Below are positions 1 to 64,000 of a stretch of 64,000 nucleotides of DNA, in pieces (positions within the stretch are counted from its first letter, which is position 1; every line of letters starts with the position of its first letter). The stretch comes from Haloactinopolyspora alba (GTDB lineage Bacteria > Actinomycetota > Actinomycetes > Jiangellales > Jiangellaceae), in the NCBI RefSeq assembly GCF_003014555.1, contig NZ_PYGE01000001.1, positions 372,001 to 436,000 on the forward strand. The letters are read 5' to 3'. The position numbers and the translations under genes are program-made. Under the pieces are notes generated by a model that worked only from the letters and a program-made list of their open reading frames with translations, searched no databases and had not been told where the DNA came from.

Positions 1-1353
1 GACGTCGCGGACCGCGCCACTGCTCTGCGGGACCACCCGCACCGACCGCAGCGCGTTGTCGTAGGCGTCCATCGCCGAGTCGGTCCGGCCCAGGTCGCGG
101 TACAGGTCCGCGAGCTCGCGCCAGGCCGCCGCGGCCACCCGCGTCGCGCCCATCGACTCGAGCATCGACGCGGCGAGCACGGCCTCGCGGATGCTGCCGT
201 CGACGTCGCCCTGTGCGCGCACGATGCGCGCCAGCGTGAGCCGGGCCAGAGCGGCGCCGACCCGCGGCTGGTCACCCAGTTCGCGCAGCGACTCGTCGAC
301 CGCGGCCTTGGCCTCGTCGAGCCGCCCGAGCAGCGCGAGAGCGTCGGCACGGTGCTTGTGGTACGCGGCCACGTCCACGCTGCCGCCGTAGCGCTTGATG
401 CTCTCGGCCACGCCGTCGAGGATGTCCAGAGCCTCTTGCGCCTTCGGCTCGGTGCCCTGGAGCAGCAGCCACGCGTGCGCCACCTTGAGCCGGGCGAGGT
501 TCCGCAGGTCGTCACCCTCGCCGAACATCGCCAGTGCGCGATCGACGAGGTTGAGCGCGAGCGCAAGCTCACCGCGCGACTCCGCGACCAGGGACGCGTT
601 CCAGTACGCCGCGCCGCGGGTGTGCGGAGCGCCGATCTTGTCCGCCGCCGCGACGAGCTCCGCCGACAGCGACTTCGAACGGACGAGGTCGCCACGGCTC
701 TGGTACGCGCCGAGAACGGTGCACCCGAGCCGGATGTACTCGTCGGTGCTCTCGAGACCGAGGTCGCCGGCGGCCCGGCGCGCCTCCTCGCCGACCTGGA
801 TCGCCATGTCGAAGTCGCCCGCGCGGTCGTAGCAACGCGTCAGCGCGATGGCGACGTCGAGCCAGGACTGCACCTCGGGGCTCTGCCGTGCCTCGTCGGC
901 GAGCTCGTTGAGCAGTTCGATGGCGCCTTCGAGGTCGCCGTTGCGCTCGCGGGCGTTGGCCCGGCCGAGCCGGGCCTGCCGGTCCTGCTCGTCGTTGAGG
1001 CCGGGGTCACCCATGAGCTCGGTGAACTGCTGGTAGGCCTCTTCGGCACGGCCCTCACGCAGCGCCACCTCGGCGCGGCCCAGGGCGAGCCGGGCGCGGG
1101 TGCGCACGGACGCGTCCACCCCGTCGCGGAGATATTCGACGTCGATGCGCAGCCTTTCGGCGATGTGCGCAAGCGCCGAGGCCGCCGGCTGACGGCGGCC
1201 GCTCTCGACGAGCGAGACGTAGCTCGGCGACAACATGCCCTCGGCGATCTCGGCCTGGGAAAGGCCGAGCTCCAACCGGCGGGATCGGATACGCTGCCCG
1301 ACGGGCGTCGGAAGCGGCGCCTCGTCCACTGTTGCTGGCTGGTCATCTGTCAT
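1..1353 (-). CDS. XRE-family regulator with TPR sensor domain, partial
   Basis: Reverse-strand frame open from ATG at 1353 to the window edge (451 codons, C-terminus missing). Residues about 17-75 form a Cro/C1-type helix-turn-helix (GQRIRSRRLELGLSQAEIAE, then SPSYVSLVESGRRQPA). From about residue 85 on, the protein is a run of alanine-rich helical pairs typical of tetratricopeptide repeats, for example EAYQQF, GDLEGAIELLNEL and GRLDEAKAAVDES. This HTH-TPR layout is that of RRNPPA-type peptide-sensing regulators and of many uncharacterised actinobacterial regulators. A tiny secreted-peptide gene lies 69 bp away in divergent orientation, so peptide sensing is a reasonable inference but not proven. 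A perfect palindrome covers the start codon, suggesting autoregulation. Confidence 0.85.
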   Translation of the reverse strand, partial: MTDDQPATVDEAPLPTPVGQRIRSRRLELGLSQAEIAEGMLSPSYVSLVESGRRQPAASALAHIAERLRIDVEYLRDGVDASVRTRARLALGRAEVALREGRAEEAYQQFTELMGDPGLNDEQDRQARLGRANARERNGDLEGAIELLNELADEARQSPEVQSWLDVAIALTRCYDRAGDFDMAIQVGEEARRAAGDLGLESTDEYIRLGCTVLGAYQSRGDLVRSKSLSAELVAAADKIGAPHTRGAAYWNASLVAESRGELALALNLVDRALAMFGEGDDLRNLARLKVAHAWLLLQGTEPKAQEALDILDGVAESIKRYGGSVDVAAYHKHRADALALLGRLDEAKAAVDESLRELGDQPRVGAALARLTLARIVRAQGDVDGSIREAVLAASMLESMGATRVAAAAWRELADLYRDLGRTDSAMDAYDNALRSVRVVPQSSGAVRDV

Positions 1354-1358
1354 GACAG
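1347..1358. promoter_or_regulatory. Palindrome over the regulator start codon
   Basis: CTGTCATGACAG is a perfect 12-bp palindrome that contains the ATG (1351-1353) of the XRE-TPR gene. It is a plausible autoregulatory operator in the 69-bp divergent region. Binding is inferred only from symmetry and position. Confidence 0.4.
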
Positions 1359-1422
1359 TATTGGACAACAGTCAGTCACAATTTGCCACCCCCGAATAGC
1401 TACTTGAGGAGTTCGATCAAGG

Positions 1423-1545
1423 ATGGGACGTGTCAAGCGAGTAGCCGCCGCCATCGCTACGACGTTCGCCATCATGTTCGCCGTGGCCGCTCCCGCAGCG
1501 GCGACGACGTCCACGCCTGACGAACCGGGCATGTACTGCTGCTGA
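1423..1545 (+). CDS. Small secreted peptide ending in Cys-Cys (40 aa)
   Basis: ATG at 1423 follows a GAGGAG-like ribosome site and ends at TGA 1543-1545. The product has a textbook signal peptide: basic start (MGRVKR), a hydrophobic core to about residue 23 and a PAAA cleavage region. It leaves a short mature peptide of about 13 residues, TTSTPDEPGMYCC if cut after the last Ala. The gene is divergent from an XRE-TPR regulator and is followed by a strong hairpin, so it has its own transcription unit. No enzyme domain is possible at this size. The likely role is an exported signalling peptide, or a redox or metal-binding peptide through the terminal Cys pair; both are inference. Confidence 0.6.
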   Translation: MGRVKRVAAAIATTFAIMFAVAAPAAATTSTPDEPGMYCC

Positions 1546-1563
1546 TCCGGCAGTCCTAGTGCC

Positions 1564-1615
1564 GCATGGACGGCATCCGGCGTCTCGCCCCCCGAACGCT
1601 GGATGCCGTCCATGC
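1564..1615 (+). terminator. Hairpin terminator after the small peptide gene
   Basis: Perfect 15-bp inverted repeat, GCATGGACGGCATCC at 1564-1578 and its complement at 1601-1615, with a 22-nt C-rich loop. It begins 18 nt after the peptide stop. It lacks a T-run, as is usual in high-GC actinobacteria. Confidence 0.7.
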
Positions 1616-1651
1616 TCTGTCCGCGCGCACTGACGCGTGGTTCCACGTCGG

Positions 1652-1679
1652 CGCTGATGTGTGATGTCTCACATCAGCG
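1652..1679 (-). terminator. Hairpin between convergent peptide gene and hisC
   Basis: CGCTGATGTG (1652-1661) and CACATCAGCG (1670-1679) form a perfect 10-bp stem with an 8-nt loop. It lies 32 bp beyond the hisC stop and probably ends that transcript. It could also act on the plus strand. Confidence 0.6.
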
Positions 1680-1711
1680 TTTCGGGGTGGCTCACCGGCC
1701 CTGCCGCCGGG

Positions 1712-2821
1712 CTATGGCCAGTCCGAGGCCAGCTGGATGAAGCGGTCGTTGGCCTCCTGCTCGCCGATGGTGACGCGGCACCCCTCGCCGGCGAACGGCC
1801 GCACCACCAGCCCGTGCGCCTCGCAGTGGGCGGCGAAGTCCGTGGTCCGCTCGCCCAGTGCCAGCCAGACGAAGTTGGCGTGGGTCACCGGCACGTCCCA
1901 ACCCTGCGACAGCAGCGCTTCCCGGACCCGCGTCCGTTCGGCCACCAGCGCCTCCACCCGCTCCAGCAGCGCGTCCTCGTGTGCCAGCGACTCGACGGCC
2001 GCGCGCTGGGCCACGCCGGAGACCCCGAACGGCACCGCCGTCTTCCGCAGCGCGTCCGCCACCCGCTCGTGCGCGACCGCGTACCCGACACGCAGGCCGG
2101 CCAGGCCGTACGCCTTCGAGAAGGTCCGCAGCACGCACACGTTCGGGTGCTCGCGGTACAGCGCGAGCCCGTCCGCGCCGTCCGGGTCACGGACGAACTC
2201 GCGGTACGCCTCGTCCACGACCACCAGCACGTCCTCGGGCACCCGGCGCACGAACGCGGCCAGCTCGTCGTGGCCGACCACCGGGCCGGTGGGGTTGTTG
2301 GGGCTGCACACCAGCACCAGCCGGGTCCGGTCGGTGACGGCGGCGGCCATCGCGTCGAGGTCGTGCCGCGCACCCGGCGCCAGGGGCACCCGCACGGACC
2401 GCGCTCCGGAGATGCCCACCACGATCGGGTAGGCCTCGAACGAGCGCCAGGCGTAGACGACCTCGTCGCCCTCGCCGGTCGTCGCCTGCACTATCTGCTG
2501 CAGCACGCCGACGCTGCCGGTACCGGTCGCCAGGTGCTCGGGCGGGACGCCGAGCCGGTCGGCCAACACGGCGACCAGGCCGGAGGCGAACATGTCCGGA
2601 TAGCGGTTCATCTCGGCGGCCGCCGACACCGCCGCCTCGACCACGCCGGGCAGCGGCGGATACGGGTTCTCGTTGGACGACACCTTGAAGGCGGGGCGCT
2701 CGCCGGACGCCGGCGCGGGGCGTCCCGGCCGGTACGAGGGCAGCTCGTCGAGCGCCGAGCGCAGCTGCACCGGGCGCGGCGCGTCCGGCGTGGAGTCCGG
2801 GCGGTCGGTGAATCGGGTCAT
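1712..2821 (-). CDS. hisC: Histidinol-phosphate aminotransferase
   Basis: 369-residue PLP-dependent fold-type I aminotransferase. Visible family landmarks are the N-terminal [12 protein letters not shown] segment, the SPNNPTGP loop, the VVDEAYREF segment whose Asp binds PLP, and [16 protein letters not shown], which carries the Schiff-base lysine. In histidine biosynthesis the enzyme converts imidazole acetol phosphate and glutamate to histidinol phosphate. No other his genes are near. A stand-alone hisC-like gene in actinobacteria can instead be the aromatic aminotransferase (pat), so the substrate is not certain. ATG at 2821 was chosen; it lies 56 bp from the divergent small membrane protein gene. 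Confidence 0.88.
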
Positions 2822-2877
2822 GCCCGTGCACGATAGCCGGTCCCGCGGCGGCGCTCCGATGTGTACGCTCGGCGTCC

Positions 2878-3252
2878 GTGATCTCCTTCCTCGTGCGCCT
2901 GATCGTGAACGGCCTCGCTCTGTGGGTCGCCACCGAAATCGTCGACGGCGTGACTGTCTCCTCTGACAGCACGTCGAACCAGGTCATCACATTGCTTGTC
3001 GTGGCGCTGATCTTCGCGCTCGTCAATGCGGTGATCAAACCGGTCGTGCAGCTTCTCTCGCTGCCATTACTGATCTTGACCCTCGGGTTGTTCACGCTTG
3101 TCGTGAATGCCCTGATGTTCTGGCTGACCTCGTGGATCGCCGACCAACTCGACGTCGGCTTCCATGTCGACGGGTTCTTCTGGGAAGCGGTCCTGGGAGC
3201 GTTGGTCGTCTCGTTCGTCAGTTGGCTGCTGAACCTGTTGTTGCCGGGCTGA
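2878..3252 (+). CDS. Phage-holin-like small membrane protein (superfamily IV)
   Basis: 124-residue protein starting at GTG, with four hydrophobic segments: roughly 2-20, 36-58, 62-83 and 100-122. The pattern, including [33 protein letters not shown], matches the YvlD/phage-holin superfamily IV membrane proteins common in bacteria. These are chromosomal proteins of unknown function and do not indicate a prophage here. The gene stands alone, divergent from hisC. Confidence 0.8.
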
Positions 3253-3338
3253 CCGAGCACAGGACCCCCGCGCGAGCTCCGAAACATTTTCGCGCACAAA
3301 GGTTGCGTCAGGCACCTTCCGTGACGGGGACATGTTCT

Positions 3339-3351
3339 GTACCTTTGGTAC
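3339..3351. promoter_or_regulatory. Palindrome GTACC-TTT-GGTAC upstream of the unknown gene
   Basis: Perfect 5-bp inverted arms around a TTT centre, about 90 bp before the next start codon in a 186-bp intergenic gap. The shape is operator-like. No regulator can be named. Confidence 0.3.
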
Positions 3352-3438
3352 GGCATCCCGCACGACGACGAAGCGTCTTCCTACCGGAGGCGTGACGGGG
3401 GTCGTTGTGCCCTGAACAAGCGTGGGCATGGTGAACAT

Positions 3439-3876
3439 ATGACGCTGGGCTATACCTCCGTCGGCTCGGTCCTGACCGAGCAACCCCCGTCCAACCACCA
3501 GCCGGACACGTCGCCCGGCCGCAGCTACAAGCCGAGCCGCCCGGTCCCGATGGCCGTCACGACACCACCCGGGTATCCCGAGCCGGATTCCAACCGGCAT
3601 GCGCTGCCCGGGTTCGACCAGTACGAGGTCGTCTACGACGATCAACACGGCAACCCGATGCTCGCCTTCGCCGACGGGCAATGGTTCGACGTGACGTCGC
3701 TGTCCCCGCGTCCGGTCTCGGTGCGGCACGCGCTGCGCCGCGATCCGGCCTGGTCCGGCGCCGTCGTGCAGACCATCTGCCTGTGGATGCGGAGCAACCC
3801 CCGCCACGAGCGCTCGTTCGACCTGGCCACCGAGTTGGCTCTGGCGGTCGGCGAACTGGCGCGCCAGCGCCGTTGA
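3439..3876 (+). CDS. Hypothetical protein, 145 aa
   Basis: I do not recognise this family. Residues 1-55 are Pro/Ser/Thr-rich and probably disordered. Residues about 57-145 look folded, with YEVVYDDQHGNPMLAFADGQWFDV followed by a helical segment rich in Arg, Trp and Leu. There is no signal peptide or membrane segment. It is followed after 16 bp by the phosphatase gene on the same strand, so the two may be co-transcribed. Coding reality is supported by strong third-position GC bias; the start at ATG 3439 is the first in frame. Confidence 0.6.
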   Translation: MTLGYTSVGSVLTEQPPSNHQPDTSPGRSYKPSRPVPMAVTTPPGYPEPDSNRHALPGFDQYEVVYDDQHGNPMLAFADGQWFDVTSLSPRPVSVRHALRRDPAWSGAVVQTICLWMRSNPRHERSFDLATELALAVGELARQRR

Positions 3877-3892
3877 CCGGCAGTCTGGAACC

Positions 3893-4432
3893 GTGACAGA
3901 ACCCACTCCCGACGTACACCTGTGTGTCGTCTGCACCGGAAACATCTGCCGATCACCGATAGCCGAGTTCGTGCTCCGCGACCGCCTGCGCGAGGCCGGC
4001 CTCGGCGCGCGGGTCTCGGTCGACTCCGCCGGCACCGGTGCCTGGCACCTCGGTGACCCGGCCGACCGCAGGGCCCTGGACGTGCTCCAACGGCACGGTT
4101 ACGACGGCAGCGCCCACCGCGCCCGCCAGTTCCGTGCCGAGTGGTTCGCCAGCACCGATCTCGTCCTTGCCATGGACCGTGACCATCTGGCCCATCTGCA
4201 CGCACTGGCACCCGATGCGGCGGCCCGCGCCAGCATCCAGCTGTTCCGGGCCTACGATGTCGACGCGCTCACCGGCGGGGACCTCGACGTCCCGGACCCG
4301 TACTTCGACGACCACGCGTCGTTCGAGCGGGTGCTGTCCATGGTCGAGTCCGCGGCCGCCGGCATCGTCGGCACGCTTCGCAACGAGCTCACCGTCGCCG
4401 AGGCGGAAGGTGGTGAGCCCGGTCGAGGCTGA
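3893..4432 (+). CDS. Low-molecular-weight protein-tyrosine phosphatase
   Basis: 179 residues from GTG 3893. The N-terminal catalytic loop V-C-T-G-N-I-C-R-S-P fits the CX5R signature, with Cys14 as nucleophile and Arg20. The general-acid loop DVPDPYFDD lies near residue 135. The family dephosphorylates phosphotyrosine proteins, and some members act on polysaccharide-synthesis kinases or on arsenate. No arsenic genes are present. The 3' end overlaps the next gene by about 20 nt, indicating translational coupling with the fructosamine-kinase-like gene. Length is slightly above the usual 150-165 residues because of an acidic tail. Confidence 0.92.
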   Translation: MTEPTPDVHLCVVCTGNICRSPIAEFVLRDRLREAGLGARVSVDSAGTGAWHLGDPADRRALDVLQRHGYDGSAHRARQFRAEWFASTDLVLAMDRDHLAHLHALAPDAAARASIQLFRAYDVDALTGGDLDVPDPYFDDHASFERVLSMVESAAAGIVGTLRNELTVAEAEGGEPGRG

Positions 4433-5282
4433 CCCGCTCGCCCGCCTGCTGGACGTGCCGGTGGCGTCGGCGACCTCCGTCGGCGGGGGTTCGATCTGTG
4501 ACGCTCGCCGCGCGCGCTTGAGCGACGGCCGCACGATCTTCGTCAAGACCCGCGCGTCGGCACCGGCCGGCTTCTTCAGCTCCGAGGTCAACGGTCTCGA
4601 ACGGCTCGGCGCGGCGCGTCAGGGCGCGGCGGTCCCACGCGTCCTGGCCCACGACGACGAATGCCTCGTCCTCGAGTGGATCGCCACCGGGGTGCCGTCG
4701 GTCCAGGCGGCGGAGCGGTTCGGTCGCGCGCTCGCCGCGACCCACCGCCACGGCGCCGATCGGTTCGGCTCCGCGGACGGCGACGGCTGGATCGCCACGT
4801 TGCCGTTGCCGGGCGGCCCCTGGGAGTCCTGGCCGCGGATGTGGGTGCAGGGGCGCATCGAGCCGTACCTGCGGATGGCTCGTAAGGCCGGCGCGATCGA
4901 CAAGCGCTCGGCCGCGGACGTCGAGCGGGTCATCGAAGACATCGACCGGCTGGCCGGACCGGCCGAGCCGCCGTCGATGCTGCACGGCGACCTGTGGGCC
5001 GGAAACGTCCTCTGGGCCGAGGACGGCACCAACTACCTCATCGACCCGGCGGCCCACGGCGGCCACCGTGAGACCGACCTGGCGATGCTGGCCCTGTTCG
5101 GCCTCCCCCACCTCGACCGGGTACTGGCCGCCTACCACGAGGCCTCCCCGCTGGCGGACGGCTGGCGGGAGCGCACTGCACTGCACCAGTTGCATCCCGT
5201 GCTGGTGCACGCGGTACTCTTCGGCGGCTCGTACGGCGCCCAAGCCGGACAACTGGCGCGACTCGCCCTACGCGGCGGCTGA
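4413..5282 (+). CDS. Fructosamine kinase family protein
   Basis: About 289 residues. The aminoglycoside-phosphotransferase-like kinase fold is shown by LHGDLWAGNVLW (catalytic loop with Asp and Asn) and YLIDPAAHGGHRETDLAMLALFG (metal-binding Asp and the family-typical HRETDLAM). Fructosamine-3-kinases phosphorylate ketosamine adducts on proteins or small amines so that they decompose (deglycation); bacterial members may prefer ribulosamines. The start is uncertain: GTG at 4410 or 4413, both inside the end of the phosphatase gene. Pairing with a low-Mr phosphatase suggests a protein-repair operon, because such phosphatases can act in ribulosamine metabolism; that link is inference. Confidence 0.88.
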   Translation: MSPVEADPLARLLDVPVASATSVGGGSICDARRARLSDGRTIFVKTRASAPAGFFSSEVNGLERLGAARQGAAVPRVLAHDDECLVLEWIATGVPSVQAAERFGRALAATHRHGADRFGSADGDGWIATLPLPGGPWESWPRMWVQGRIEPYLRMARKAGAIDKRSAADVERVIEDIDRLAGPAEPPSMLHGDLWAGNVLWAEDGTNYLIDPAAHGGHRETDLAMLALFGLPHLDRVLAAYHEASPLADGWRERTALHQLHPVLVHAVLFGGSYGAQAGQLARLALRGG

Positions 5283-5322
5283 CCCCGCGATCGCCGCGGC
5301 GCCATGACCTTGCCGTCGGCGT

Positions 5323-5353
5323 TTGACCTTGTCGTGAGGTCGGGGTTTCTACT
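5323..5353 (+). promoter_or_regulatory. MerR-type promoter with 19-bp spacer
   Basis: TTGACC (5323-5328) is followed by a 19-bp spacer and TCTACT (5348-5353). The -35 box overlaps the dyad GACCT...AGGTC (5325-5329, 5337-5341). An over-long spacer with a dyad in it is the hallmark of promoters activated by MerR-family regulators. It lies about 120 bp upstream of the ABC exporter operon. No merR gene is visible nearby. Confidence 0.45.
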
Positions 5354-5373
5354 GAGGGTGTGCGTATCGGAGA

Positions 5374-5391
5374 GTCCACCCTGGGGTGGAC
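5374..5391. promoter_or_regulatory. 18-bp palindrome in the ABC operon leader
   Basis: GTCCACCC-TG-GGGTGGAC is perfectly symmetric. It lies between the MerR-like promoter and the ATPase start, so it could be a second operator or a leader hairpin. Its role is inferred from symmetry only. Confidence 0.4.
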
Positions 5392-5476
5392 GACGTACCT
5401 CCACACCGAGAATGACCACCACGGAGGCGTCGACCCGATAGGTTCGCACCGGACCATTGACCGATCGGGAGAATCG

Positions 5477-6451
5477 ATGATCACCGCGCAGTCACTCCGC
5501 AAACGCTACGGCGACAAAGTCGCCGTGGACGACCTGTCGTTCGAGGTCCAACCAGGCCTCGTGACCGGCTTTCTCGGCCCGAACGGGGCCGGCAAGTCGA
5601 CGACGATGCGCCTCATGCTCGACCTCGACCACGGCTCCGGCGAGACACTCTTCGACGGCCGCAGGTTCGACACCATCCGGCACCCGATGCGCGAGATCGG
5701 CGCCGTGCTGGAAGCCAAGTCCTTCCATCCGACCCGTACCGCACGCAACCACCTGCGCATGCTCGCCGCGGGCTCGGCGCTGCCGGCGTCGCGCGCCGAC
5801 GAGGTGCTCGAGTTCGTGGGACTCACCGAGGTGCGGAACAAGAAACCCAGCGGCTTCTCGCTGGGGATGGCGCAGCGGCTCGGGCTCGCCCAGGCGCTGC
5901 TCGGCGACCCCTCCACGCTCATCCTCGACGAACCGGCGAACGGCCTCGACCCGCACGGCATCCACTGGCTGCGCGACGTCCTGAAGTCGCTGGCCGCGCA
6001 GGGACGCACCATCTTCGTCTCCAGCCACCTGTTGTCCGAGATGTCGCTGATGGCCGACGAGCTCGTCGTCATCGGCCGTGGTTCCATGATCTACAACGGT
6101 GACGTGGACGGCTTCGTGAAGCGATTCACCCAGTCCACCGTGCGGGTCAAGACGCCGGACGCGTCCGAGTTCGTCGAGACGCTGCGCGGCATGGGAGCGA
6201 CGGTGGACACCGTCCCGGACGGCGACCTGATGGTCTCCGGGGTGGACGCACCCACCATCGGCGATCGTGCCCACGACGACGGCATCAGACTGCACGAACT
6301 GGCGACCCAGACGGCGTCCCTGGAGACCGCATTCATCTCCGCCACCGGGGCCTCCGAGGAGTACGTCGCGCACGAAGTCAACGAGGAGACGACGAACATG
6401 CTCACCGAGCCGTCCGCGGCCGACGACACGAACCGCGGAGGTGCGGCGTGA
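5477..6451 (+). CDS. ABC-2 type exporter, ATP-binding subunit
   Basis: 324 residues from ATG 5477, which has a GGGAGA-like ribosome site; an in-frame GTG 117 nt upstream would add an unconserved tail and was not used. Walker A is GPNGAGKST, the signature is SGFSLGMAQRLGLAQALLGDP, Walker B is LILDEPANGLDP and the switch His lies in SSHLL. The C-terminal third is the variable domain of DrrA/CcmA-like ATPases. It overlaps the permease gene by 4 nt (GTGA). Together they form an efflux pump of the type used for drugs, peptides or lipids; the substrate is unknown. A MerR-like promoter upstream hints at induction by a toxic compound. Confidence 0.93.
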   Translation: MITAQSLRKRYGDKVAVDDLSFEVQPGLVTGFLGPNGAGKSTTMRLMLDLDHGSGETLFDGRRFDTIRHPMREIGAVLEAKSFHPTRTARNHLRMLAAGSALPASRADEVLEFVGLTEVRNKKPSGFSLGMAQRLGLAQALLGDPSTLILDEPANGLDPHGIHWLRDVLKSLAAQGRTIFVSSHLLSEMSLMADELVVIGRGSMIYNGDVDGFVKRFTQSTVRVKTPDASEFVETLRGMGATVDTVPDGDLMVSGVDAPTIGDRAHDDGIRLHELATQTASLETAFISATGASEEYVAHEVNEETTNMLTEPSAADDTNRGGAA

Positions 6452-7224
6452 CCGACGCACTGCGCTTCGAATGGGTGCGCATCCGCACCCTGCGCTCGAC
6501 CTATTGGCTCATCGCTCTCGGCCTGGTCATCACCGCCGGGGTGGCGCTCATCATCGCCATCGCCCAGCGCGACGACGCCGTCGATGCCCAGCTCGCCACG
6601 TCGGTTCTCACCGGCGGCGCGGAGTTCGCGACGTTCATCCCGATCTTCATGGCGATCATCGGGATCTTCGCCACCGGACACGAGTACCGCCACGGCACGA
6701 TCCAGCCGACGCTGACCGCGATACCGCAGCGCTCGCGGTTGCTTCTGGCCAAGATCATCGTCGTGGCCGTGACGGCCGTCATCGTCGTGGCGCTCTCGGT
6801 GCTGATCAACCTGGTCATCGGGATGATCTTCTGGGGCGAGGCGCCGACTCTCGAGTCCCCGTTCACCGACGCCGTCGTCGGCTACTTCGTCCTGGTGGTG
6901 CTGTACGCCATCCTCGGGCTGGCCCTGGCGCAGCTGTTCCGCGGGGTGCCGTCGGCGCTGGTCGTGCTGCTGGTGACGCCACTTCTCGTCGAGAGCCTGA
7001 TCTCCGGGCTGTCGCTGGTCCCGGCGCTCGACTGGCTGCAGCCGGCGCTGAAGTTCCTGCCGTTCTCCGCCGGTTCACGCCTACTGGCGACCCAGCCGTA
7101 CGACCCGCAGGGCGGCCCGGAGTTCGACTACCTGGACCGCTGGGCCTCCGGCGGGGTGTTCGCGGTGTTCGTCGCGATCATCCTGGTGATCGCCTGGACC
7201 CTGTTCAAGAAGCGCGACGCCTGA
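6448..7224 (+). CDS. ABC-2 type exporter, permease subunit
   Basis: 258 residues with about six membrane helices: about 20-42, 57-78, 103-128, 144-170, 172-195 and 233-253. The soluble N-terminus LRFEWVRIRTLRSTYW is typical of ABC-2 permeases beside CcmA-type ATPases. It starts inside the ATPase stop codon, so it forms a two-gene operon with it. A strong hairpin follows 33 nt after the stop. Confidence 0.9.
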   Translation: MTDALRFEWVRIRTLRSTYWLIALGLVITAGVALIIAIAQRDDAVDAQLATSVLTGGAEFATFIPIFMAIIGIFATGHEYRHGTIQPTLTAIPQRSRLLLAKIIVVAVTAVIVVALSVLINLVIGMIFWGEAPTLESPFTDAVVGYFVLVVLYAILGLALAQLFRGVPSALVVLLVTPLLVESLISGLSLVPALDWLQPALKFLPFSAGSRLLATQPYDPQGGPEFDYLDRWASGGVFAVFVAIILVIAWTLFKKRDA

Positions 7225-7256
7225 CGCCTCGAAAATGATCACGTTCACCATGGAGT

Positions 7257-7296
7257 TCCCTGCGTCACCACCCCTGCAAGCCTGGTGACGCAGGGA
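7257..7296 (+). terminator. Hairpin terminator of the ABC exporter operon
   Basis: TCCCTGCGTCACCA (7257-7270) and its perfect complement (7283-7296) form a 14-bp stem with a 12-nt loop. It lies between the permease stop and the insertion sequence. Confidence 0.75.
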
Positions 7297-7318
7297 GAAT
7301 CCTGGTGATGTGCCCCTA

Positions 7319-7330
7319 GGCCGTGTCTCC
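7319..7330 (+). repeat. Terminal inverted repeat, left end of IS
   Basis: GGCCGTGTCTCC, differing at one base in twelve from the inverted right end. Confidence 0.85.
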
Positions 7331-7921
7331 TTATTGGTGTAGCCAGATGGTGATGGCGGCGAGCGTGACTCCTCCTCGGTAGGTGATGGCGAGTTTGTCG
7401 TAGCGGGTGGCCAGGCCGCGCCATTGTTTGAGCAGGTTGAAGCCGCGTTCGACGACGTTGCGTCCGCGGTAGGCGTCGCGGTCGTAGGTCACCGGCCGGC
7501 CACCGTCGCGGCCGCGGCGTTTGCGGTGTCCTTGCTGGTCGGACGGTTCGGGGATCACGGTTTTGATGCGGCGCTGGCGCAGCAGGGCACGGTTGGCGCG
7601 GGAGGAGTAGGCCTTGTCGGCCAGGACCGCGTCGGGTCGGGTGCGCGGTCGGCCGGCGCCGAGGCGGGGCACCGTGATCGCAGCCAGCAGGTGGGAGAAC
7701 ATCGGCGAGTCACCGCCCTGTCCGGAGCCGAGCAGGATCACCAGCGGGCGGCCGCGCCCGTCGCAGACGTGGTGGATCTTCGTGGACAATCCGCCGCGAG
7801 AGCGGCCCAGAGCGTGATCAACCGGCTCGACGAGCAGATTCGTGTGATTCCACAGTTCCCCCTGTGTCCCTCGCCAGGGTGGCCGAGTGCTGGTGCGCCC
7901 GGTTGATCGTCGAGTCCACAC
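7331..7921 (-). CDS. IS5-family transposase, C-terminal frame (orfB)
   Basis: Carries the DDE-type catalytic core: DHALGRSRGGLSTKIHHVCDGRGRPL, LADKAYSSRANR with the second Asp, and NVVERGFNLLKQWRGLATRYDKL with the catalytic Glu. Homology begins near residue 33, so the upstream part of the frame is not genuine protein and the ATG at 7921 is probably not used alone. Expression as a fusion with orfA needs a +1 (or -2) shift in the overlap. Either this is programmed frameshifting, known in this IS group, or the copy is a frameshift mutant. The stop TAA lies just inside the left repeat. Confidence 0.82.
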   Translation of the reverse strand: MWTRRSTGRTSTRPPWRGTQGELWNHTNLLVEPVDHALGRSRGGLSTKIHHVCDGRGRPLVILLGSGQGGDSPMFSHLLAAITVPRLGAGRPRTRPDAVLADKAYSSRANRALLRQRRIKTVIPEPSDQQGHRKRRGRDGGRPVTYDRDAYRGRNVVERGFNLLKQWRGLATRYDKLAITYRGGVTLAAITIWLHQ

Positions 7922-8213
7922 TCACCATCCAGTCCAGCTCACCAGCCGCGTCGGCCTCGGCCAGCAACCGGGTGTGGATCCTGTCGTAGGTCCCATCGCT
8001 GCTGAACCGACGGTGTCGCTTCCACACCGTCTGCCACGGCCCGAACGACGGCGGCAGGTCCCGCCACGCGATCCCAGTCCGGAACCGGTAGATGATCCCC
8101 TCCAGCACCTGCCGATGCTCGCGGAACGGGCGCCCCCGCTGCCCCTGCGACGACGGCATCAACGGCTCGATCCGCGCCCACTGATCATCGGTCAACAACG
8201 CCTCACGCGACAT
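7818..8213 (-). CDS. IS5-family transposase, N-terminal frame (orfA)
   Basis: 131 residues. The front half is the DUF4096-type N-terminal domain of IS5-family transposases (LTDDQWARIEPLMP, then YRFRTGIAWRDLP and FGPWQTVWKRH). It ends with the first catalytic Asp in SVDSTINRAHQH. After that motif the frame no longer matches transposase and the similarity continues in orfB. The frames overlap by 104 nt, and a run of five G (complement of 7858-7862) in the overlap is a candidate slip site. Confidence 0.85.
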   Translation of the reverse strand: MSREALLTDDQWARIEPLMPSSQGQRGRPFREHRQVLEGIIYRFRTGIAWRDLPPSFGPWQTVWKRHRRFSSDGTYDRIHTRLLAEADAAGELDWMVSVDSTINRAHQHSATLARDTGGTVESHESARRAG

Positions 8214-8249
8214 GCGCCCAACAATCCCGACTCACACCGCCAAGCTTTT

Positions 8250-8261
8250 GGAGACACGCCC
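8250..8261 (-). repeat. Terminal inverted repeat, right end of IS
   Basis: GGAGACACGCCC on the plus strand; the complement reads GGGCGTGTCTCC, pairing with the left end. Confidence 0.85.
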
Positions 8262-8896
8262 TAGACCCGGACGAGCCCCTCCGCCGTCCGGAACGTCACC
8301 GACATCACTCCCGGCGGACCGGAGGGAGCCACCCACTCGACGTCGACGTCGTCGAGCGGGTGGCTCTCCGGCTCGCCGAGCCAGTCGGACACGCGATGCG
8401 GGTCGCCGGCGATCTCGATGCTGACCAGCCGGACGTCGTCAGCTCCCTTGGACGGATGCTCGGCCCGATCGGACTCCCAGTGCACGAAGAACGGCAGCTG
8501 CGGGTCGTTCATCAGGCCCTTGACCCCGATCTGCTTCCACAGCAGCTCGAAACCGTCGGGCCGCTTCCGGTTCCCCTGCACGGCCGCGCGACCCAGCCGC
8601 GTCTCGACCGGCGCGAGATCGTCGACCGCCACCACCCAGCCCAGCCAGCCGCCGCCCGTCTCCGAACGCGCCCGCACCGCCTGGCCGAACGGGACGTCGT
8701 CGGCCGCCGGATGGTCGAGCACACCGACGACCTCGAGATAGTGCCCGTCCGCCAGCGGGAGCACCCGGTTGCGAGTACCGAAGCGCGGGTGAATGCCGCC
8801 GTCGACGAGCTCGGCACCGAGCCGGTCCGCCAATGCCCGCGCCGTACCGTCGAGGCCGTCCGGTCCTGCCGCGTACGAGACGTGATCGAGACGCAT
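8261..8896 (-). CDS. VOC/glyoxalase-like domain protein
   Basis: 211 residues from ATG 8896; a GTG 36 nt upstream is possible but adds an unlikely N-terminus. The opening MRLDHVSYAAG and the paired beta-alpha modules (PRFGTRNRVLPLADGHYLEVVG, then a second half from about residue 105) match the Glyoxalase_3 group of the vicinal-oxygen-chelate superfamily. The His at residue 5 and the Glu in HYLEVVG are candidate metal ligands. The function in this group is mostly unknown. The TAG stop coincides with the right end of the insertion sequence, so the product is intact but its original 3' flank is now separated by the IS. Confidence 0.8.
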   Translation of the reverse strand: MRLDHVSYAAGPDGLDGTARALADRLGAELVDGGIHPRFGTRNRVLPLADGHYLEVVGVLDHPAADDVPFGQAVRARSETGGGWLGWVVAVDDLAPVETRLGRAAVQGNRKRPDGFELLWKQIGVKGLMNDPQLPFFVHWESDRAEHPSKGADDVRLVSIEIAGDPHRVSDWLGEPESHPLDDVDVEWVAPSGPPGVMSVTFRTAEGLVRV

Positions 8897-8953
8897 CCGT
8901 GCATCGTGACAGCACTCCGGCCGGTCGGCCACCCGAGTGCTACGCGGCGCGGC

Positions 8954-9928
8954 TCAGGACAGCAGGTCGACCGTCGCGCCGACACCACGCTGTTCCGCCT
9001 GCACGTAAGCTTCCCAGGCCAGCGCAAGGTCCTGCCAGGGCAGCCCGACCGGTGCGTAGACCGTCCGCTGGTCCGCGGCCGTTCGACCCGGATGCCCGCC
9101 ACACAGCACCGTCCCGACGGTGGTGTCCAGGGTCGACGGCGCCAGCCCGGACGACGCCAGCACGCCTGCCGTCGCCGCCAGGTCCCGGTCGTCGACGACG
9201 AGCAGCGCGGACTCGAGCAGGTCCGGCCCCAACTCCTGCTTCCCCGCTTCGTCGGCCCCGAGCGAGGTGAGGTGCTGGCCTGGGACCGTGTCCGCGAGAT
9301 GCAGCAGGGGCGAACGGGACCAGGTGGCGAGCACGACGATGTCGGCGACGGCGGCGACCCGCGCGGGTGACTCGTACACGTTCCCGCCGTGCCGGGCCGC
9401 GAAGGCGTCGGCACGGGCCGGGTCACTGTCGTACACGGCGAGACCGGCGAACCGCCGCATACCGCGCAGGCCACGTAGCACCAGCTCGGCCTGCGCTCCT
9501 GCGCCGACGACCCCGAGCGTCGCCTGCCCGTCCGGATCGTCCACGCTCAGGGCGTCGGTCGCCAGCGCGGCCGCGAGCCCGGTGCGCCACGCGGTCACCG
9601 TTCCCGAGTCCAGTAGCGCGAGCAGCCGCCCGTCACTGCCGTGCAGGCAGATCACGCCGCGCAGCGCGGGCGCCGACGCGGGGAACTTCGCGTTGACCTT
9701 CACCGTGTAGGCGTCGATTCCGGGGAGCACCCCCGGCACCAGTGCGACCGCCGACCCCGCGAACGGCAGCTCGGCACTCACCTTCCGCGCCGGCACGGGC
9801 GGGGAGGCGTCGCTCCGGAAGCCGTCACGCAGCGCCGTGACACACACCTGCGGGTCCAGGACGGCCAGCAGATCGGACCGGGTCAGCACCCGCGTCGGGC
9901 CGGGCACCGTCGGGCCGGCCGCCGTCAC
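8954..9928 (-). CDS. Ornithine cyclodeaminase/mu-crystallin family protein
   Basis: 324 residues from GTG 9928, which overlaps the thiE stop by 4 nt (GTGA), so the gene is coupled to thiE. Family marks are [11 protein letters not shown] near residue 45, [28 protein letters not shown], and the Rossmann motif [16 protein letters not shown]. These NAD(P)-dependent enzymes include ornithine cyclodeaminase, alanine dehydrogenase, and reductases of pyrroline or piperideine carboxylate. Which applies is not clear. Coupling with thiE near thiO, a glycine oxidase acting on imines, suggests imino-acid chemistry, but that is speculation. Confidence 0.85.
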
Positions 9929-10593
9929 CCTCGCCCTGCCGCCCGCAGCCGCTGCGCGAGGCGGCGAGCTGCCGACTCCGGGTCCGCCGCCTCGGTGATG
10001 GCGCGGACGACGACGGCCCGGCGTGCGCCCGCGTCGATCACCGCGTCCACGGTCGTCTCGTCGACTCCGCCGATGGCGAACCACGGCGTCGCCGGAGACG
10101 TGCGCGCCACCGTCTCGACAGTGTCGAGGCCGACGGCCGGTCGTCCCTGTTTGGTCGGCGTCGGCCAGACCGGGCCGACACAGAAGTAGTCGATCTCGTT
10201 GTCTGCCTCGGCCGCGGCGGCCTGTTCGGGCGAGTGTGTGGACCGCCCAAGCATCACGTCGTCGCCGAGTAGCTGTCGCGACGCCGGTACCGGCAGGTCC
10301 GTCTGACCGGTGTGGAACACGTCCGCGGCCGCGAGCAGCGCGAGGTCCGCCCGGTCGTTGACCGCCACGAGTGCGTCGTGCTCGGCCGCGACGCCGCGGA
10401 CGATCTCGTGTGCCGCCAGCTCGTCCGCGGCGTCGAGTGTCTTGTCGCGCAGCTGGACGATGTCGACGCCGCCGGCCAGCGCCGCGTGCAGGAACGACTC
10501 GAGGTCCGCACGGTCACGCCGGGCATCGGTGCACAGGTACAGGCGGGCCTCGGCCAGGCGCCTGCGCCGGGACTCACCGGACATCACGCTCAT
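9925..10593 (-). CDS. thiE: Thiamine-phosphate synthase
   Basis: 222-residue TIM-barrel protein. Visible motifs are [12 protein letters not shown] (substrate loop), [46 protein letters not shown] and [13 protein letters not shown], all characteristic of ThiE. It joins hydroxymethylpyrimidine pyrophosphate with the thiazole phosphate carboxylate made through ThiG. It is transcribed away from the riboswitch-controlled thiO-thiS-thiG genes and no second riboswitch is seen on its side, so the two arms of the pathway may be regulated differently. Confidence 0.93.
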
Positions 10594-10671
10594 GCCGCCG
10601 AGTCTCGCACGCGGCCCGTCGAGGCGGGCGCCATCCGGCCCCGCCCGGCTCGCGCGCTACCGTTGGGAGTG

Positions 10672-10757
10672 CACGGGAGCCCGCGGCCGGCGGGCTGAGA
10701 GGGCCGAGCGCGGCCGACCGTCAACGACCTGATCTGGGTGATGCCAGCGAAGGGAGC
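10672..10757 (+). ncRNA. TPP riboswitch upstream of thiO
   Basis: The leader has the conserved thi-box parts in order: GGGAGCCC near 10675, GGGCTGAGAGGG at about 10692, and CCTGATCTGGGTGATGCCAGCGAAGGGAGC ending at 10757. A TACCGT -10-like box at 10658-10663 would start transcription just before it. The GAAGGGAG ribosome-binding stretch for thiO is part of the 3' aptamer strand, so TPP binding would hide it directly and repress translation. Confidence 0.93.
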
Positions 10758-10760
10758 ACG

Positions 10761-11927
10761 ATGATGCCGGGCCAGTCGGTCGACGTGGCCGTCGTCGGCT
10801 GCGGTGTGATCGCAGCGGCCGTCGCCTGGCGGCTCGCCCGGGACGGCGCGAGCGTCCGGTGCCTCGACCCGTCCCCGGGTGACGGCGCGACGCACGCCGC
10901 CGCCGGCATGCTGGGCGCGGTCGCCGAGGCGGACTTCGGCGAACACGACCTCACCGCGATGAACGTCGAGTCGGCGCGGCGGTGGCCCGCGTTCGCGGCC
11001 GAGCTGGAGGCCGCCTCCGGACGGTCCACGGGTATCCGCAGCGACGGGACCCTGACGCTCGCCTACGACTCCGGCGACCGCCAGCAACTGCAGCGGCTGC
11101 TGCAGCTGCGCCGCCGGTGGGGCCTGGACGTCACCGAGATCACCGTCGACGAGGCGCGCCGCACCGAACCGCTGCTCGGCCCACGGCTCGCCGGCGCGCT
11201 CTGGGCTCCGGGGGACCATCAGGTCGACGCCCGGCGCGTCCACGACGCGCTGCTGCGGGTGCTCGACGCGAACGGCGTCAGTGTGCTCCGCCGGCGCGTC
11301 GCCCGCCTGGACCGCGCACCCGGCGGCTCGGTCACCGGCGTGATCGACGACGCGGGCGAGCGCCACGTCGCGGGGTCCGTCGTGCTCGCGGCCGGGTGTG
11401 GCAGCCGTGCCCTGACCCGCGACCTCCCGGAGTTGGACGTGCCGGTCCGCCCGGTGAAGGGACAGGTGCTACGACTGGACGCGGACGCGGACCCGACGGT
11501 GTCGCTCGAGCACGTCGTGCGGGGCTACGTCCAGGCCCGCCCGGTCTACCTCGTCCCCCGGTCCGGCGAGATCGTCGTCGGCGCGACCAGCGAGGAGCAG
11601 CCGGACGACGGACTGGTGACCGCCGGCGGCGTGTTCGCCGTGCTGCGCGACGCGCGCGCTCTCGTCCCCGGCATCGACGAGCTCCCGGTCCGGGACCTGA
11701 CCGCGCGCGCCCGGCCCGCGACGCCGGACAACCTGCCCATGATCGGCCCTTCCGGCGTCGACGGCCTCGTCCTGGCCACCGGGCACTATCGCAACGGCAT
11801 CCTGCTCACGCCGCTCACCGCCGCGGCGATCGCCGCGCACCTCGACGGCTCCGGGGTCCCGCCGGTGCTGGCGCCCGCGGACCCGAGCCGATTCGCCCCG
11901 GTGACACCCGCACCTTCCGGAGGATGA
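10761..11927 (+). CDS. thiO: Glycine oxidase ThiO
   Basis: About 388 residues. N-terminal FAD-binding segment VDVAVVGCGVIAAAVAWRLARDGASVRCLD, then THAAAGMLGAVAEA (typical of ThiO/DadA-like oxidases). C-terminal RPATPDNLPMIGPSGVDGLVLATGHYRNGILLTPLTA is diagnostic of ThiO. It oxidises glycine to iminoglycine for thiazole formation by ThiG. Two adjacent ATGs exist at 10761 and 10764; the second has the better spacing from GGGAG. It is the first gene of the thiO-thiS-thiG operon under the TPP riboswitch. Confidence 0.93.
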   Translation: MMPGQSVDVAVVGCGVIAAAVAWRLARDGASVRCLDPSPGDGATHAAAGMLGAVAEADFGEHDLTAMNVESARRWPAFAAELEAASGRSTGIRSDGTLTLAYDSGDRQQLQRLLQLRRRWGLDVTEITVDEARRTEPLLGPRLAGALWAPGDHQVDARRVHDALLRVLDANGVSVLRRRVARLDRAPGGSVTGVIDDAGERHVAGSVVLAAGCGSRALTRDLPELDVPVRPVKGQVLRLDADADPTVSLEHVVRGYVQARPVYLVPRSGEIVVGATSEEQPDDGLVTAGGVFAVLRDARALVPGIDELPVRDLTARARPATPDNLPMIGPSGVDGLVLATGHYRNGILLTPLTAAAIAAHLDGSGVPPVLAPADPSRFAPVTPAPSGG

Positions 11928-11929
11928 TC

Positions 11930-12956
<1,027 letters not shown>

Positions 12957-13032
12957 ACGGCGCGGCACGTCGCCGCGTGTCCCGGCCTGCGGACCTGCCC
13001 GGCCTTCGCTATCCTCGAGACGAGGTGGTTCT

Positions 13033-13542
13033 ATGGCCGGCACCGTGGTTCCGCTGCAACGGGCGCAACCTCCGCAGCAGGCACGCGAGAAGAAGGCGCT
13101 CGTGACGCGCCTGGACTTCCTCCGCGAGACCGCTGTCAACAAGGTCGCCGAGCTCGACTCGGCTCAGGCCGTCCGGACCTCCGTACCGCCCAGTACGCTC
13201 ACGCCGGCCGGAGTGGTCCGGCACCTGATGGGCATCGAACGTCGGTGGTTCGCCATCGACTTCGCGGCGTCGGATGTCCCCGCGCCGTGGACCGACGACG
13301 GAGCGGGCGGCTTCGCGCTCGAACCGGGCGAGACGGTGGTCGGGGTCGTCCGGTCCTACCTCGCCGAATGCGCGCGCTCGAACGAGATCATCGCGACCCA
13401 TGATCTGGACGACGTCGCACAGGGCGAGGGCCTGGACTTCGACCTGCGCTACGCCGTCATCCATCTGATCGAGGAGACGGCACGGCACTGTGGTCACCTG
13501 GACCTGCTTCGTGAGGCCATAGACGGCCGCGTCGGCCAGTGA
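13033..13542 (+). CDS. DinB/DUF664 family protein
   Basis: 169 residues. The four-helix DinB-like fold is suggested by TPAGVVRHLMGIERRWF, and by AVIHLIEETARHCGHLDLLREAIDG near the C-terminus. The His residues at HLMG, HLIEE and HCGH form the usual metal site. In actinobacteria this group includes putative mycothiol-dependent transferases. It stands alone and converges on the aldehyde dehydrogenase gene with only 5 bp between the stops. Confidence 0.8.
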   Translation: MAGTVVPLQRAQPPQQAREKKALVTRLDFLRETAVNKVAELDSAQAVRTSVPPSTLTPAGVVRHLMGIERRWFAIDFAASDVPAPWTDDGAGGFALEPGETVVGVVRSYLAECARSNEIIATHDLDDVAQGEGLDFDLRYAVIHLIEETARHCGHLDLLREAIDGRVGQ

Positions 13543-13547
13543 CCGCC

Positions 13548-15014
13548 TCAGGTCATGTTGACCGCGACGTACTTCGTCTCGAGGTACTCCTCGATGCCCT
13601 CCTCGCCGCCCTCACGTCCGAACCCACTCGACTTGACCCCGCCGAACGGCGCCGCCGGGTTGGACACGAGACCGGAGTTCAAGCCGACCATGCCCACCTC
13701 GAGCCGTTCGCAGACACGCAGCGCACGCTGCAGGTCCCGGGTGTAGACGTAGCCCACCAGGCCGTACTCGGTGTCGTTGGCCTGTGCCAGCGCCTCGTCC
13801 TCGGTGCCGAACGTCGTCACCGGCGCCACCGGGCCGAAGACCTCTTCGGACATGATGCGCGCACCGAGCGGGACGCCACCGAGAACGGTGGGCAGATAGA
13901 AGTGCCCGGCCTCGCCCCAGCGGTCGGCGCCGGTGACCACCCGGGCGCCGGCATCGACCGCGTCAGCCACCAGGGATTCCACGGTCTCGCGCTGCGCAGC
14001 GCTGACCAACGGGCCGACGTCGACGTCGGGCTCGGTGCCGCGGCCCAGGGTCAACGCGGACATCCGCTCCGCGAGCCGGCTGGTGAACTCGTCCGCGACG
14101 GACTCGTGGACGTGGAACCGGTTGGCCGCCGTGCACGCCTCGCCGATGTTGCGCATCTTCGCCAGCATCGCCCCGTCGACGGCGGCGTCGAGATCGGCGT
14201 CGTCGAACACGAGGAACGGGGCGTTGCCGCCGAGCTCCATGGACACGCGCAGCACCTGCGGTGCTGACTGTTCGACCAGGCTCCGGCCCACGTGCGTCGA
14301 GCCGGTGAACGACAGCTTGCGCAGCCGCGGGTCACGCAGCAACGGGCCGACGAGCTCGGAACTGGACGTGGTCGGCACGACGTTCAGCACACCGTCCGGC
14401 AGGCCGGCGGCACGCAGGACAGACCCGAGGGCGAGCATCGACAGCGGTGTCAGCCCGGCGGGCTTGACCACCATGGTGCACCCCGCCGCGACCGCCGGGC
14501 CGATCTTCCGGGTTCCCATGGCCAGCGGGAAGTTCCAGGGGGTGATGAACAACGACGGGCCCACCGGCTGTTTCATCGTCAACAGCCGGCTGCCGCCGGC
14601 GGGAGCGGTCGAGTACCGTCCGGAGACGCGGACGGCCTCTTCGGCGAACCAGCGGAAGAACTCCGCGCCGTAGCGGATCTCCGCCCGGGACTCGTCCAGC
14701 GACTTGCCCATCTCGAGCGTCATCAGCAGCGCCAGCTCGTCGACCCGCTCGGTGATCAGCTCGTAGGCCGCGCGGAGCACCTCGCCACGGGTCCGCGGTG
14801 GTGTGTCCGCCCACGACCGCTGCGCGGCGTCGGCCGCGGCGAGCGCGTCGGCGCCGTCATCGGGTGTCGCGTCGGCCACCGTGGCGATGGTCTCGCCGGT
14901 CGCCGGATCGAGCACGTCGAACCGCCGACGAGACGCACTCTCGCGCCACTGCCCACCTACGAGGAGATCCGTCGGGGTCGCATCCAGGAGCGCTCGCTCG
15001 GTGTCGGTCGTCAT
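13548..15014 (-). CDS. NAD(P)-dependent aldehyde dehydrogenase, succinate-semialdehyde type
   Basis: 488 residues from ATG 15014. Motifs: TPWNFPLAMGTRKIGPAVAAG, KPAGLTPLSM (NAD-binding Lys), FTGSTHVGRSL, MELGGNAPFLVFDDADLD (general base Glu) and NIGEACTAANRF (catalytic Cys). The C-terminal GLNSGLVSNPAAPFGGVKSSGFGREGG fits the GabD branch that oxidises succinate semialdehyde. An upstream in-frame extension to 15062 would cover the intergenic region and was not used. No GABA transaminase is near, so the gabD symbol is not assigned. Confidence 0.88.
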   Translation of the reverse strand: MTTDTERALLDATPTDLLVGGQWRESASRRRFDVLDPATGETIATVADATPDDGADALAAADAAQRSWADTPPRTRGEVLRAAYELITERVDELALLMTLEMGKSLDESRAEIRYGAEFFRWFAEEAVRVSGRYSTAPAGGSRLLTMKQPVGPSLFITPWNFPLAMGTRKIGPAVAAGCTMVVKPAGLTPLSMLALGSVLRAAGLPDGVLNVVPTTSSSELVGPLLRDPRLRKLSFTGSTHVGRSLVEQSAPQVLRVSMELGGNAPFLVFDDADLDAAVDGAMLAKMRNIGEACTAANRFHVHESVADEFTSRLAERMSALTLGRGTEPDVDVGPLVSAAQRETVESLVADAVDAGARVVTGADRWGEAGHFYLPTVLGGVPLGARIMSEEVFGPVAPVTTFGTEDEALAQANDTEYGLVGYVYTRDLQRALRVCERLEVGMVGLNSGLVSNPAAPFGGVKSSGFGREGGEEGIEEYLETKYVAVNMT

Positions 15015-15046
15015 GTGATCATTACTACCCCGCCTCGGCCGCCGGG

Positions 15047-16153
15047 TCACCCCGAACCCCACTGCTGACGCAGATGGGCCAGCGCCCGCCGCTCGATCTG
15101 GCGGACCCGTTCGCGCGTGATGCCGTAGACCGACCCGATCTCGGCCAGCGTCCGCGGCGCGGTGCCGTCCAGCCCGAACCGCCGCACGAGCACGTCGGCG
15201 CTGCGCGGACCGAGGGCCGCGGCCACCTGCCGCAGCGAGGCCGCGACGTCGATCTCGGCGTCGACGCCGGCGCTGAAGTCGGGGACCGCGCGGACCCCGT
15301 GCTCGGGACGGAACTCACCCGACCCCGCGGCCGCGGGGTCGACCCGCCGGGCCGCCACCGGCTGGACTCGGCCACGGGCCAGCGCCCGCCGTACGGTGCG
15401 CTCGTCCAGGCCCAGGTCGGCGGCCAGGGAGGAGTCCGTCCAGGCGGCGCCCCGCCGCCGGAGTTCGGCCACCCGCCCCTCGACCCGGCTGATGACGGCG
15501 GTCATGTACGCGGGCACCCGGATGGCCCGGGACTGGTCGGTCAGCGCCCGCACCACGGCCTGCCGGATCCACCAGGTGGCGTAGGTGGAGAACCGGGTGC
15601 CGCGGGTGTGGTCGAACCGCTCGACAGCGCGGATCAGGCCGACGTTGCCCTCCTGGATCAGGTCCAGGAGATCGAGCCCGCGGCCCTGGTACCGCTTCGC
15701 CACGGAGACCACGAGCCGCAGGTTCGACGTCACGAGCCGGTCCCGCGCCCGTCGGCCGTCCTCGGCGACGGCGGCCAGCTCGCGCTGACGGTGCGGCCCC
15801 ACGACACCGGGAGCCGCCGCGAGGTACTCGGCGAACATGCCGGCCTCGATCCGCTTGGCCAGGTCGACCTCGTCGGCGGCGTCGAGCAGCGGATGCCGGC
15901 GCACCTGGCGCAGATAGTCCGCGGCCGCATCGCCGGAGACGATCCACTCCGTGCCGGCGCCGTCGGCGTCGCGGCTCGCCCGCGGGGCACAGCGCTCGCT
16001 TTCGGGACGGCCGCGGACGGGGTACGGCCACCGGAACCGGTGCCGGACGTAGGACCCGCCGCGTCGTCTCGCCCTGGCGTGCAGGCCGGTGCCGCCACGA
16101 GCGAGCTGCGGCCGGTCGCGGCGCGAAGCGCGATGCTCGAACATACGTGTCAT
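15047..16153 (-). CDS. Sigma-70 family RNA polymerase sigma factor, group 2
   Basis: 368 residues from ATG 16153, which has GGGGAG 5 nt upstream. About 75 N-terminal residues are Arg-rich and unconserved. Region 1.2 begins near DYLRQVRRHPLLDAADEVDLAKRIEAG. Region 2 is LVTSNLRLVVSVAKRYQGRGLDLLDLIQEGNVGLIRAVERFD with FSTYATWWIRQAVVRAL (2.3/2.4). Region 4 ends in TLAEIGSVYGITRERVRQIERRALAHLRQ. This is a principal-like, non-essential type sigma factor related to HrdA/HrdD. It was probably acquired into, or retained as, a stress or developmental regulon; no anti-sigma gene is adjacent. A CATAAT -10-like box lies about 40 bp upstream. Confidence 0.93.
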   Translation of the reverse strand: MTRMFEHRASRRDRPQLARGGTGLHARARRRGGSYVRHRFRWPYPVRGRPESERCAPRASRDADGAGTEWIVSGDAAADYLRQVRRHPLLDAADEVDLAKRIEAGMFAEYLAAAPGVVGPHRQRELAAVAEDGRRARDRLVTSNLRLVVSVAKRYQGRGLDLLDLIQEGNVGLIRAVERFDHTRGTRFSTYATWWIRQAVVRALTDQSRAIRVPAYMTAVISRVEGRVAELRRRGAAWTDSSLAADLGLDERTVRRALARGRVQPVAARRVDPAAAGSGEFRPEHGVRAVPDFSAGVDAEIDVAASLRQVAAALGPRSADVLVRRFGLDGTAPRTLAEIGSVYGITRERVRQIERRALAHLRQQWGSG

Positions 16154-16275
16154 GAACACTCCCCACGTCCGGTGATGTGCTCATTATGACGAGCCGCACC
16201 GACAATCTCTCCTCGGCGGTCCGGCGCGGCCCCAGCTGGCCCGCACAGCTCACGAAGGACGGAACCCGGCGTTCC

Positions 16276-17007
16276 TCACGTCCTGGCGAGCCGGCGAGTG
16301 GCGAGCGTGCCCATGACCGCCGCCAACGCGCCCATCGCCACCAGCGCGGCGACGTTCCACCCGTCTCCGTGCCAGGGGTCGCTGACGGCCGACACCAGCG
16401 AACCCATCGGGGTGAGGTCGGCGAGCGTGTTGACCGTGTCCGGCAGCAGGTACGGAGGCGGCCCGCCGCCGGCGACGAAGAACAGCCCGAAGAACAGGAG
16501 CAGGCCAGTCCCCTGGGCGGCACGTGCGGTGGGCAGGACCACGCCGAGGAACACGCCGATGCCCGCGAAGGCGAGCACGCCCACGACGAGCCCGACGGCG
16601 ACGCCCGCCGCCGACGACGGCGCGGTCAGGTCGAAGGCCGTGAAGCCGATCGTGAGCATGACGCCGACACCGACGGCCGCGAGCACCGCCACCATCACCA
16701 CCTGCGCGGCGACCATCGTCCACGCGGACACGCTCGCGGCCCGGAAGCGGCGCAGCACACCGCGCTCGCGATACGCAGCCAGGTGTGTGGGCACGCCGAG
16801 GAAGCCCATCACGGCGATCGCCGCGGAAGCGTAGACCGGGACGTAGAAGTCGGTGCCGCGCAGCCCGCCCATCTCCGGGTCGGGCTCGTTGCCGAACGAC
16901 CCCGCGAGCAGCACCATCAGCAGGGTCGGGAACGCGAGGCCGACGAGCATCGTCAGCGGCTCGCGGGACAGAAGCTTGATCTCGGTCCAGATGACGTGCG
17001 CGGTCAT
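16276..17007 (-). CDS. ABC-2 type permease of a two-component-linked exporter
   Basis: 243 residues from ATG 17007. About six membrane segments: 21-42, 55-77, 98-124, 133-158, 165-185 and 219-239. The conserved loop ERGVLRRFRAASVSAW is typical of drug/antibiotic exporters of the DrrB/YadH type. It is the last gene of the histidine kinase - response regulator - ATPase - permease unit. Confidence 0.88.
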   Translation of the reverse strand: MTAHVIWTEIKLLSREPLTMLVGLAFPTLLMVLLAGSFGNEPDPEMGGLRGTDFYVPVYASAAIAVMGFLGVPTHLAAYRERGVLRRFRAASVSAWTMVAAQVVMVAVLAAVGVGVMLTIGFTAFDLTAPSSAAGVAVGLVVGVLAFAGIGVFLGVVLPTARAAQGTGLLLFFGLFFVAGGGPPPYLLPDTVNTLADLTPMGSLVSAVSDPWHGDGWNVAALVAMGALAAVMGTLATRRLART

Positions 17008-17030
17008 GTCGGCCCTCCGTCGGTTCGGTC

Positions 17031-17939
<909 letters not shown>

Positions 17940-17997
17940 GCCCGGCACGCTAGGGACCCGCCGCGGACGCGGTCGTCGGCCGAACGATGCGTCCGCA

Positions 17998-18678
17998 CTA
18001 CTCCGAAGGTGGTATCTCCGCCGCGCCCGGCCGGACCAGCCCGGTCTCGTAGGCCAGGACAGCCGCCTGGACCCGGCTTTCCACGCCGAGCTTCGTCAGC
18101 ACCCGGGACACGTGGGTCTTGCAGGTCAGCTCGGAGATGACCAGCCGGCCGGCGATCTCGCGGTTCGAGCAGCCGCGCGCGAGCAGCTCCAGCACCTCAC
18201 GTTCGCGACCGGTCAGCTCGGCGAGCCCGGCCGGTTCACGGGTGTCGCGGCGCATCCGCGTCGCGACGAGGTGATCGACCAGGCGGCGCGTCGTCGTCGG
18301 GGAGATCACCGCGCCGCCGCGCACGGCGGCTCTGACGGCATCGAGCAACTGCGTCGGCGGCGTGTCCTTAACCAGGAACCCGACCGCACCGGCTTCGAGC
18401 GCGTCGAAGACGTTCTCGTCGGTGTCGAAGGTCGTCAGGATCAGCACCCTGGGCGGCTCGAGCTCGGCGAGGATGCGGCGGGTCGCCTCGATACCGTCGA
18501 GCCGCGGCATCCGGATGTCCATGAGCACGACGTCCACGCGGTGCCGGAGCGCGGCGTCCACGGCCTCGGCGCCGTCGTCCGCCTCGACGACCACGTCGAT
18601 GCCGGGGTCGTCGTCCAGCAGCGCGACGAACCCCGCCCGGACGAGCTCCTGGTCGTCGACGACCATGACCCGGATCAC
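17998..18678 (-). CDS. NarL/LuxR-family response regulator
   Basis: 226 residues. The receiver domain has the acidic pair VVDDQE, phosphorylation site Asp54 in LMDIRMP, and FLVKD with the switch Lys. The C-terminal GerE helix-turn-helix is LTGREREVLELLARGCSNREIAGRLVISELTCKTHVSRVLTKLGV. It overlaps the histidine kinase gene by 4 nt, so the two form a cognate pair, and the likely targets are the exporter genes just downstream. Confidence 0.94.
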   Translation of the reverse strand: MIRVMVVDDQELVRAGFVALLDDDPGIDVVVEADDGAEAVDAALRHRVDVVLMDIRMPRLDGIEATRRILAELEPPRVLILTTFDTDENVFDALEAGAVGFLVKDTPPTQLLDAVRAAVRGGAVISPTTTRRLVDHLVATRMRRDTREPAGLAELTGREREVLELLARGCSNREIAGRLVISELTCKTHVSRVLTKLGVESRVQAAVLAYETGLVRPGAAEIPPSE

Positions 18679-19859
18679 GACGCAGCTCCCGGCTCCGCGG
18701 TCTCGAGCGGGAACCGTGCCCGCACCAGGAACCCGTCGGGCTCGGGCGCGGTCTCGAGCGTGCCGTCGTACAGTGCCACCCGCTCAGCCATACCACGCAG
18801 CCCTTGCCCCGGAACGGGACTCTCCCGGCGCGCCCGGCCCTGGTCCTTGATCCGTATCACGAGCTCGTCGGCGCGGTAACCGATGGTCAGCTGCGCCCGT
18901 GCCCCGCCGGCGTGTTTGACGACGTTGGTCAGCGCCTCCTGCACGACCCGGTACGCGGCGAGGTCGAGCCCTGGCGGGAGCGGCCGCGGCGCGCCGTCGG
19001 TCTCGACGGTCACGACGACACCCGCGTCCGCGGCGGCGGCCACCAGGCCGGCCACGTCGTCCAGCCCTGGCTGCGGACCGGGCCGCGGTCCCGCCGGGTC
19101 CGGATCGCGCAGCACCGTGAGCATCCGCCGCATCTCGGACAGCGCTTCGCGCCCGGTGCGCTCGATGGCCGACAGCGACTCGCCGGCCTTGGCCGGCCGC
19201 GACTCGATCAGATGCGCACCGACGCCGGCCTGGACGGTGATCACGCTCATGGCGTGCGCGATGACGTCGTGCAGCTCGCGTGCGATCCGGGCGCGCTCGT
19301 CGGCCACCGCGCGGTCGGCGAGCTGGTGCTGGGCGGCACGGAGCTCGGCCGTCGTGGCCTCGAGCTCCGTCGCGTACGCCCGGCGCTCGGCGATCACCAC
19401 TCCGAGCGCCCACACGACGACGAAGACGAGCGCGACGTAACTGAGGTCCAGGGCGTCGGTGTCCCACAGGCCGGCGAACACCGCTCCCATCATCCATGCC
19501 GGAACGGCCAGCGCGACGGCGCGCAGCCACAGCGGCCGCGCCCACGCACCGACCATGAACAGCGCGACCAGGGTCGGCAGCGACTGCAGGACGTGTCCGT
19601 CGCGCCCCATGTCGCCTCCGCCGGCCAGCCACAGCGGATAGACGACGCCGAAGGCCAGCGTGACCACCAGGGGGTTCCACCGCAGCGCCAGCAGCGGGAC
19701 CGTGTTCGCCAGGATCAGCGCGGTCGCGGTGATCGGGGCGGCCCCGTCGAGGTCGCCGCTCCACCACGCCGACAACGCGAACACCACCGTGAGGACGGCG
19801 GTGAGCGTGGCGACGAACCACCTCGAGTACCACACCGGACCCGCGTCGTGGCCGTCCAT
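18675..19859 (-). CDS. DesK/NarX-type sensor histidine kinase
   Basis: 394 residues. Four to five N-terminal membrane helices (about 13-33, 45-60, 63-80, 93-130, 138-156) with almost no extracellular domain suggest an intramembrane-sensing kinase. A HisKA_3 dimerisation domain with phospho-acceptor His197 (ARELHDVIAHAMSVITVQAG) and an HATPase domain (VVQEALTNVVKHAGGA; GQGLRGMAERVALYDG) follow. With the partner regulator and an ABC exporter in one operon, it resembles cell-envelope or antibiotic stress modules. Confidence 0.93.
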   Translation of the reverse strand: MDGHDAGPVWYSRWFVATLTAVLTVVFALSAWWSGDLDGAAPITATALILANTVPLLALRWNPLVVTLAFGVVYPLWLAGGGDMGRDGHVLQSLPTLVALFMVGAWARPLWLRAVALAVPAWMMGAVFAGLWDTDALDLSYVALVFVVVWALGVVIAERRAYATELEATTAELRAAQHQLADRAVADERARIARELHDVIAHAMSVITVQAGVGAHLIESRPAKAGESLSAIERTGREALSEMRRMLTVLRDPDPAGPRPGPQPGLDDVAGLVAAAADAGVVVTVETDGAPRPLPPGLDLAAYRVVQEALTNVVKHAGGARAQLTIGYRADELVIRIKDQGRARRESPVPGQGLRGMAERVALYDGTLETAPEPDGFLVRARFPLETAEPGAAS

Positions 19860-20001
19860 GACGGTCCTACCCGCGCCCCAGGGCTCCGACTACGTGCTGC
19901 TCCACGCTGCCGATCGTACCGATGCGATTCTCTGCGCCGGGAGCAGCCGCACGGGCCACGATGTGGAGTTACTGCAACCGCGATGTGGGTCTGCTGGTGC
20001 T

Positions 20002-22350
20002 TCAGCGCCAATGACCCGGCATCGCCGGCGCGTCCAGACGGTGCACCTCGGCGCGCACCGGCTGCGTGCCGGACGCGTGCGCCTCGCCGGCCACGACGGT
20101 CACAGTGGTGACGGTCCCGTCGAAACCGGTCAGCTCGGTCCGCACGTCACCGGCGCCGGCCACGTGCAGCGTCCACGCCCGCCCGACCAGGTCGTCGGTT
20201 CGCCGGACGTCCGCGTCGACGTCGACCCGCGGGATCACCGCACCGGCGCGGACGAGGACGGGCATCCGCTCCAGCGCGACGTCGACCGTGTGGAAGCCCG
20301 GCCCGGTCCACGCGTCGCCGGTCAGCAGATCCACCCACCGTCCGTCCGGGACGTAGAACCGCCTGCGGACCGGCCCCGGGCCGTCGTCGAAGACCGGCAC
20401 CACCAGGAGGTCGGCGCCGAGCAGGAACTCGTCGTCCAGGCCCGGGCACACCGGGTCGTCGGGAAACTCCAGCGCCAACGGCCGCAGCATCGGCAGACCA
20501 CGCGCGGCGGACTCCGTCGCGCTGTTCCACAGGTACGGCAGCAACGAGTACCGCAACCGGACCCAGTCCCGCGCGATCGACAGGGCACGCTCCCCGAACT
20601 CCCAGGGCTCGCGTGGGCGGAGCCCGTGCGCACGCATCAGCGGCGAGAGCGCGCCCAGCTGGGTCCAGCGCACGTACAGCTCCGGGGTCAGCTCCGGGCC
20701 GTAGAAGCCGCCGATGTCGTGGCTCCAGAACCCGGGAGCGCTCAGCGCGTAGGACAGCCCGCCCCGCACCGTGGCCTGCATCCCCGCCACAGTGGACTCG
20801 GCGTCGCCCGCCCACTGACCCGGGTAGCGGTGCGACCCGGCCCACCCGCTGCGCCCCCAGACCAGCGGGTTGCGCCCGGTGCGGCTGCCGATCCGCTCGC
20901 TGACGGCGGCGTTGTACCGCAGCGGGTAGAGGTTGTGCGCGTGGTTGGCCGGGGTGCCGTCGGCCGGGGCGACGTCGTCGGGCAGTCCTTCGCCGAAGTC
21001 GGTCTTGAACACCGCGACGCCGTCGTCGAGGAACTCGTCATGCATCCGCTGCCACCACACCCGCGCGTCGGCGTTCGTGAAGTCGACGAGGGCGCGGTGC
21101 CGTCCGTCCGGCGTCGGCGTGCCGGCGACGTGCGCGACGCCGCCGTCCGCCCGGGTGACCAGGTATCCGTGCTCTTCGGCCTCCCGGTACCGCGGCGACA
21201 CCGGGTCCAGGTAGGGAACCTCCCAGACCGACAGCCGGCAGCCGAGGTCCTCCAGGGCCGTCACCAGCTCGCGCCGCTCACCGAACCGGTCGGTGTTCCA
21301 CACGAAGTCGGTGTTCAACCGGTCGACCACCAGCCAGTCCGGGTCCAGGTGCAGCACGTCGCACGGCACCCGGTGTTCGCGCATCCCGCGGGCGACGGCC
21401 TCCATCTCCTGCCGGGAGTGGTAGCGGCACCGGCCCATCCAGTACCCGAACGCCCACAGCGGCGGTACCGGAGCCCGGCCCGTCAACCCGGTGTAGGCGG
21501 CCAGCCGGTCCTTCGGATCGGGCCCTGCCAGCACGTACAGGTCGATCGCCTCGTCCGCGACGCGCAGGCTCAGCACCGACGGGCGCACGTGGCCGACGTC
21601 GGCGTTGACCTCGGCGCCGGTGTTGAACAGTCCGGTGTAACCGGCCGTGGAGTGCCACACCGGCACCGGCTTGTAGGCCATCCCGGTTCCGGTGCCGAGC
21701 GCGTCGTCGACCCGGAGACGCAGCTGCTGGCCGTTCTTGACCAGCCGGCCGAACTGCTCACCGAACCCCAGCACGTCCTCGTCGGTGTCCAGCTCCAGCT
21801 GCAGCGTCGTCGTACCCGGCTCGGCCAGCACCGGCGGCGCCATCGGGAACCCCGCGACCTGGCGCAGCCGCTCGGCGGTGCGCAGCACCGTCCGCCCGGC
21901 ACCGTCCAGCACGCGCACCGCGAACGGGGAGCGCCGCACGCGGACCCGGATGTCCGCACCCGCGACGGTCACCCAGGTGTCGTCGTCGGTCAGCTCGGGT
22001 TCGACACCACCGGGCCGCGTCACGATGCCGAGCCAGCTCGCGTCCTCGTGGTGCACCCGGGCCCGCGGCCGCGCGATCACGATCCGCGCCACGTCCGGCG
22101 CCGCGAGAGAGACGGCGACCTCGAACCGCTCGGGGGTGACCCCGGGCAGCTCCAGGTGCGCCGGCAGGTTGGGCATGGTGACCTCCACGCCCTGGTCGGT
22201 CAGCGCCTCCCCGGTGAGCCACCCGGGCGTCCCGGGCAGCTCCACGGCGGGCAGCGCCGCCACCCCGAACCGCACGACATCGCCCACCAGGGTCACGTCG
22301 GTCACGTGCCGCAGCACGTACGCGCCGCCGTCTCCGGCCGGTCCGTTCAT
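20002..22350 (-). CDS. GH31 family alpha-glycosidase, YicI (alpha-xylosidase)-like
   Basis: 782 residues from ATG 22350, which overlaps the permease stop (ATGA). The N-terminal beta-sandwich has EDVLGFGEQFGRLVKNGQ. The catalytic barrel has nucleophile Asp451 in FKTDFGEG and acid/base Asp516 in GQWAGDAEST. The FGYWMGR and HLDPDWL stretches are close to E. coli YicI, an alpha-xylosidase. There is no signal peptide, so the enzyme acts inside on imported oligosaccharide. The sulfonate-binding Arg-x-x-Trp of sulfoquinovosidase YihQ is not seen (the aligned stretch is DFVW), so that activity is not supported by residues. It is the last gene of the sugar operon at 20.0-28.8 kb. Confidence 0.93.
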   Translation of the reverse strand: MNGPAGDGGAYVLRHVTDVTLVGDVVRFGVAALPAVELPGTPGWLTGEALTDQGVEVTMPNLPAHLELPGVTPERFEVAVSLAAPDVARIVIARPRARVHHEDASWLGIVTRPGGVEPELTDDDTWVTVAGADIRVRVRRSPFAVRVLDGAGRTVLRTAERLRQVAGFPMAPPVLAEPGTTTLQLELDTDEDVLGFGEQFGRLVKNGQQLRLRVDDALGTGTGMAYKPVPVWHSTAGYTGLFNTGAEVNADVGHVRPSVLSLRVADEAIDLYVLAGPDPKDRLAAYTGLTGRAPVPPLWAFGYWMGRCRYHSRQEMEAVARGMREHRVPCDVLHLDPDWLVVDRLNTDFVWNTDRFGERRELVTALEDLGCRLSVWEVPYLDPVSPRYREAEEHGYLVTRADGGVAHVAGTPTPDGRHRALVDFTNADARVWWQRMHDEFLDDGVAVFKTDFGEGLPDDVAPADGTPANHAHNLYPLRYNAAVSERIGSRTGRNPLVWGRSGWAGSHRYPGQWAGDAESTVAGMQATVRGGLSYALSAPGFWSHDIGGFYGPELTPELYVRWTQLGALSPLMRAHGLRPREPWEFGERALSIARDWVRLRYSLLPYLWNSATESAARGLPMLRPLALEFPDDPVCPGLDDEFLLGADLLVVPVFDDGPGPVRRRFYVPDGRWVDLLTGDAWTGPGFHTVDVALERMPVLVRAGAVIPRVDVDADVRRTDDLVGRAWTLHVAGAGDVRTELTGFDGTVTTVTVVAGEAHASGTQPVRAEVHRLDAPAMPGHWR

Positions 22351-23162
22351 CCCTTGACCGCTCCGGCGGTGATGCCCGCCACGAAGTAGCGCTGCAGCAG
22401 CACGTACGTGATCGCCATCGGCAGCGAGGCGATGACGACGCCGGTGAACAGCAGCGGATAGTCGGTGAGGAACTGCCCCTGGAAGTCCAGCAGCGCCAGC
22501 GGAATCGTCTTCTTGCTGTCCGAGCTGATGAACAGCAGCGGATAGAGCAGGTCGTTCCACTGGATGACGAACAGGAAGATGGCCGTGGCCGCCAGCGACG
22601 GCTTCGACATCGGCAGCACGATCGACCAGTACGTGCGCAGTGGTCCGGCGCCGTCCAGGGAGCTCGCCTCGTAGGCCTCCCGCGGCAGCGTCTTCATGAA
22701 TCCGCCCAGGATGAACACCGCGACCGGCAGGCCGACGACCACGTTGATGATCACCAGCCCGATCCGGCTGTCCAGCAGTCCCAGCTGGTTGAACAGGGCG
22801 TACTGCGGAATCATGTTGGCCTGCGCGGGCACCGTCATGCCGAGCACCAGGAACCCGAAGATCAGCCAGCCGGGCCAGCCGGGGATCCGCGCGGTCGCGT
22901 AGGCGGCCAGGCTGCCGATGAACAGCGTCAGAGCCACCGAGCTGCAGGTCACCAGCACGCTGTTCAGGAAGGCCTGGGACAGGTTCTGCTCGTTGAGCAC
23001 GGTGTCGTAGTTGTCGAACGAGATCGACGACGGCAGCCCGAACGGTGAGTCGAACAGCTCGGGTGTCGTCTTGAACGACCCGAAGAACACGACGGCGAGC
23101 GGCACGAGGATGATGACGGCATAGATCGTCAGCACGACGCCGCGGGTGAGGTTGAACCGCAT
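22347..23162 (-). CDS. Carbohydrate ABC transporter permease (MalG type)
   Basis: 271 residues, six membrane helices. The ATPase-contact EAA loop appears as EAYEASSLDGAGPLRTYWSIVLPMSKP. The C-terminus LLQRYFVAGITAGAVKG is characteristic of sugar permeases of the CUT1 family. It works with the MalF-type permease upstream and the binding protein at 24.2-25.5 kb. No ATPase gene lies in this operon, so a shared MsmK/UgpC-type ATPase must serve it. Confidence 0.93.
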   Translation of the reverse strand: MRFNLTRGVVLTIYAVIILVPLAVVFFGSFKTTPELFDSPFGLPSSISFDNYDTVLNEQNLSQAFLNSVLVTCSSVALTLFIGSLAAYATARIPGWPGWLIFGFLVLGMTVPAQANMIPQYALFNQLGLLDSRIGLVIINVVVGLPVAVFILGGFMKTLPREAYEASSLDGAGPLRTYWSIVLPMSKPSLAATAIFLFVIQWNDLLYPLLFISSDSKKTIPLALLDFQGQFLTDYPLLFTGVVIASLPMAITYVLLQRYFVAGITAGAVKG

Positions 23163-23174
23163 CAGCCGACCTCC

Positions 23175-24140
23175 TCAGACGTCCTTCTGGGTGAACTTCA
23201 GGATCCGGCGTTGTGCCAGGACGACCGCCGCGATGAACGCCATGAAGATCAGCGACTCGGCCGCGGCGTAGCCGAACTCGGAGTTGGCGAAGCCGGTGTA
23301 GATCCGGGTGGAGAGGATGTCCATGCTGTACCGCGGCGGGTTCCCGCTCAGGCCGAGGATGAGGTCGAAGGCCTTGAACGACTGGATCGTGGTGTAGGCC
23401 ACGACGATGGCCGTCGCCGGGGCGATCATCGGCCAGGTGATCGCGGTGAACTGCTTCCACTTGCCGGCGCCGTCGATCTCGGCGACCTCGTACAGCTCGG
23501 CGGGCACCGACTGCAGCCCGGCGATGAAGATCACCATCATCTGGCCGGCGTGGAACCAGATCTGGGTGATCGCCACCCAGTAGATCGCCGCCGTGTCGTT
23601 ACCCAGGTACGACGAGGTGAACTGTTCGAGCCCGACGAACTCGAGCACGCGGTTCGCCAGGCCGAAGTTCGGGTCGTAGATGAACTTCCAGGTGTAGGCG
23701 ACCGACACCGACGACAGCACGGTCGGGAAGAAGAACAGCCCACGCAGCAGCGTCGACGCGGTCGTGTTCTTCACCAGGAAGATCGCCAGGCCCAGCGCGA
23801 AGATCGTCTGGAAGACCACGACGACGAGCATGAACTTCAGGTTGTTCGTCAGCGCGTTCATGAACAGGTCGTCGCCGGTCAGGATCCGTTCGAAGTTGCC
23901 GAGCCCGACGTTGTCGTAGTCCGCGCTGAACCCGTCCCAGTTGGTTCCCGAGTACTGCACGGCCTGCAGCGTCGGCATGGCGAAGAACACGACGTAGATC
24001 GCCAGTGCCGGCAACGGGAACAGGTACAGGGCCGGGTGGACGCGGCCCGCGCGGCGACGTCCACGGCGCCCGCTCGTCCGGCCGTGGCCGGGCGAGCGGG
24101 CGGACTCCGTGGACCACTCCGGCTCGGTGGTGGTTGGCAC
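23175..24140 (-). CDS. Carbohydrate ABC transporter permease (MalF type)
   Basis: 321 residues. A basic N-terminal tail of about 45 residues precedes six helices. The EAA loop is ELYEVAEIDGAGKWKQFTAITWPMIAP. It is a CUT1-family inner-membrane subunit that pairs with the MalG-type protein 12 bp downstream. Confidence 0.92.
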   Translation of the reverse strand: MPTTTEPEWSTESARSPGHGRTSGRRGRRRAGRVHPALYLFPLPALAIYVVFFAMPTLQAVQYSGTNWDGFSADYDNVGLGNFERILTGDDLFMNALTNNLKFMLVVVVFQTIFALGLAIFLVKNTTASTLLRGLFFFPTVLSSVSVAYTWKFIYDPNFGLANRVLEFVGLEQFTSSYLGNDTAAIYWVAITQIWFHAGQMMVIFIAGLQSVPAELYEVAEIDGAGKWKQFTAITWPMIAPATAIVVAYTTIQSFKAFDLILGLSGNPPRYSMDILSTRIYTGFANSEFGYAAAESLIFMAFIAAVVLAQRRILKFTQKDV

Positions 24141-24169
24141 GCGAACTCCTCGTGTCCGTGCGAGGGGGG

Positions 24170-25489
24170 TCAGCTGCCGATGCGCTGGTCGATGATCCCC
24201 TGCGCCTTCTCCGCCGCCTGCTCCGGCGAGTCACCGCCGACGACGTCGATGCAGGCCTGCTCGGCGGCGTTGCGGATGTCCAGGTCGGTGAACTGGAACC
24301 GGGGAGCCAGCAACGTCTCCTTGCTCAGCCAGTCCGAGGTCGCGGCCAGATCCTCGTTGTCGTAGGTGACGTCGGCCACGGTCAGGTGCTGAACCGTGCC
24401 GTTGGCGTAGGTGCTGGCCGCTTCGGTCTCGCTGAGGAAACGCAGCAGCTCCAGAGCGCCGGCCTGGTTGTCGGACGCGGTGTTCACCCCGAGGATGAAC
24501 GTCGCGTTGCGGATCCCCACGTACTTACGCTCGTCGGCCGAGACGGTGACCGGCGGCGCCATCCCCACCGGGAACTGCGCGCCGAGTTCACGCACGGCGG
24601 TGATGTGGAACGAGCCGGTCACCAGCAGCGCCGCATCCCCCTGCGCGAACAGCTGCTGGGCCGGCTCGACGGCGGTGCCGGTGGCGTTCGGCTGGAAGTA
24701 CGGACGCAGTTCGGCGTACTGCGCGAGGGTGGTGAGGAACCAGTCGTCGGTGCACGCGTACTCGCCGGACTCGATCTTCGCGCACATGTCGTCCGACGGC
24801 GCGTTGTTCATGACCATGCAGTTGAACAGGTGACCGGCGTTGCCGATCTCGCCGCCGGGCCACGCCATCGGCACCAGGCCCGCGGCCACCACGTCCTCGC
24901 ACATGGCCAGGAACGAGTCCCAGTCCGGCGGCGGCTCGGTGACGCCGACGGACTCGAGGATGTCGAGGTTGGACACCGGCTGGTTGAACACGAGCTGGTA
25001 CGGCAGGCCGTACTGGGTGCCGTCGCTCTGGCCGACGTCGATGAGCGCGGGGTCGTAGCGCTCGACCACGTCGGTGCCGGACAGGTCCGCGTAGAGCCCG
25101 GCATCGACCATGTCGACGAACTGGGCGCCCCGGAACGCGACGAACAGGTCGCCGACGTTTCCGCTGCGGATGCGCTGCAGCGCGTTGGACTGGTAGTCGT
25201 TCGACGGGGAGATGTCCTGCGACACGCTCGCGTCCGGGTACTCCTCGCTGAACCGGGCGAACATCTTCTCGAGCACCGCCTGATCCTCGGCGCGCCAGTG
25301 CGCGAAGGAGATCTCACCCTCGACCGGACCGTCGGTGGGTAGCGCCTCGCCGCCTCCGCCGCCTTGGTCGCCCCCTCCGCCCGATCCCGGGCCGGCGCAG
25401 GCGGCCGGTACGGCCACGAGCCCGCTCGCGGCGAACATCTGCAGGATTCGGCGTCGGGTGTACATGGTGCCGTGGGACTTCTGGTTCAT
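24170..25489 (-). CDS. Extracellular sugar-binding lipoprotein of ABC importer
   Basis: 439 residues from ATG 25489, which follows AAGGAG with good spacing. A twin-arginine-like leader (TRRRILQMFAASG) ends at Cys31, the probable lipid-attachment site, followed by a Gly-rich linker. The body (ISFAHWRAEDQAVLEKMFARFSEEYPDASV and the C-terminal LLRFLSETEAAS) fits bacterial solute-binding protein family 1. Ligand unknown; the context suggests a glycoside hydrolysed by the GH31 enzyme in the same operon. Confidence 0.92.
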   Translation of the reverse strand: MNQKSHGTMYTRRRILQMFAASGLVAVPAACAGPGSGGGGDQGGGGGEALPTDGPVEGEISFAHWRAEDQAVLEKMFARFSEEYPDASVSQDISPSNDYQSNALQRIRSGNVGDLFVAFRGAQFVDMVDAGLYADLSGTDVVERYDPALIDVGQSDGTQYGLPYQLVFNQPVSNLDILESVGVTEPPPDWDSFLAMCEDVVAAGLVPMAWPGGEIGNAGHLFNCMVMNNAPSDDMCAKIESGEYACTDDWFLTTLAQYAELRPYFQPNATGTAVEPAQQLFAQGDAALLVTGSFHITAVRELGAQFPVGMAPPVTVSADERKYVGIRNATFILGVNTASDNQAGALELLRFLSETEAASTYANGTVQHLTVADVTYDNEDLAATSDWLSKETLLAPRFQFTDLDIRNAAEQACIDVVGGDSPEQAAEKAQGIIDQRIGS

Positions 25490-25524
25490 CGCAGCGCTCC
25501 TTCGCGACAGTGGTGCGCTCTCGC

Positions 25525-26973
25525 TCACCACTCGATGACAGGGATGTCGAGGAGGTCGGCGGCCGCACGTAGCTGCGGGCGGACGTCGGTCCATGCCAGC
25601 ACGGTGTGGTGGGGGAACCCGCCGGTGACGAGACCGTGCACGAACGCGCCGGCGTCGCCGTCCAGGCGGACGTCGGCGGTGTTTCCTTGGAATCGGTTGT
25701 CCGCGGGCAGCGACTCGCCGGAGGCGATCAGCAGCCGCAGGCCGGTGCCGCCGTCGTTGCCGGTGGCGCCGGTGTTTCCGCCGGCGGCCGCCACGTCCTC
25801 CGTCAGCCGTGCCATCACCACCGGCCCGGTGCGCAGTGCGAAGTTGCCCGCGACACCGATCTTCCGGTTGCAGTGCACGGACTGCTCCGCCCGTGCGGGG
25901 TCCGCGGCGAGTTCGGTGGCCGCCGAGCCGCAGTGCCACAGCCGGACGACACCGGCGTCGGCGTCCAGGTCGACGGTGTCGACGAGATAGGTCGTCCCGG
26001 CACCCAGTGCCTGCAGCAGCAGCATCGTGACCGCGCCGTACACGTCCCGCTCGCACTGGGTGGGCACGCCGTCGTCGGCGAGCCGGGACAGTGAGGAGCA
26101 GGGGCACACGCCGAGCTGGGTGGGGAACTCCGGCCAGCACCGTACGGCGACCGCCGACAGTTCCCGTTGCGCCGACACGTCGCGCAGCGCGGAGGTCACG
26201 GCGGCGTGCCTGCGCACCTCACCGGGGTCGATCGCCGACAGCCCCGGCCGATCGGCGCTGACCGCGGCGAACTCCTCCTGCTGCGCCGACGGCGACACGT
26301 CGCGTACCCGCTCGAACGCCTCGTCGATGCCGATGGCGTCGACACCGAGCCCGAACAGCTCCTCGAGCAGCTGCGGGTCGTACTCACAGGGGGTGAAGCC
26401 GGGAGGTGCGTCACCGACAGCGCCGATCGTCCGGCCGCGCAGCCGGTCCAGCGCCTCCCGCGCGTGGGCCTCGTCGCCGCGTTCCCGCGACACCGTGGGC
26501 AGTTCGGGAGCGGGCGGCAGCTCGCCGTCCAGCGCTGCCGCCAGCGCGGTGCGCACCCCGTCCTCGTGCGGGTCGCCGTAGAGCAGGCGCACCTGCCCAC
26601 CCGATCGCACCAGCGCGTGCCCGTACAGGTTCGCCCCGCACAGCGAGTTCAGCCACAGCCGGTCACCCACCTCGCCCGGCTCGCGGAACGCCCACAGCAG
26701 GACCGGGCGGCCGAGGTCGCCGTAGAGCCGCAGGGCGGGGTTGGCGTCGGAGAAGGACGCACACACGTTGACGACCAGGTCGGCCGAGCCGTCGACGTAC
26801 TCCGCGGCCTTCTCCGCGTCGTCCGGCGTGAGCACGAGCTGCTCGGGGCCGGTGACCTCGGCTCCGAGTTCGGCCACCAGCTCACGGGCGGCCCGGGCCC
26901 GTTGCTCCGCGGCCTCGACGACGAAGGTCGGCCGGGCGGTGGCGATGACGACGACGCGTGTCACGGCGCTCAC
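25525..26973 (-). CDS. L-fucose/L-arabinose isomerase-family protein
   Basis: 482 residues from GTG 26973, overlapping the aldolase stop by 4 nt. The C-terminal half has family landmarks: RCWPEFPTQLGVCPCSSLSRL, a CERDVYGAVTMLLLQALG segment and LWHCGSAATEL, which carry the predicted Glu, Asp and His metal ligands. The enzymes interconvert aldoses and ketoses with a divalent metal. Operon order (kinase, aldolase, isomerase) makes it the first step after hydrolysis. Length is shorter than true FucI (about 590), so the sugar need not be fucose. Members of this broad family have been reported as sulfoquinovose isomerases in some sulfoglycolysis variants (from memory). Confidence 0.85.
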   Translation of the reverse strand: MSAVTRVVVIATARPTFVVEAAEQRARAARELVAELGAEVTGPEQLVLTPDDAEKAAEYVDGSADLVVNVCASFSDANPALRLYGDLGRPVLLWAFREPGEVGDRLWLNSLCGANLYGHALVRSGGQVRLLYGDPHEDGVRTALAAALDGELPPAPELPTVSRERGDEAHAREALDRLRGRTIGAVGDAPPGFTPCEYDPQLLEELFGLGVDAIGIDEAFERVRDVSPSAQQEEFAAVSADRPGLSAIDPGEVRRHAAVTSALRDVSAQRELSAVAVRCWPEFPTQLGVCPCSSLSRLADDGVPTQCERDVYGAVTMLLLQALGAGTTYLVDTVDLDADAGVVRLWHCGSAATELAADPARAEQSVHCNRKIGVAGNFALRTGPVVMARLTEDVAAAGGNTGATGNDGGTGLRLLIASGESLPADNRFQGNTADVRLDGDAGAFVHGLVTGGFPHHTVLAWTDVRPQLRAAADLLDIPVIEW

Positions 26974-27860
26974 CTGCCGACCGTCGAGTCGACGACGTCG
27001 CACAGCGCGCGCAGCCTCGGCACCGCGGACTCGTGCAGGTCCCGCTCGAGGTCCGGCGCTCCGATGCACGACGCCCACACCGCGCGCCCCGCGAGGAAGC
27101 CCGCGGCACCCTCGCGGCAGGCCAGTTCCACCGCCCTCGGGAAGTCGTCCTGCTCGACGCCGCTGGACAGCACCACCCACGGCCCGGCGACCGATTCGGT
27201 GATGCGCGCACACCGACGGCGCACCGAGTCCGGGTCGCCGCGCCCGTGCAGCGGAACCTCCGCCTTGTACAGGTCCGCCCCGAGCGAGCCGAGCTCGGAC
27301 GCGGCGGCGAGCACTCCGTCGTCCCAGTCCCACTCTCCGCCGGACACGGGAGGGCGGGAGACGGGTTCGACGATGCTGATCAGGCCGGCCCGGCGGCACA
27401 TGTCGACGAACTCCTCGACCATCGCGATCCGGTGAGCCGGCGCCCCGTCCGGCCGGTGGAGGATCAGCAGCTTGAGCGCGACCGCGCCCTGCTCCTTCAC
27501 CGCACGAGGGTCGACGTCCCGGTCGATGCTGGTGCGCCCCACCAGCTCACCGTGGTCGGGCTCGAAGTGGTCGGCGGCGGCGATGAGCCCGCACCCGGGC
27601 GCCAACGCGCCCTCGTCGACCACCGGGTCGAGGCCGAACTGCCGATCGACGAGCACGGCCGAGGCGTGCGGGCTGAGGATCCGGGCGGCGGCCACCTTGA
27701 ACCGGGTCAGCTGCGCGTCCGGCACGGGCGCGTCCTGGTGCCCGGCGAACATCGCCCGCAGCGCCTCGCGCTGGTCGACGGCCAGCATGGCGTAGGCGCC
27801 GGACGGACGCCGGAGGGCGGACAGGTCCGGCGTCGTTCCCGCTTCCGGTGCCGTGCTCAT
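26970..27860 (-). CDS. Class I ketose-1-phosphate aldolase, YihT/LacD-like
   Basis: 296 residues. It resembles E. coli YihT (sulfofructose-1-phosphate aldolase) along its whole length: GAYAMLAVDQREALRAMF, LSPHASAVLVDRQFG, IVEPVSRPP, then GADLYKAEVP with the predicted Schiff-base Lys199, and GFLAGRAVWAS with phosphate-binding Arg259. LacD tagatose-bisphosphate aldolases share the fold but differ more in these segments. The reaction expected is cleavage of a ketose 1-phosphate to DHAP and an aldehyde. It overlaps both neighbours by 4 nt. The aldehyde product depends on the unidentified sugar. Confidence 0.88.
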   Translation of the reverse strand: MSTAPEAGTTPDLSALRRPSGAYAMLAVDQREALRAMFAGHQDAPVPDAQLTRFKVAAARILSPHASAVLVDRQFGLDPVVDEGALAPGCGLIAAADHFEPDHGELVGRTSIDRDVDPRAVKEQGAVALKLLILHRPDGAPAHRIAMVEEFVDMCRRAGLISIVEPVSRPPVSGGEWDWDDGVLAAASELGSLGADLYKAEVPLHGRGDPDSVRRRCARITESVAGPWVVLSSGVEQDDFPRAVELACREGAAGFLAGRAVWASCIGAPDLERDLHESAVPRLRALCDVVDSTVGR

Positions 27861-28828
27861 CGAGTCTCCTCTGTCGGTGCTGCGGTCAGGACGTCCACCG
27901 GCCGGCCCGCGGAGGTGACGGCGGATCCGAGGACGGCGCGAACGTCGGCGTCGGTGGGGATGGCGGATCGACCGTCGACTCCGCGGCACGACAGCGCGGC
28001 CGCGACGTTCGCGTACCCGGTGGCCTCCGGTGGCGTCATGCCGTGGGCCAGCCCGGCGAGCAGGGCCCCGTGGAAGACGTCGCCGGCGCCGAGAGTGCTG
28101 ACCACCTCGACGTCGTGCCCGGGCACCGTGTGCCGCGCGCCCTGCGAGTCGGCGACGACGGACCCCGCGGCCCCGTCCGTCGCGACGACCGTCCCCGCAC
28201 CTTCGGCCAGCGCCGACGTCAGCAGCTGCGGCACCGGAGCGTCCCCGTAGCGCAGGACGAGCGCGTCCACGGTCGGCACGTACAGGTCCACCCCGGCCGC
28301 GGTGAAACCGAGGATCGGGTTGCCGCCGTCGACCGACAACCGGGGGCGGCGCCGGGCGGAGAACCGGGTGAGCTGGTCGTGGATGGCGGACCAGCCAAGA
28401 TGGTCCGCGTGGACCCATTCGGCCGCGGCGACGAGCTGGTCCGCGCGCCCGTCGGCGAGGATCCGCAGCGGCGGCACCACACGGGTGTGGATTGCCCGGG
28501 TGCCGCGGCCGGCGTCGGCCACGATGACGCTCGCGCCGGAACGCTGACCGGCGACGACCTCGACGGCCGACACGTCCACGTCCTCCTGGCGCAGGGCGGC
28601 GAGGATGCGTTCGCCCTCGCCGTCGTCGCCGACGCTGCCGACGATCGCGGACGGGATCCCGAGCCGAGCCGCCGCCACCGCCGCCGTCGCCGCGGGACCT
28701 CCGCCGGCGTAGGTGACGTCCCGGGCCACCTGGCGCGAGTCCGGCTCGGGAAACGTGTCGACCAGAGCGATCGCGTCGAGCGTCGCCGCACCGACGAAGA
28801 CCAGCTTCGGTGTTGTCACCATCCGCAC
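27857..28828 (-). CDS. PfkB-family ketose kinase, YihV-like
   Basis: 323 residues; ATG 28822 is an alternative start. The N-terminal GGGPAATAAVAAARLG is nearly the same as in YihV (sulfofructose kinase), and the active-site GAGDVFHGALLAGLA has the catalytic Asp. A generic PfkB sugar kinase otherwise. It is the first gene of a seven-gene operon and phosphorylates the ketose made by the isomerase for the aldolase. Residues proposed for sulfonate binding in YihV (Lys, Asn, Arg by my recall) are not obviously kept, so the substrate may be a different ketose. Confidence 0.9.
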   Translation of the reverse strand: MRMVTTPKLVFVGAATLDAIALVDTFPEPDSRQVARDVTYAGGGPAATAAVAAARLGIPSAIVGSVGDDGEGERILAALRQEDVDVSAVEVVAGQRSGASVIVADAGRGTRAIHTRVVPPLRILADGRADQLVAAAEWVHADHLGWSAIHDQLTRFSARRRPRLSVDGGNPILGFTAAGVDLYVPTVDALVLRYGDAPVPQLLTSALAEGAGTVVATDGAAGSVVADSQGARHTVPGHDVEVVSTLGAGDVFHGALLAGLAHGMTPPEATGYANVAAALSCRGVDGRSAIPTDADVRAVLGSAVTSAGRPVDVLTAAPTEETR

Positions 28829-28876
28829 TCCTGAGCCGCTCGGCGCGATTCGTAGTGAGGGAAACTAAACACACAA

Positions 28877-28892
28877 TGTTGGAAAGTCAACA
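28877..28892. promoter_or_regulatory. Divergent promoter and inverted repeat between kinase and DeoR genes
   Basis: TGTTG...CAACA (28877-28881, 28888-28892) overlaps a minus-strand -35 box TTGACT (complement of 28885-28890). A TAGTTT -10 follows after 17 bp. It is a likely operator for the adjacent DeoR-family regulator controlling the kinase-to-GH31 operon. Confidence 0.45.
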
Positions 28893-28931
28893 GTTACACT
28901 CGGGTCAGCAGGACAACAGGCAGGGGTGAAC

Positions 28932-29723
28932 ATGAGCGGTGTCGGCTCGTCCCGCGAAAACGCTGCAGCGCAGCGCAGGGCTGAGATCATGCGGTTGCTG
29001 CACGTCCACGGTTTCCAGTCCGTGACGCACCTGACCGAGTTGCTCGACGTCTCGGACATGACGGTCCGCCGGGACCTCAAGCGCCTCGCCGACGCCGGTG
29101 AGCTGCGTGTGGTGCACGGCGGGGCCAGCCTGCTGCACGCCACGCTGCGAACCGCCGACTTCACCAGCAGGGGCGCCCAGGAGCGCACCGCCAAACGCCG
29201 GATCGCCCAGCGCGCGGCCGCATTGATCGAGCCGGACGCGACCGTGGCGATCGACGCCGGCACCACCACGTTCGAACTGGCGGTGACGCTGCCGACCGAC
29301 TTCCGCGGCTGCGTGATCAGCCACTCCGTCCCGGTGCTGCAACACATGCTGAACGTGCCGAAGGCCACGGTGATCGGCCTGGGCGGCGAACTGCTGGCCG
29401 ACAGCCAGGCGTTCGTCGGTTCACTGGCCACCCAGGCGCTGGCCGGGCTGGGCGCCGACGTCGTCTTCCTCGGCGCCGCGGCGATCGGTACCAACGATCT
29501 GTTCGTCGCGACCGGTCACGAACGACCGACCAAGCAGGCGCTGATCGGATGCGCCGAACGTGTCGTCCTGCTCGCCGATCACTCCAAGTTCGACACCACC
29601 GCCCCGGTCCGGCTGGGACCGCTGGACGACGTCGACACGCTGGTGACCGACCGGCCGCTCACCCCCGAACTGGCCGAGGCGTTCGACGTCGCCGGCGTGA
29701 CCGTGCTGACCGCGGAGGAATGA
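28932..29723 (+). CDS. DeoR-family transcriptional regulator
   Basis: 263 residues from ATG 28932 (an in-frame GTG is 6 nt upstream). The N-terminal winged helix is RRAEIMRLLHVHGFQSVTHLTELLDVSDMTVRRDLKRLADAGELRVVHGGA, the DeoR signature. The C-terminal DeoRC sugar-phosphate sensor domain has IDAGTTTFELA and LLADHSKF. It is divergent from the kinase/aldolase/isomerase operon and coupled (ATGA) to the GH116 gene. It most likely represses both units until a phosphorylated ketose accumulates; YihW/CsqR of the E. coli sulfoquinovose cluster belongs to the same family. Confidence 0.93.
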   Translation: MSGVGSSRENAAAQRRAEIMRLLHVHGFQSVTHLTELLDVSDMTVRRDLKRLADAGELRVVHGGASLLHATLRTADFTSRGAQERTAKRRIAQRAAALIEPDATVAIDAGTTTFELAVTLPTDFRGCVISHSVPVLQHMLNVPKATVIGLGGELLADSQAFVGSLATQALAGLGADVVFLGAAAIGTNDLFVATGHERPTKQALIGCAERVVLLADHSKFDTTAPVRLGPLDDVDTLVTDRPLTPELAEAFDVAGVTVLTAEE

Positions 29724-32065
29724 CCGTGCTCGACGACCGATGGGAACGCGCCGCGACGTACGGCTTCACGACGACGGGCGTGCCACCGTCGTCGTTCGTC
29801 GCCAAGCCGCGCAGCCACGACGACGGCCCCGCCCATGGGATGTTCCTGGGCCCGATCGGCGGCCCCGCGTTCTCCCGCGACCTGACCGGCCGGTTCAGCC
29901 GGTGGCACCTGCAGCCGGGGACGCATCTGCTCGCCGACGTCGACGCGGCCTTCCTCGCCGTCCACTGGGAGGCCGGCGGCGAGCACCGGCACGTGCTGCT
30001 CCGGGCGGACGAGGTGGGCCGGCACGAGACGGCGGTGCTGTACCCGGTCGCGCACGAACGCTTCTCCGGGGCGGATCTGCCGTTCGTGCTCACGCTGAGC
30101 TCTTTCTCGCCGGTGATACCGGGCCTCGAGGAGGAGTCCGGCCTGCCGGTTGTGCTGTTCGACGTCCGGGTCGAGGCGGCGGCCGGCACGTCTCGCCTGC
30201 CCGCTCTGGACGTCGCGCTGTTCTGGCCGAACCTGAACGGGTGGAACCCCTCGATGCTCACCTCCGACGACCGGGGCGACCGGGCCTGGCCGGGTCACCA
30301 CCACGCCGGCAACACGAACACCCCCGTCGACGACGGGCTCGCCGGCGCGTCCGTGCTGCAGGGCCGCGAGACGCCCGGACCGCTGAACCCCGGGCAGCAG
30401 GTGTGCCTCAGCGTGACCGGCGACGCTGACGAGTTCACCCGGCAGGTGCAGTTCAAGACCGACCAGAACGCGACCGGGGTGCCCGAGAGCCGGCAGGTGT
30501 TCACCCTCGGCGCGGTGCGGCACGGGTTCGCGACGACCGGCCGGCTCGGAATCACCCCGGACGGAAGCTGGTCCGCGCACTGGCACGAGCCCGTGGGCTC
30601 GGCCGTGGCCGGGCATGTCCGCGCCGGCCGCGACTCGGCCGCGGTGCGGTTCGCCGTCGCCTTCGACTGGCCGGCGGTCCGCTTCGGGGCCGGACGGACA
30701 TGGCGTCGTCACTATGCGGCGGGCGACGAGCGGCCGAGCGCGGTGGAGCTGGCCACCAGGGCTCACCAGCACGGCGACGAGTGGCTCGGCGCGATCGACG
30801 AGTGGCACCGGCGGACCCTGGGCCGGGTCACCGCCGCCGGCTGGTCAGCACCGGTCGCCGGATGCGTCGTGAACGAGCTCGGCCTCGTGTCGGCACTGGG
30901 CAGCGCATGGGTCGACGGCACCTTCGCCGGGCACGAGCCGCCGGACGCGGTACTGCGAGGCGACGAGCACGTCGCCGTCCTGGAGGGCTTCGACGAGGGG
31001 TACTTCTACTACAACACCAGCGACCTGTGGCACTACGCCTTCCCCGCGTTCACGCTGCACTGGCCCCGGCTGGCCGAGACGGTGTTCGCCGACCTCGGCG
31101 ACGCGCTGTCCGGGGAGGACGCGACGGTCCGGCCGGTGTACCGGGTCGGCGAGCACCGCCGGCTCCTCCGAGCGAACCGGCTGCCGCACGACCTGGGCAG
31201 CCCGATGGAGGATCCGTTCGTCCGGCTCAACGGTTACGTGATGCGCGACGACCCGAACACCTGGCGTGACTCCGCGCCGGCGCATGTCCTGGCCCGGCTG
31301 TTGCACGCGAAGCTGCAGGGAAAGCCGGTGAGCGAGCCGGCGTGGCACCGGCTGCGCGCCGCGGCGGAAGCGGCCGCCGCCCAGGTGACCGACGGCAGCG
31401 GCGTGCCACGGCACGACGAGTTCGGCGACTCGACCTGGGACAACCTCGCGCTCAGCGGACACTCCACCTACGCCACGGCCCTGTACACGGGCATGTGGTC
31501 GGTCCTCGCCCAGCAGGCCGGCGCCCGCGGCGAGGACCCCACGGCGTACGAGGCCCGGCGCGATGCCGCGGCCGACGTGCTCGGGCAACTGTGGAACGGG
31601 GAGTTCTTCCGGGCCGCGTCCGAGGGCAAGTACGTCGAGGCGGTCATGCCCGACTCGGCGTGGGGACTGTTCTACGCCGACCTGTGCGGCGCGACGACCG
31701 GCGTCGACCCGGAGCGGATGCGCGCTCACCTGCACGCGGCGTACGAGATCTGCCACCTGGGATACGACGGCGGCCGCGTCGGCCCGCTGCTCATCGGGGA
31801 GCGCGGACTCTCGGCGTACGAACGCGACGGCGGCGAGGAGCTGCAGGTCAACGAGGTGCTCATCGGTTCGGCGTGGATGTTCGCCGCGATGCTGCGACAC
31901 TACGGGCTCGCCGACGACGCGGACCGGGTCGCCGCCAGTCTGCGCGAGGTTCTCTACGGCGGCAGCGGGCTGCAGTTCCGCACCCCTGCGGCCATCGACC
32001 GGGCCGGCCGGTTCCGGGCACCGCTCAACATGCGCCCGCTCGCGATCTCGTGGCTCGCCGTCTGA
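29720..32065 (+). CDS. GH116 family glycoside hydrolase (beta-glucosidase/glucosylceramidase type)
   Basis: 781 residues from ATG 29720. The N-terminal GH116 domain carries MFLGPIGGPAFSRDLTGRFSRWHLQPG. The catalytic (alpha/alpha)6 domain carries VLEGFDEGYFYYNTSDLWHYAFPAF, with the predicted nucleophile Glu, then LPHDLGSP and EFGDSTWDNLALSGHSTYATALYTGMW, with the predicted acid Asp. Known GH116 enzymes hydrolyse beta-glucosides, beta-xylosides or glucosylceramide. No signal peptide is present, so it is intracellular. Translationally coupled to the DeoR gene; with the GH31 enzyme it gives the cell alpha and beta cleavage of the imported glycoside. Confidence 0.88.
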   Translation: MTVLDDRWERAATYGFTTTGVPPSSFVAKPRSHDDGPAHGMFLGPIGGPAFSRDLTGRFSRWHLQPGTHLLADVDAAFLAVHWEAGGEHRHVLLRADEVGRHETAVLYPVAHERFSGADLPFVLTLSSFSPVIPGLEEESGLPVVLFDVRVEAAAGTSRLPALDVALFWPNLNGWNPSMLTSDDRGDRAWPGHHHAGNTNTPVDDGLAGASVLQGRETPGPLNPGQQVCLSVTGDADEFTRQVQFKTDQNATGVPESRQVFTLGAVRHGFATTGRLGITPDGSWSAHWHEPVGSAVAGHVRAGRDSAAVRFAVAFDWPAVRFGAGRTWRRHYAAGDERPSAVELATRAHQHGDEWLGAIDEWHRRTLGRVTAAGWSAPVAGCVVNELGLVSALGSAWVDGTFAGHEPPDAVLRGDEHVAVLEGFDEGYFYYNTSDLWHYAFPAFTLHWPRLAETVFADLGDALSGEDATVRPVYRVGEHRRLLRANRLPHDLGSPMEDPFVRLNGYVMRDDPNTWRDSAPAHVLARLLHAKLQGKPVSEPAWHRLRAAAEAAAAQVTDGSGVPRHDEFGDSTWDNLALSGHSTYATALYTGMWSVLAQQAGARGEDPTAYEARRDAAADVLGQLWNGEFFRAASEGKYVEAVMPDSAWGLFYADLCGATTGVDPERMRAHLHAAYEICHLGYDGGRVGPLLIGERGLSAYERDGGEELQVNEVLIGSAWMFAAMLRHYGLADDADRVAASLREVLYGGSGLQFRTPAAIDRAGRFRAPLNMRPLAISWLAV

Positions 32066-32071
32066 ATGTTG

Positions 32072-32272
32072 TCAGCGGCGCCGCGCTCGCTTGCGTCCTT
32101 TGGCCTTCAGATGCGCCTCGTACGCAAGGCGTTCCTCGGTGACGACGCGGCCGGTGCGTTCGGCGAGGCCGAGCAGGTCCCAGGTGTCAATAGCGGTGAT
32201 CCCCTTGCCGGAGGCGAACCGGAGGGCGTTGCCGTCGTCAGTGACGTACACCGCCTGGCCCGAGCGCCACAC
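32072..32272 (-). pseudogene. Truncated PIN-like partner of the XRE-ImmA protein
   Basis: Only 66 codons from GTG 32272, 7 nt after the XRE-ImmA stop. The sequence VYVTDDGNALRFASGKGITAIDTWDLLGLAERTGRV resembles the C-terminal half of a PIN-like nuclease domain (conserved Asp-Asp, then a closing helix and basic tail). The N-terminal half that would carry the first acidic residues is absent. Partners of similar XRE-ImmA genes are usually longer, so this looks like a deletion remnant. It may still be translated. The alternative is a genuine short protein of unknown role. Confidence 0.45.
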
Positions 32273-32279
32273 GGGCCTC

Positions 32280-33404
32280 TCAGAGACCGAGCATGTCGGC
32301 GAGTTCGTCAGCCGAAGGGCGGCTACGTTCCGGCCGGTCGATCACGACGTCGTCCAGGTCGGTGTCGAGCATCCACGCCAGCGTCCCAGGGGTGATCTCG
32401 CCGTTTGCGATTCGCTTGCCGTGGGCTTCCTGGAGGGAAAGCGGGAAACGGCGGGCCGCGGCCGCGTTCATGCGCTCGGTGATCGGGTCGAACAGCATCG
32501 TGAACGGGCCCCGCTTGACCGGCTTCTCCCCAAGGTCGCCGCCATGGCGCCGCAGCAGCCGCTGCGTGGAACCGCTCAACAGGCCGCGGGTTTCCTCACC
32601 GACCGGGATGCGGAGTGCATCCAGCCGAGTGAGCAGCGCCCCGGTCGACACTCCGGACTCCCAGACGAAGAGGGCGAGGTCGCGGGGGCCGATCGTCTCC
32701 CAGTCGGTCCCGGACAGGTCACTCTGCAGCATCAGCAGGTCCGCCGCGAAACGGTTCGCGGCACCCTCGCGGGCGTCGTTGCCGCGCGGGTTGTCCAGGT
32801 CGTGGTGCCCCAAGGCCAGATGCCCCAACTCGTGGGCCAGAGAGAAGTTGGAACGGAACCAGTTGGCGTGTGCGGCCAGCACGATCACATGCCGCCCACC
32901 GATCGTCACCGAGTAGTCCGTGCTCAGCCCCGGCACCCGAACGACATCCACGTCGAGCGCGGCCTCCAGCCGGTCCGCGAACTCCCTCACGAAACCGTCA
33001 GCAAGGACCTCCCGGACGCCTTCCACCGTGCCCGGAAGCGCCTTCGAGGGATGGTCCGCATCCGGGTACGCCTGCCGGTAGGCGTGAGCCACGGCGGACA
33101 GCACGTCCTCGTCCTGCTCGAACCCGGGGACCCCCCGGATGCCCGAGTAGTGGTCGAACTCGTGCCGCGCAGCCACCCGCACCCGCTGCGGGCTCTCCTG
33201 CCCGGTGATGAGCCAGTGCAGGTCCACGTCCAGGATTTCGGCGATCTTCGCGAGTTCGATCGACGCGAACCCGCGCTGCCCGTTGAGTGCTCGCGACAGC
33301 GCGTCCGCGGGCATCTCCACCTGCTCCGCGAGACTGCGTTGCGTCATGTCGGACGGCATAGCGTCGCGGACGCGCACGCCGATAGCGACCAACCCGTCAT
33401 CCAT
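32280..33404 (-). CDS. XRE-type regulator fused to ImmA/IrrE metallopeptidase
   Basis: 374 residues from ATG 33404. An N-terminal Cro/C1 helix-turn-helix (residues about 20-66, MTQRSLAEQVEMPADALSRALNGQRGF) is followed by an ImmA/IrrE domain with zinc motif HELGH at 191-195. Such proteins act as antitoxin-like regulators that cleave or release a repressor; COG2856 members are found with phage, mobile elements and stress responses. A 15-bp palindrome 20 bp upstream is a likely self-operator. It and its remnant partner form a small cassette between two carbohydrate operons. Confidence 0.9.
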   Translation of the reverse strand: MDDGLVAIGVRVRDAMPSDMTQRSLAEQVEMPADALSRALNGQRGFASIELAKIAEILDVDLHWLITGQESPQRVRVAARHEFDHYSGIRGVPGFEQDEDVLSAVAHAYRQAYPDADHPSKALPGTVEGVREVLADGFVREFADRLEAALDVDVVRVPGLSTDYSVTIGGRHVIVLAAHANWFRSNFSLAHELGHLALGHHDLDNPRGNDAREGAANRFAADLLMLQSDLSGTDWETIGPRDLALFVWESGVSTGALLTRLDALRIPVGEETRGLLSGSTQRLLRRHGGDLGEKPVKRGPFTMLFDPITERMNAAAARRFPLSLQEAHGKRIANGEITPGTLAWMLDTDLDDVVIDRPERSRPSADELADMLGL

Positions 33405-33424
33405 GCACCCACCATACGTCGACG

Positions 33425-33439
33425 TTGGGAATTTCCCAA
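33425..33439. promoter_or_regulatory. Operator TTGGGAATTTCCCAA for the XRE-ImmA gene
   Basis: Perfect 15-bp palindrome with a single central T, 20 bp upstream of the start codon, embedded in a wider symmetric setting (CGACG ... CGTCG). It is the best candidate for autoregulation by the XRE domain. Confidence 0.65.
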
Positions 33440-33520
33440 TTCACCGACGTCGAGTCCGGCGGCGCATGCCTGCACCACGAGCACGGTCACGTCGCCACCC
33501 CATGCAACGGAAACCCCCTC

Positions 33521-33571
33521 TTGATCGGGGCTCGGCCTTCCCTTATGGTCAAGGGACAGAGGTCAGACCAG
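33521..33571 (+). promoter_or_regulatory. Promoter and FadR-type operator of the UxaA operon
   Basis: TTGATC (33521-33526), 17-bp spacer, TATGGT (33544-33549). GAGGTCAGACC (33559-33569) lies just after the -10, around the expected transcription start. The same element recurs at 39336, 58331 and 63451, and GGTnnnACC is the core recognised by FadR-subgroup GntR repressors. Confidence 0.65.
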
Positions 33572-33575
33572 ATGG

Positions 33576-33887
33576 ATGGTGAGCATGCCACAGCAGCCCC
33601 CAGATTTCCTCGCCCACCTGGACGGTGACTCCGTCGCGGTCGCCGTGCGTACGGTACCGGCGGGCCCCGCCGAGGGCGCCTATCTCGACTCGCCCGGCAC
33701 CATCGACGTCACCGTCGCCACCGAGGTGCCGCTCGGGCACAAGATCGCCCTCACGGACGTCCCGGCCGGTCAAGACGTCATCGAATACGGCGTCCGGGTC
33801 GGTGTCGCCAGCGCCGACATCACGAAGGGCGATTACGTGCACGTTCACAACCTGAGGAGTGCTCGATGGCAGAGCAGCGTCGCCTGA
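33576..33887 (+). CDS. UxaA-family lyase/dehydratase, small (SAF) subunit
   Basis: 103 residues. The SAF-domain pattern is clear: FLAHLDGDSVAVAV, then EVPLGHKIALTDVPAGQDVIEYG, and the closing DYVHVHNLRSARW. Two-subunit members include altronate dehydratase-like proteins and SuyA of (2R)-sulfolactate sulfo-lyase. It overlaps the large subunit by 22 nt. Start alternatives are ATG 33576 or 33585. First gene of a five- or six-gene operon under a FadR-type operator. Confidence 0.88.
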   Translation: MVSMPQQPPDFLAHLDGDSVAVAVRTVPAGPAEGAYLDSPGTIDVTVATEVPLGHKIALTDVPAGQDVIEYGVRVGVASADITKGDYVHVHNLRSARWQSSVA

Positions 33888-35029
33888 ACGGCTACCGGCG
33901 GGAGAACGGCGCGGTGGGCATCCGCAACTACACCGTCGTCATCCCCGTCGACGACCTGTCCAACGCCGCCGCCGAGGCGGTCGCGAACATCGTGCCCGGT
34001 GTGCTGGCGCTGCCGCACGCCTACGGCCGGCTGCAGTTCGGCCCGGATCTCGACCTGACGTTCCGCACCCTGATCGGCACCGGCTGCAACCCGAACGTCG
34101 CCTCCGTGGTCGTCATTGGCATCGAGCCGAACTGGACCGGGCGGGTCGTCGAGGGCATCGCCGCCAGCGGCACCCGCGTCGCGGGGTTCTCCATCGAGGG
34201 CAACGGCGACCTGCGCACCATCGAGGCCGCCGCGCGCACCGCCGCGCAGTTCCTGCAGGACGACTCCGAGCGCACCCGCGAGCCGGTCGAGCCCGGCGAG
34301 ATCATGATGTCGATCAAGTGCGGCGAGTCGGACACCACCAGCGGCCTCGGATCGTGCCCCACCACGGCCGAGGCGGTCGACCGGTGGGTCGACGCGGGCG
34401 GCACGGTCCTGTTCGGCGAGACGACCGAGCTGACCGGCGGCGAGCACCTGATCGCCGAGCGCTGCGTGAACGACGAGGTGCGCAAGCGGTTCCAGTCGCT
34501 GTACGACAACTACATCGACGTCGTCGAACGCTCCGGGGCCAACCTGCTCGGCTCGCAGCCGACCCAGGGCAACATCAGCGGCGGGCTGTCCACCATCGAG
34601 GAGAAGGCGCTGGGCAACATCGCCAAGACCGGGACCAAACCGGTCGTCGGTGCGCTGGGCGCGGCCGAGGAGCCGCGGTCGGGTCCGGGGCTGTACTTCA
34701 TGGACACCTCGTCCGCGGCCGCCGAGTGCATCACGCTGATGGCCGCGGCCGGCGCCGCGATCCACCTGTTCCCCACCGGCCAGGGCAACGTGATCGGCAA
34801 CCCGATCGAGCCCGTGGTGAAGCTGACCGCGAACCCGCACACCGCCGAGACGATGACCGAGCACATCGACCTCGACGTGTCCGGCCTGCTGCGGCGCGAG
34901 TACGACCTCACCGCCGCCGGCGACCAGCTGATGGACGTCATCGGCCGCACGGTCAACGGCCGGCGCACCGGCGCGGAGGTGATGGGTCACCGCGAGTACG
35001 TCCTGACCAAGCTCTACCCGAGCGCATGA
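33866..35029 (+). CDS. UxaA-family lyase/dehydratase, large subunit
   Basis: 387 residues from ATG 33866 with GAGGAG upstream. Family marks: GYRRENGAVGIRNYTVVIPVDDLSN, IGTGCNPNVASVVVIGIEP, SIKCGESDTTSGLGSCPTTAEAVD (metal- and substrate-binding Cys/Gly loop), and FPTGQGNVIGNPIEPVVKLTANP. The family eliminates water (altronate, galactarate) or sulfite (sulfolactate) from 2-hydroxy acids, usually with iron. The actual substrate cannot be read from sequence by eye. Neighbouring ALDH and two hydroxyacid dehydrogenases would fit either sugar-acid or sulfolactate catabolism. Confidence 0.9.
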   Translation: MAEQRRLNGYRRENGAVGIRNYTVVIPVDDLSNAAAEAVANIVPGVLALPHAYGRLQFGPDLDLTFRTLIGTGCNPNVASVVVIGIEPNWTGRVVEGIAASGTRVAGFSIEGNGDLRTIEAAARTAAQFLQDDSERTREPVEPGEIMMSIKCGESDTTSGLGSCPTTAEAVDRWVDAGGTVLFGETTELTGGEHLIAERCVNDEVRKRFQSLYDNYIDVVERSGANLLGSQPTQGNISGGLSTIEEKALGNIAKTGTKPVVGALGAAEEPRSGPGLYFMDTSSAAAECITLMAAAGAAIHLFPTGQGNVIGNPIEPVVKLTANPHTAETMTEHIDLDVSGLLRREYDLTAAGDQLMDVIGRTVNGRRTGAEVMGHREYVLTKLYPSA

Positions 35030-35046
35030 CCCGTCGGGAGGCAATC

Positions 35047-36492
35047 GTGACCGACACCCCGGACAACCGCCCTCGTGCCGGCCACCTGATCGACGGACAC
35101 TGGTCGCAGGCGGGCACGCTGACGGACGTCCTCGATCCGGCGGACGGCTCGGTGGTGGGCTCGGTCCGGCACGGCGGCGCCGCCGAGGCCTCGGCCGCGG
35201 CGGACGCCGCCGGCGCCGCGTTCCCCGGGTGGGCCGACACGCCCGCCCGCGCACGCGCCGACGTGCTCAACCGCGCCGCCGAGACGATCCGCGGGCACGC
35301 CGACGAGCTGGGCCTGCTGCTGGCGCGCGAGTCGGGCAAGCGGGTTCCGGAGGCCGTGGCCGAGATCGGCCTGTCGGCGGAGTACCTGCGCTGGTTCGCC
35401 GAGCAGTGCCGCCGGCCCGACGGCGCGGTGTACCCGCACGAGGCCGACGACCGCCGGCACCTGTCCGTGCGCCGCCCGGCGGGTGTCGCCGCCTGTCTGA
35501 CGCCGTGGAACTTCCCCTGCTCCATCCAGGCGCGCAAGCTCGCCGCGGCGCTCGCGGCCGGGTGCACGGTGGTGGCGCGGGTCTCGGAGCGGGCGCCACT
35601 GGCGGTCACCGAGATGTTCCGGCACATGGCGGACGCGGGCCTGCCGCCCGGCGTCCTCAACCTGGTGCACGGACCGGCGGCCGAGATCACCGGCGCCTAC
35701 CTCGAGCACCCGTCCGTGCGCGTGGTGTCGTTCACCGGCTCGACCGAGGTCGGCTCGACGATCATGGCGAAGGCGGCCGGCCGGATCGTCCGGCCGCTGC
35801 TCGAGCTCGGCGGCAACGCGCCGTTCCTCGTCTTCGACGACGCCGACCTGGACCGCGCGGCCGATGCCGCCATGCTCGCGAAGTTCCGCAACACCGGGCA
35901 GTCGTGCATCGCGGCCAACCGGTTCCTCGTCCACGAATCCGTGCACGACGAGTTCGTGCAGCGGCTCAGCGCGCGCATCGACGCGATGACCGTCGGACCC
36001 GGCTGGGCCGAACCGGTGCCCGACCTCGCCGCGTGCATCGGCGACGACCGGGTGCGGGCGGTTTCGGCGCTCGTCGAGCAGGCCGTGTCGGCCGGGGGCA
36101 AGGTCGTCACCCGGGCGGCGGATCCACCGGGCACGGGCGCGTTCCATGCGCCCGCACTCGTCGTGGACGCTCCCGACGACGCCGACCTCGCCACGACGGA
36201 GGTGTTCGGCCCGGCGGCCGGCGTCTTCCGCTTCTCCGACGAGGACGAGGCGCTGCGCCGTGCCAACGACACCGAGATGGGCCTCGCCGCCTACGCTTTC
36301 ACCCGCGACGCCGACCGGTTGTGGCGGATGGGCGAGCGCCTGCAGGCCGGGATCATCGGGTTCAACCACCCGCTGCCCACCGCGTGCTTCGCCCCGATGG
36401 GCGGAGTGAAACAGTCCGGGCTCGGCCGCGAGGGCAGTGACGTGGGGCTCGAGGAGTTCCAGGACATCCACTACGTGGCGGTGGGCCTGTGA
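35047..36492 (+). CDS. Aldehyde dehydrogenase
   Basis: 481 residues from GTG 35047, preceded by GGGAGG; the ATG that overlaps the previous stop is less likely. Motifs: TPWNFPCSIQARKLAAALAAG, FTGSTEVGSTI, LELGGNAPFLVFDDADLD (general base Glu) and NTGQSCIAANRF (catalytic Cys). At VARVSERAPLAV the usual NAD-binding Lys of the KP(A/S) motif is replaced by Arg-Val, which may alter cofactor use. The protein belongs to the SSADH/GabD branch that also contains sulfolactaldehyde dehydrogenase. A likely role is oxidising the aldehyde released by an aldolase of the island (glyceraldehyde, or another). Confidence 0.9.
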   Translation: MTDTPDNRPRAGHLIDGHWSQAGTLTDVLDPADGSVVGSVRHGGAAEASAAADAAGAAFPGWADTPARARADVLNRAAETIRGHADELGLLLARESGKRVPEAVAEIGLSAEYLRWFAEQCRRPDGAVYPHEADDRRHLSVRRPAGVAACLTPWNFPCSIQARKLAAALAAGCTVVARVSERAPLAVTEMFRHMADAGLPPGVLNLVHGPAAEITGAYLEHPSVRVVSFTGSTEVGSTIMAKAAGRIVRPLLELGGNAPFLVFDDADLDRAADAAMLAKFRNTGQSCIAANRFLVHESVHDEFVQRLSARIDAMTVGPGWAEPVPDLAACIGDDRVRAVSALVEQAVSAGGKVVTRAADPPGTGAFHAPALVVDAPDDADLATTEVFGPAAGVFRFSDEDEALRRANDTEMGLAAYAFTRDADRLWRMGERLQAGIIGFNHPLPTACFAPMGGVKQSGLGREGSDVGLEEFQDIHYVAVGL

Positions 36493-36538
36493 GCCCCCGC
36501 CGGCCCATGAGCACCCGCCGCAGCCAGCGGGCCGCGCC

Positions 36539-37501
36539 GTGACCGCCGAGGTGGTGGTCGCCGAGGGCATCTGGGGCGAGCCGTTCGAGCGGATGGCTGA
36601 CGTGCACCAGGTGCGCCGCATCGACGGCACGCCCGGACCCGCCGAGCTCGTCACCGCCGAAGCGCTCGTCGTCCGCAACCGCACCCCGGTGACGCGGGAG
36701 CTGCTCGAGGCCGCCCCGCGGCTGCGGGTGGTCGCCCGCGCCGGGGCCGGGCTCGACAACATCGACGTCGCCTCCGCCGACGCGGTCGGCGTGGTGGTCG
36801 TCGGGGCGGCGGGCGCCAACGCCGTCAGCGTCGCCGAGCACAGCGTCGGACTGGCGCTCGCCCTGGCGCGACGGACCGTGGAGCTCGACGCCGCTGCGCG
36901 CGACGGAGGCTGGACCCGGCATCCGGGCAGGGAGCTGGCGGGCGGCGTGTGGGGCACGCTGTCGGCCGGCGCCACCGCGCGTGCCACGGCACGACTGGCG
37001 CGCGGGCTCGGCATGTCGGTCGTGGCGTACGACCCGTACCGCGACCCCGACGATCCGGAGCTGACCGAGCTCGGCATCACGCTGCGCCCGCTCGCCGAGG
37101 TCGTCGCCAGCGCGGACGTGCTCAGCATCCACCTGCCGGCGACGCCGGAGACCGAGCGGATGGTGGACTCCAGGCTGCTGAGTCTGGCCAAACCGGGGCT
37201 GCTGCTGATCAACGCCGGCCGCGGCGAGATCGTCGACGAGTCCGCACTGGTCGAGGCGCTGCGCGAGGGCCGGGTCGCCGGCGCCGGGCTGGACGTGCGG
37301 CAACAGGAGCCACCGTCTCCGGGGCTGTTGGAGACGCTGCCGAACGTGGTGCTCACACCACACATCGCCGGCATCACGGTACAGTCGCAGGACCGCATCG
37401 CCCGGATCCTGCGTGCTGGGGTCGAGTCGGTGCTCGCGGACACCGGCACGCCGTTCGCGGTCACCGCCGCCGACCGTTCCAGCCGCGGGGTGTCGGCGTG
37501 A
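36539..37501 (+). CDS. D-isomer-specific 2-hydroxyacid dehydrogenase, unusual NAD motif
   Basis: 320 residues from GTG 36539. The catalytic trio is visible: Arg228 in INAGRGEIVDE, Glu257 in RQQEPP, His275 in TPHIAG, as in SerA-type enzymes and SlcC (S)-sulfolactate dehydrogenase. The dinucleotide-binding turn, normally GLGRIG, reads SAGATA at 142-147, so the first and third glycines are missing. The rest of the fold (GMSVVAYDPYRDP) is normal. Either cofactor binding is altered or the enzyme is degenerate. The stop overlaps the next gene (GTGA). Confidence 0.88.
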   Translation: MTAEVVVAEGIWGEPFERMADVHQVRRIDGTPGPAELVTAEALVVRNRTPVTRELLEAAPRLRVVARAGAGLDNIDVASADAVGVVVVGAAGANAVSVAEHSVGLALALARRTVELDAAARDGGWTRHPGRELAGGVWGTLSAGATARATARLARGLGMSVVAYDPYRDPDDPELTELGITLRPLAEVVASADVLSIHLPATPETERMVDSRLLSLAKPGLLLINAGRGEIVDESALVEALREGRVAGAGLDVRQQEPPSPGLLETLPNVVLTPHIAGITVQSQDRIARILRAGVESVLADTGTPFAVTAADRSSRGVSA

Positions 37502-38556
37502 TCGCCGCCGGCGAGGCCCGCGCGCTGGCCACCTCGGCACTCGTCGCCGCCGGGCTCGCACCGGAGCGCGCACACCGGTCGGCTGACCTGCTGGTCGTGG
37601 CCGAGGTCTGGGGACTCGCCTCGCACGGGATGCTCCGTCTGCCCTACTACCTGGACCGGCTGGCCGCCGGTGGCATCCGGGCCGGCGCGGAGCTGACGCC
37701 GGTCCGCGACACCGGGCCGATGGTGACGCTGGACGGCGGTGACGGGCTCGGGCACTGGCAGGCCTGGGAGGCCGCCGAGCTGGCGGCGTCCCGGGCCGCA
37801 CACCACGGCGTCGCCGCGGTCTCCGTCGGCGCGTCGTCGCACTGCGGCGCTCTCGGCCTGTACACCACCCCGGGCCTGCGCCACGGCCTGGTCAGCCTGG
37901 TGTTCTCGACCGGGCCCGCGGTCATGGCCGCTCCCGGAACGGCGACACCGCTGTTGTCCACGAGCCCGCTCGCGGCCGGCGTCCCCGGCAGCAGTCCCGC
38001 CGTCGTCGACCTGGCCACGTCGGCCGTGGCGCGCGGCAAGATCGCTGCCGCTGCCCAGCGCGGCGACCCGCTGCCGGCGGGCTGGGCGGTCGACAACGAC
38101 GGCGCCCCCACCACGGACGCGCGGGCCGCGCTGGCCGGGATGCTGGCGCCGCTCGGCGGAGGCAAGGGGTTCGCGATCGCGTTCCTGGTCGAGGCGCTCA
38201 CGGCCGGCTCGGTCGGACCGTCGCTGGCCGTGGACGTGCCGGACATGTTCGACGCCGCCAGCAACCACCGGCCGCAGCGGATCGCACACCTGGTGCTCAC
38301 GCTCGACCCGACCCTGCTCGACGTGGACGGCGGCGCGGCGGACCGCCTGGACGGGCTCACCGGACGGCTCGTGGCCGCGGGCGGACGGGTGCCGGGCGGC
38401 AGCCGGACGATGCCGTGGCAGGTCGCCGACGACGACCCCGTGCGGATCCCCGACGACCTCGTCACCGAGCTGCGCCGGCGGGCCGGCGCGGGCCCCGGCG
38501 ACGCCGCGGATCAGGAGGAAGCATGTGGCGACCGGTCACACAGCAAGGGAACCTGA
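37498..38556 (+). CDS. Malate/L-lactate dehydrogenase family (Ldh2, ComC-like)
   Basis: 352 residues from GTG 37498. Family marks: LASHGMLRLPYYLDRL, SVGASSHCGALGLYT (catalytic His region), LLSTSPLAAGVPG and LGGGKGFAIAFLVEALT. This NAD(P)-dependent fold includes (R)-sulfolactate dehydrogenase ComC, ureidoglycolate dehydrogenase and delta1-piperideine-2-carboxylate reductase. With the D-type dehydrogenase before it, the pair could epimerise a 2-hydroxy acid through its keto form. The 3' end overlaps the GntR regulator by 34 nt. Confidence 0.88.
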   Translation: MIAAGEARALATSALVAAGLAPERAHRSADLLVVAEVWGLASHGMLRLPYYLDRLAAGGIRAGAELTPVRDTGPMVTLDGGDGLGHWQAWEAAELAASRAAHHGVAAVSVGASSHCGALGLYTTPGLRHGLVSLVFSTGPAVMAAPGTATPLLSTSPLAAGVPGSSPAVVDLATSAVARGKIAAAAQRGDPLPAGWAVDNDGAPTTDARAALAGMLAPLGGGKGFAIAFLVEALTAGSVGPSLAVDVPDMFDAASNHRPQRIAHLVLTLDPTLLDVDGGAADRLDGLTGRLVAAGGRVPGGSRTMPWQVADDDPVRIPDDLVTELRRRAGAGPGDAADQEEACGDRSHSKGT

Positions 38557-39242
38557 CCGAGCGCATCGTCGGGCAGGTGGAGCAGCTGATCCTCGACCAG
38601 AGCCTGCGCCCGGGCGACCGGCTGCCGTCCGAGCGGGAGATGGCGACGCTGCTGGCGGTGAGCCGGCCGTCCATGCGTGAGGCGGTGCGGATCCTGCAGG
38701 CCAACGGCCGGCTCGAGGTCCGGCACGGCCAGGGGGTGTTCGTCACCGCGCCGAGCTCGGAGCGGGCGTTGCGGGAGCGGCTGGCCTCCGAGGAGATCAC
38801 GCTGAACGAGCTGTACGCGATGCGCGAGGTGCTCGAGGTTCCCGCCGGCGGCTGGGCGGCCGAGAAGGCCGCCGACACCAGGCTGAGTGAGCTGCGCAGC
38901 GTTCTGGACCGGATGTCCGCGATCCTGGACGCCGACGAGCCCGACTTCGACGAGCTCGGCCGGCTGGACGCGGAGTTCCACATGACCATCGCCATCGGCG
39001 CCGGCAACCGGTTCTTGCAGCAGACGTCGCACGTGCTGTACGACATCCTCCGGTCCGGTATGGAGACTACGCTGACGATTCCCGGGCGCACGACCGTCGC
39101 CCAGGACGACCACGAACGGATCTGGTCCGCGCTCACCGCACGCGACCCCGCCGCGACCCGGCGAGCCGTGCGCGCACACATCCGCGGTGCACACGCCGCC
39201 GCCATCCGGCGGGTGGAGCAACAGCAACGCGCCGGCGGGTAG
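38523..39242 (+). CDS. FadR-subfamily GntR transcriptional regulator (first paralogue)
   Basis: 239 residues from ATG 38523 with AGGAGGAAGC upstream. N-terminal winged helix: GDRLPSEREMATLLAVSRPSMREAVRILQANGRLEVRHGQGVFV. The C-terminal FCD ligand domain has MREVLEVPAGGWAAEKA, an EFHMTIAIGAGNRF metal-site segment and HVLYDILRSGMETTL. It is strikingly similar to the regulator at 58.6-59.3 kb in both domains. It is the last gene of the UxaA operon, which has a GAGGTCAGACC operator at its promoter, so it is probably autoregulated. Confidence 0.93.
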   Translation: MWRPVTQQGNLTERIVGQVEQLILDQSLRPGDRLPSEREMATLLAVSRPSMREAVRILQANGRLEVRHGQGVFVTAPSSERALRERLASEEITLNELYAMREVLEVPAGGWAAEKAADTRLSELRSVLDRMSAILDADEPDFDELGRLDAEFHMTIAIGAGNRFLQQTSHVLYDILRSGMETTLTIPGRTTVAQDDHERIWSALTARDPAATRRAVRAHIRGAHAAAIRRVEQQQRAGG

Positions 39243-39318
39243 GCCCGCACGCCGCACGGAACCGCTCCGGGGGCGTGCCGCGGTCCGGACCACTCGCGGA
39301 AAGCGGTCCGGCACCCTC

Positions 39319-39348
39319 TTGTCACACAGTCACCAGAGGTCTAACCTC
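39319..39348 (+). promoter_or_regulatory. Promoter and FadR-type operator of the galactoside import operon
   Basis: TTGTCA (39319-39324), 17-bp spacer, TAACCT (39342-39347). The operator GAGGT-CTA-ACCTC (39336-39348) is a perfect 5-bp inverted repeat covering the -10. Read on the minus strand it is GAGGTTAGACCTC, the same core as the three other sites. Confidence 0.7.
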
Positions 39349-39380
39349 CAACCATTAGCAGATCGTGAGGAGAGATCGAC

Positions 39381-40727
39381 ATGGCACGTCCTCCCGACCG
39401 AGACGCTTCGGCCTCGTTCCGCGGCAGCCGCCGCCTCCCGCGCCGCGCGGTCCGTCTCGCAGCCGCCGCCGGCGCCGCCAGCCTGCTCCTCGCCGCCTGC
39501 GGCGGGGACGACGGCGGCGGCGGGGACTCGGGCGGTCCGGTCACGCTCACCTGGGCGAACTGGGCCACCGCCGAGCAGACCACCCGGCCGGCCATCGAAC
39601 AGGTCATCGCCGACTTCGAGGCGGAGCATCCGAACATCCGCATCAAGAGCCAGGCGATCGCGTTCAGCGACATCGCCCAGCAGCTGGTGTTGCGCACCCA
39701 GAGCGGCAACCCGCCGGACGTCGCCCAACTGTCCGGCAACGACACCATCTCGCTCGCGGCCACCGGAGCTCTCGCACCGCTGGACCAGTTCGTCGACGAC
39801 GAGCTGCGCTCGCGCATCAACCCGACGGACCTCGAGAACGGCACGCACGAGGGTGAGCTCATCGCCTTCCCGTGGGTCGATTCGCCCCAGGGGTTCTGGT
39901 ACAACAAGAAACTCATGGCCCAGGCGGGCCTCGATCCGGAGTCGCCGCCGCAGACCATCGAGGACCTCAACACGGCGCTCGCCGCGATCAAGCAGAAGTT
40001 CCCGGAGAGCACGCCGCTGGCGCTGGACACGACGAACCGCGCGTTCGGGCTCACGTCCAACTGGGCCTGGATGAAGACGTTCGGCGCGGAGCCGTTCGGC
40101 GACGACGGCGCGCAGGCCGACTCGCCGGAGTACACCGCCTACCTCGAGTGGATGGACAGCCTGGCGAAGAACGACTACATCGTCACCGGTCCCCTGCTCG
40201 GCGAGTTCCGGCCGCTGGCCGCGCAGAACGAGGTCGCCTTCATGTGGGACCAGAACCTGCTGCAGGGCGTCATCCAGGACACCAACGGCATGACCGACCA
40301 GGAGTTCTACGACACCTGGGGCGTCACCACGCTGCCGGCCGGGCCGACCGGCGAGTCCTACTCCGTCGACCTCGGTCACCAGCTGGTGATGTTCGGGCAG
40401 TCGGAGAAGAAGGAAGCCGCCTGGAAGTTCATCGAGTACCTCGCCACCTCGGAGAACGCCGTCCTCAACTACACGCTGGCCGAAGGCGCCGCACTGCCGC
40501 CGCTGTCCGACCCGAAGGGTGAGGTCGCGGAGGTCATGGACACTCCGGTGAACAACGCCTACGTAGAGAACATCATGCCCACGTCCACCAAGCCGCCGTA
40601 CGGCCAGGCGTTCTCGTCGGCCTACGACCCGGTCATGGCCAACCTGCAGCGCGTGCTCACCAGCGACGTCAGCGTCGACGAGGTGGCGAGCGCCACGCAG
40701 AGCCAGCTCGAGTCCGCCCTCGAGTGA
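39381..40727 (+). CDS. Extracellular sugar-binding lipoprotein (second importer)
   Basis: 448 residues. Basic, long leader to LLLAAC with Cys40 as lipobox cysteine, then a Gly/Asp linker. The body (VTLTWANWATAEQTTRPAIEQVIADFEAEHPNIRIK; RTQSGNPPDVAQLSG; FIEYLATSENA) fits solute-binding protein family 1. It is the first gene of the importer/galactonate operon, with an operator-controlled promoter 33 bp upstream. Ligand inferred to be a galactoside from the dgoD-like pathway genes downstream. Confidence 0.92.
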   Translation: MARPPDRDASASFRGSRRLPRRAVRLAAAAGAASLLLAACGGDDGGGGDSGGPVTLTWANWATAEQTTRPAIEQVIADFEAEHPNIRIKSQAIAFSDIAQQLVLRTQSGNPPDVAQLSGNDTISLAATGALAPLDQFVDDELRSRINPTDLENGTHEGELIAFPWVDSPQGFWYNKKLMAQAGLDPESPPQTIEDLNTALAAIKQKFPESTPLALDTTNRAFGLTSNWAWMKTFGAEPFGDDGAQADSPEYTAYLEWMDSLAKNDYIVTGPLLGEFRPLAAQNEVAFMWDQNLLQGVIQDTNGMTDQEFYDTWGVTTLPAGPTGESYSVDLGHQLVMFGQSEKKEAAWKFIEYLATSENAVLNYTLAEGAALPPLSDPKGEVAEVMDTPVNNAYVENIMPTSTKPPYGQAFSSAYDPVMANLQRVLTSDVSVDEVASATQSQLESALE

Positions 40728-41635
40728 GCATGCGAGGAGTCGCTTTCGCGCAGCGGAGACGCCGTGGGCCGCAACGGCGGCCGTGGCTGGACTGGATGGT
40801 GCTGCCCGGCCTGCTCGCGGTCGGGGTGGTCATCGCGTACCCGGTGGTGCGCACGTTCCAGCTGTCCACCACCGAGTACAACGCCCTCTCGGGCCTCGAC
40901 CCCCGACCCGTCGGCACGGACAACTTCGAGAAGCTCGCCCAGGATCCGATCTTCTGGGAGGCGCTGGGCAACACCGCCATCTACACGTTCGGGTCGGTGG
41001 CGGTGGCCGCGCTCATCGGTGTCGTGCTGGCGCTGGTGACCGAGGACATGGTCGGGCGCTCACGGTTCCTCAAGACGCTGTTGCTCACCCCGTGGGCGGT
41101 GCCGTTCGTCGTCGTGGCGTTCCTGTTCCGGTACATGTTCGACGAACGGACCGGCATCGTGAACGCCGTGCTCACGAACATGGGCGTGATCGACCAAGGG
41201 GTGCCGTGGCTGGTGTCGGCGACCTGGGCGCTGCCCACGGTCGTCGCCGCCAACGTGTGGACCCAGACGCCGTTCTTCTTTCTCGTGTTCAGCGCCGCGC
41301 TCGCGGCCATCCCGAACGACGTCATCGAGGCCGCGCGGGTGGACAAGACCCGCGGGTGGACGATGGCGCGCCGGATCAAGCTGCCGTACCTGCGCAACGC
41401 CGCGCTCGTCGCGAGCCTGCTGATGGTGATCTCGAACTTCAACGACTTCGCCAAGATCTGGGCGATGACCGAGGGCGGTCCCGGCTACGCGAGCACCACG
41501 TTCGTCGTCTGGGTCTATCGCCTCGCGTTCACCAGCTTCGACCTCGGCTACTCGTCGGCCATCGGCGTGGTGTGGTTGCTGCTGCTGATGACGTTCGCGA
41601 TCGCCTACGCGCGACTGCTCAGGAGGGGAACATGA
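40724..41635 (+). CDS. Carbohydrate ABC transporter permease (MalF type)
   Basis: 303 residues from GTG overlapping the binding-protein stop. Six helices; the EAA loop is DVIEAARVDKTRGWTMARRIKLPYLR. CUT1-family inner-membrane subunit. It overlaps the next permease by 4 nt. Confidence 0.92.
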   Translation: MSMRGVAFAQRRRRGPQRRPWLDWMVLPGLLAVGVVIAYPVVRTFQLSTTEYNALSGLDPRPVGTDNFEKLAQDPIFWEALGNTAIYTFGSVAVAALIGVVLALVTEDMVGRSRFLKTLLLTPWAVPFVVVAFLFRYMFDERTGIVNAVLTNMGVIDQGVPWLVSATWALPTVVAANVWTQTPFFFLVFSAALAAIPNDVIEAARVDKTRGWTMARRIKLPYLRNAALVASLLMVISNFNDFAKIWAMTEGGPGYASTTFVVWVYRLAFTSFDLGYSSAIGVVWLLLLMTFAIAYARLLRRGT

Positions 41636-42525
41636 CCGTGACGCCCGTGACGGCGCCGCCCCAGGGCCTGAACACGTCCGCACCGGCCCGGCGCCGGCGG
41701 CGAGGAAAGATCGGGCGCACCATCGCCATCGCGGTGGCGCTGTTCTTCGCGCTCGCGCCGCTGTACTGGATGGTGTCGACGTCCCTCAAGCCGGGCATCG
41801 AGGCCACCCGGCGCGATCCGACGATGCTGCCCAACGACGTGACGGCGGAGAACTACCAGAAGCTGTTCAGCGAGAACCTGCCGTTCGGCTCGTTCGCCGT
41901 GAACAGCATCGTCACCGCCCTGGCCGCGGCCGTCATCAGCGTGCTGCTCTCGGCGCTGGGCGGCTACGCGCTGTCGCGGGGAACGTTCCGGCTGCGCGAG
42001 CCGATCAGCTACCTCGTCCTGATCGCGCAGATGCTGCCGCTGGTGGTGCTGCTGGGGCCGCTGTACCTGCTGCTGCTCAACGCCGAACTCGTGAACACGC
42101 TGCCCGGTCTGGTGGTCGGCTACATCTCGTTCGCGGTGCCGTTCGGGATGTGGCTGATGAAGGGGTTCTTCGACGCGGTGCCGCGCGAGGTCGAGGAGGC
42201 CGCCCGGGTGGACGGCTACCCGCGCTGGCAGATCCTGTTCCGGGTGGTGCTGCCGCTGACGGTCCCGGGTCTGTTCACCACCGGGACGTTCGTGTTCATC
42301 GAGTCGTGGAACAACCTCATCTACCCGTTGACGCTGATCAACACGATCGACAAGCAGACACTGCCGGCGGGGCTGATCCTCAGCTTCACCGGGCAGTTCA
42401 AGACCGACTGGGGAGGCATGATGGCCGCGTCGGTTGTGACGACGTTGCCGCTGCTCGTGGCGTTCTTCGCGATTCAGCGTTCGATGGTCCGCGGGCTGAC
42501 CGCCGGCGCCGTGGCAGGTGAGTGA
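41632..42525 (+). CDS. Carbohydrate ABC transporter permease (MalG type)
   Basis: 297 residues from ATG 41632. Six helices, EAA loop EVEEAARVDGYPRWQILFRVVLPL, and the CUT1 ending IQRSMVRGLTAGAVAGE. It pairs with the MalF-type subunit and with the ATPase encoded further along the same operon. Confidence 0.92.
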   Translation: MTVTPVTAPPQGLNTSAPARRRRRGKIGRTIAIAVALFFALAPLYWMVSTSLKPGIEATRRDPTMLPNDVTAENYQKLFSENLPFGSFAVNSIVTALAAAVISVLLSALGGYALSRGTFRLREPISYLVLIAQMLPLVVLLGPLYLLLLNAELVNTLPGLVVGYISFAVPFGMWLMKGFFDAVPREVEEAARVDGYPRWQILFRVVLPLTVPGLFTTGTFVFIESWNNLIYPLTLINTIDKQTLPAGLILSFTGQFKTDWGGMMAASVVTTLPLLVAFFAIQRSMVRGLTAGAVAGE

Positions 42526-42526
42526 C

Positions 42527-43366
42527 GTGGCACGACTGAACGGGCAGGTCGCCGTCGTGACCGGTGCCGGCGGCGGCATCGGGCGGGCCATCTCGGTGTG
42601 CCTGGCCTCCGAGGGCGCGCACGTGCTCGCCGTCGACGTCGACGAGGCGGGCGCACGGCAGACGGTGAGCGCGGTCGAGGACGCGGGCGGCAAAGCCGTC
42701 GCCGAGGTCGCCGACATCACCGACCGCGCCGCCCGGGACGGCGTCGTCCCGGCGGCGCTGGAGCGGTTCGGCCGGGTGGACGTCCTGGTGAACAACGCCG
42801 CCTACCAGGGCCGCCGGCTGCCGTTCCTGGACGTGCCCGCCGACGAGTGGGACCGGGTGCTGGCCACCAACCTCACCGCCGCGGCCGCGCTGGCCCAGGA
42901 CGCCGCCCGGTACATGGTCGCGCGCGGCTCGGGCACGATCGTCAACGTGACAGCGATCCAGGAACGGCTGCCGATGGTCACGCACGCCGCCTACGGCGTC
43001 AGCAAGGGCGGGGTGTCCGCGCTGACCCGCTCGCTGGCCGTCGAGCTGTCGCCGCTGGGCGTGCGGGTCAACGCCGTCGCTCCCGGGATGATCAGCACGC
43101 CGTCGCTTCGCGCCAGCCAGGACGTGGCCGACGCCGTGGTCACGTCACCCGGCAGATCACCCACGCTACTGGGCCGCGACGGCGCACCGGAGGAGCTCGC
43201 GGCGGCGGTGGCGTTCCTCGCCTCCTCGGACTCCTCCTTCGTGACCGGCGAGGTGCTGACGGTGGACGGCGGACGCACGCTGAGCCGCCGGTTCGACGCC
43301 CTCGCCGCCCAGCACGACCCGGTCGACCAGGACGGCCCCGACCAGACCGCGACGGAAGGTGAATGA
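42527..43366 (+). CDS. Short-chain dehydrogenase, probable sugar dehydrogenase
   Basis: 279 residues from GTG 42527 (GTG 42518 is possible). NAD site VTGAGGGIGRA, NNAA motif, and YxxxK at Tyr156/Lys160 (AAYGVSK). The catalytic Ser expected 13 residues before Tyr is replaced: the stretch is NVTAIQE, giving Ala143 (with Thr142 beside it), so activity could be weakened or use Thr. In the operon it would oxidise D-galactose (or a similar aldose) to the lactone for the SMP-30 lactonase. A C-terminal acidic tail of about 25 residues is unconserved. Confidence 0.85.
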   Translation: MARLNGQVAVVTGAGGGIGRAISVCLASEGAHVLAVDVDEAGARQTVSAVEDAGGKAVAEVADITDRAARDGVVPAALERFGRVDVLVNNAAYQGRRLPFLDVPADEWDRVLATNLTAAAALAQDAARYMVARGSGTIVNVTAIQERLPMVTHAAYGVSKGGVSALTRSLAVELSPLGVRVNAVAPGMISTPSLRASQDVADAVVTSPGRSPTLLGRDGAPEELAAAVAFLASSDSSFVTGEVLTVDGGRTLSRRFDALAAQHDPVDQDGPDQTATEGE

Positions 43367-44454
43367 TGGCCCGGATCTCGCTGCGCGACGTCGAGAAGCG
43401 CTACACCTCCGAGCTCGTGCTGCGCGACTGCGACCTCGACATCGACGATCACGAGTTCGTCGTCCTCGTCGGCCCGTCCGGCTCCGGCAAGACCACCCTG
43501 CTGCGCATCATCGCGGGGCTGGAGCCGCTCAGCGGCGGCGAGGTGTACTTCGACGACACGCTCGTCAACGACGTCGACGTGGGTGACCGCGACGTCGCCA
43601 TGGTGTTCCAGAACTACGGCCTCTACCCGCACATGAGCGTCTACGAGAACATGGCGTTCGGGTTGAAGCGGCGCGGATTGCCGAAGGATCAGATCGAGAC
43701 ACAGGTCAACCGGACCGCCGACCTGCTCGGCATCGAGCCGATGCTGAAACGGCGGCCGAAGCAGCTCTCCGGCGGCCAGCGCCAGCGGGTCGCGCTCGGC
43801 AGGGCCATCGTGCGCGACCCCGCCGTGTTCCTGCTCGACGAGCCGCTGTCGAACCTGGACGCGCACCTGCGGGTTCAGATGCGCGCGGAGATCCTCAAGG
43901 TGCACCGCACGGTGTCGGCCACGGCGGTCTACGTCACGCACGACCAGATCGAGGCGCTGACCATGGGCGACCGCATCGTCGTCATGCGCGACGGACTGAT
44001 CCAGCAGGTCGGCACGCCGGAGGATCTCTACGACAACCCCGCCAACCGGTTCGTGGCCGGGTTCATCGGGACACCGGCAATGGGGTTCACCCGCTGCACC
44101 GTCCAGCGCACCGAGCAGGGCACCGAGCTGACCCGCAACGGCGTGCGGATCCCGCTGCCGCAGCACCGTGCGGCGGCCATCCCGCCCGACGTGGACGTCG
44201 TCGACGTCGGGCTGCGGCCCGAGCGGCTGATGCTGCAGCGCCAGTCGGACGATCTCGGCACGGTCTCCGGCGTGGTGCAGATGGTGGAGCAGCTGGGTGC
44301 GGAGTACTACGTCTACGTCGACGTCGACGGCGATCTGCTCACCGCGCGCGCCCCGCGTGACCAGCGGGTGCACGTCGACGACAAGGTGCGGCTGAGCACC
44401 GACGGCGCTTTCGTGCACACCTTCGACACCGAGTCCGGCGTGGCCTATGCCTGA
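43363..44454 (+). CDS. Sugar ABC importer ATPase (MsmK/UgpC type)
   Basis: 363 residues. Walker A GPSGSGKTTLL, signature LSGGQRQRVALGRAIVRDP, Walker B AVFLLDEPLSNLDAHLR, and the switch His in VTHDQIEALT. The C-terminal TOBE/MalK regulatory domain follows from about residue 240 (GFIGTPAMGFTRC; VGLRPERLML). It is the only importer ATPase in the window, whereas three binding-protein/permease sets are present. MsmK-type ATPases are known to serve several importers, so it may power all three. Confidence 0.94.
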   Translation: MMARISLRDVEKRYTSELVLRDCDLDIDDHEFVVLVGPSGSGKTTLLRIIAGLEPLSGGEVYFDDTLVNDVDVGDRDVAMVFQNYGLYPHMSVYENMAFGLKRRGLPKDQIETQVNRTADLLGIEPMLKRRPKQLSGGQRQRVALGRAIVRDPAVFLLDEPLSNLDAHLRVQMRAEILKVHRTVSATAVYVTHDQIEALTMGDRIVVMRDGLIQQVGTPEDLYDNPANRFVAGFIGTPAMGFTRCTVQRTEQGTELTRNGVRIPLPQHRAAAIPPDVDVVDVGLRPERLMLQRQSDDLGTVSGVVQMVEQLGAEYYVYVDVDGDLLTARAPRDQRVHVDDKVRLSTDGAFVHTFDTESGVAYA

Positions 44455-45625
44455 CCTGCCGAGCCGCATCGAGACCATCGAGACGTTCCAGGTGCCGCCC
44501 CGGTGGATCCTCGTCCGTGTCACCACCGCCGACGGGGCGGTCGGATGGGGCGAGGCCATCGTCGCCAAACGTGCCCGCGCGGTCGTCGGCGCCGTCGCCG
44601 ACCTCGCGGACAACGTCGTCGGCCGCGACGCGCGCCGCATCGAGGATCTGTGGCAGCGGATGCACCGCGGCGGGTTCTTCCGTGGCGGGCCGATCCTCGG
44701 CACGGCGGCCGCGGCCGTCGAGCAGGCGCTGTGGGACCGCAAGGCGCGCGCCGCCGGGCTGGCGGTGCACGAGTTCCTGGGCGGCGCCGTACGCGAGCGG
44801 GTACGCGCCTACGCCTGGGTCGGCGGTGACGACCCGGACGGCGTCGTCGAGCACGCGCGCCAACGCCTCGAACAGGGGTTCTCCGCGGTGAAGATGAACG
44901 CCACCGCCACCGCCGACCATCTGGACCGGCACGCGGTGGTCGACGACGCGCTGGCGCGGGTGGGCAGCCTGCGCGACGCCTTCGGCGCGGATCTCGACAT
45001 CGCGCTCGACTTCCACGGCCGGGTGCCGCGGCCGGTGACGAAGATCCTGCTGCGCGAACTGGAGCCGTTCCGGCTGTTGTGGGTCGAGGAGCCGATCACG
45101 CCGGAGACCGACGACGCGCTGCGCCACGTCGCGTCCGTCGGCTCGTCGGTGCCCGTCGCGACCGGTGAACGGCTCACCTCGCGGTGGGACGTGCTGCCGC
45201 TGCTGCGGGACGGGGTGGTCGACGTGCTCCAGCCGGACGTCTCGATCACCGGCCTGTTCGAGTTGGAGAAGATCGCGCGGATGGCCGAGGTGTACGACGT
45301 CGCGGTGGCCCCGCACTGTCCCAACGGCCCGGTGTCGCTCGCCGCGTCCCTGCAGGTCGGCTTCTGCTGCCCGAACGTGGCGATCCAGGAGCAGAGCGGC
45401 GGCATCCACTACCACCAGGGCTATGACGGCCTGCCCACCGGCGAGCTGTTCGACTACCTGCGCGATCCGGCGCCACTGACCACGACCGGCGGGTACTTCC
45501 ACCGCGGCGACGCCGCGGGCCTGGGCATCGACGTCGACGACGACGCCGTGCGCGCGAGCGCCGGGGCCTGGTCGCTGCCGGATCCGGACTGGACACACCA
45601 CGACGGGCGGTATGCCGAATGGTGA
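44447..45625 (+). CDS. dgoD: D-galactonate dehydratase-like enolase-superfamily enzyme
   Basis: 392 residues. It resembles E. coli DgoD throughout: PPRWILVRVTTADGAVGWGE, DLWQRMHRGGFFRGGPIL, AYAWVGGD and LDFHGRV. Metal ligands are Asp188, Glu214 (VEEP) and Glu241 (TGERL); the acid/base His190 and His290 (APHCPNGP) are present. DgoD dehydrates D-galactonate to 2-keto-3-deoxy-galactonate. Other sugar acids cannot be excluded in this superfamily. It overlaps the ATPase and the aldolase genes, so synthesis is coupled. Confidence 0.85.
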   Translation: MPDLPSRIETIETFQVPPRWILVRVTTADGAVGWGEAIVAKRARAVVGAVADLADNVVGRDARRIEDLWQRMHRGGFFRGGPILGTAAAAVEQALWDRKARAAGLAVHEFLGGAVRERVRAYAWVGGDDPDGVVEHARQRLEQGFSAVKMNATATADHLDRHAVVDDALARVGSLRDAFGADLDIALDFHGRVPRPVTKILLRELEPFRLLWVEEPITPETDDALRHVASVGSSVPVATGERLTSRWDVLPLLRDGVVDVLQPDVSITGLFELEKIARMAEVYDVAVAPHCPNGPVSLAASLQVGFCCPNVAIQEQSGGIHYHQGYDGLPTGELFDYLRDPAPLTTTGGYFHRGDAAGLGIDVDDDAVRASAGAWSLPDPDWTHHDGRYAEW

Positions 45626-46515
45626 GCGCAGCCGACCTGAGCGGGGTGCACGTCGCGCTCGCCACGCCGGTCTCCGACGACGGGACCACGCTCGACCACG
45701 AGGGACTCGCCCGGCTCGTCGACCGGGCCGTCACGGGTGGCGTCCGGGCGGTCTGCCCGGCCGGCTCCACCGGCGAGGGCCCGCGGCTGACCCGCTCCGC
45801 GCGCCGCGAGGTGACGTCGGCGGTACGGGGACTGGTGCCGGCCGGCACGCCCGTCGTCCCGGCTCCCTCGGCGATGACCGCCCGCGACGCGATCAAGGAG
45901 ATCGCCGGGCTCGCCGACGCCGGGGCCGACGCCGTCCTGCTCGCGCCGCCGTCGTATTACCCGATGGCGCCGGACGAGGTCACCGACCACATGCTGGCCG
46001 TGGCCGACGCCGCCGCGGTGCCGATGGTGCTCTACAACATCCCCGGCATGACGGGCGTGTCGCTGCCCGCCGACGTCGTGGCCCGGCTGGCCGCACACGA
46101 GCGCGTCGTCGGCGTCAAGGACAGCAGCCGCGACCTCGAGTACCTGCAGTCGGTGCTCTACGCCGTCGGCGACACCGAGTTCGCGGTGCTGACCGGCAGC
46201 GACACCATGCTGCTGGCGAGCCTGGTGCTGGGCGCGTCCGGCACGATCGCCGCCAGCGCCAACCTCGTCCCGGGCCTCGGCCGTGCGGTGTACGACGCCG
46301 TCCTCGCGGGCGAGCTCGCCGCGGCGGGCACCGCACAGCGGCAACTGTTCGACGTGATCCAGGCGTGCCGGGCGGGCACGTTGCCGGCGGGCTGGAAGGC
46401 GGCGCTGTCGCTGGCCGGGCTCTGCTCCGCTGCCCCGGTCGCACCCGCCGCGCCCCTCGACCCGGGACGGCGGGCGGCGCTGGCCGACCGGCTGCGGGAG
46501 CTGCATGCGATCTGA
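45619..46515 (+). CDS. DapA-family aldolase, probable 2-keto-3-deoxy-sugar-acid aldolase
   Basis: 298 residues. Class I TIM-barrel aldolase of the dihydrodipicolinate synthase/N-acetylneuraminate lyase family: PAGSTGEGPRLT, LAPPSYYPM, LYNIPGMTG (proton-relay Tyr) and VVGVKDSSRD with the Schiff-base Lys. Directly after the dgoD-like gene, it most likely splits keto-deoxy-galactonate to pyruvate and D-glyceraldehyde. True DapA is unlikely because of the operon context. Confidence 0.86.
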   Translation: MVSAADLSGVHVALATPVSDDGTTLDHEGLARLVDRAVTGGVRAVCPAGSTGEGPRLTRSARREVTSAVRGLVPAGTPVVPAPSAMTARDAIKEIAGLADAGADAVLLAPPSYYPMAPDEVTDHMLAVADAAAVPMVLYNIPGMTGVSLPADVVARLAAHERVVGVKDSSRDLEYLQSVLYAVGDTEFAVLTGSDTMLLASLVLGASGTIAASANLVPGLGRAVYDAVLAGELAAAGTAQRQLFDVIQACRAGTLPAGWKAALSLAGLCSAAPVAPAAPLDPGRRAALADRLRELHAI

Positions 46516-47374
46516 CGCCCTCGCCGTCACCGCAGCGGCGCGGCTCGGCGAGGCGCCGCTCTGGGACGCCGCGGCGGCCCGGCTGATGTGGGTGGACCTG
46601 CTGGCCGGAACCGTGCACGCCTACGACCCGGCCCGTGACCGCGACGAATCGGTGGCCGTGGACGGCCCGGTAGCCGCGCTCGCGCTGCTGGACGGCCCCG
46701 GGTACCTGGCCGCGGCCGGTCACGAGGTGGGGACGCTGACCTGGCCGGACGCGGTGTTCACCCACATCGCCACGGTGCACGGCGGGGTACGGACCAACGA
46801 CGGCGGTGTCGATCCGGCCGGGCGGTTCCTGATCGGGACGATGTCCGACGAAGCGTCCGACCCCGGCGGCGCGGCGCTGTTCCGGGTCGAGCGCGGCGGG
46901 GCGCGGCTCGTGCTGGATGGCGCGACCATCTCCAACGGCCTGGACTGGAGCCCGGACGGGTCGGTGCTGTATTACGTGGACACGCCGCTGGAGCGCGTCG
47001 ACGCGTTCGACTACGACGTCGGCACCGGCGCCGTCACGAACCGCCGGGTGTTCGCGGACCTGTCCGCCGTCCCGGGGCGCCCGGACGGGCTGTGCGTGGA
47101 CGCCGACGGCGGCGTATGGGTCGCGATGGCCCGCGGCGGCGCGGCCGTGCGGCGGTTCGACCCGTCCGGGAGCGCCGACCACGTCGTCGAGCTGCCGGTG
47201 CCGCACGCCACCAGTGTCGCGTTCGGCGGCGACAGCCTGCGCGACCTGTACGTCACCACGTCACAGCTGCGGATGACCGACGCCGACCTGGAACAGTGGC
47301 CGCTGGCCGGCGCCCTGTTCCGAGTCGACTCGGTCGGCGTGCGCGGCCGCGAACCGCACCGCTACGTCCGCTGA
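46505..47374 (+). CDS. SMP-30/gluconolactonase family lactonase
   Basis: 289-residue six-bladed propeller. Key parts: LGEAPLWDAAAARLMWVDLLAGTVH (metal-binding Glu at the start), VRTNDGGVDPAGRFLIGTM, NGLDWSPDGSVLYYVDTP and GRPDGLCVDADGGVWVAMARGGAAVRRFDP, with the Asn and Asp metal ligands of the family. It would hydrolyse the sugar lactone made by the SDR, supplying the dgoD-like dehydratase. It overlaps the aldolase gene by 11 nt and ends the operon. Confidence 0.9.
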   Translation: MRSDALAVTAAARLGEAPLWDAAAARLMWVDLLAGTVHAYDPARDRDESVAVDGPVAALALLDGPGYLAAAGHEVGTLTWPDAVFTHIATVHGGVRTNDGGVDPAGRFLIGTMSDEASDPGGAALFRVERGGARLVLDGATISNGLDWSPDGSVLYYVDTPLERVDAFDYDVGTGAVTNRRVFADLSAVPGRPDGLCVDADGGVWVAMARGGAAVRRFDPSGSADHVVELPVPHATSVAFGGDSLRDLYVTTSQLRMTDADLEQWPLAGALFRVDSVGVRGREPHRYVR

Positions 47375-47598
47375 CACGATCTCCCCTTCATCGTCACGAC
47401 TTCCCGTATCATGCGATCGGAAGGTGCCGGTGATGAGTAGTCACACGTCCCGCCGACGACGACCTGACTGCCATGCGTAGCGCGTTCGACTCGTGGAGTG
47501 AACGCGAAATGGACAGCGCGACGCGGGTGGACGATCTGCGTCCCGGTTCTCGCCTTCACGATGCTCGATGAACACGCTCGTCGAGCGCCGCGCGCCCG

Positions 47599-48687
47599 TC
47601 ACGTGCCTCGTGTCGACCGGCCGGACACGAGCCCTTTCTCGGTGGCGAGCATCGCGATCTGGAACCGGGTCCGCGCACCGAGCGCGTCGGCCAGCTCGCT
47701 CACGTCCTTCTGCACCGTGCGGCGGCTGACACCGAGAGCCCGGGCGATGGCGTCGTCGGTGAGCCCCGCCGCCATCAGGTCGAGGACGTCGCGTGAGCGC
47801 CCACCGACCCGCAGACCGTCGGCGGGCAGGGATTCGTCGCCGGCCCGGCCCTCGATACGGTGCCACAGCGCCAGCGGCATGGCCCGGTTCCACAGCTCTT
47901 CGAACAGCCCGGCGAGCGACTCGACCAGGCTGGGGGCGTGCACGACCATCGACGCGGCCATCGGGTCGTCCGGGACGACCGGCAGCAGGGCCGCACGACG
48001 GTCGAACACGACGAGCTTCGTGGGGACACCGGAGAGCAGGCGCATCTCGGCACCCCGGTCCGTCCCGCGGGCAGCGGTGTCCAGGGACACCGGCTCGGTG
48101 AAACCGTCGGCGTCGTACACGCTGCGCATCCGGACATCCGGCGTCAGTTCCAGGTAGGTGGCGCTGCCCGCGGGTCTGCTGGCGGACTCGACGTACGGAG
48201 GCTTGGCCAGGTGCAGCACCTCGTCGCGCGACGACGCGAGCAGGTGGGCATAGACCTCGCTGACGACCTCGCCGCCCGTCACGACCTCGAGCATCCCGGT
48301 CGTGGCGCGCCGGTCCGACGAGGCCCGGTACTCGTTCTCGAGCTCGTCGACGTACACCTCCCACTGGGCCAGCTCGGCGCGACGCCGCGCCAGCAGCGAG
48401 GTCAGTCCGGCACGCGGGGGCAGAGCCACCCACGAGGCCGATGCGGGGGCGCCGACCCGCACCACGAGTTGGACCTGCTCCAGTGCGCGCAGCGCCGTGC
48501 GCAACGATCGGTGGTCGAGATCGAGCGCCTCGGCGATCGCCGGCTCGGCGGCGTCGCTGCGCCCGATGAGGAACCGGAGCACGTCGATCGCGTTCGGATC
48601 GAGGCCGGCGGCGTCGGACCCGGCCACGTGTGAGCCGTCGGCGGCACGGCCCGACGCGGGTTGCCCGGGGGACGAGGCGACGGACAT
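47599..48687 (-). CDS. TrmB-like/LuxR-type transcriptional regulator
   Basis: 362 residues from ATG 48687. An N-terminal TrmB-like winged helix (LDPNAIDVLRFLIGRSDAAEPAIAEALDLDHRSLRTALRALEQ) is joined through a sensor-like middle to a C-terminal LuxR/GerE helix-turn-helix (RDVLDLMAAGLTDDAIARALGVSRRTVQKDVSELADALGARTRFQI). There is no receiver domain. This double-HTH layout is common in actinomycetes, often beside secreted protease genes. Here it is divergent from a thermolysin-type protease, its likely target. Confidence 0.85.
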   Translation of the reverse strand: MSVASSPGQPASGRAADGSHVAGSDAAGLDPNAIDVLRFLIGRSDAAEPAIAEALDLDHRSLRTALRALEQVQLVVRVGAPASASWVALPPRAGLTSLLARRRAELAQWEVYVDELENEYRASSDRRATTGMLEVVTGGEVVSEVYAHLLASSRDEVLHLAKPPYVESASRPAGSATYLELTPDVRMRSVYDADGFTEPVSLDTAARGTDRGAEMRLLSGVPTKLVVFDRRAALLPVVPDDPMAASMVVHAPSLVESLAGLFEELWNRAMPLALWHRIEGRAGDESLPADGLRVGGRSRDVLDLMAAGLTDDAIARALGVSRRTVQKDVSELADALGARTRFQIAMLATEKGLVSGRSTRGT

Positions 48688-48900
48688 CAGGACACTCCCT
48701 CGGTGAACGGCAGACCGCAGCGCCCCGTTGCGACCCCACCGTACCGCTTCGCAACTGCGCAGCTGCCCAAGCGCGCACGCCTCTTTCCCTTGTCGCAGCG
48801 AACGTCCGACCCGAAGAGTGACCGGAATCCACTCGGGCGCGAAGAGGCGACTCGGCAACCCAGAGGACGACCCGTGACACCCGGGTCGATCGGAGGATCC

Positions 48901-51789
48901 ATGCGCATGCACCCACGCTCGTCGCGTGTCTCCCGGAGGGCACGCGACCCGCTCGCGGCTCGCACGTTCGCGCTGGTCACCACCGCGGCCGTGCTGGCGG
49001 CAGCGGCACCGGCTGCCGCCGCTCAGGCCGAACCCGCCGACGACGCGGACACGGCCCCGGACACGGCCACCGACACCGCCGCAGCGGCGCCGACGGCACC
49101 GGGCGACCCCCTCCCGACGGCCCGGACCGACACCCCGGCGCTGGTCGACGGGCTGAGCGAACGCGCCGAAGCCGACGTCGCCCCTGACGACGCCGCCGTG
49201 GCCCATCTCGAGCAGCACGTGGACCGGTACGCGATCGACGACCCCGGCGCCGATCTGGTCACCACCGGGGTCACGGAGGCGGCGGGCCGGGAGACGGTCC
49301 GGCTCGACCAGTCCTACGAGGGCGTCCCCGTCTTCGGCGCGCAGTACGTCGTGCGGATGGAGACCGACGGTGACGAACGCACCGTCACCGGCACGTCGGG
49401 CAGCTACTACACGGACCTGGACGTCGACACCACGCAGCAGACGATGTCCGCCGACGAGGCCGCCGTCCGCGCCGTCCGCGCCGTGCAGCGGTCGCTCTCC
49501 CCCGACGGCGTCGTCGCCCTCGGCGTCTCCGGCGCGCCCACCGAACGCGAGCTGCGCACCACCGACAACGGGCTCGTCATCATGCCCACCGGCGACGGCG
49601 TCCTCGCGCGGCACCTCTCCGTCCGCGGCGTGCGCCCGGACACCGGAACGCCGATCCTGCAGGAGGTCTACCTCGACGCCGTGAGCGGGACGCCGTTGCT
49701 CCAGTACAGCGGCATCCAGTCCGGCACGACCGACGTGACGGGCACCGGCTCCCTGATCAACGGTGAGACGGTCGACGTGCCGCTGCAACACGACGACGAG
49801 ACCGGCACCTACATCATGCGGGACACCACCCGCTCGACGGCTCCCGGCCGTACGGACATCGTCACCTGGGACGCGACCGACGTCACGGCGTGGCAGGCCC
49901 AGTACTACGGCAAGCCCGAAGGCATGAGGCCCTTCATCTCGGACTCGGCGACGTTGGGCCAGGAGGTCACCGACGTCGGCGGGGTCGACGCGCACTGGGC
50001 GGCCGGGAAGGTCCACGACTACTACCTCGACCATCACGGCCGGGACTCCCTCGACGACGCCGGCATGGACATCGACTCGCTGGTCGGCGTGACGCGGCGC
50101 GGCAACCCGTGGGTGAACGCCTACTGGGACACCGAGTTCCAGCAGATGGTCTACGGCAGCGGCAACGACGAGTACCGGTCGCTGGCCTCGGATCTCGACG
50201 TCGTCGGTCACGAGATGACCCACGGCGTCATCCAGCACACCGCGAACCTGGTCTACATCGGGCAGTCCGGAGCCCTCAACGAGGCGTTCGCCGACTACTT
50301 CGGCAACGCGATCGACGTCGAGTACACCGGTGAGGAGATGAGCGACCCGGACGCGAGCCTGGTGGGCGGTGACCTGTGCCGCACGCTGTCCCCCGCCGAA
50401 TGCGCGCTGCGTGATCTCGACGACGGCGCCTCCACGGAGGATTTCCAGTCGCTTCCGGTCACGTCGATCGCCGACTTCGGCGGCGTGCACATCAACTCCA
50501 CGATCGTCGGGGGCGCCCTGTGGGATCTGCGCGAGACGCTGGGTGGTGAGCTCGCCGACGCCATCGTCTACCGGGCCCTCACCGAGTACCTGACCCCCAC
50601 GTCGGACTTCACCGACGCACGTGCGGCCGTCCTCGCCGCCGCGGAGTCCATGGGCGTCAAGGGCAAGGAGCGCGCGGCGATCCGCAAGGCGTTCCGCGCT
50701 CACGGCATCGTGCGGGGCTGGGAGGACACGCTCGCCGGGCACGACGTCACACGGCTGCTGGATTCGGTCGGCCCGGGCTATCCCGTCAACCTCCAGCCGT
50801 CCGCCGACGGGGGCTGGTTCGCCGCGCCCCGGACCAACGTCGACGGAACCGCACCGATGTCGATCTGGGTGGGACGCACCGACGGCAAGGACACGCCCCG
50901 CCAGGTCTCACCCGACGACGGCCGCGCCCACATCCGGCCGGTCACCGACGGCGAACGCGTCATCTGGCTGGCCGAGGGCGAGACCTCGCAGATCCTGTCC
51001 ACGCCGGTCTCCGGCGGCCCGGTGTCGGTGCTGTACGAGTCCGGCAACCCGATCGGCACGCTCGGGCTCGACGGTGACCTCGTGACCTGGAGCGAGTACG
51101 ACATGGAGGAAGGGCTCGACGTCGTGTACTACCTACGCGACGGTGACACCTCGCCGCAGCGGGTCGAGCACGACTGGTTCGGCCCGGCGATGGCGCCCGT
51201 CGCGCACGGTGACCGGATCGCCTACGTCCGCTACGACGTCGGCCTCCCGGAGAACGACTACACGTGGGCGCTCGGCGTCGAGGTACTGGACACGTCCACC
51301 GGTGAGACGGTGCTCGCGGGTCGCGACGAGTTGGCGGAGTCGATCCTCACTCCGGCGCTCAACTCCACCGGCGTGTACTGGGGAGCGGACCTGGACTGGG
51401 AGAGCGAGCACGGGTGGGTCAACACGTCCATCCGCGGGTACGACTTCGCCACCGGGAAGTCGGAACTGCTCATCGACGAGACGACCGCCGACGGCATCCG
51501 CGCGTTGAGCCTCACCGCCTCGGAGGACATGCTGACCGTGTCCGTCGACGCGCCAGTCGAAGCCTTCCAGCAGCCGCCCTCCAACGCGATGCTCCCGAAG
51601 CTGTACCGGTTCGGCCTGGACGGCGCGCCGCTGGGCCGGGCCTCGTGCAGCGCCGGCGGCCAGATGTTCCCCGCGTTCGACGAGGGGTCCCGGATCGTCT
51701 GGATCGACACGTACGCGACGACCAACGCCGTCGTCGCCGGTGACCGCCCGCGGGGCAGGTGCATGGGGTCGCCGAAGCCGCGTCCCTGA
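48901..51789 (+). CDS. Secreted M4 (thermolysin-type) metalloprotease with C-terminal propeller
   Basis: 962 residues from ATG 48901 with CGGAGGATCC upstream. A long signal peptide ends near residue 42 (AAAAPAAAAQA). The propeptide holds an FTP-like region. The peptidase M4 domain has zinc motif HEMTH at 437-441 (VVGHEMTHGVIQH) and the downstream GALNEAFADYFGN Glu ligand, then GGVHINSTIVGGALW with the catalytic His. After about residue 620 the sequence turns into repeated WxxxxDG-type blades (VNLQPSADGGWFAAPR onward), probably a TolB-like beta-propeller in place of the usual thermolysin tail. It is exported and degrades protein. Confidence 0.9.
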   Translation: MRMHPRSSRVSRRARDPLAARTFALVTTAAVLAAAAPAAAAQAEPADDADTAPDTATDTAAAAPTAPGDPLPTARTDTPALVDGLSERAEADVAPDDAAVAHLEQHVDRYAIDDPGADLVTTGVTEAAGRETVRLDQSYEGVPVFGAQYVVRMETDGDERTVTGTSGSYYTDLDVDTTQQTMSADEAAVRAVRAVQRSLSPDGVVALGVSGAPTERELRTTDNGLVIMPTGDGVLARHLSVRGVRPDTGTPILQEVYLDAVSGTPLLQYSGIQSGTTDVTGTGSLINGETVDVPLQHDDETGTYIMRDTTRSTAPGRTDIVTWDATDVTAWQAQYYGKPEGMRPFISDSATLGQEVTDVGGVDAHWAAGKVHDYYLDHHGRDSLDDAGMDIDSLVGVTRRGNPWVNAYWDTEFQQMVYGSGNDEYRSLASDLDVVGHEMTHGVIQHTANLVYIGQSGALNEAFADYFGNAIDVEYTGEEMSDPDASLVGGDLCRTLSPAECALRDLDDGASTEDFQSLPVTSIADFGGVHINSTIVGGALWDLRETLGGELADAIVYRALTEYLTPTSDFTDARAAVLAAAESMGVKGKERAAIRKAFRAHGIVRGWEDTLAGHDVTRLLDSVGPGYPVNLQPSADGGWFAAPRTNVDGTAPMSIWVGRTDGKDTPRQVSPDDGRAHIRPVTDGERVIWLAEGETSQILSTPVSGGPVSVLYESGNPIGTLGLDGDLVTWSEYDMEEGLDVVYYLRDGDTSPQRVEHDWFGPAMAPVAHGDRIAYVRYDVGLPENDYTWALGVEVLDTSTGETVLAGRDELAESILTPALNSTGVYWGADLDWESEHGWVNTSIRGYDFATGKSELLIDETTADGIRALSLTASEDMLTVSVDAPVEAFQQPPSNAMLPKLYRFGLDGAPLGRASCSAGGQMFPAFDEGSRIVWIDTYATTNAVVAGDRPRGRCMGSPKPRP

Positions 51790-51816
51790 TCGACCCGCAC
51801 CGCCGATCGACGCGAA

Positions 51817-51843
51817 GGGCCCGGACGGCCGTCGTCCGGGCCC
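51817..51843 (+). terminator. Hairpin terminator after the M4 protease gene
   Basis: GGGCCCGGACG (51817-51827) and CGTCCGGGCCC (51833-51843) form a perfect 11-bp stem with a 5-nt loop, 28 nt after the protease stop. Confidence 0.75.
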
Positions 51844-51887
51844 CTCGTCGGCGCCCTACACTGAGGCCTTCGACACGGAGGTGTCCG

Positions 51888-52691
51888 ATGGGTCATGTCA
51901 TGTCCGAGGACGGCACCCGCATCGCGTTCGACCGCCTCGGCGAGGGCCCGGCGCTCGTCGTCGTGGGCGGCGGGCTCGACGACGGGTCCGAAAGCGCGCC
52001 GCTCGCCACCGAGCTGGCCGAGCGCTTCACCGTCTACACCTACGCGCGGCGCGGACGTGGCGACAGCGGCGACACGTCGCCGTACGCGCTGGAGCGCGAG
52101 CTCGAGGACATCGACGCGCTGATCGCCGCGGCCGGCGGACCGGCACACCTCTACGGCGTGTCGTCCGGCGGCGCGCTGGCGCTCGAGGCCGCCGTGGCCA
52201 GTACGGCGATCGACCGGGTCGCGGTTTACGAAGTGCCGTACGCGATGTCCGACGACGCCGTCGGCGGCTGGACCGCCTACGTCGAACAGCTCGACGAGGC
52301 ACTGGGCCGGGGCGACCGTGCGGCGGCGCTCGAACACTTCATGCGCCTGGCGGGCTCATCGGACGACCAGATCGTCGCGGCCCGGAGCACGCCGATGTGG
52401 CCGGGCCTCGAGGCGCTGGCCCACACGCTGGCGTACGACGCCGCCTGCCTCGGTGACGGCCGGCCGCCGCGGGAGCGCCTGGCATCCTTGACGAACCGGA
52501 CACTGGTGGTCACGGGCTCCGGCCGCGACCCGCACACGGCGCAACTGCAGCCCGGCTTCTTCGACGACGCCGCCGACGCCCTGGTGACGGCGATTCCGCA
52601 CGCCCGCCGAGCGAAGCTGGAGGCCCAGGACCACGTCGCCGACCCCGCGGTGATGGCTCCGCTCCTCACGGAGTTCCTGAGCTCCCCCTGA
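51888..52691 (+). CDS. Alpha/beta-fold hydrolase
   Basis: 267 residues from ATG 51888. An N-terminal strand set (GTRIAFDRLGEGPALVVVGGGLDDG) precedes the nucleophile elbow GVSSGGALALEAA (Gly-Val-Ser-Ser-Gly, Ser as nucleophile). An Asp follows in VVTGSGRDPHTAQ and a His in AQDHVADPAV. The oxyanion Gly-Gly-Gly is near residue 28. Substrate unknown; such proteins include esterases and haloperoxidase-like enzymes. Single-gene unit, converging on the GH42 gene with 15 bp between stops. Confidence 0.85.
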   Translation: MGHVMSEDGTRIAFDRLGEGPALVVVGGGLDDGSESAPLATELAERFTVYTYARRGRGDSGDTSPYALERELEDIDALIAAAGGPAHLYGVSSGGALALEAAVASTAIDRVAVYEVPYAMSDDAVGGWTAYVEQLDEALGRGDRAAALEHFMRLAGSSDDQIVAARSTPMWPGLEALAHTLAYDAACLGDGRPPRERLASLTNRTLVVTGSGRDPHTAQLQPGFFDDAADALVTAIPHARRAKLEAQDHVADPAVMAPLLTEFLSSP

Positions 52692-52706
52692 TCGGGAACA
52701 GCGGGC

Positions 52707-54782
52707 TCAGTCCTCCGCGACGACCCGGATGTCCCAGGCGCCGAGCTCGAGCGGACGGCCGGGTCCCACCGGCGCGTCGGCGAACAGGTCGGTGCCTTTC
52801 ACCGTGTCGTCCGGCAGCACGTGCGAGTCGAACGACCAGTTGCTGACGAACGACAGTCTCCGGCCGTCACGCGCGCTCGCCCGGGTCAGCAGCACCGACT
52901 CCGGAAGGCCCGAGCCGAGCGGCTGCACCCCTGCGGCCCGCAGCACCCAGTCGCCGATCGAGCGGGCCAGCGACGCGTTGGGCACCGTGCCCACGTAGGT
53001 CACCTGGCCGGCGCCGTAGCGGTGCGTCGTCACCGCCGGGAACCGGCCGAAGTGCGGATGCGCGTAGCCGGCCAGCACCTCGGCGTCCCCTTCGTCGACC
53101 ACGAGCTCGTCCATCCAGGCGGTCGCCAGCGCGTCGCCCGGCACTTCCAGCTCCCCCGATGCCGACACCACCGGCACCGTCGCGGCGAGGTTGGAGTACA
53201 GGTTGTAACCGACACCGGCGGCCTCACGCAGCGGCCCCGGCGCGCGCACCCACCGGGCCCGTGCGTACTCGTCGGCGTAGCCGCTGCGGACGGTGAGCAC
53301 CAGGTGCCCGCCGTCGTGGGCGTAACGCGCCAGTCCGGCCAGGGTGTCGTCGTCCGCGACGTACAGCGCCGGGGCCACGACCACCGGATACGACGACACG
53401 TCGGCGCCGGCGGGCAGCACGATCGACTGCGCGCGGGCGTCGAAGAACCCGCGGTAGAAGGTGTCGAAGATCCGCTCGTAGCTACGGGTGTCCGGCGCTG
53501 CGCCGTCGGGTGTCTTCAGCGGTGGCTGGCAGGCCAGGGCCCAGCGGCTGTCGTAGGAGTAGACGAACGCGACCTCGGCCTCGGGCGTCAGACCGGTCAG
53601 CGTGTCGCCGTGTCGTGCCAGGTCGCGGCCGATACTCGCGACCTCGTCGTAGTTGCGGTTCGGCTCGAGATCGTGGTTGAGGATGCCGTGCGAGTAGATC
53701 TCGTGCCCGTAGTGCAGGCTGTGCCAGTGCCAGTAGGCGACCATGTCGGCGCCCCGCGAGATGGTCGAGAACGCCGCCATCCGCCACTGCCCGTCGTAGC
53801 CGGGGAAGACGTTGTCCGAGCCGGCGATGCTGATCGGGTTCATCTCGGTGATGAAGAAGTTCGACCGGTTGACGCCGTAGGCCATGTCCGAGCGCTGGTA
53901 CAGCTGCGCCGGGCCGCTCCCGGCGTGCCGGGCGGGATACATGTGCAGCCCGTCCACCGGCGGGTGCGCGAGGCCGTCCTGCGTGGCGTGCGGGAAGTTC
54001 TCCGCGGTCACGTCCATGGCGGCGCCGATGGCGTACCGGTCGGCGTCGGGCTTGCCGTGGTAGCCGACGACGTCCTGGATGACGAACTGCTCGGGGCGCG
54101 CGTACTCGCGGACGATGCCGGCCTGCCAGCGCAGGAACTCCGTCGTCGTGGCCGCCTCGAACCGGCGCCACTCGAGGTCGTAGCCCGGGCTGGTGTTGCC
54201 GGCCGGCGCCCACAGGTCGGACCAGTCGCCCAGCCGGTGCGACCAGTACGTCAGCCCCCAGATCTCGTTGACCCGGTCGACCGTGCCGTATTTGGCCTTG
54301 ACGTGCTCGCGGAACGCGTCGACGACGCTCGGGTTCTGCGCGCCGGCGGTCCCGGTCTCGTTGTCCACCTGGAAGCCGATGACACTCGGATGCCGCGCGT
54401 AGCGCTCGAGCAGCAGCCGGGTGATCCGCTCGGCGTAGTGCCGGTACGTCGGGTTGGTGACGTCGACGTTCTGCCGTGCCCCGTACGGCGTCGCCCGCCC
54501 GTCGCGGCGCACCGCCATGATCTCCGGATGCCGGCGGCACAGCCACGGCGGGATCGCGTACGTCGGCGTCGTGACGACCACCTGGATGCCCGCCCCGTGC
54601 AGTGCGTCGAGGACGCGCTGCAGCCAGTCCAGGTCGAACTCCCCCTCCCGCGGCTCGCAGAACGACCAGATCGAGTCGCCGATGCGCGCGTAGTTGATGC
54701 CCGCCTCGGCCATCATCCGCACGTCCTCGTCGAGGCGGTCGAACGGCTGGTACTCGTAGTAGTAGGACACGCCGTAGAGCAC
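52707..54782 (-). CDS. GH42 family beta-galactosidase
   Basis: 691 residues from GTG 54782, with GGGAG 8 nt upstream. Clan A barrel: YGVSYYYEYQPFDRLDEDVRMMAEAGIN at the start, acid/base Glu142 in GFQVDNETG, nucleophile Glu313 in FFITEMNP. The trimerisation domain (from about residue 400) and a C-terminal beta domain follow. The size matches GH42. No signal peptide, so it cleaves imported galactosides. Last gene of an operon with binding protein and two permeases, and it feeds galactose to the pathway at 42.5-47.4 kb. Confidence 0.92.
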   Translation of the reverse strand: MLYGVSYYYEYQPFDRLDEDVRMMAEAGINYARIGDSIWSFCEPREGEFDLDWLQRVLDALHGAGIQVVVTTPTYAIPPWLCRRHPEIMAVRRDGRATPYGARQNVDVTNPTYRHYAERITRLLLERYARHPSVIGFQVDNETGTAGAQNPSVVDAFREHVKAKYGTVDRVNEIWGLTYWSHRLGDWSDLWAPAGNTSPGYDLEWRRFEAATTTEFLRWQAGIVREYARPEQFVIQDVVGYHGKPDADRYAIGAAMDVTAENFPHATQDGLAHPPVDGLHMYPARHAGSGPAQLYQRSDMAYGVNRSNFFITEMNPISIAGSDNVFPGYDGQWRMAAFSTISRGADMVAYWHWHSLHYGHEIYSHGILNHDLEPNRNYDEVASIGRDLARHGDTLTGLTPEAEVAFVYSYDSRWALACQPPLKTPDGAAPDTRSYERIFDTFYRGFFDARAQSIVLPAGADVSSYPVVVAPALYVADDDTLAGLARYAHDGGHLVLTVRSGYADEYARARWVRAPGPLREAAGVGYNLYSNLAATVPVVSASGELEVPGDALATAWMDELVVDEGDAEVLAGYAHPHFGRFPAVTTHRYGAGQVTYVGTVPNASLARSIGDWVLRAAGVQPLGSGLPESVLLTRASARDGRRLSFVSNWSFDSHVLPDDTVKGTDLFADAPVGPGRPLELGAWDIRVVAED

Positions 54783-54817
54783 GGAACTCCCTTTCGCTCG
54801 GTCGGGTCGGATCTGCC

Positions 54818-55717
54818 TCAGCCGCGGACCGCTCCGGCGACACCTTCGACGAAGTACCGCTGGAGCAGCAGAAAGACGATGACGATGGGCAGCAGCGCGA
54901 TCGTGGAGGCCGCGGCCATGCCGGACCAGTCGGTCATGTTCTCGCCCTGGAACGAGTAGACCCCGACGGCGAGCGTGCGCAGCTCCGGCTGCGGCAGCGT
55001 CAGAACCAGCGGGATCAGGAAGCTGTTCCACACCCGCATCAGCGACAGGATGATCGCGGTCGCGATGGCGGGCTTGGCCAGCGGCAGCATGACCGTCCAG
55101 AAGGTCCGCACGAACCCGGCGCCGTCGATACGGGCGGCCTCGTCCAGCTCACGCGGCAGCTGGCGGAAGTAGCCGGCGAACAGCATGATCTGGATGACGT
55201 GCGCGCCGCCGGACTCGGCCAGGATGATGCCCCACAGCGACCCGGACAGGCCCAGCTGGTTGATCAGGTCGAACACCGGGATGATCGTGTACCCCTCGGG
55301 CAGGAACAGGGTCGCGATCAGCACCACCACCAGCGCCTTCTTGCCCGGGAACGGGTAGCGCCCGATGACGTAGCCGATCATCGCCGTCGTGATGGTGACG
55401 ATGGCGATGGTGGCGACCGTGATGAAGATCGTGTTCCAGAAGTACGGGCCGATGTTCGCCTCGTACCAGGCCCGGCTGTAGTTCTCCCACTGCGGATCCT
55501 CCGGCAGGATGCTCATGCTGCCGAAGATCTCGGTGTCGGTCTTCAGCGAGGAACCGACCATCCACAGGAACGGGTAGATCCAGATCAGGCAGATCGGCAG
55601 GAGGATCAGGCTGACGATGATCTCGCGGCGCCAGCCGTGCCGCTTGCGGCGCAGCGGTGGGGCCGTGACGGTCGCCGTCGCCGGCTCGACCGGCGCGGAC
55701 GTGGTGGGTACGGTCAT
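54818..55717 (-). CDS. Carbohydrate ABC transporter permease (MalG type, third importer)
   Basis: 299 residues from ATG 55717. Six helices, EAA loop ELDEAARIDGAGFVRTFWTVMLPLAKP, and the ending LLLQRYFVEGVAGAVRG. It overlaps the upstream permease gene by 4 nt. No ATPase gene in this operon. Confidence 0.92.
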   Translation of the reverse strand: MTVPTTSAPVEPATATVTAPPLRRKRHGWRREIIVSLILLPICLIWIYPFLWMVGSSLKTDTEIFGSMSILPEDPQWENYSRAWYEANIGPYFWNTIFITVATIAIVTITTAMIGYVIGRYPFPGKKALVVVLIATLFLPEGYTIIPVFDLINQLGLSGSLWGIILAESGGAHVIQIMLFAGYFRQLPRELDEAARIDGAGFVRTFWTVMLPLAKPAIATAIILSLMRVWNSFLIPLVLTLPQPELRTLAVGVYSFQGENMTDWSGMAAASTIALLPIVIVFLLLQRYFVEGVAGAVRG

Positions 55718-56691
55718 CGCCGCTCGCCCCCTTTGACGTCTTTCTGCATCGCGTTGGCCCGCCGCACACCCCAGGCCTGCGCCAGCGTGAAGATCAGGAC
55801 GGTGACGCCGAAGAAGACCGCGACCGCCGACGCGTAGCCCAGCCTCGGCGTGTAGTCGGCCGCGAAGGCCAGCCGGTAGATGTAGAGCTCGACGAGCTCG
55901 GTGGCGAACGCGGGCCCGCCCTGGGTCATCGCCTGGACCAGCGGGAACGTCTGCAGCGCGCCGACGAACGTGATCAGGATGATGACGACGGCGAACGGCG
56001 TGATCATCGGGACGGTGATGCTCCGGTGCGTCTGCCACCGGTTCGCGCCGTCGACGCGGGCGGCCTCGTAGAGCTCCTGCGGCACCGTCTGCAGGGCCAC
56101 CAGCCAGTAGATCATCGACATGCCCATCCACTTCCAGACGAACACGCCGGCGACCGACCACATCGCGAGGTCCGGGTCGCCGAGGAAGTCGACGGGCTGG
56201 TCGATGATGCCCAGATTCAGCAGGGCCGCGTTCAGCGGGCCGTCGAACGGGTTCATGATCAACGACATCACCACGCCGACGATCGCCGTCGTGGTGACCA
56301 CCGGCAGGAAGAACATCGTGCGGAAGACCGCGCGCATCCGCAGCGACGCGTCGTTGAGCACCACCGCGGCCAGCAGCGCGAGGATCAGCATCGCCGGGAC
56401 CGCTGCCGCGGTGAAGGCGAACGTGCGCCCGAACGCGCTCCAGAACGCGTCGTCGCCGGCCACCTCGCGGTAGTTGTCCAGGCCGACGAACCGCTTCTCG
56501 GACTCGATCCCGGACCAGTCGGTGAACGAGATGTACCACGACGACACCATCGGGTAGAGCGTGAACATCGCGCCGAGTACGACCGACGGCAGCATGAACA
56601 CGTAGCACCAGCGGGCGTTCCACAGACGTTCCCGCAGGGTCGTGGCGGATCCGGACCCGGTGAGCGGCCCGACCTGTCTGAGCGTAGCCAT
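55714..56691 (-). CDS. Carbohydrate ABC transporter permease (MalF type, third importer)
   Basis: 325 residues. Six helices after a short cytoplasmic tail; EAA loop ELYEAARVDGANRWQTHRSITVPMITP. CUT1 family. It lies 22 bp after the binding-protein gene. Confidence 0.92.
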   Translation of the reverse strand: MATLRQVGPLTGSGSATTLRERLWNARWCYVFMLPSVVLGAMFTLYPMVSSWYISFTDWSGIESEKRFVGLDNYREVAGDDAFWSAFGRTFAFTAAAVPAMLILALLAAVVLNDASLRMRAVFRTMFFLPVVTTTAIVGVVMSLIMNPFDGPLNAALLNLGIIDQPVDFLGDPDLAMWSVAGVFVWKWMGMSMIYWLVALQTVPQELYEAARVDGANRWQTHRSITVPMITPFAVVIILITFVGALQTFPLVQAMTQGGPAFATELVELYIYRLAFAADYTPRLGYASAVAVFFGVTVLIFTLAQAWGVRRANAMQKDVKGGERR

Positions 56692-56713
56692 CTGCGCTCC
56701 TCGTCCGGCTGGC

Positions 56714-58276
56714 TCAGCGGCCCTGGTAGTCCTCGACCGTGTAGTCCTTCTTCGGGTCCCAGTTGGGGAAGATCCAGTCCTCGCGGGTCGCCGTGCTGCC
56801 GTCGAGCTTCTTCGCCTCGGCGATCGCCGCGTCGCGCGCCTTCTCGCTGCGGTCCTTCAGGTCGCGCAGCGCACCACGCAGGTCGCTGATCTCGCCGACC
56901 AGCGCGGCCTGGATGACGCCGGCGAAGTCCGGGTCGACCGGCTTCTCGCGCTTGCTCACCAGCGCGACGTCCGGATTGGCGATGATCGGCTCAGGGTTCG
57001 CGACCATGGCGTCGGCCAGCTCGACGCACTTCTTGCCCTGCTCGCTGTAGCTCTCGGCGCTGGCCTTGCGGGCCTCGTCCAGCACCGGCGGGTTGCCCGC
57101 GCCGGTGATCTCACCCCACCTGGTCTGCCCGTCCAGCGAGGTCACATAGCCGAGCACGTCGCCGGCCACCTCCTTGACCTTGCTGCCGGAGAACATCGTG
57201 AGGGCGTCGCCGCCGATGCTGAGGTAACCGACCGGCCACGGGTCGTCGTTGGGGTGCGGATGGTCGCCGACGCCGAACTCGAAGTCCGGGTTGTCGCGCT
57301 CCCACGTCACGGTCACCCACGGCCCCGCGCTCACCATGGCCGCGTTGCCGCGCGCCACCCGCGGCCAGCACTCCGGCGCCGTCAGCGAGTTGGAGCCGGG
57401 GAAGAGACTGCCGTCGGACTTCAACGCGAGCAGCAGCTCGATGGCCTCGACGATCTCGTCGGAGTCGTGGTGGAACTCGCCCGACGGCTGCAGGATGTTG
57501 CCGACGATCGGCAGCCCGGCCATCCGCGCCATGTACTCGACCCAGAACACCAGCCGCCCCGGCTGGGCGATCTCCAGGATCACGCCGTAGGCCTGACCGT
57601 CGTTCTGCTTGGTGACCTTCCGGGCCGCTTCGCGGTAGGTGTCCCAGGTCAACGGCTCGCTCTGCGGGTCGAAGCCGGCGTCGTTCATCAGCTGCTTGTT
57701 GTAGTGCAGCGCCTGGAAATGGCGCTGATCACTGCCGAGCGGCACCAGGTACTGCTTGCCCTCGAAGACGTGGAAACCCTCGACCTGGTAGCTGGCGGGA
57801 ATCCGCTTCTGCCACTCGGCGAAGTTCGGGATGTACTCGTCCACCGGCGAGACCCAGCCCTCGGCGACGGCCTGGCTGAGCGGGATGGTGCCGGGCAGCT
57901 GGATCAGGTCGTGCGCGGAACCGTTCCGGATGCCCAGCGGCACGACCTCCTCGATGCGGTTCCACGGCAGGCCGTCGTACTGGCACGTCACGTTGTCGTG
58001 CTTGGTCTGGTAAGCCTCGAAGAACTGCTCCCAGAACGGCGCCTTCGTGTCGTTGCTGTCCACCAGGCGCAACGTGACGTCGTCGGTCGGGAACTTGGCG
58101 TCCGGGTCCGGGATGTCGAACTTCAGCTCGCCGCCGGATCCACCGCTGTCACCACCCCCGTCGCCGAAGCCGCCACCGCAACCGGTGAGCGCACCCACAC
58201 CCAGTCCGGCGCTGGCCGCCAGGAACGTCCGTCGACTCGGCCGGGAAGGCTCGAGAGAAGTACGCCGCGTCATCAT
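56714..58276 (-). CDS. Extracellular sugar-binding lipoprotein (third importer)
   Basis: 520 residues from ATG 58276 (GTG 58288 is possible). The leader has a twin-arginine motif SRRTFLAAS and lipobox LTGC with Cys33, so it is probably a Tat-exported lipoprotein. The mature part is longer than the other two binding proteins in the window and belongs to solute-binding family 1 (DVTLRLVDSNDTKAPFWEQFFEAYQTKHDNV; RVARGNAAMVSAGPW). Transcription starts from a TTGACA promoter with an embedded FadR-type operator. The GH42 gene in the same operon suggests a galactoside ligand. Confidence 0.92.
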   Translation of the reverse strand: MMTRRTSLEPSRPSRRTFLAASAGLGVGALTGCGGGFGDGGGDSGGSGGELKFDIPDPDAKFPTDDVTLRLVDSNDTKAPFWEQFFEAYQTKHDNVTCQYDGLPWNRIEEVVPLGIRNGSAHDLIQLPGTIPLSQAVAEGWVSPVDEYIPNFAEWQKRIPASYQVEGFHVFEGKQYLVPLGSDQRHFQALHYNKQLMNDAGFDPQSEPLTWDTYREAARKVTKQNDGQAYGVILEIAQPGRLVFWVEYMARMAGLPIVGNILQPSGEFHHDSDEIVEAIELLLALKSDGSLFPGSNSLTAPECWPRVARGNAAMVSAGPWVTVTWERDNPDFEFGVGDHPHPNDDPWPVGYLSIGGDALTMFSGSKVKEVAGDVLGYVTSLDGQTRWGEITGAGNPPVLDEARKASAESYSEQGKKCVELADAMVANPEPIIANPDVALVSKREKPVDPDFAGVIQAALVGEISDLRGALRDLKDRSEKARDAAIAEAKKLDGSTATREDWIFPNWDPKKDYTVEDYQGR

Positions 58277-58323
58277 CCGACGACCCACCTTTCACAGCTC
58301 GGCGATGAGCAATCGATTTCACA

Positions 58324-58352
58324 GTGGTAAGAGGTTAGACCCCCGATGTCAA
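58324..58352 (-). promoter_or_regulatory. Promoter and FadR-type operator of the third importer/GH42 operon
   Basis: On the minus strand: TTGACA (complement of 58347-58352), 17-bp spacer, TACCAC (complement of 58324-58329). The operator GAGGTTAGACCCC (plus strand 58331-58343) fills the spacer, so bound repressor would block polymerase directly. It matches the site at 39336 in 12 of 13 positions. Confidence 0.7.
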
Positions 58353-58550
58353 ACGGTCAATGGGTACGTATCGATCGATGACCTCCTGACCGGAACCGAG
58401 CGCAGTGCGACCGGAAGCCGGATGAGGGGATCCGCATGCATCCGAACTGCGGGCGGACCCTGGCGGTTGGTCTCCTGGCGGTTGGGCAGCCGGGCACGAC
58501 GCCGACCGCGCTGGCCCTGCAGTACTGCCCGGGCCCGTCAGCTACGACCG

Positions 58551-58610
58551 CGATCAGCCCGGACCGCGGCCCGCCAGAACTGCGATCAGCCGGACCGTGA
58601 TCAGCCGGAC
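58551..58610. repeat. Degenerate short direct repeats downstream of the GntR gene
   Basis: Three to four imperfect copies of GATCAGCC(C)GGAC(C) with irregular spacing (about 15-32 bp). Probably slippage-derived, or several binding sites; no evidence of transcription. Confidence 0.4.
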
Positions 58611-58615
58611 GGCGG

Positions 58616-59347
58616 TCAGCCGGCGGCGTCGGCCGCCGAGTCGGACTCCGCGGCGAGCCGGTCCAGAGCCGCCCGCTGTGCGCTGCGGATGTGTGTTCGC
58701 GCCGCGCGCGCCGCCGCGGCCGCGTCGTTGGCCTCGAGCGCGCCGAGGATCCGGTCGTGCTGGTCGCGGGACTTCTCCCGGCGCCCGGGTATCAGCAGCG
58801 TCGTCTTCATGCCCGAGATCAGGATGTCGTGCAGCACGTGACTGGTCTGGCGCAGGAACCTGTTGTCCGCGATGTCGGCGATGGTCAGGTGGAACGTCGC
58901 GTCCAGGGTGGCCAGCTGCCGGAAGTCGGCCGGGTCGGTGTCGAACGCCGCGTCCAGGTCGTCGAGCACCGCGCGGAGCTGCGCGACCTGCTCCGGCGTG
59001 ATGCGGTCGGCGGCCCACCGTGCGGCGGGCACCTCGAGCACTTCACGCATCGAGAACAACTCGTCGACGTCGAGGTCGGTGTTGCGCAGCGCCGCACCCA
59101 GGTCGGTCGACGGCGCCGGCTCGAGCACGAACACACCCAGGCCGTGCTTGACCTCCAGCCGCCCACGGGCCTGCAGGATGCGCACGGCCTCGCGGACCGA
59201 CGGCCGGCTCGCCCCCACCAGCTGAGCGAGATCACGCTCGGTCGGCAGCCGGTCCCCCGCCTTGAGCTCCTTGCTTTCGAGCAGTTGCTCGATCTGAGCG
59301 ACGATGCGCTGGGCGACGCTCCCCGCTTCGTTCACCGACTTCCACAC
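58616..59347 (-). CDS. FadR-subfamily GntR transcriptional regulator (second paralogue)
   Basis: 243 residues. Winged helix GDRLPTERDLAQLVGASRPSVREAVRILQARGRLEVKHGLGVFV and FCD domain with MREVLEVPAARWAADRI, TFHLTIADIADNRFLRQTSHVLHDILISGMKTTLLIPGR. Nearly every landmark matches the regulator at 38.5-39.2 kb, so they are paralogues that likely read the same operator. A partial site TTGGTCAGAGTT lies at 59386-59397 upstream of this gene. It sits between the GH59/exporter genes and the GH42 importer operon. Confidence 0.93.
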   Translation of the reverse strand: MWKSVNEAGSVAQRIVAQIEQLLESKELKAGDRLPTERDLAQLVGASRPSVREAVRILQARGRLEVKHGLGVFVLEPAPSTDLGAALRNTDLDVDELFSMREVLEVPAARWAADRITPEQVAQLRAVLDDLDAAFDTDPADFRQLATLDATFHLTIADIADNRFLRQTSHVLHDILISGMKTTLLIPGRREKSRDQHDRILGALEANDAAAAARAARTHIRSAQRAALDRLAAESDSAADAAG

Positions 59348-59435
59348 CGACGATCACCTCCCTCGCCCCGTCTCAGCATAGAACGTTGGTCAGAGTTCTG
59401 GCCGAGCGCCCGGCACGACAGGCCGAAGTCGTCGT

Positions 59436-60440
59436 TCAGCCTCCTGCCAGGACGAGACCGCCGTACGCCACCGTCGCCGCGAGCACCGTGGACGCGGCCC
59501 CCAACGCCGCGGCACGACCGCCGGTACGCACCAGCGAGCGCACGTGCACCCCGGCGCCCAGACCGACCATCGCCCCCGACAGCAACAACGTCGTCGCGAC
59601 CTCCGCCGCCGACACCGCCCCCGCCGGCACGATACCCGTGCTGCGCACCGCGACCATGACGAGAAAGCCCAGCACGAACGGCGGCAACAACGACGGTCGC
59701 GGCGCGTCCGGAGCCGACACGGCGCGCTCCCGCCGCTGCCCCATCGCCACGAGCGTCACCAGCGGCGCCAGCAGCACGACCCGGCCGAGCTTCGCCAGCA
59801 CCGCCACCACCAGCGCCGCCTCGCCGGCCACGGTGGCGGCCGCCACGACCTGCGCCACCTCGTGCACGCTCGCGCCGACCCACACGCCGAACGCGTCGTC
59901 GCCGAGCCCGAGCGGGCTCTGCAGCAGCGGGAAGACGGCGATGGCCAGGCTCCCGTAGAGCGTCACCATCGCCACGGTGGTGGCGACGTCGTCCTCGTCG
60001 GAGTCGACGACGCCGCTCATCGCGACGATGGCCGAAGCGCCGCAGATCGAGAACCCGGTGGCCAGCAGCATCGACCGTTCCCGGGCGACGCCGAAGACGC
60101 GGCCGAGCCGGACCGTGCCGAGGAACGTCACCACGACCGTGGCCGCCACCACCGCCAGGTAGGCCGGGCTCAGCTCGATCAGCTCCGGGACCGCCAGTTG
60201 CAGGCCGAGCAGCACCACGCCCGCGCGCAACAGCCGCTTGGTCACCGCGCCCATCCGCTCCTGGGCGGCCGGGCCGAGCACGCCCACGTTGCGCAGGACG
60301 ACGCCGGCGACCATCGCCACGATCAGCGGCGCGACCACGTCCACCAGGGCGCCGACCGTGTACGCGACCGCGATCCCGCCGATCAGGCCCGCTGCCGCCG
60401 GCCAGGTCCCCGGTGCCCGGACGCGGGACCGACCGGACAC
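59436..60440 (-). CDS. YeiH/UPF0324 family putative sulfate exporter
   Basis: 334 residues from GTG 60440 (weak ribosome site; an upstream start would overlap the GH59 gene). About ten membrane helices. Family marks: APLIVAMVAGVVLRN, RAGVVLLGLQLAV, ATGFSICGASAIVAMSGVV (a hallmark of the family) and VWVGASVHEVAQVVAA. The family (TC 2.A.98) includes exporters placed beside organosulfonate degradation genes, such as SuyZ next to sulfolactate sulfo-lyase. Transport direction and substrate are inferred from that. It lies 25 bp after the GH59 gene and is probably co-transcribed with it. Confidence 0.85.
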   Translation of the reverse strand: MSGRSRVRAPGTWPAAAGLIGGIAVAYTVGALVDVVAPLIVAMVAGVVLRNVGVLGPAAQERMGAVTKRLLRAGVVLLGLQLAVPELIELSPAYLAVVAATVVVTFLGTVRLGRVFGVARERSMLLATGFSICGASAIVAMSGVVDSDEDDVATTVAMVTLYGSLAIAVFPLLQSPLGLGDDAFGVWVGASVHEVAQVVAAATVAGEAALVVAVLAKLGRVVLLAPLVTLVAMGQRRERAVSAPDAPRPSLLPPFVLGFLVMVAVRSTGIVPAGAVSAAEVATTLLLSGAMVGLGAGVHVRSLVRTGGRAAALGAASTVLAATVAYGGLVLAGG

Positions 60441-60465
60441 CGGGCCGCCCGTCAAGAGTCCACGC

Positions 60466-63408
60466 TCATGGCGTCCGTCCCACGTGCAGCTCGGCCGCCG
60501 CCGCGACACCGAAGTGGCCCGAGTGGGCCGTCAGCCGGACGTAGCGCGCCTCGGCGGGCGAGAAGGTGGCGTACTTCTGCGAGCCGTCGTCGGCCCACGA
60601 GCCCTCGGTGACCGGCGTGAACGTCGTGCCGTCGGTGCTGACCTCGACCGTGTACTCGGTGACGTTGCCGTTCGGGTTGCCGTCCTGCCGCGACAGGTAG
60701 CTCAGGCCCTGGACCTCGTAACGATCACCGAGGTCGAGCGTCACGGTCGCCGGCAGCGGATCCGTCGACGCGGGCGCGGAGTGCCAGAAAGTCGTCTTGT
60801 CACCGTCGACCGCCGCGCACGGCTGGTACGGGTCGCTGTGCACGCTGCTGGCGGTGGCCGTCGTCTCGTGCTGCGGAACCAGCACGTCGAACTCGGCCGG
60901 CGCGTCCTCCGGCAGCGGCGGCTGCTCCGGCGCCGGCGGCGTCGTCCGCAGCGGAGGCCCGCCGGCGCGGACCACGCCCAGCTCACCGGCGGTGGCGGTC
61001 GAGTCGCCGCAGGCGTTGTCGTCCCCGGCCGCGACCAGCCGCACGTGCCGGGCGTCCTGAGCCGGCCAGGTGACCACCTTTGTGGAGCTGTCCGCGGACC
61101 AGGTGCCGCTGGCGACGCGCTCGTACGACTTGCCGTCGCGGCTCACGTACACCTCGTAATCGGTGATCATCCCGTTGGTGTTGCCGTCCAGGCGCGGCTG
61201 GTAGGTCAACGCCTCGACGTGGCGCGTGCGCCCCAGGTCCAGGGTCACGCTCTGGGGCAGTCCGGCAGGAGGATCGAAAGCCGAGCTCCACGTCGTCTCC
61301 GGCCGGTCGTCCAGCACGTGCCCGACGCCGTGCGTCCAGCCGCGGAAGAACCCGTGCTCGCTGGTGGCGCTGGCCTGCATCTGGTCCTTCGGGACGAACC
61401 GCGGCGCCCGGCTGGTGGGCGTGACCCGCAGGTCGTCGAACTGGGCGTGGTGCCATGCGCTCACGCCCAGCACCACGTTCCCGGTCCGTTGCGTGGTGTC
61501 GGTGACCTCGCTCAGCACCTCGCCGTCGAGCAGCACCTCGATCGTGTCGCCGCGCATCCGCAGGCCGACGGTGTGCCACTCGTCCACGCCGACGGACTCG
61601 GTTCCCGACGCCAGCGACGTCTCACGGTTCCCGGCGTGGTCACGGCTGAACAGCTCCCATCCCTCGGTGCCGATCCGCAGGTGGTAGCCACTGGCGGGCG
61701 TACCCCACGACTGGCCCGAGGCGCGGCCGCCGACCTCGACGTATCCGGGTTCCTCCAGCAGGACGTCGGTGCTCACGGTGTAGTCGCCCCACCATCGTGG
61801 GTCGCCGACCATGGTGCTCAGCGGCAGCTCGCCGACATGACCCCAGCTGATCGGGGGCTGGTCCACCTGCTGGCGGTAGCAGGTGCCGTCGCGCCCGCCC
61901 GCGCACGGCGCGGCCTCGAACGCACCGGCCAGGTCGGAGAAGTAACGCGCGGTGCGCCCGTCGGGCACGTTCTCGAAGGACTCGCGGAACGGGACGGCCA
62001 GGCGGTCGCTCACCGTCGCGTCCGGAGTGGCGGCGCCCTTGCCCTGCCCGTCGGTGGTGGTCAGCGAGTAGATGTGGCCGGGCTCGAGCTGCAGCGTGAT
62101 CTCGCCACCGTCCGGCTGCACGGTTCCCACCTCGCGGAAGCGGTCGGCGGGATCGTCGGAGTCGAGGTCGCTCGCCCACAGCCGCATCCCGCTCTCGGGC
62201 AGGTTGGCGACGTCGAGGGTGAGGGTGCTCGGCTGGTCGGCGTCGAACGTCTCGATCACCGTGCTCCAGTCGCCGCCGTCGGGCGAGGCCAGCGAGACGA
62301 CGCTCGCTCCGGACTCCAGCCGGGTGCTGCCGCTGTTCAGGTACCGCCAGCCGGGATCGGCGAACTGGTTCGTGTGCGCGTACGCCCAGATGCTGTCGCC
62401 GACGTCGTAGTAACCCGACCACGGCCACTCGGCGACCATCAGTCCGGTGTCGGCGAGCGTGATGTTCGAGTACCAGGCGGAGATCGGCGACCACGCGATC
62501 ATTCCGGTGATCCGGGCGTCGATGTACATTCGGTTGGCCGCGCGGGCCAGCGGCGCGGCGCCCGCGTCGTGGGCCATCGAGCTCAGTTCGCCGATCCACA
62601 ACGGCTTACCGAGGTCACGCGCGGTCTCGGTGCTCGAACACCGCAGGTACCTGGTGCGGTGACCACACGGCGAGTGCTGGTTCGCGATGTCGACGGCCGC
62701 TCCGAACTCGGGGTTCGCGGCCATCGCGTCGGCGACCCGCCAGTTCCAGTTCGGCGTGTCGTCGGCGGCCGTCAGCTCGATGTCCGGGTGCTCCGCGCGC
62801 AGCGCGCGTTTCCACTTGACGTACCACTCGGTGTCGTAGCCGGCCTCGTTCCAGCCGCCCATGAAGTCGATGTCCAGTCCGTGCTGCTCGGCGCAGTCGA
62901 GCCAGGACAGCAGGTAGTCGATGTTGTCCTGGCTCCAGAACCCGCCTTCGAACCAGCCCGGCGCTCCCCATTGCAGGCCGCCGAGCTGGATGTCCGGGTT
63001 GCGCTCGACCGCCTCACGCATCAACCACCACTCGTAGCCGCGGTTGCAGTTCACCTTGCCGCGCTCGCGCATGTGGCTGGGCTCGGCGCCCGAGGTGGAG
63101 TTGGTGTCGGCGCCGATCTCCACCTTCAGGATCTCGAGGTTCGCGCCGTAACCGGGCTTGAACAGATAGTCGAGGATCTGGCTGCGCTCGGGCTCCGGAT
63201 AGTCGTACAGCAGCCGGCTGGACGCTCCGGCGCTGACCGCACCGAGGCCGTCGAACTCCCGGCCGGCGCTGTCGCCGTCCACGACGACGGTCTCGGCGCT
63301 GCGCTGCTCCTCCTCCGCCGCCTGACTGCCCGGCACCGCGGCGACCAGCGCCGCGATCACCGCCGTACCAGTGCCCAGTGCTGTTGCGATCCGCCGTCGG
63401 TGACGCAT
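60466..63408 (-). CDS. Secreted GH59 galactocerebrosidase-like enzyme with C-terminal binding domains
   Basis: 980 residues from ATG 63408. Signal peptide to about residue 30 (AVPGSQA). The catalytic barrel closely resembles animal GALC: REFDGLGAVSAGASSRLLYDYPEPERSQILDYLFKP, VEIGADTNSTSGAEPSHM, acid/base Glu188 in GGWNEAGY, nucleophile Glu274 in WIGELSS. A lectin-like sandwich domain spans about 490-660. Two F5/8 type C (CBM32-like) modules follow, each with the pattern TLDLG...VEALTYQPRLDGNTNG and ARHVRLVA. GH59 enzymes release beta-galactose from galactolipids or galactosides. It would act outside the cell, feeding the GH42/importer system. Its promoter carries the FadR-type operator. Confidence 0.92.
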   Translation of the reverse strand: MRHRRRIATALGTGTAVIAALVAAVPGSQAAEEEQRSAETVVVDGDSAGREFDGLGAVSAGASSRLLYDYPEPERSQILDYLFKPGYGANLEILKVEIGADTNSTSGAEPSHMRERGKVNCNRGYEWWLMREAVERNPDIQLGGLQWGAPGWFEGGFWSQDNIDYLLSWLDCAEQHGLDIDFMGGWNEAGYDTEWYVKWKRALRAEHPDIELTAADDTPNWNWRVADAMAANPEFGAAVDIANQHSPCGHRTRYLRCSSTETARDLGKPLWIGELSSMAHDAGAAPLARAANRMYIDARITGMIAWSPISAWYSNITLADTGLMVAEWPWSGYYDVGDSIWAYAHTNQFADPGWRYLNSGSTRLESGASVVSLASPDGGDWSTVIETFDADQPSTLTLDVANLPESGMRLWASDLDSDDPADRFREVGTVQPDGGEITLQLEPGHIYSLTTTDGQGKGAATPDATVSDRLAVPFRESFENVPDGRTARYFSDLAGAFEAAPCAGGRDGTCYRQQVDQPPISWGHVGELPLSTMVGDPRWWGDYTVSTDVLLEEPGYVEVGGRASGQSWGTPASGYHLRIGTEGWELFSRDHAGNRETSLASGTESVGVDEWHTVGLRMRGDTIEVLLDGEVLSEVTDTTQRTGNVVLGVSAWHHAQFDDLRVTPTSRAPRFVPKDQMQASATSEHGFFRGWTHGVGHVLDDRPETTWSSAFDPPAGLPQSVTLDLGRTRHVEALTYQPRLDGNTNGMITDYEVYVSRDGKSYERVASGTWSADSSTKVVTWPAQDARHVRLVAAGDDNACGDSTATAGELGVVRAGGPPLRTTPPAPEQPPLPEDAPAEFDVLVPQHETTATASSVHSDPYQPCAAVDGDKTTFWHSAPASTDPLPATVTLDLGDRYEVQGLSYLSRQDGNPNGNVTEYTVEVSTDGTTFTPVTEGSWADDGSQKYATFSPAEARYVRLTAHSGHFGVAAAAELHVGRTP

Positions 63409-63450
63409 GGATACACCCGCCCTGACTCGAGGCCGTTGGGTTCGACATCA

Positions 63451-63494
63451 AAGGTCTGACCTCTGAACATAAAGTGCGGATACATCACTGTCAA
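63451..63494 (-). promoter_or_regulatory. Promoter and FadR-type operator of the GH59 gene
   Basis: On the minus strand: TTGACA (complement of 63489-63494), 17-bp spacer, TATGTT (complement of 63466-63471), then GAGGTCAGACCTT (complement of 63451-63463) over the expected start of transcription. The arrangement is the same as at the UxaA operon promoter. Confidence 0.75.
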
Positions 63495-63552
63495 TGCCGC
63501 ACCGCAGCAGGGGGTCCCGTCGGGGCGCGGGGCTCACGCAGACTCATCCGCT

Positions 63553-64000
63553 TCAACGAACTGTCGCTGCTCCGTTGTCGTCCGCGTATTCGACGAGACG
63601 GCAGAGCGTGTTGATGCCCTGCACCTGCTCGACACTGCGGACCGGGGCGGTCAGCAGCGCCGGGCTGCCGACCAGCACCGCCAGCGACCGCGCGCGGGAC
63701 ACGGCGACGTTGAGCCGGTTCCGGTTCGCGACGAAGTCGACCCCGCGTGGGGCGTCGGCCGCCGACGACGTCGTCAGCGACACGATGACGACAGCCGCCT
63801 GCTGGCCCTGGAACTTGTCGACGGTGCCGACACGGGCACGCCCGTCCAGAGCGGCCGACAACAGCCCGACCTGCGCGTTGTACGGCGCCACCACCAGGAC
63901 GTCGTCGGCCCCGAGGACACGCTCGTGCCCTTGTGCGTCGGTCCACGCCCGGCCGGTGAGCCGCTCGACGACGGCACGGACCGCGTCCACCTCGGCGTCG
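63553..64000 (-). CDS. DNA2/NAM7-type superfamily I helicase, C-terminal part
   Basis: Partial: the frame continues beyond the window edge and only about 149 C-terminal residues are seen. VLVVAPYNAQVGLLSAAL, VGTVDKFQGQQAAVVIVSL and NRNRLNVAVSRARSLAVLVGSP are helicase motifs IV-VI of the AAA_12 domain. This tail is often found in large proteins that also carry a RecB-like nuclease (TM0106 family), so the full gene may be a helicase-nuclease. It ends 62 bp from the GH59 promoter region. Confidence 0.85.
   Translation of the reverse strand, partial: DAEVDAVRAVVERLTGRAWTDAQGHERVLGADDVLVVAPYNAQVGLLSAALDGRARVGTVDKFQGQQAAVVIVSLTTSSAADAPRGVDFVANRNRLNVAVSRARSLAVLVGSPALLTAPVRSVEQVQGINTLCRLVEYADDNGAATVR

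Follow-up and report, generated by a model that had tools for sequence, protein, structure and literature searches.

A short gene for a predicted exported peptide with a Cys-Cys end, paired with an XRE-TPR regulator, suggests a widespread peptide-signalling system in actinobacteria

The left end of the window, the 64,000-nucleotide stretch of the Haloactinopolyspora alba (Jiangellaceae) genome analysed here, contains a gene for a regulator with an XRE-type HTH domain and TPRs, and beside it a short ORF (sORF) that is easily overlooked. The locus raises the question of whether the two genes form a peptide-signalling pair, as a preliminary description had proposed, or whether the sORF has another role, or none. 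Surveys place the RRNPP receptors, which respond to peptides, in Bacillota/Firmicutes (PMC10075063, PMC9765709, PMC12700828), and accounts of quorum sensing in actinobacteria deal chiefly with small molecules, gamma-butyrolactones among them (PMC10075063, PMC4748050).

Examination of the window showed that the sORF (translation MGRVKRVAAAIATTFAIMFAVAAPAAATTSTPDEPGMYCC) is divergent from the regulator gene, which extends past the left edge with its C-terminal codons, by about 32 nt (Table 1). The features that the preliminary description had listed, namely divergence from an HTH-TPR regulator, a ribosome-binding site belonging to the sORF, and a palindrome over the regulator start, were all found. 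A GGAG.TCGATC stretch around the ribosome-binding site is conserved in the aligned Jiangellaceae, and the palindrome core GTCATGAC is kept in 14 of them, half of this core being coding sequence. A regulon defined by the palindrome was considered and dropped, as the genome contains a single exact copy. The gene following the sORF encodes an aminotransferase and is convergent, so that the regulator and the peptide gene stand alone as a pair; an EamA transporter and an NRAMP gene are further neighbours. Searches of the peptide against Pfam gave nothing above cut-off, and neither regulator nor peptide reached the cut-off of any NCBIfam model.

Table 1. Positions of the features discussed, in window coordinates except for the last two rows, which give coordinates within the Streptomyces plasmid loci named
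Feature	Position	Strand	Remarks
XRE-TPR regulator (HTH and about nine TPRs)	1-1353	-	ATG at 1351-1353; Pfam HTH_3 and TPR; AlphaFold2 model
Palindrome, 12 bp, CTGTCATGACAG, candidate operator	1347-1358	.	Spans the regulator ATG; single copy in this genome
Ribosome-binding site of peptide gene, GAGGAG	1406-1411	+	Kept in 14 aligned Jiangellaceae
Gene for 40-aa exported propeptide with Cys-Cys end	1423-1545	+	Frame, signal peptide and Cys-Cys conserved; export predicted
Predicted mature tail, 13 residues, TTSTPDEPGMYCC	1504-1542	+	Predicted cut after residue 27 (AAA)
Cys-Cys codons of peptide gene	1537-1542	+	Invariant while the tail varies
3' hairpin with invariant C-rich loop, likely terminator, possibly small RNA	1564-1615	+	Covariation; Jiangellaceae only
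DLPLCC peptides, twice on one Streptomyces plasmid, beside NRPS genes	L261, ~4611 and 15202-15366		
DIPLCC peptide on a Streptomyces plasmid, beside SARP-type regulator	L259, 16518-16733		

Relatives were collected by regulator sequence from Jiangella aurantiaca, J. asiatica, J. rhizosphaerae, J. anatolica, J. muralis, J. endophytica, J. ureilytica and one MAG. Regulator orthologues were present in every complete Jiangellaceae genome tested, and the peptide as sole query led back to this locus in most Jiangellaceae genomes. Flanks were intact for 20 Jiangellaceae regulators, and each of these lies divergent from an sORF that encodes a signal peptide and a short tail, with Cys-Cys as its last two residues; a further locus (L026), in which the sORF is broken off by the contig end past the signal peptide, was left out of this count. 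The reading frame is retained in all relatives. Among 11 aligned peptide genes, differences at codon positions 1, 2 and 3 numbered 710, 522 and 961, the median dN/dS was 0.38, and the Cys-Cys pair showed no difference in 110 comparisons. Positions differing per comparison amounted to 37% in the signal peptide and 64% in the tail. Thus the short gene with a signal peptide and about 13 residues ending in GMYCC, as first described, is borne out in its frame, its signal peptide and its two cysteines. As judged from these alignments, the sORF encodes a predicted secreted peptide whose tail diversifies and whose end stays fixed.

Some Jiangellaceae tails combine Trp/Pro and Cys-Cys marks (DWPGMCC). 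A second Cys-Cys peptide, ...PWNDDGVR[DN]TPDGGSD[YF]CC, is present in J. muralis and J. endophytica, on the minus strand and convergent, right behind the same regulator (L057, ~6483; L058, ~6481), and one receptor may have two ligands in these species.

To follow the pair outside the family, a regulator HMM was run against 394 genomes of the class, 79 of which contained relatives. The flanks of 60 regulator places were read for sORFs, the criterion being a signal-peptide ORF with Cys-Cys terminal or at most five residues from the end. Such an sORF lies beside the XRE-TPR regulator at 31 loci outside Jiangellaceae, in seven other actinobacterial families (coded f9, f14, f17, f25, f26, f27 and f37). 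Nonomuraea gerenzanensis (L210), read from a named record, has one as well. Tail ends include HPPTCC, GPPFCC, AACECC, SLYCC, GGTWCC, NVWCC and NWPKCC. The sORF is mostly divergent from the regulator, convergent behind it in much of f26 and f14, and also seen downstream. That the association survives these changes of orientation argues for a functional link rather than an inherited neighbourhood. Control DNA totalling 442 kb, most of it taken from these same genomes, contained no strict Cys-Cys sORF match. A minority of regulators had no nearby sORF (e.g., L098-L100, L116-L118, L120, L127 and second copies in f17). Very small genomes of about 1.6-2.2 Mb (f25; L138, L140-L142) keep the pair, with the peptide ends GGIWCC, QGCCG, GGIWCCLV and GGQWCCDAIPA. 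Viral versions were also considered and dropped, as viral contigs gave just a short match in the HTH region.

Open frames abound in high-GC DNA, and the sORF could in principle be one of them. The retained frame, the codon-position signal, the dN/dS, the invariant Cys-Cys end, the co-occurrence in eight families and the empty control DNA refute a chance ORF, for which we see next to no probability left. The preliminary description had set beforehand, as the test of its reading, whether the frame and the Cys-Cys end persist beside orthologous regulators; both are kept, throughout Jiangellaceae as well as in seven or more further families, and the reading as a peptide-signalling pair is thereby supported.

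Homologous loci in which the peptide has no cysteines were also found. In f17 (Streptosporangiaceae), a clade nested among the Cys-Cys receptors (SH-aLRT 100) retains the signal peptide and has ends such as SFGWNHPG, SIGWVYPG, YGWGWPG and SPWQWPI. Beside chromosomal Streptomyces-like regulators (f19), the divergent ORF encodes a signal peptide followed by a variable non-Cys tail; one of these ORFs (L150) contains a tandem DIEWPNPRP...DIEWPVVRP, resembling tandem pheromone precursors. In families outside the class, ORFs of 24-36 aa lie by the regulator and end in PWGP, KWPWG, PNWGP, NWPHH or NWPKH, and a second sample of that other class gave the same type of sORF (MKALLVALGALGFAAMNGSLPWGP, MTRRTLTWLVSLGVLALAALNGQGPWPPM, MRLRLVRLAALIGLLASLVGGGVPWPH and others). 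With a looser Trp criterion, 18 matches were counted in 126 kb around other-class regulators, mostly at the expected divergent place, versus 8 in 380 kb of control DNA. The other-class sORFs (L220-L226, L229-L256) are hydrophobic, 24-36 aa long, with Trp/Pro/Gly ends (PWGP, NWPKH, GPYWP), and one genome of that class (G799) has five such regulators. To judge by these homologues, cysteines are not obligatory for the peptide/regulator system. A changed tail on a conserved signal peptide is what would be expected of pheromone diversification.

Downstream of the peptide gene, the preliminary description had seen a terminator. The hairpin found there has two-sided changes at 9 of 23 stem pairs, a result matched by 0 of 500 shuffles, and is followed by few Ts in the H. 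alba window, with clear T-runs in some relatives; a terminator is thus likely, not certain. An 18-nt stretch (CGTCTCGCCCCCCGAACG) is identical across 14 aligned copies, and the C-rich loop (GTCTCGCCCCCCGAAC) is invariant. The 16-nt core is present in all 20 Jiangellaceae loci, occurs as a single copy in each of the 12 Jiangellaceae genomes having it, and is absent from eight outgroup genomes; no C-rich hairpin was seen after the peptide gene in other families. The hairpin may be only a terminator, and its fixed C-rich loop suggests a candidate 3'-UTR small RNA. It shares its actinobacterial occurrence and C-rich loop with 6C RNA (Rfam RF01066). This identity was rejected, since no Rfam match at E<=1 was obtained for the hairpin in positions 1-6000 of the window, and the genome's own 6C RNA lies on contig C4.

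Cys codons immediately ahead of a stop, with a strong hairpin behind, are also what a cysteine-responsive attenuator would have, in which ribosomes stall on the terminal Cys codons at low cysteine and the hairpin switches a downstream operon. Cys-ended uORFs have been proposed as such attenuators in mycobacteria (PMC4633059), and are likewise small actinobacterial ORFs with terminal Cys codons; they precede co-directional operons, whereas the present sORF has a convergent next gene and a signal peptide conserved at the protein level. Where the pair is convergent (f26/f14), the sORF is followed by the regulator gene itself, in opposite orientation. An attenuator is contradicted by the convergent next gene and by the homologues without any Cys, and we regard it as very improbable.

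The sORF product might instead remain in the membrane, with the hydrophobic N-terminus serving as an uncleaved anchor, where it would partner or inhibit the regulator. Five of 40 Cys-Cys peptides have no AxA motif, and in the shortest relatives (24-28 aa) the tail comprises only about five residues, although streptococcal SHP propeptides are about as short. The other 35 peptides have a well-placed AxA site, and the predicted tail has a median length of 13 residues. The part that diversifies is the extracytoplasmic tail, for which a cytoplasmic contact would not account. A small membrane protein is therefore unlikely, and export of the propeptide followed by cleavage is predicted.

We then considered the regulator as a receptor for such a peptide. 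It contains an N-terminal HTH_3 domain (Pfam, E 1e-9) followed by TPRs, and an AlphaFold2 model built on an alignment of 56 relatives showed an HTH domain and a nine-repeat TPR solenoid, with a mean pLDDT of 89. Comparison of the model with solved structures gave matches to Rap with peptide (Z 24.7), NprR (Z 21.7-23.7) and PlcR-PapR (Z 20.4 over HTH and TPR). MalT domain III and eukaryotic TPR proteins matched with equally high scores, and the fold is for this reason permissive evidence only. In a profile search of solved structures the best natural regulator was PlcR, through its HTH. No model of an RRNPP subfamily (Rgg, ComR, Rap, AimR etc.) matched the regulator in Pfam at E<=1 or NCBIfam at E<=10, and it is accordingly not filed as a member, though it may work like one. 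The genome encodes eight SBP_bac_5 binding proteins of oligopeptide type, which are candidates for a part in re-import.

Residues of the receptor that might read the Cys-Cys end were also sought. Cys174 appeared invariant among 11 receptor sequences, and a mixed disulfide between it and the peptide was rejected, as several Cys-Cys receptors have V, A, I or L at this position. N252, in a helix of TPR5, is N or Q in 44 of 46 Cys-Cys receptors versus 1 of 16 non-Cys receptors, a sequence correlation that hints at a specificity residue; in a phylogeny-aware paired test its association with the Cys-Cys end was not significant, and some Trp-tailed relatives outside the class retain N at this position. 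With phylogeny considered, no candidate residue tracked the Cys-Cys end significantly.

Named Streptomyces linear plasmids contain a homologous regulator (~35% identity) together with Cys-Cys ORFs, whose annotation is either hypothetical or absent. Two of these, WP_123083198.1 (...AAHTKDIPLCC) and WP_331750220.1 (...DGDLPLCC), are annotated as hypothetical protein. On the plasmid of WP_331750220.1, beside NRPS genes, another ORF has the identical DLPLCC end behind an unrelated leader, and on the other plasmid the DIPLCC peptide lies beside the homologous regulator. Different leaders with the last six residues in common are as recognition of the C-terminus would give. The regulator lies within ~10 kb of NRPS genes on two Streptomyces plasmids.

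A short secreted peptide with terminal cysteines and an adjacent regulator, near biosynthetic genes on these plasmids, could also be the precursor of a RiPP or a bacteriocin, with the regulator controlling its cluster. No modification, immunity or dedicated export gene accompanies the pair in the window, the conserved unit is the pair alone, and the Streptomyces neighbours are NRPS genes rather than peptide-modifying ones, which leaves this explanation with little probability.

Vicinal cysteines are good metal ligands and redox centres, and the tail is otherwise hardly conserved. The peptide might act outside the cell, chelating a metal or reporting redox state, and the regulator would then govern its synthesis but not bind it; in the H. 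alba genome, Mn-transport genes (NRAMP, MntR-like) are found ~2.5 kb away from the regulator gene. Against this stand the non-Cys homologues beside the same type of regulator, the long TPR solenoid of peptide-binding type in the regulator model, and the named Streptomyces plasmid loci, where the annotation shows no metal gene adjacent to the regulator, a distant cutA in one locus aside. We consider an extracellular thiol or metal peptide improbable.

The reading that we favor, with a probability of roughly 0.7, is a two-gene peptide-signalling cassette, in which a secreted peptide and an intracellular receptor work in an RRNPP-like manner, outside the named RRNPP subfamilies by sequence. The 40-aa propeptide would be exported via Sec and cleaved at the AxA site to give a peptide of ~13 residues (TTSTPDEPGMYCC), which would accumulate outside the cell; its activity probably resides in the last 5-7 residues, with the Cys-Cys end. 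An oligopeptide ABC importer would bring a C-terminal Cys-Cys fragment back in, where it would bind the TPR groove of the regulator and alter its DNA binding at the shared divergent promoter, where the palindrome spans the regulator start codon, and at other targets. We infer from the locus that the sORF product is a pheromone, and that re-import, TPR binding, autoregulation and control of target genes would follow. Counting against signalling, linear peptides that are imported do not usually end in vicinal cysteines. The Cys-Cys pair may be a recognition element, comparable to the WW of streptococcal XIP, or may provide a redox- or metal-gated form.

Comparison with the RRNPP(A) receptors (PlcR-PapR, NprR-NprX, Rap-Phr, Rgg-SHP, ComR-ComS) shows that the present system shares with them an XRE-type HTH with a TPR solenoid, and an adjacent short exported propeptide (export being predicted here) with a fixed leader and a variable C-terminal tail. 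It differs in belonging to Actinomycetota rather than Bacillota, in tails that end in Cys-Cys or Trp/Pro motifs, and in a peptide gene that is mostly divergent from or convergent with the receptor gene. The NsdA-family TPR-like regulators of Streptomyces (NCBIfam NF053720) are actinobacterial TPR regulators too, but the similarity is weak, the 32 bits scored by the regulator lying far under the 75-bit cut-off. To our knowledge, no paired Cys-Cys peptide is known for NsdA. A literature search, with preprints and most subscription papers outside its scope, returned no account of such a pair in Actinobacteria, in agreement with the preliminary description, which had called circuits of this kind little described there.

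These results suggest a widespread, apparently undescribed peptide-signalling system in actinobacteria. On a broader reading, which we hold at about even odds, XRE-TPR receptors with tiny exported propeptides would extend across the phylum Actinomycetota: the Cys-Cys form would be the deep and widespread type among Actinomycetes, spanning very small genomes, Streptosporangiaceae and Streptomyces plasmids beside NRPS clusters, the Trp/Pro form would belong to other classes, and the cysteines could make signalling dependent on redox state or metals. At 24-60 aa, the peptides are short enough for their genes to be overlooked easily. If the signalling is real, it would add a new signalling layer in antibiotic producers, with the invariant Cys-Cys end as a novel type of pheromone mark, and the proximity to NRPS genes on two Streptomyces plasmids means that synthetic peptides might switch silent clusters.

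Follow-up and report, generated by a model that had tools for sequence, protein, structure and literature searches.

Sulfonated sugars occur in plants and algae. Sulfoquinovose ranks among the largest organosulfur pools, and most described bacteria degrade it only by half, leaving cleavage of the carbon-sulfur bond to others; two bacteria are usually assumed to share the task. The locus of Haloactinopolyspora alba considered here lies in a window of 64,000 nucleotides (the whole stretch of DNA that was analysed). It raises the question of whether its YihT- and YihV-like genes belong to a divergent sulfoglycolysis cluster or apply the same chemistry to another 6-substituted or rare hexose, as a preliminary description of positions 20002-32065 had put it, and of what becomes of the sulfolactaldehyde that would be formed. 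Our analysis points to sulfoglycolysis: with a probability of roughly 0.75, the locus is a three-module sulfosugar catabolic island. Gene content, family, order and conservation were observed, and the substrates and the flux between the modules are predicted from homology and context.

Organization of the first operon

All of the genes named in the preliminary description were found where it had placed them. The minus-strand block of module 1 consists, in this order, of genes for (i) a PfkB-family, YihV-like putative sulfosugar-ketose kinase (27857-28822), (ii) a YihT-like, DeoC/LacD-type candidate class I sulfofructose-1-phosphate aldolase (26970-27860), (iii) a predicted SftI/SqvD-type sulfosugar isomerase (25525-26973), (iv) a solute-binding lipoprotein recognized by the Pfam SBP model (24170-25489), (v) two sugar ABC permeases assigned by NCBIfam (23175-24140 and 22347-23162), and (vi) a GH31 glycosidase (20002-22350; Pfam GH31), which resembles YicI-type alpha-xylosidases and is a candidate non-classical sulfosugar glycosidase. 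The plus-strand block contains a DeoR-type regulator (28926-29723) followed by a GH116 glycosidase (29720-32065). Overlaps of 4 bases join the kinase and aldolase, aldolase and isomerase, permease and GH31, and DeoR and GH116 genes. Since the genes of each strand block overlap or lie less than 40 bases apart, the blocks were read as operons.

The earlier assignments of the regulator (a Pfam DeoR match, 29% identity to CsqR) and of the GH116 enzyme (Pfam matches to both the N-terminal and the catalytic GH116 domains) held. When compared with the PDB, the solute-binding protein of this module matched distant sugar binders only, none of them named as sulfosugar-binding. The reported lack of a sulfolactaldehyde reductase extends to the whole window, in which no YihU match was found; yet a candidate sulfolactaldehyde dehydrogenase is encoded at 35026-36492, beyond the region described earlier. 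The sulfolactate and sulfofucose-type operons located downstream had been missed, and with them the probable fate of sulfolactaldehyde, which lies 3 kb downstream.

Isomerase, aldolase and kinase

The isomerase had been placed in a family other than that of the E. coli cluster, and this was borne out. Its best and sole NCBIfam match was NF048012, the sulfoquinovose isomerase SftI (263 bits, E 5e-78, under the curated cut-off of 700), and its fold is like that of arabinose and fucose isomerases. Three relatives, from Chloroflexi and other members of the phylum, likewise scored below this cut-off (276-494 bits). The AlphaFold model (pLDDT 87.7, pTM 0.90) matched L-arabinose and L-fucose isomerases over approximately 295 residues of its C-terminal part (Z 26.7-29.9; for 1fui, Z 29.2, rmsd 2.8, 295 aligned residues), while the flavodoxin-like rows obtained for the N-terminal domain (VIA-align) are unrelated and were not used. 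Residues E308, D332, H347 and H456 were invariant in 51 of 51 homologues, and E308 and D332, which lie 24 residues apart, resemble what we take to be the metal ligands of fucose isomerase. A sequence search of the PDB returned no relative of the isomerase. By its sequence and the fold of its model, the enzyme is assigned to the SftI/SqvD family, with sulfoquinovose isomerase activity predicted. No YihS-type isomerase (PF07221) was matched in the window, and the cluster is therefore termed hybrid rather than canonical sulfo-EMP. A 40% YihS relative is encoded elsewhere in the same genome.

Searches of 396 genomes of the phylum gave 31 isomerase matches at E 1e-20 or better, and an identity of at least 66% was confined to the window and two others. 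In the isomerase tree the window sequence groups with those of Phytoactinopolyspora halophila and Pseudonocardia.

Against the solved structures of YihT, the sulfofructose-1-phosphate aldolase, the window aldolase scored 275-282 bits (281.7 bits for 7ag1), and against the DUF2090 protein 8tnf it scored 55 bits. K193 (presumably the catalytic lysine) and R253 of YihT were invariant across 47 aligned rows. The motif GFLAGRAVWAS, singled out previously for its closeness to the E. coli enzyme, is identical in 7ag1 and one residue off in two other solved structures. The protein is predicted to be the class I, YihT-type sulfofructose-1-phosphate aldolase expected of sulfo-EMP. Tagatose-bisphosphate aldolase was considered as an identity and excluded on alignment scores (at most 54 bits, versus 282 to YihT).

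For the kinase, YihV (7ag6) was the best PDB match with 99 bits, followed by ribokinase with 79, which by a modest margin suggests the YihV-type kinase of sulfo-EMP; the stretch GGGPAATAAVAAARLG, also remarked upon earlier, is identical in YihV. Genome-wide, a good YihV-like kinase was absent from two genomes that have both the isomerase and the aldolase, G397 and Pseudonocardia sp. MH-G8 (best scores 52 and 58 bits), and the kinase step is therefore not universal. At another locus of the H. alba genome (L056), a PfkA-type kinase lies near a second YihT-like aldolase, which hints that replacement of the kinase is possible.

Putative sulfolactate operon

Module 2 (plus strand) is separated from module 1 by an XRE/M78 gene of opposite orientation. 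It begins with genes for a SuyA-like small subunit (33576-33887; Pfam SAF), of a kind that adjoins SuyB in related loci, and for a SuyB-like candidate large subunit of sulfolactate sulfolyase (33866-35029; Pfam GD_AH). The latter is 57% identical to a protein of Paracoccus versutus pTAV3, whose gene is part of an hps/suy-like cluster that also encodes sulfite oxidase. Sulfolactate sulfolyase in its two-gene form (SuyA/SuyB) consists of a SAF protein and a UxaA-type protein; split subunits of these types in an organosulfonate context fit SuyAB, and cleavage of (R)-sulfolactate is predicted. Galactarate dehydratase was also considered as the identity of the SuyB-like protein, which scores 125 bits against 6u7l, but was rejected in view of its 57-90% identity to SuyB-like relatives that adjoin organosulfonate genes.

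Overlapping suyB by 4 bases is the gene of the candidate sulfolactaldehyde dehydrogenase (35026-36492), a GabD/SlaB-like member of the SSADH family. It is followed by genes for an SlcC-like 2-hydroxyacid dehydrogenase (36539-37501; Pfam), a putative (S)-sulfolactate dehydrogenase and regular neighbour of SuyAB, a ComC-like putative (R)-sulfolactate dehydrogenase (37498-38556; Pfam Ldh_2), and a GntR/FCD regulator (38523-39242; Pfam). The best NCBIfam match of the ComC-like protein is NF040650, L-sulfolactate dehydrogenase (168 bits, below the cut-off). In excerpts of PMC10599462, WNF...R and R...C are proposed as the sulfonate-binding residues of RlGabD. Both are present in the aldehyde dehydrogenase encoded in the window. 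The first of them occurs in 28 of 28 homologues and, since succinate-semialdehyde dehydrogenases carry such arginines too, these motifs are not discriminating.

Sulfofucose-type operon

Module 3 (plus strand) encodes a second importer, consisting of a solute-binding protein (39381-40727), two permeases (40724-41635 and 41632-42525) and a UgpC-type ABC ATPase (43363-44454), with a PF13561 SDR (42518-43366), a candidate SfcH-like sulfofucose dehydrogenase, encoded ahead of the ATPase. These genes are followed by those for a galactonate-dehydratase-type protein (44447-45625), a candidate SfcF-like sulfogalactonate dehydratase, a DapA-family aldolase (45619-46515; Pfam DHDPS, PF00701), a candidate for the SfcE step, and an SMP-30 lactonase (46505-47374; Pfam SGL, PF08450), a candidate SfcD. 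In Sinorhizobium mexicanum ITTG R7 (L103), the genes for the solute-binding protein, the two permeases, the SDR, the ATPase and the dehydratase follow one another in the same order, at 51-65% identity (53, 61, 62, 51, 63 and 65%, respectively), and SuyA, SuyB, SlcC- and ComC-like genes lie near this run in S. mexicanum. The strain is listed among the sulfofucolytic candidates in the accessible part of PMC12421959. Among plasmid relatives of the dehydratase, the S. mexicanum protein is followed by that of Arthrobacter sp. YA7-1 (60%), the next being at approximately 50%; most of the listed galactonate dehydratases show about 50% identity or less.

An SDR, a PF02746/PF13378-type dehydratase, a lactonase and an importer, arranged as in this published candidate, are consistent with a sulfofucose Entner-Doudoroff pathway. 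An SfcE aldolase of PF03328 was not found in module 3, the aldolase of which belongs to PF00701. Versions of the module 3 set occur together with SuyAB in the genomes G415, G397 and G396, the last being of the same genus, with a region that stops inside the dehydratase gene. Approximately 14 kb of an Arthrobacter plasmid (L104) contain genes for an SDR, a dehydratase, a DapA aldolase, a lactonase, a kinase, a YihT-like aldolase, an aldehyde dehydrogenase, GH188 and a TauE-type exporter. This plasmid joins both kinds of genes; the two module types therefore co-occur elsewhere, in another arrangement.

Distribution of the modules

Named genomes were scanned with five isomerases, which yielded 30 loci, of which 21 are actinobacterial and 9 belong to Chloroflexi. 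Within 10 kb on either side, at fixed bit scores excluding lower-scoring rows and with several loci cut by contig ends, the 21 actinobacterial loci contained genes for the aldolase (20), importer components including the solute-binding protein and both permeases (18), the kinase (17), the DeoR regulator (17), GH31 (15), the aldehyde dehydrogenase (14), GH116 (3), SuyA/SuyB (1) and the module 3 dehydratase (1). With SuyAB beside the isomerase in only one of them, sulfolactate may be the end product in most of these bacteria.

The aldehyde dehydrogenase gene is absent from the isomerase operon of the window and of the three loci with GH116 (L072, L073 and L078). The isomerase of L072 is identical to that of its relative G397, in which the aldehyde dehydrogenase is encoded with SuyAB on a contig other than that of the isomerase cluster; this placement fits the window, where the gene is part of the SuyAB operon. 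In Actinophytocola (L075) and in G401, SuyA, SuyB and two sulfolactate dehydrogenase genes adjoin genes of the module 1 type. In a Propionibacterium MAG (L090), a YihU-like reductase takes the place of the dehydrogenase, as expected if sulfolactaldehyde is the product. SuyB was detected in 8 of the 9 Chloroflexi loci, with a transaldolase gene adjacent in the one checked, and these loci are of the extended sulfo-TAL type described in the consulted portion of PMC9594981.

Of 393 genomes of the class, 23 encode a relative of SuyB (E 1e-100 or better), and in 14 of these the isomerase was also present in the window or fetched region (the window itself, G401 and 12 of the 17 genomes of the family f97). 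It was absent from the regions of G396, G397, G415 and G439; of the other five f97 regions, four are truncated by contig ends and the fifth (L151) is without the isomerase. All 12 f97 isomerase regions contain the kinase, the importer, SuyA, SuyB and both sulfolactate dehydrogenase homologues, and 10 contain the aldolase; no aldehyde dehydrogenase of the window type was seen in the 12. The f97 genomes are 1.3-1.9 Mb in size, with a G+C content of 44-49% in the regions examined, traits that, at a guess, fit freshwater acI bacteria.

Glycosidases

Among the NCBIfam models, alpha-xylosidase was nearest to the GH31 protein (457 bits, versus 219 for the YihQ model), which is closest to YicI-type alpha-xylosidases and 5f7c. 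In an alignment with YihQ both catalytic Asp residues are kept, and Q288, R301, W304 and Y508, which we take to be the sulfonate-site residues of YihQ, correspond to D, R, T and F. Retention of R301 is uncertain, with R present in 18 of 27 homologues (GH31 sequences of more than 550 and YihQ-like sequences of more than 500 residues). A classical sulfoquinovosidase was rejected for this protein, three of the four compared residues being lost. Its regular place in the operon, together with the occurrence of GH188 in two loci devoid of GH31, suggests a related role for GH31. The same genome encodes a separate YicI-like enzyme, with 57% identity to YicI.

No homologue of the GH188 enzyme SqgA was found in the window, and the best in the H. 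alba genome reached 28% identity. The f97 runs include a Gfo/Idh/MocA protein that matches the sulfoquinovosidase ArSqgA (8QC3) at 352 bits. Judged by motif position, the sulfonate, hydroxyl and catalytic residues (these and the PDB codes were taken from PMC10755693) appear to be kept in the eight proteins compared, and the same gene is present in the two named Arthrobacter loci that have no GH31 (L079 and L080). Because the f97 runs join the isomerase, kinase and SuyAB with a GH188 sulfoquinovosidase, sulfoquinovose is the most likely sugar of module 1, and this linkage is the strongest indication that the isomerase, kinase and aldolase together act on it. These orthologous operons, the sulfolactaldehyde dehydrogenase found in others, and the SftI-family and YihT-specific (282 bits) matches favour the divergent sulfoglycolysis cluster of the preliminary description.

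Proposed pathway and alternative explanations

Module 1 would import a sulfosugar or its glycoside, from which GH31 would probably free the sugar. The SftI-type isomerase would form a 6-sulfoketose, the YihV-like kinase would add a 1-phosphate, and the YihT-like aldolase would cleave the product into DHAP and sulfolactaldehyde. In module 2, the aldehyde dehydrogenase may convert sulfolactaldehyde into sulfolactate, the SlcC/ComC-like pair may invert sulfolactate via sulfopyruvate, and SuyAB may yield pyruvate and sulfite. Module 3, which makes up the remainder of the module 2 operon, would import a second sulfosugar, most likely sulfofucose, and degrade it by an Entner-Doudoroff route ending in sulfolactaldehyde, which would feed module 2.

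Module 1 might instead serve sulfofucose, the isomerase giving sulfotagatose, the kinase sulfotagatose 1-phosphate and the aldolase cleaving the latter. An EMP-like sulfofucose route was considered for Paracoccus in PMC12421959, the consulted text of which reports no evidence for it. In a Nocardiopsaceae MAG (L088), the isomerase, kinase and aldolase genes stand beside a module 3 type importer and a 64% identical dehydratase, without the module 1 importer; the kinase and aldolase genes of L104 come after Entner-Doudoroff genes, without the isomerase, and YihV/YihT relatives occur within the P. wurundjeri sulfofucose cluster. We nevertheless regard this explanation as rather unlikely, given the GH188 sulfoquinovosidase that accompanies this isomerase, kinase and aldolase in f97 operons, and the lack of module 3 in most named loci (dehydratase in 1 of 21).

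It is distinctly unlikely that modules 2 and 3 are separate clusters, unrelated to module 1 and adjacent to it by chance. SuyAB adjoins the isomerase module in more than one arrangement (G401, L075, f97 and Chloroflexi), and since the isomerase operon of the window, like those of L072, L073 and L078, is without an aldehyde dehydrogenase gene, the SuyAB-linked enzyme would have to serve in the window; on the other side, the isomerase and SuyAB/dehydratase clusters are on different contigs in G397, and the latter occurs without the isomerase in G415 and G396. An ordinary sugar pathway (use of tagatose, fructose 1-phosphate or alpha-xylosides) that resembles sulfoglycolysis is very improbable. 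It would agree with the nearness of GH31 to alpha-xylosidases and with the breadth of the PfkB family, but not with the YihT-specific aldolase match, the SftI-family isomerase and the sulfolactaldehyde/sulfolactate genes often found close by; an alpha-xyloside role of GH31 is conceivable, although the genome encodes a separate YicI-like enzyme.

The three-module sulfosugar island is thus retained as the main reading. We advance a more far-reaching one only tentatively, as a joint claim that may well prove wrong in some part: that one actinobacterium mineralizes both sulfoquinovose (by hybrid sulfo-EMP) and its epimer sulfofucose (by an Entner-Doudoroff route) via a shared sulfolactate-to-sulfite module, that both GH31 and GH116 represent new sulfoglycosidases, with perhaps a sulfofucosidase among them, and that a family of actinobacteria with small genomes, possibly living in freshwater, has the sulfoquinovose half together with SuyAB as a core trait.

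Comparison with known systems

As far as the excerpts of these sources go, publications already describe hybrid sulfo-EMP of Actinobacteria (PMC10599462), SuyAB-extended sulfo-TAL (PMC9594981) and a sulfofucose pathway of proteobacteria that includes SuyAB (PMC12421959), and PMC12890257, in its accessible part, cites a 2023 aldolase paper for hybrid clusters. Of the distinct catabolic module proposed in the preliminary description, sulfoglycolysis is supported and a wholly new module is not, hybrid sulfo-EMP/EMP2 clusters of Actinobacteria having been published (PMC10599462). Among the titles listed in our literature search, which covered the main texts of a limited set of journals, there was no hybrid sulfo-EMP operon with SuyAB in Actinobacteria, no sulfofucose-type gene set in Actinobacteria, and no locus uniting hybrid sulfo-EMP with sulfofucose-type genes. 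Within the literature searched, the combination of these known parts in one actinobacterial locus appears to be new. Sulfosugar splitting and C-S cleavage in one bacterium are termed unusual in the consulted text of PMC12421959; the window locus and the f97 operons predict full turnover to sulfite inside single actinobacteria, and GH31 and GH116 are put forward as candidate sulfoglycosidases of a new type.

The comparisons that follow refer to the published systems as portrayed in the parts of the sources consulted. With the E. coli yih and Arthrobacter sulfo-EMP clusters (PMC8873060) the window shares a YihV-family kinase, a YihT-family class I aldolase and a DeoR-type regulator and, with Arthrobacter, a dehydrogenase in place of the reductase; it differs from both in having an SftI-type isomerase instead of YihS, a GH31 not of the YihQ type, and adjacent genes for SuyAB and sulfolactate dehydrogenases. 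The mixture of isomerase, kinase and aldolase types is shared with hybrid sulfo-EMP/EMP2 clusters, including those of Actinobacteria (PMC10599462, PMC9594981, PMC13372026), whereas SuyAB, present in the window, is not named for the actinobacterial hybrid clusters in those excerpts. The extended sulfo-TAL of Thermotogae and Chloroflexi (PMC9594981) likewise combines a related isomerase with SuyAB, and hence C-S cleavage in the same organism, but has a transaldolase where the window has a kinase and an aldolase. Finally, the SDR, the PF02746/PF13378-type dehydratase, the SMP-30 lactonase, the ABC importer, SlcC, ComC, SuyA and SuyB are all shared with the sulfofucose pathway of Paracoccus wurundjeri (PMC12421959), from which the window differs in being actinobacterial and in its DapA-family aldolase. 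The GabD-like dehydrogenase of the window corresponds to the step left unassigned for P. wurundjeri in that source, and the locus thus offers a candidate enzyme for a gap in the sulfofucose pathway, namely its sulfolactaldehyde dehydrogenase.

Distribution of the putative sulfosugar genes in other actinobacteria

The regions of the actinobacterial family f97 (L146, L147, L149 and L151–L164) come from small genomes of 1.3–1.9 Mb. A single run comprising the isomerase, importer, GntR regulator, kinase, GH188 sulfoquinovosidase, SuyAB and sulfolactate dehydrogenases was detected in 12 of these 17 regions, 10 of which also carried the aldolase. In Arthrobacter sp. YA7-1 (L104), the sulfosugar genes, together with a TauE-type exporter, are located on a plasmid. 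This plasmid was typed as conjugative, and the sulfosugar trait may therefore pass between strains.

Genes accompanying the modules and related loci of the same genome

Modules 1 and 2 of the window are separated by an HTH and M78 (IrrE-like) regulator (32280–33404). An M24-peptidase-family gene is flanked by those of GH31 and aldehyde dehydrogenase in two compared regions (L076, 16850–17959; L091, 16880–17962), and gaps of comparable size occur in further loci. A GH42 beta-galactosidase, with minus-strand open frames resembling ABC permeases, makes up a separate sugar cluster in the window (52707–56691).

Another YihT-like aldolase (59% identity) is encoded elsewhere in the H. alba genome (L056, C3:228500–248400), accompanied by DeoR, a PfkA-type kinase (PF00365), an aldehyde dehydrogenase (44%), an enolase-superfamily protein and an ABC importer. 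Counterparts of this PfkA-type kinase, at 68–70%, occur in the vicinity of the aldolase gene at three further loci (L060, L061, L064). A further stretch of this genome (L148, C16), within which no YihV- or YihT-like match was found, encodes a YihS-like protein, adjoined by an SDR and permeases, with 40% identity to YihS of E. coli.
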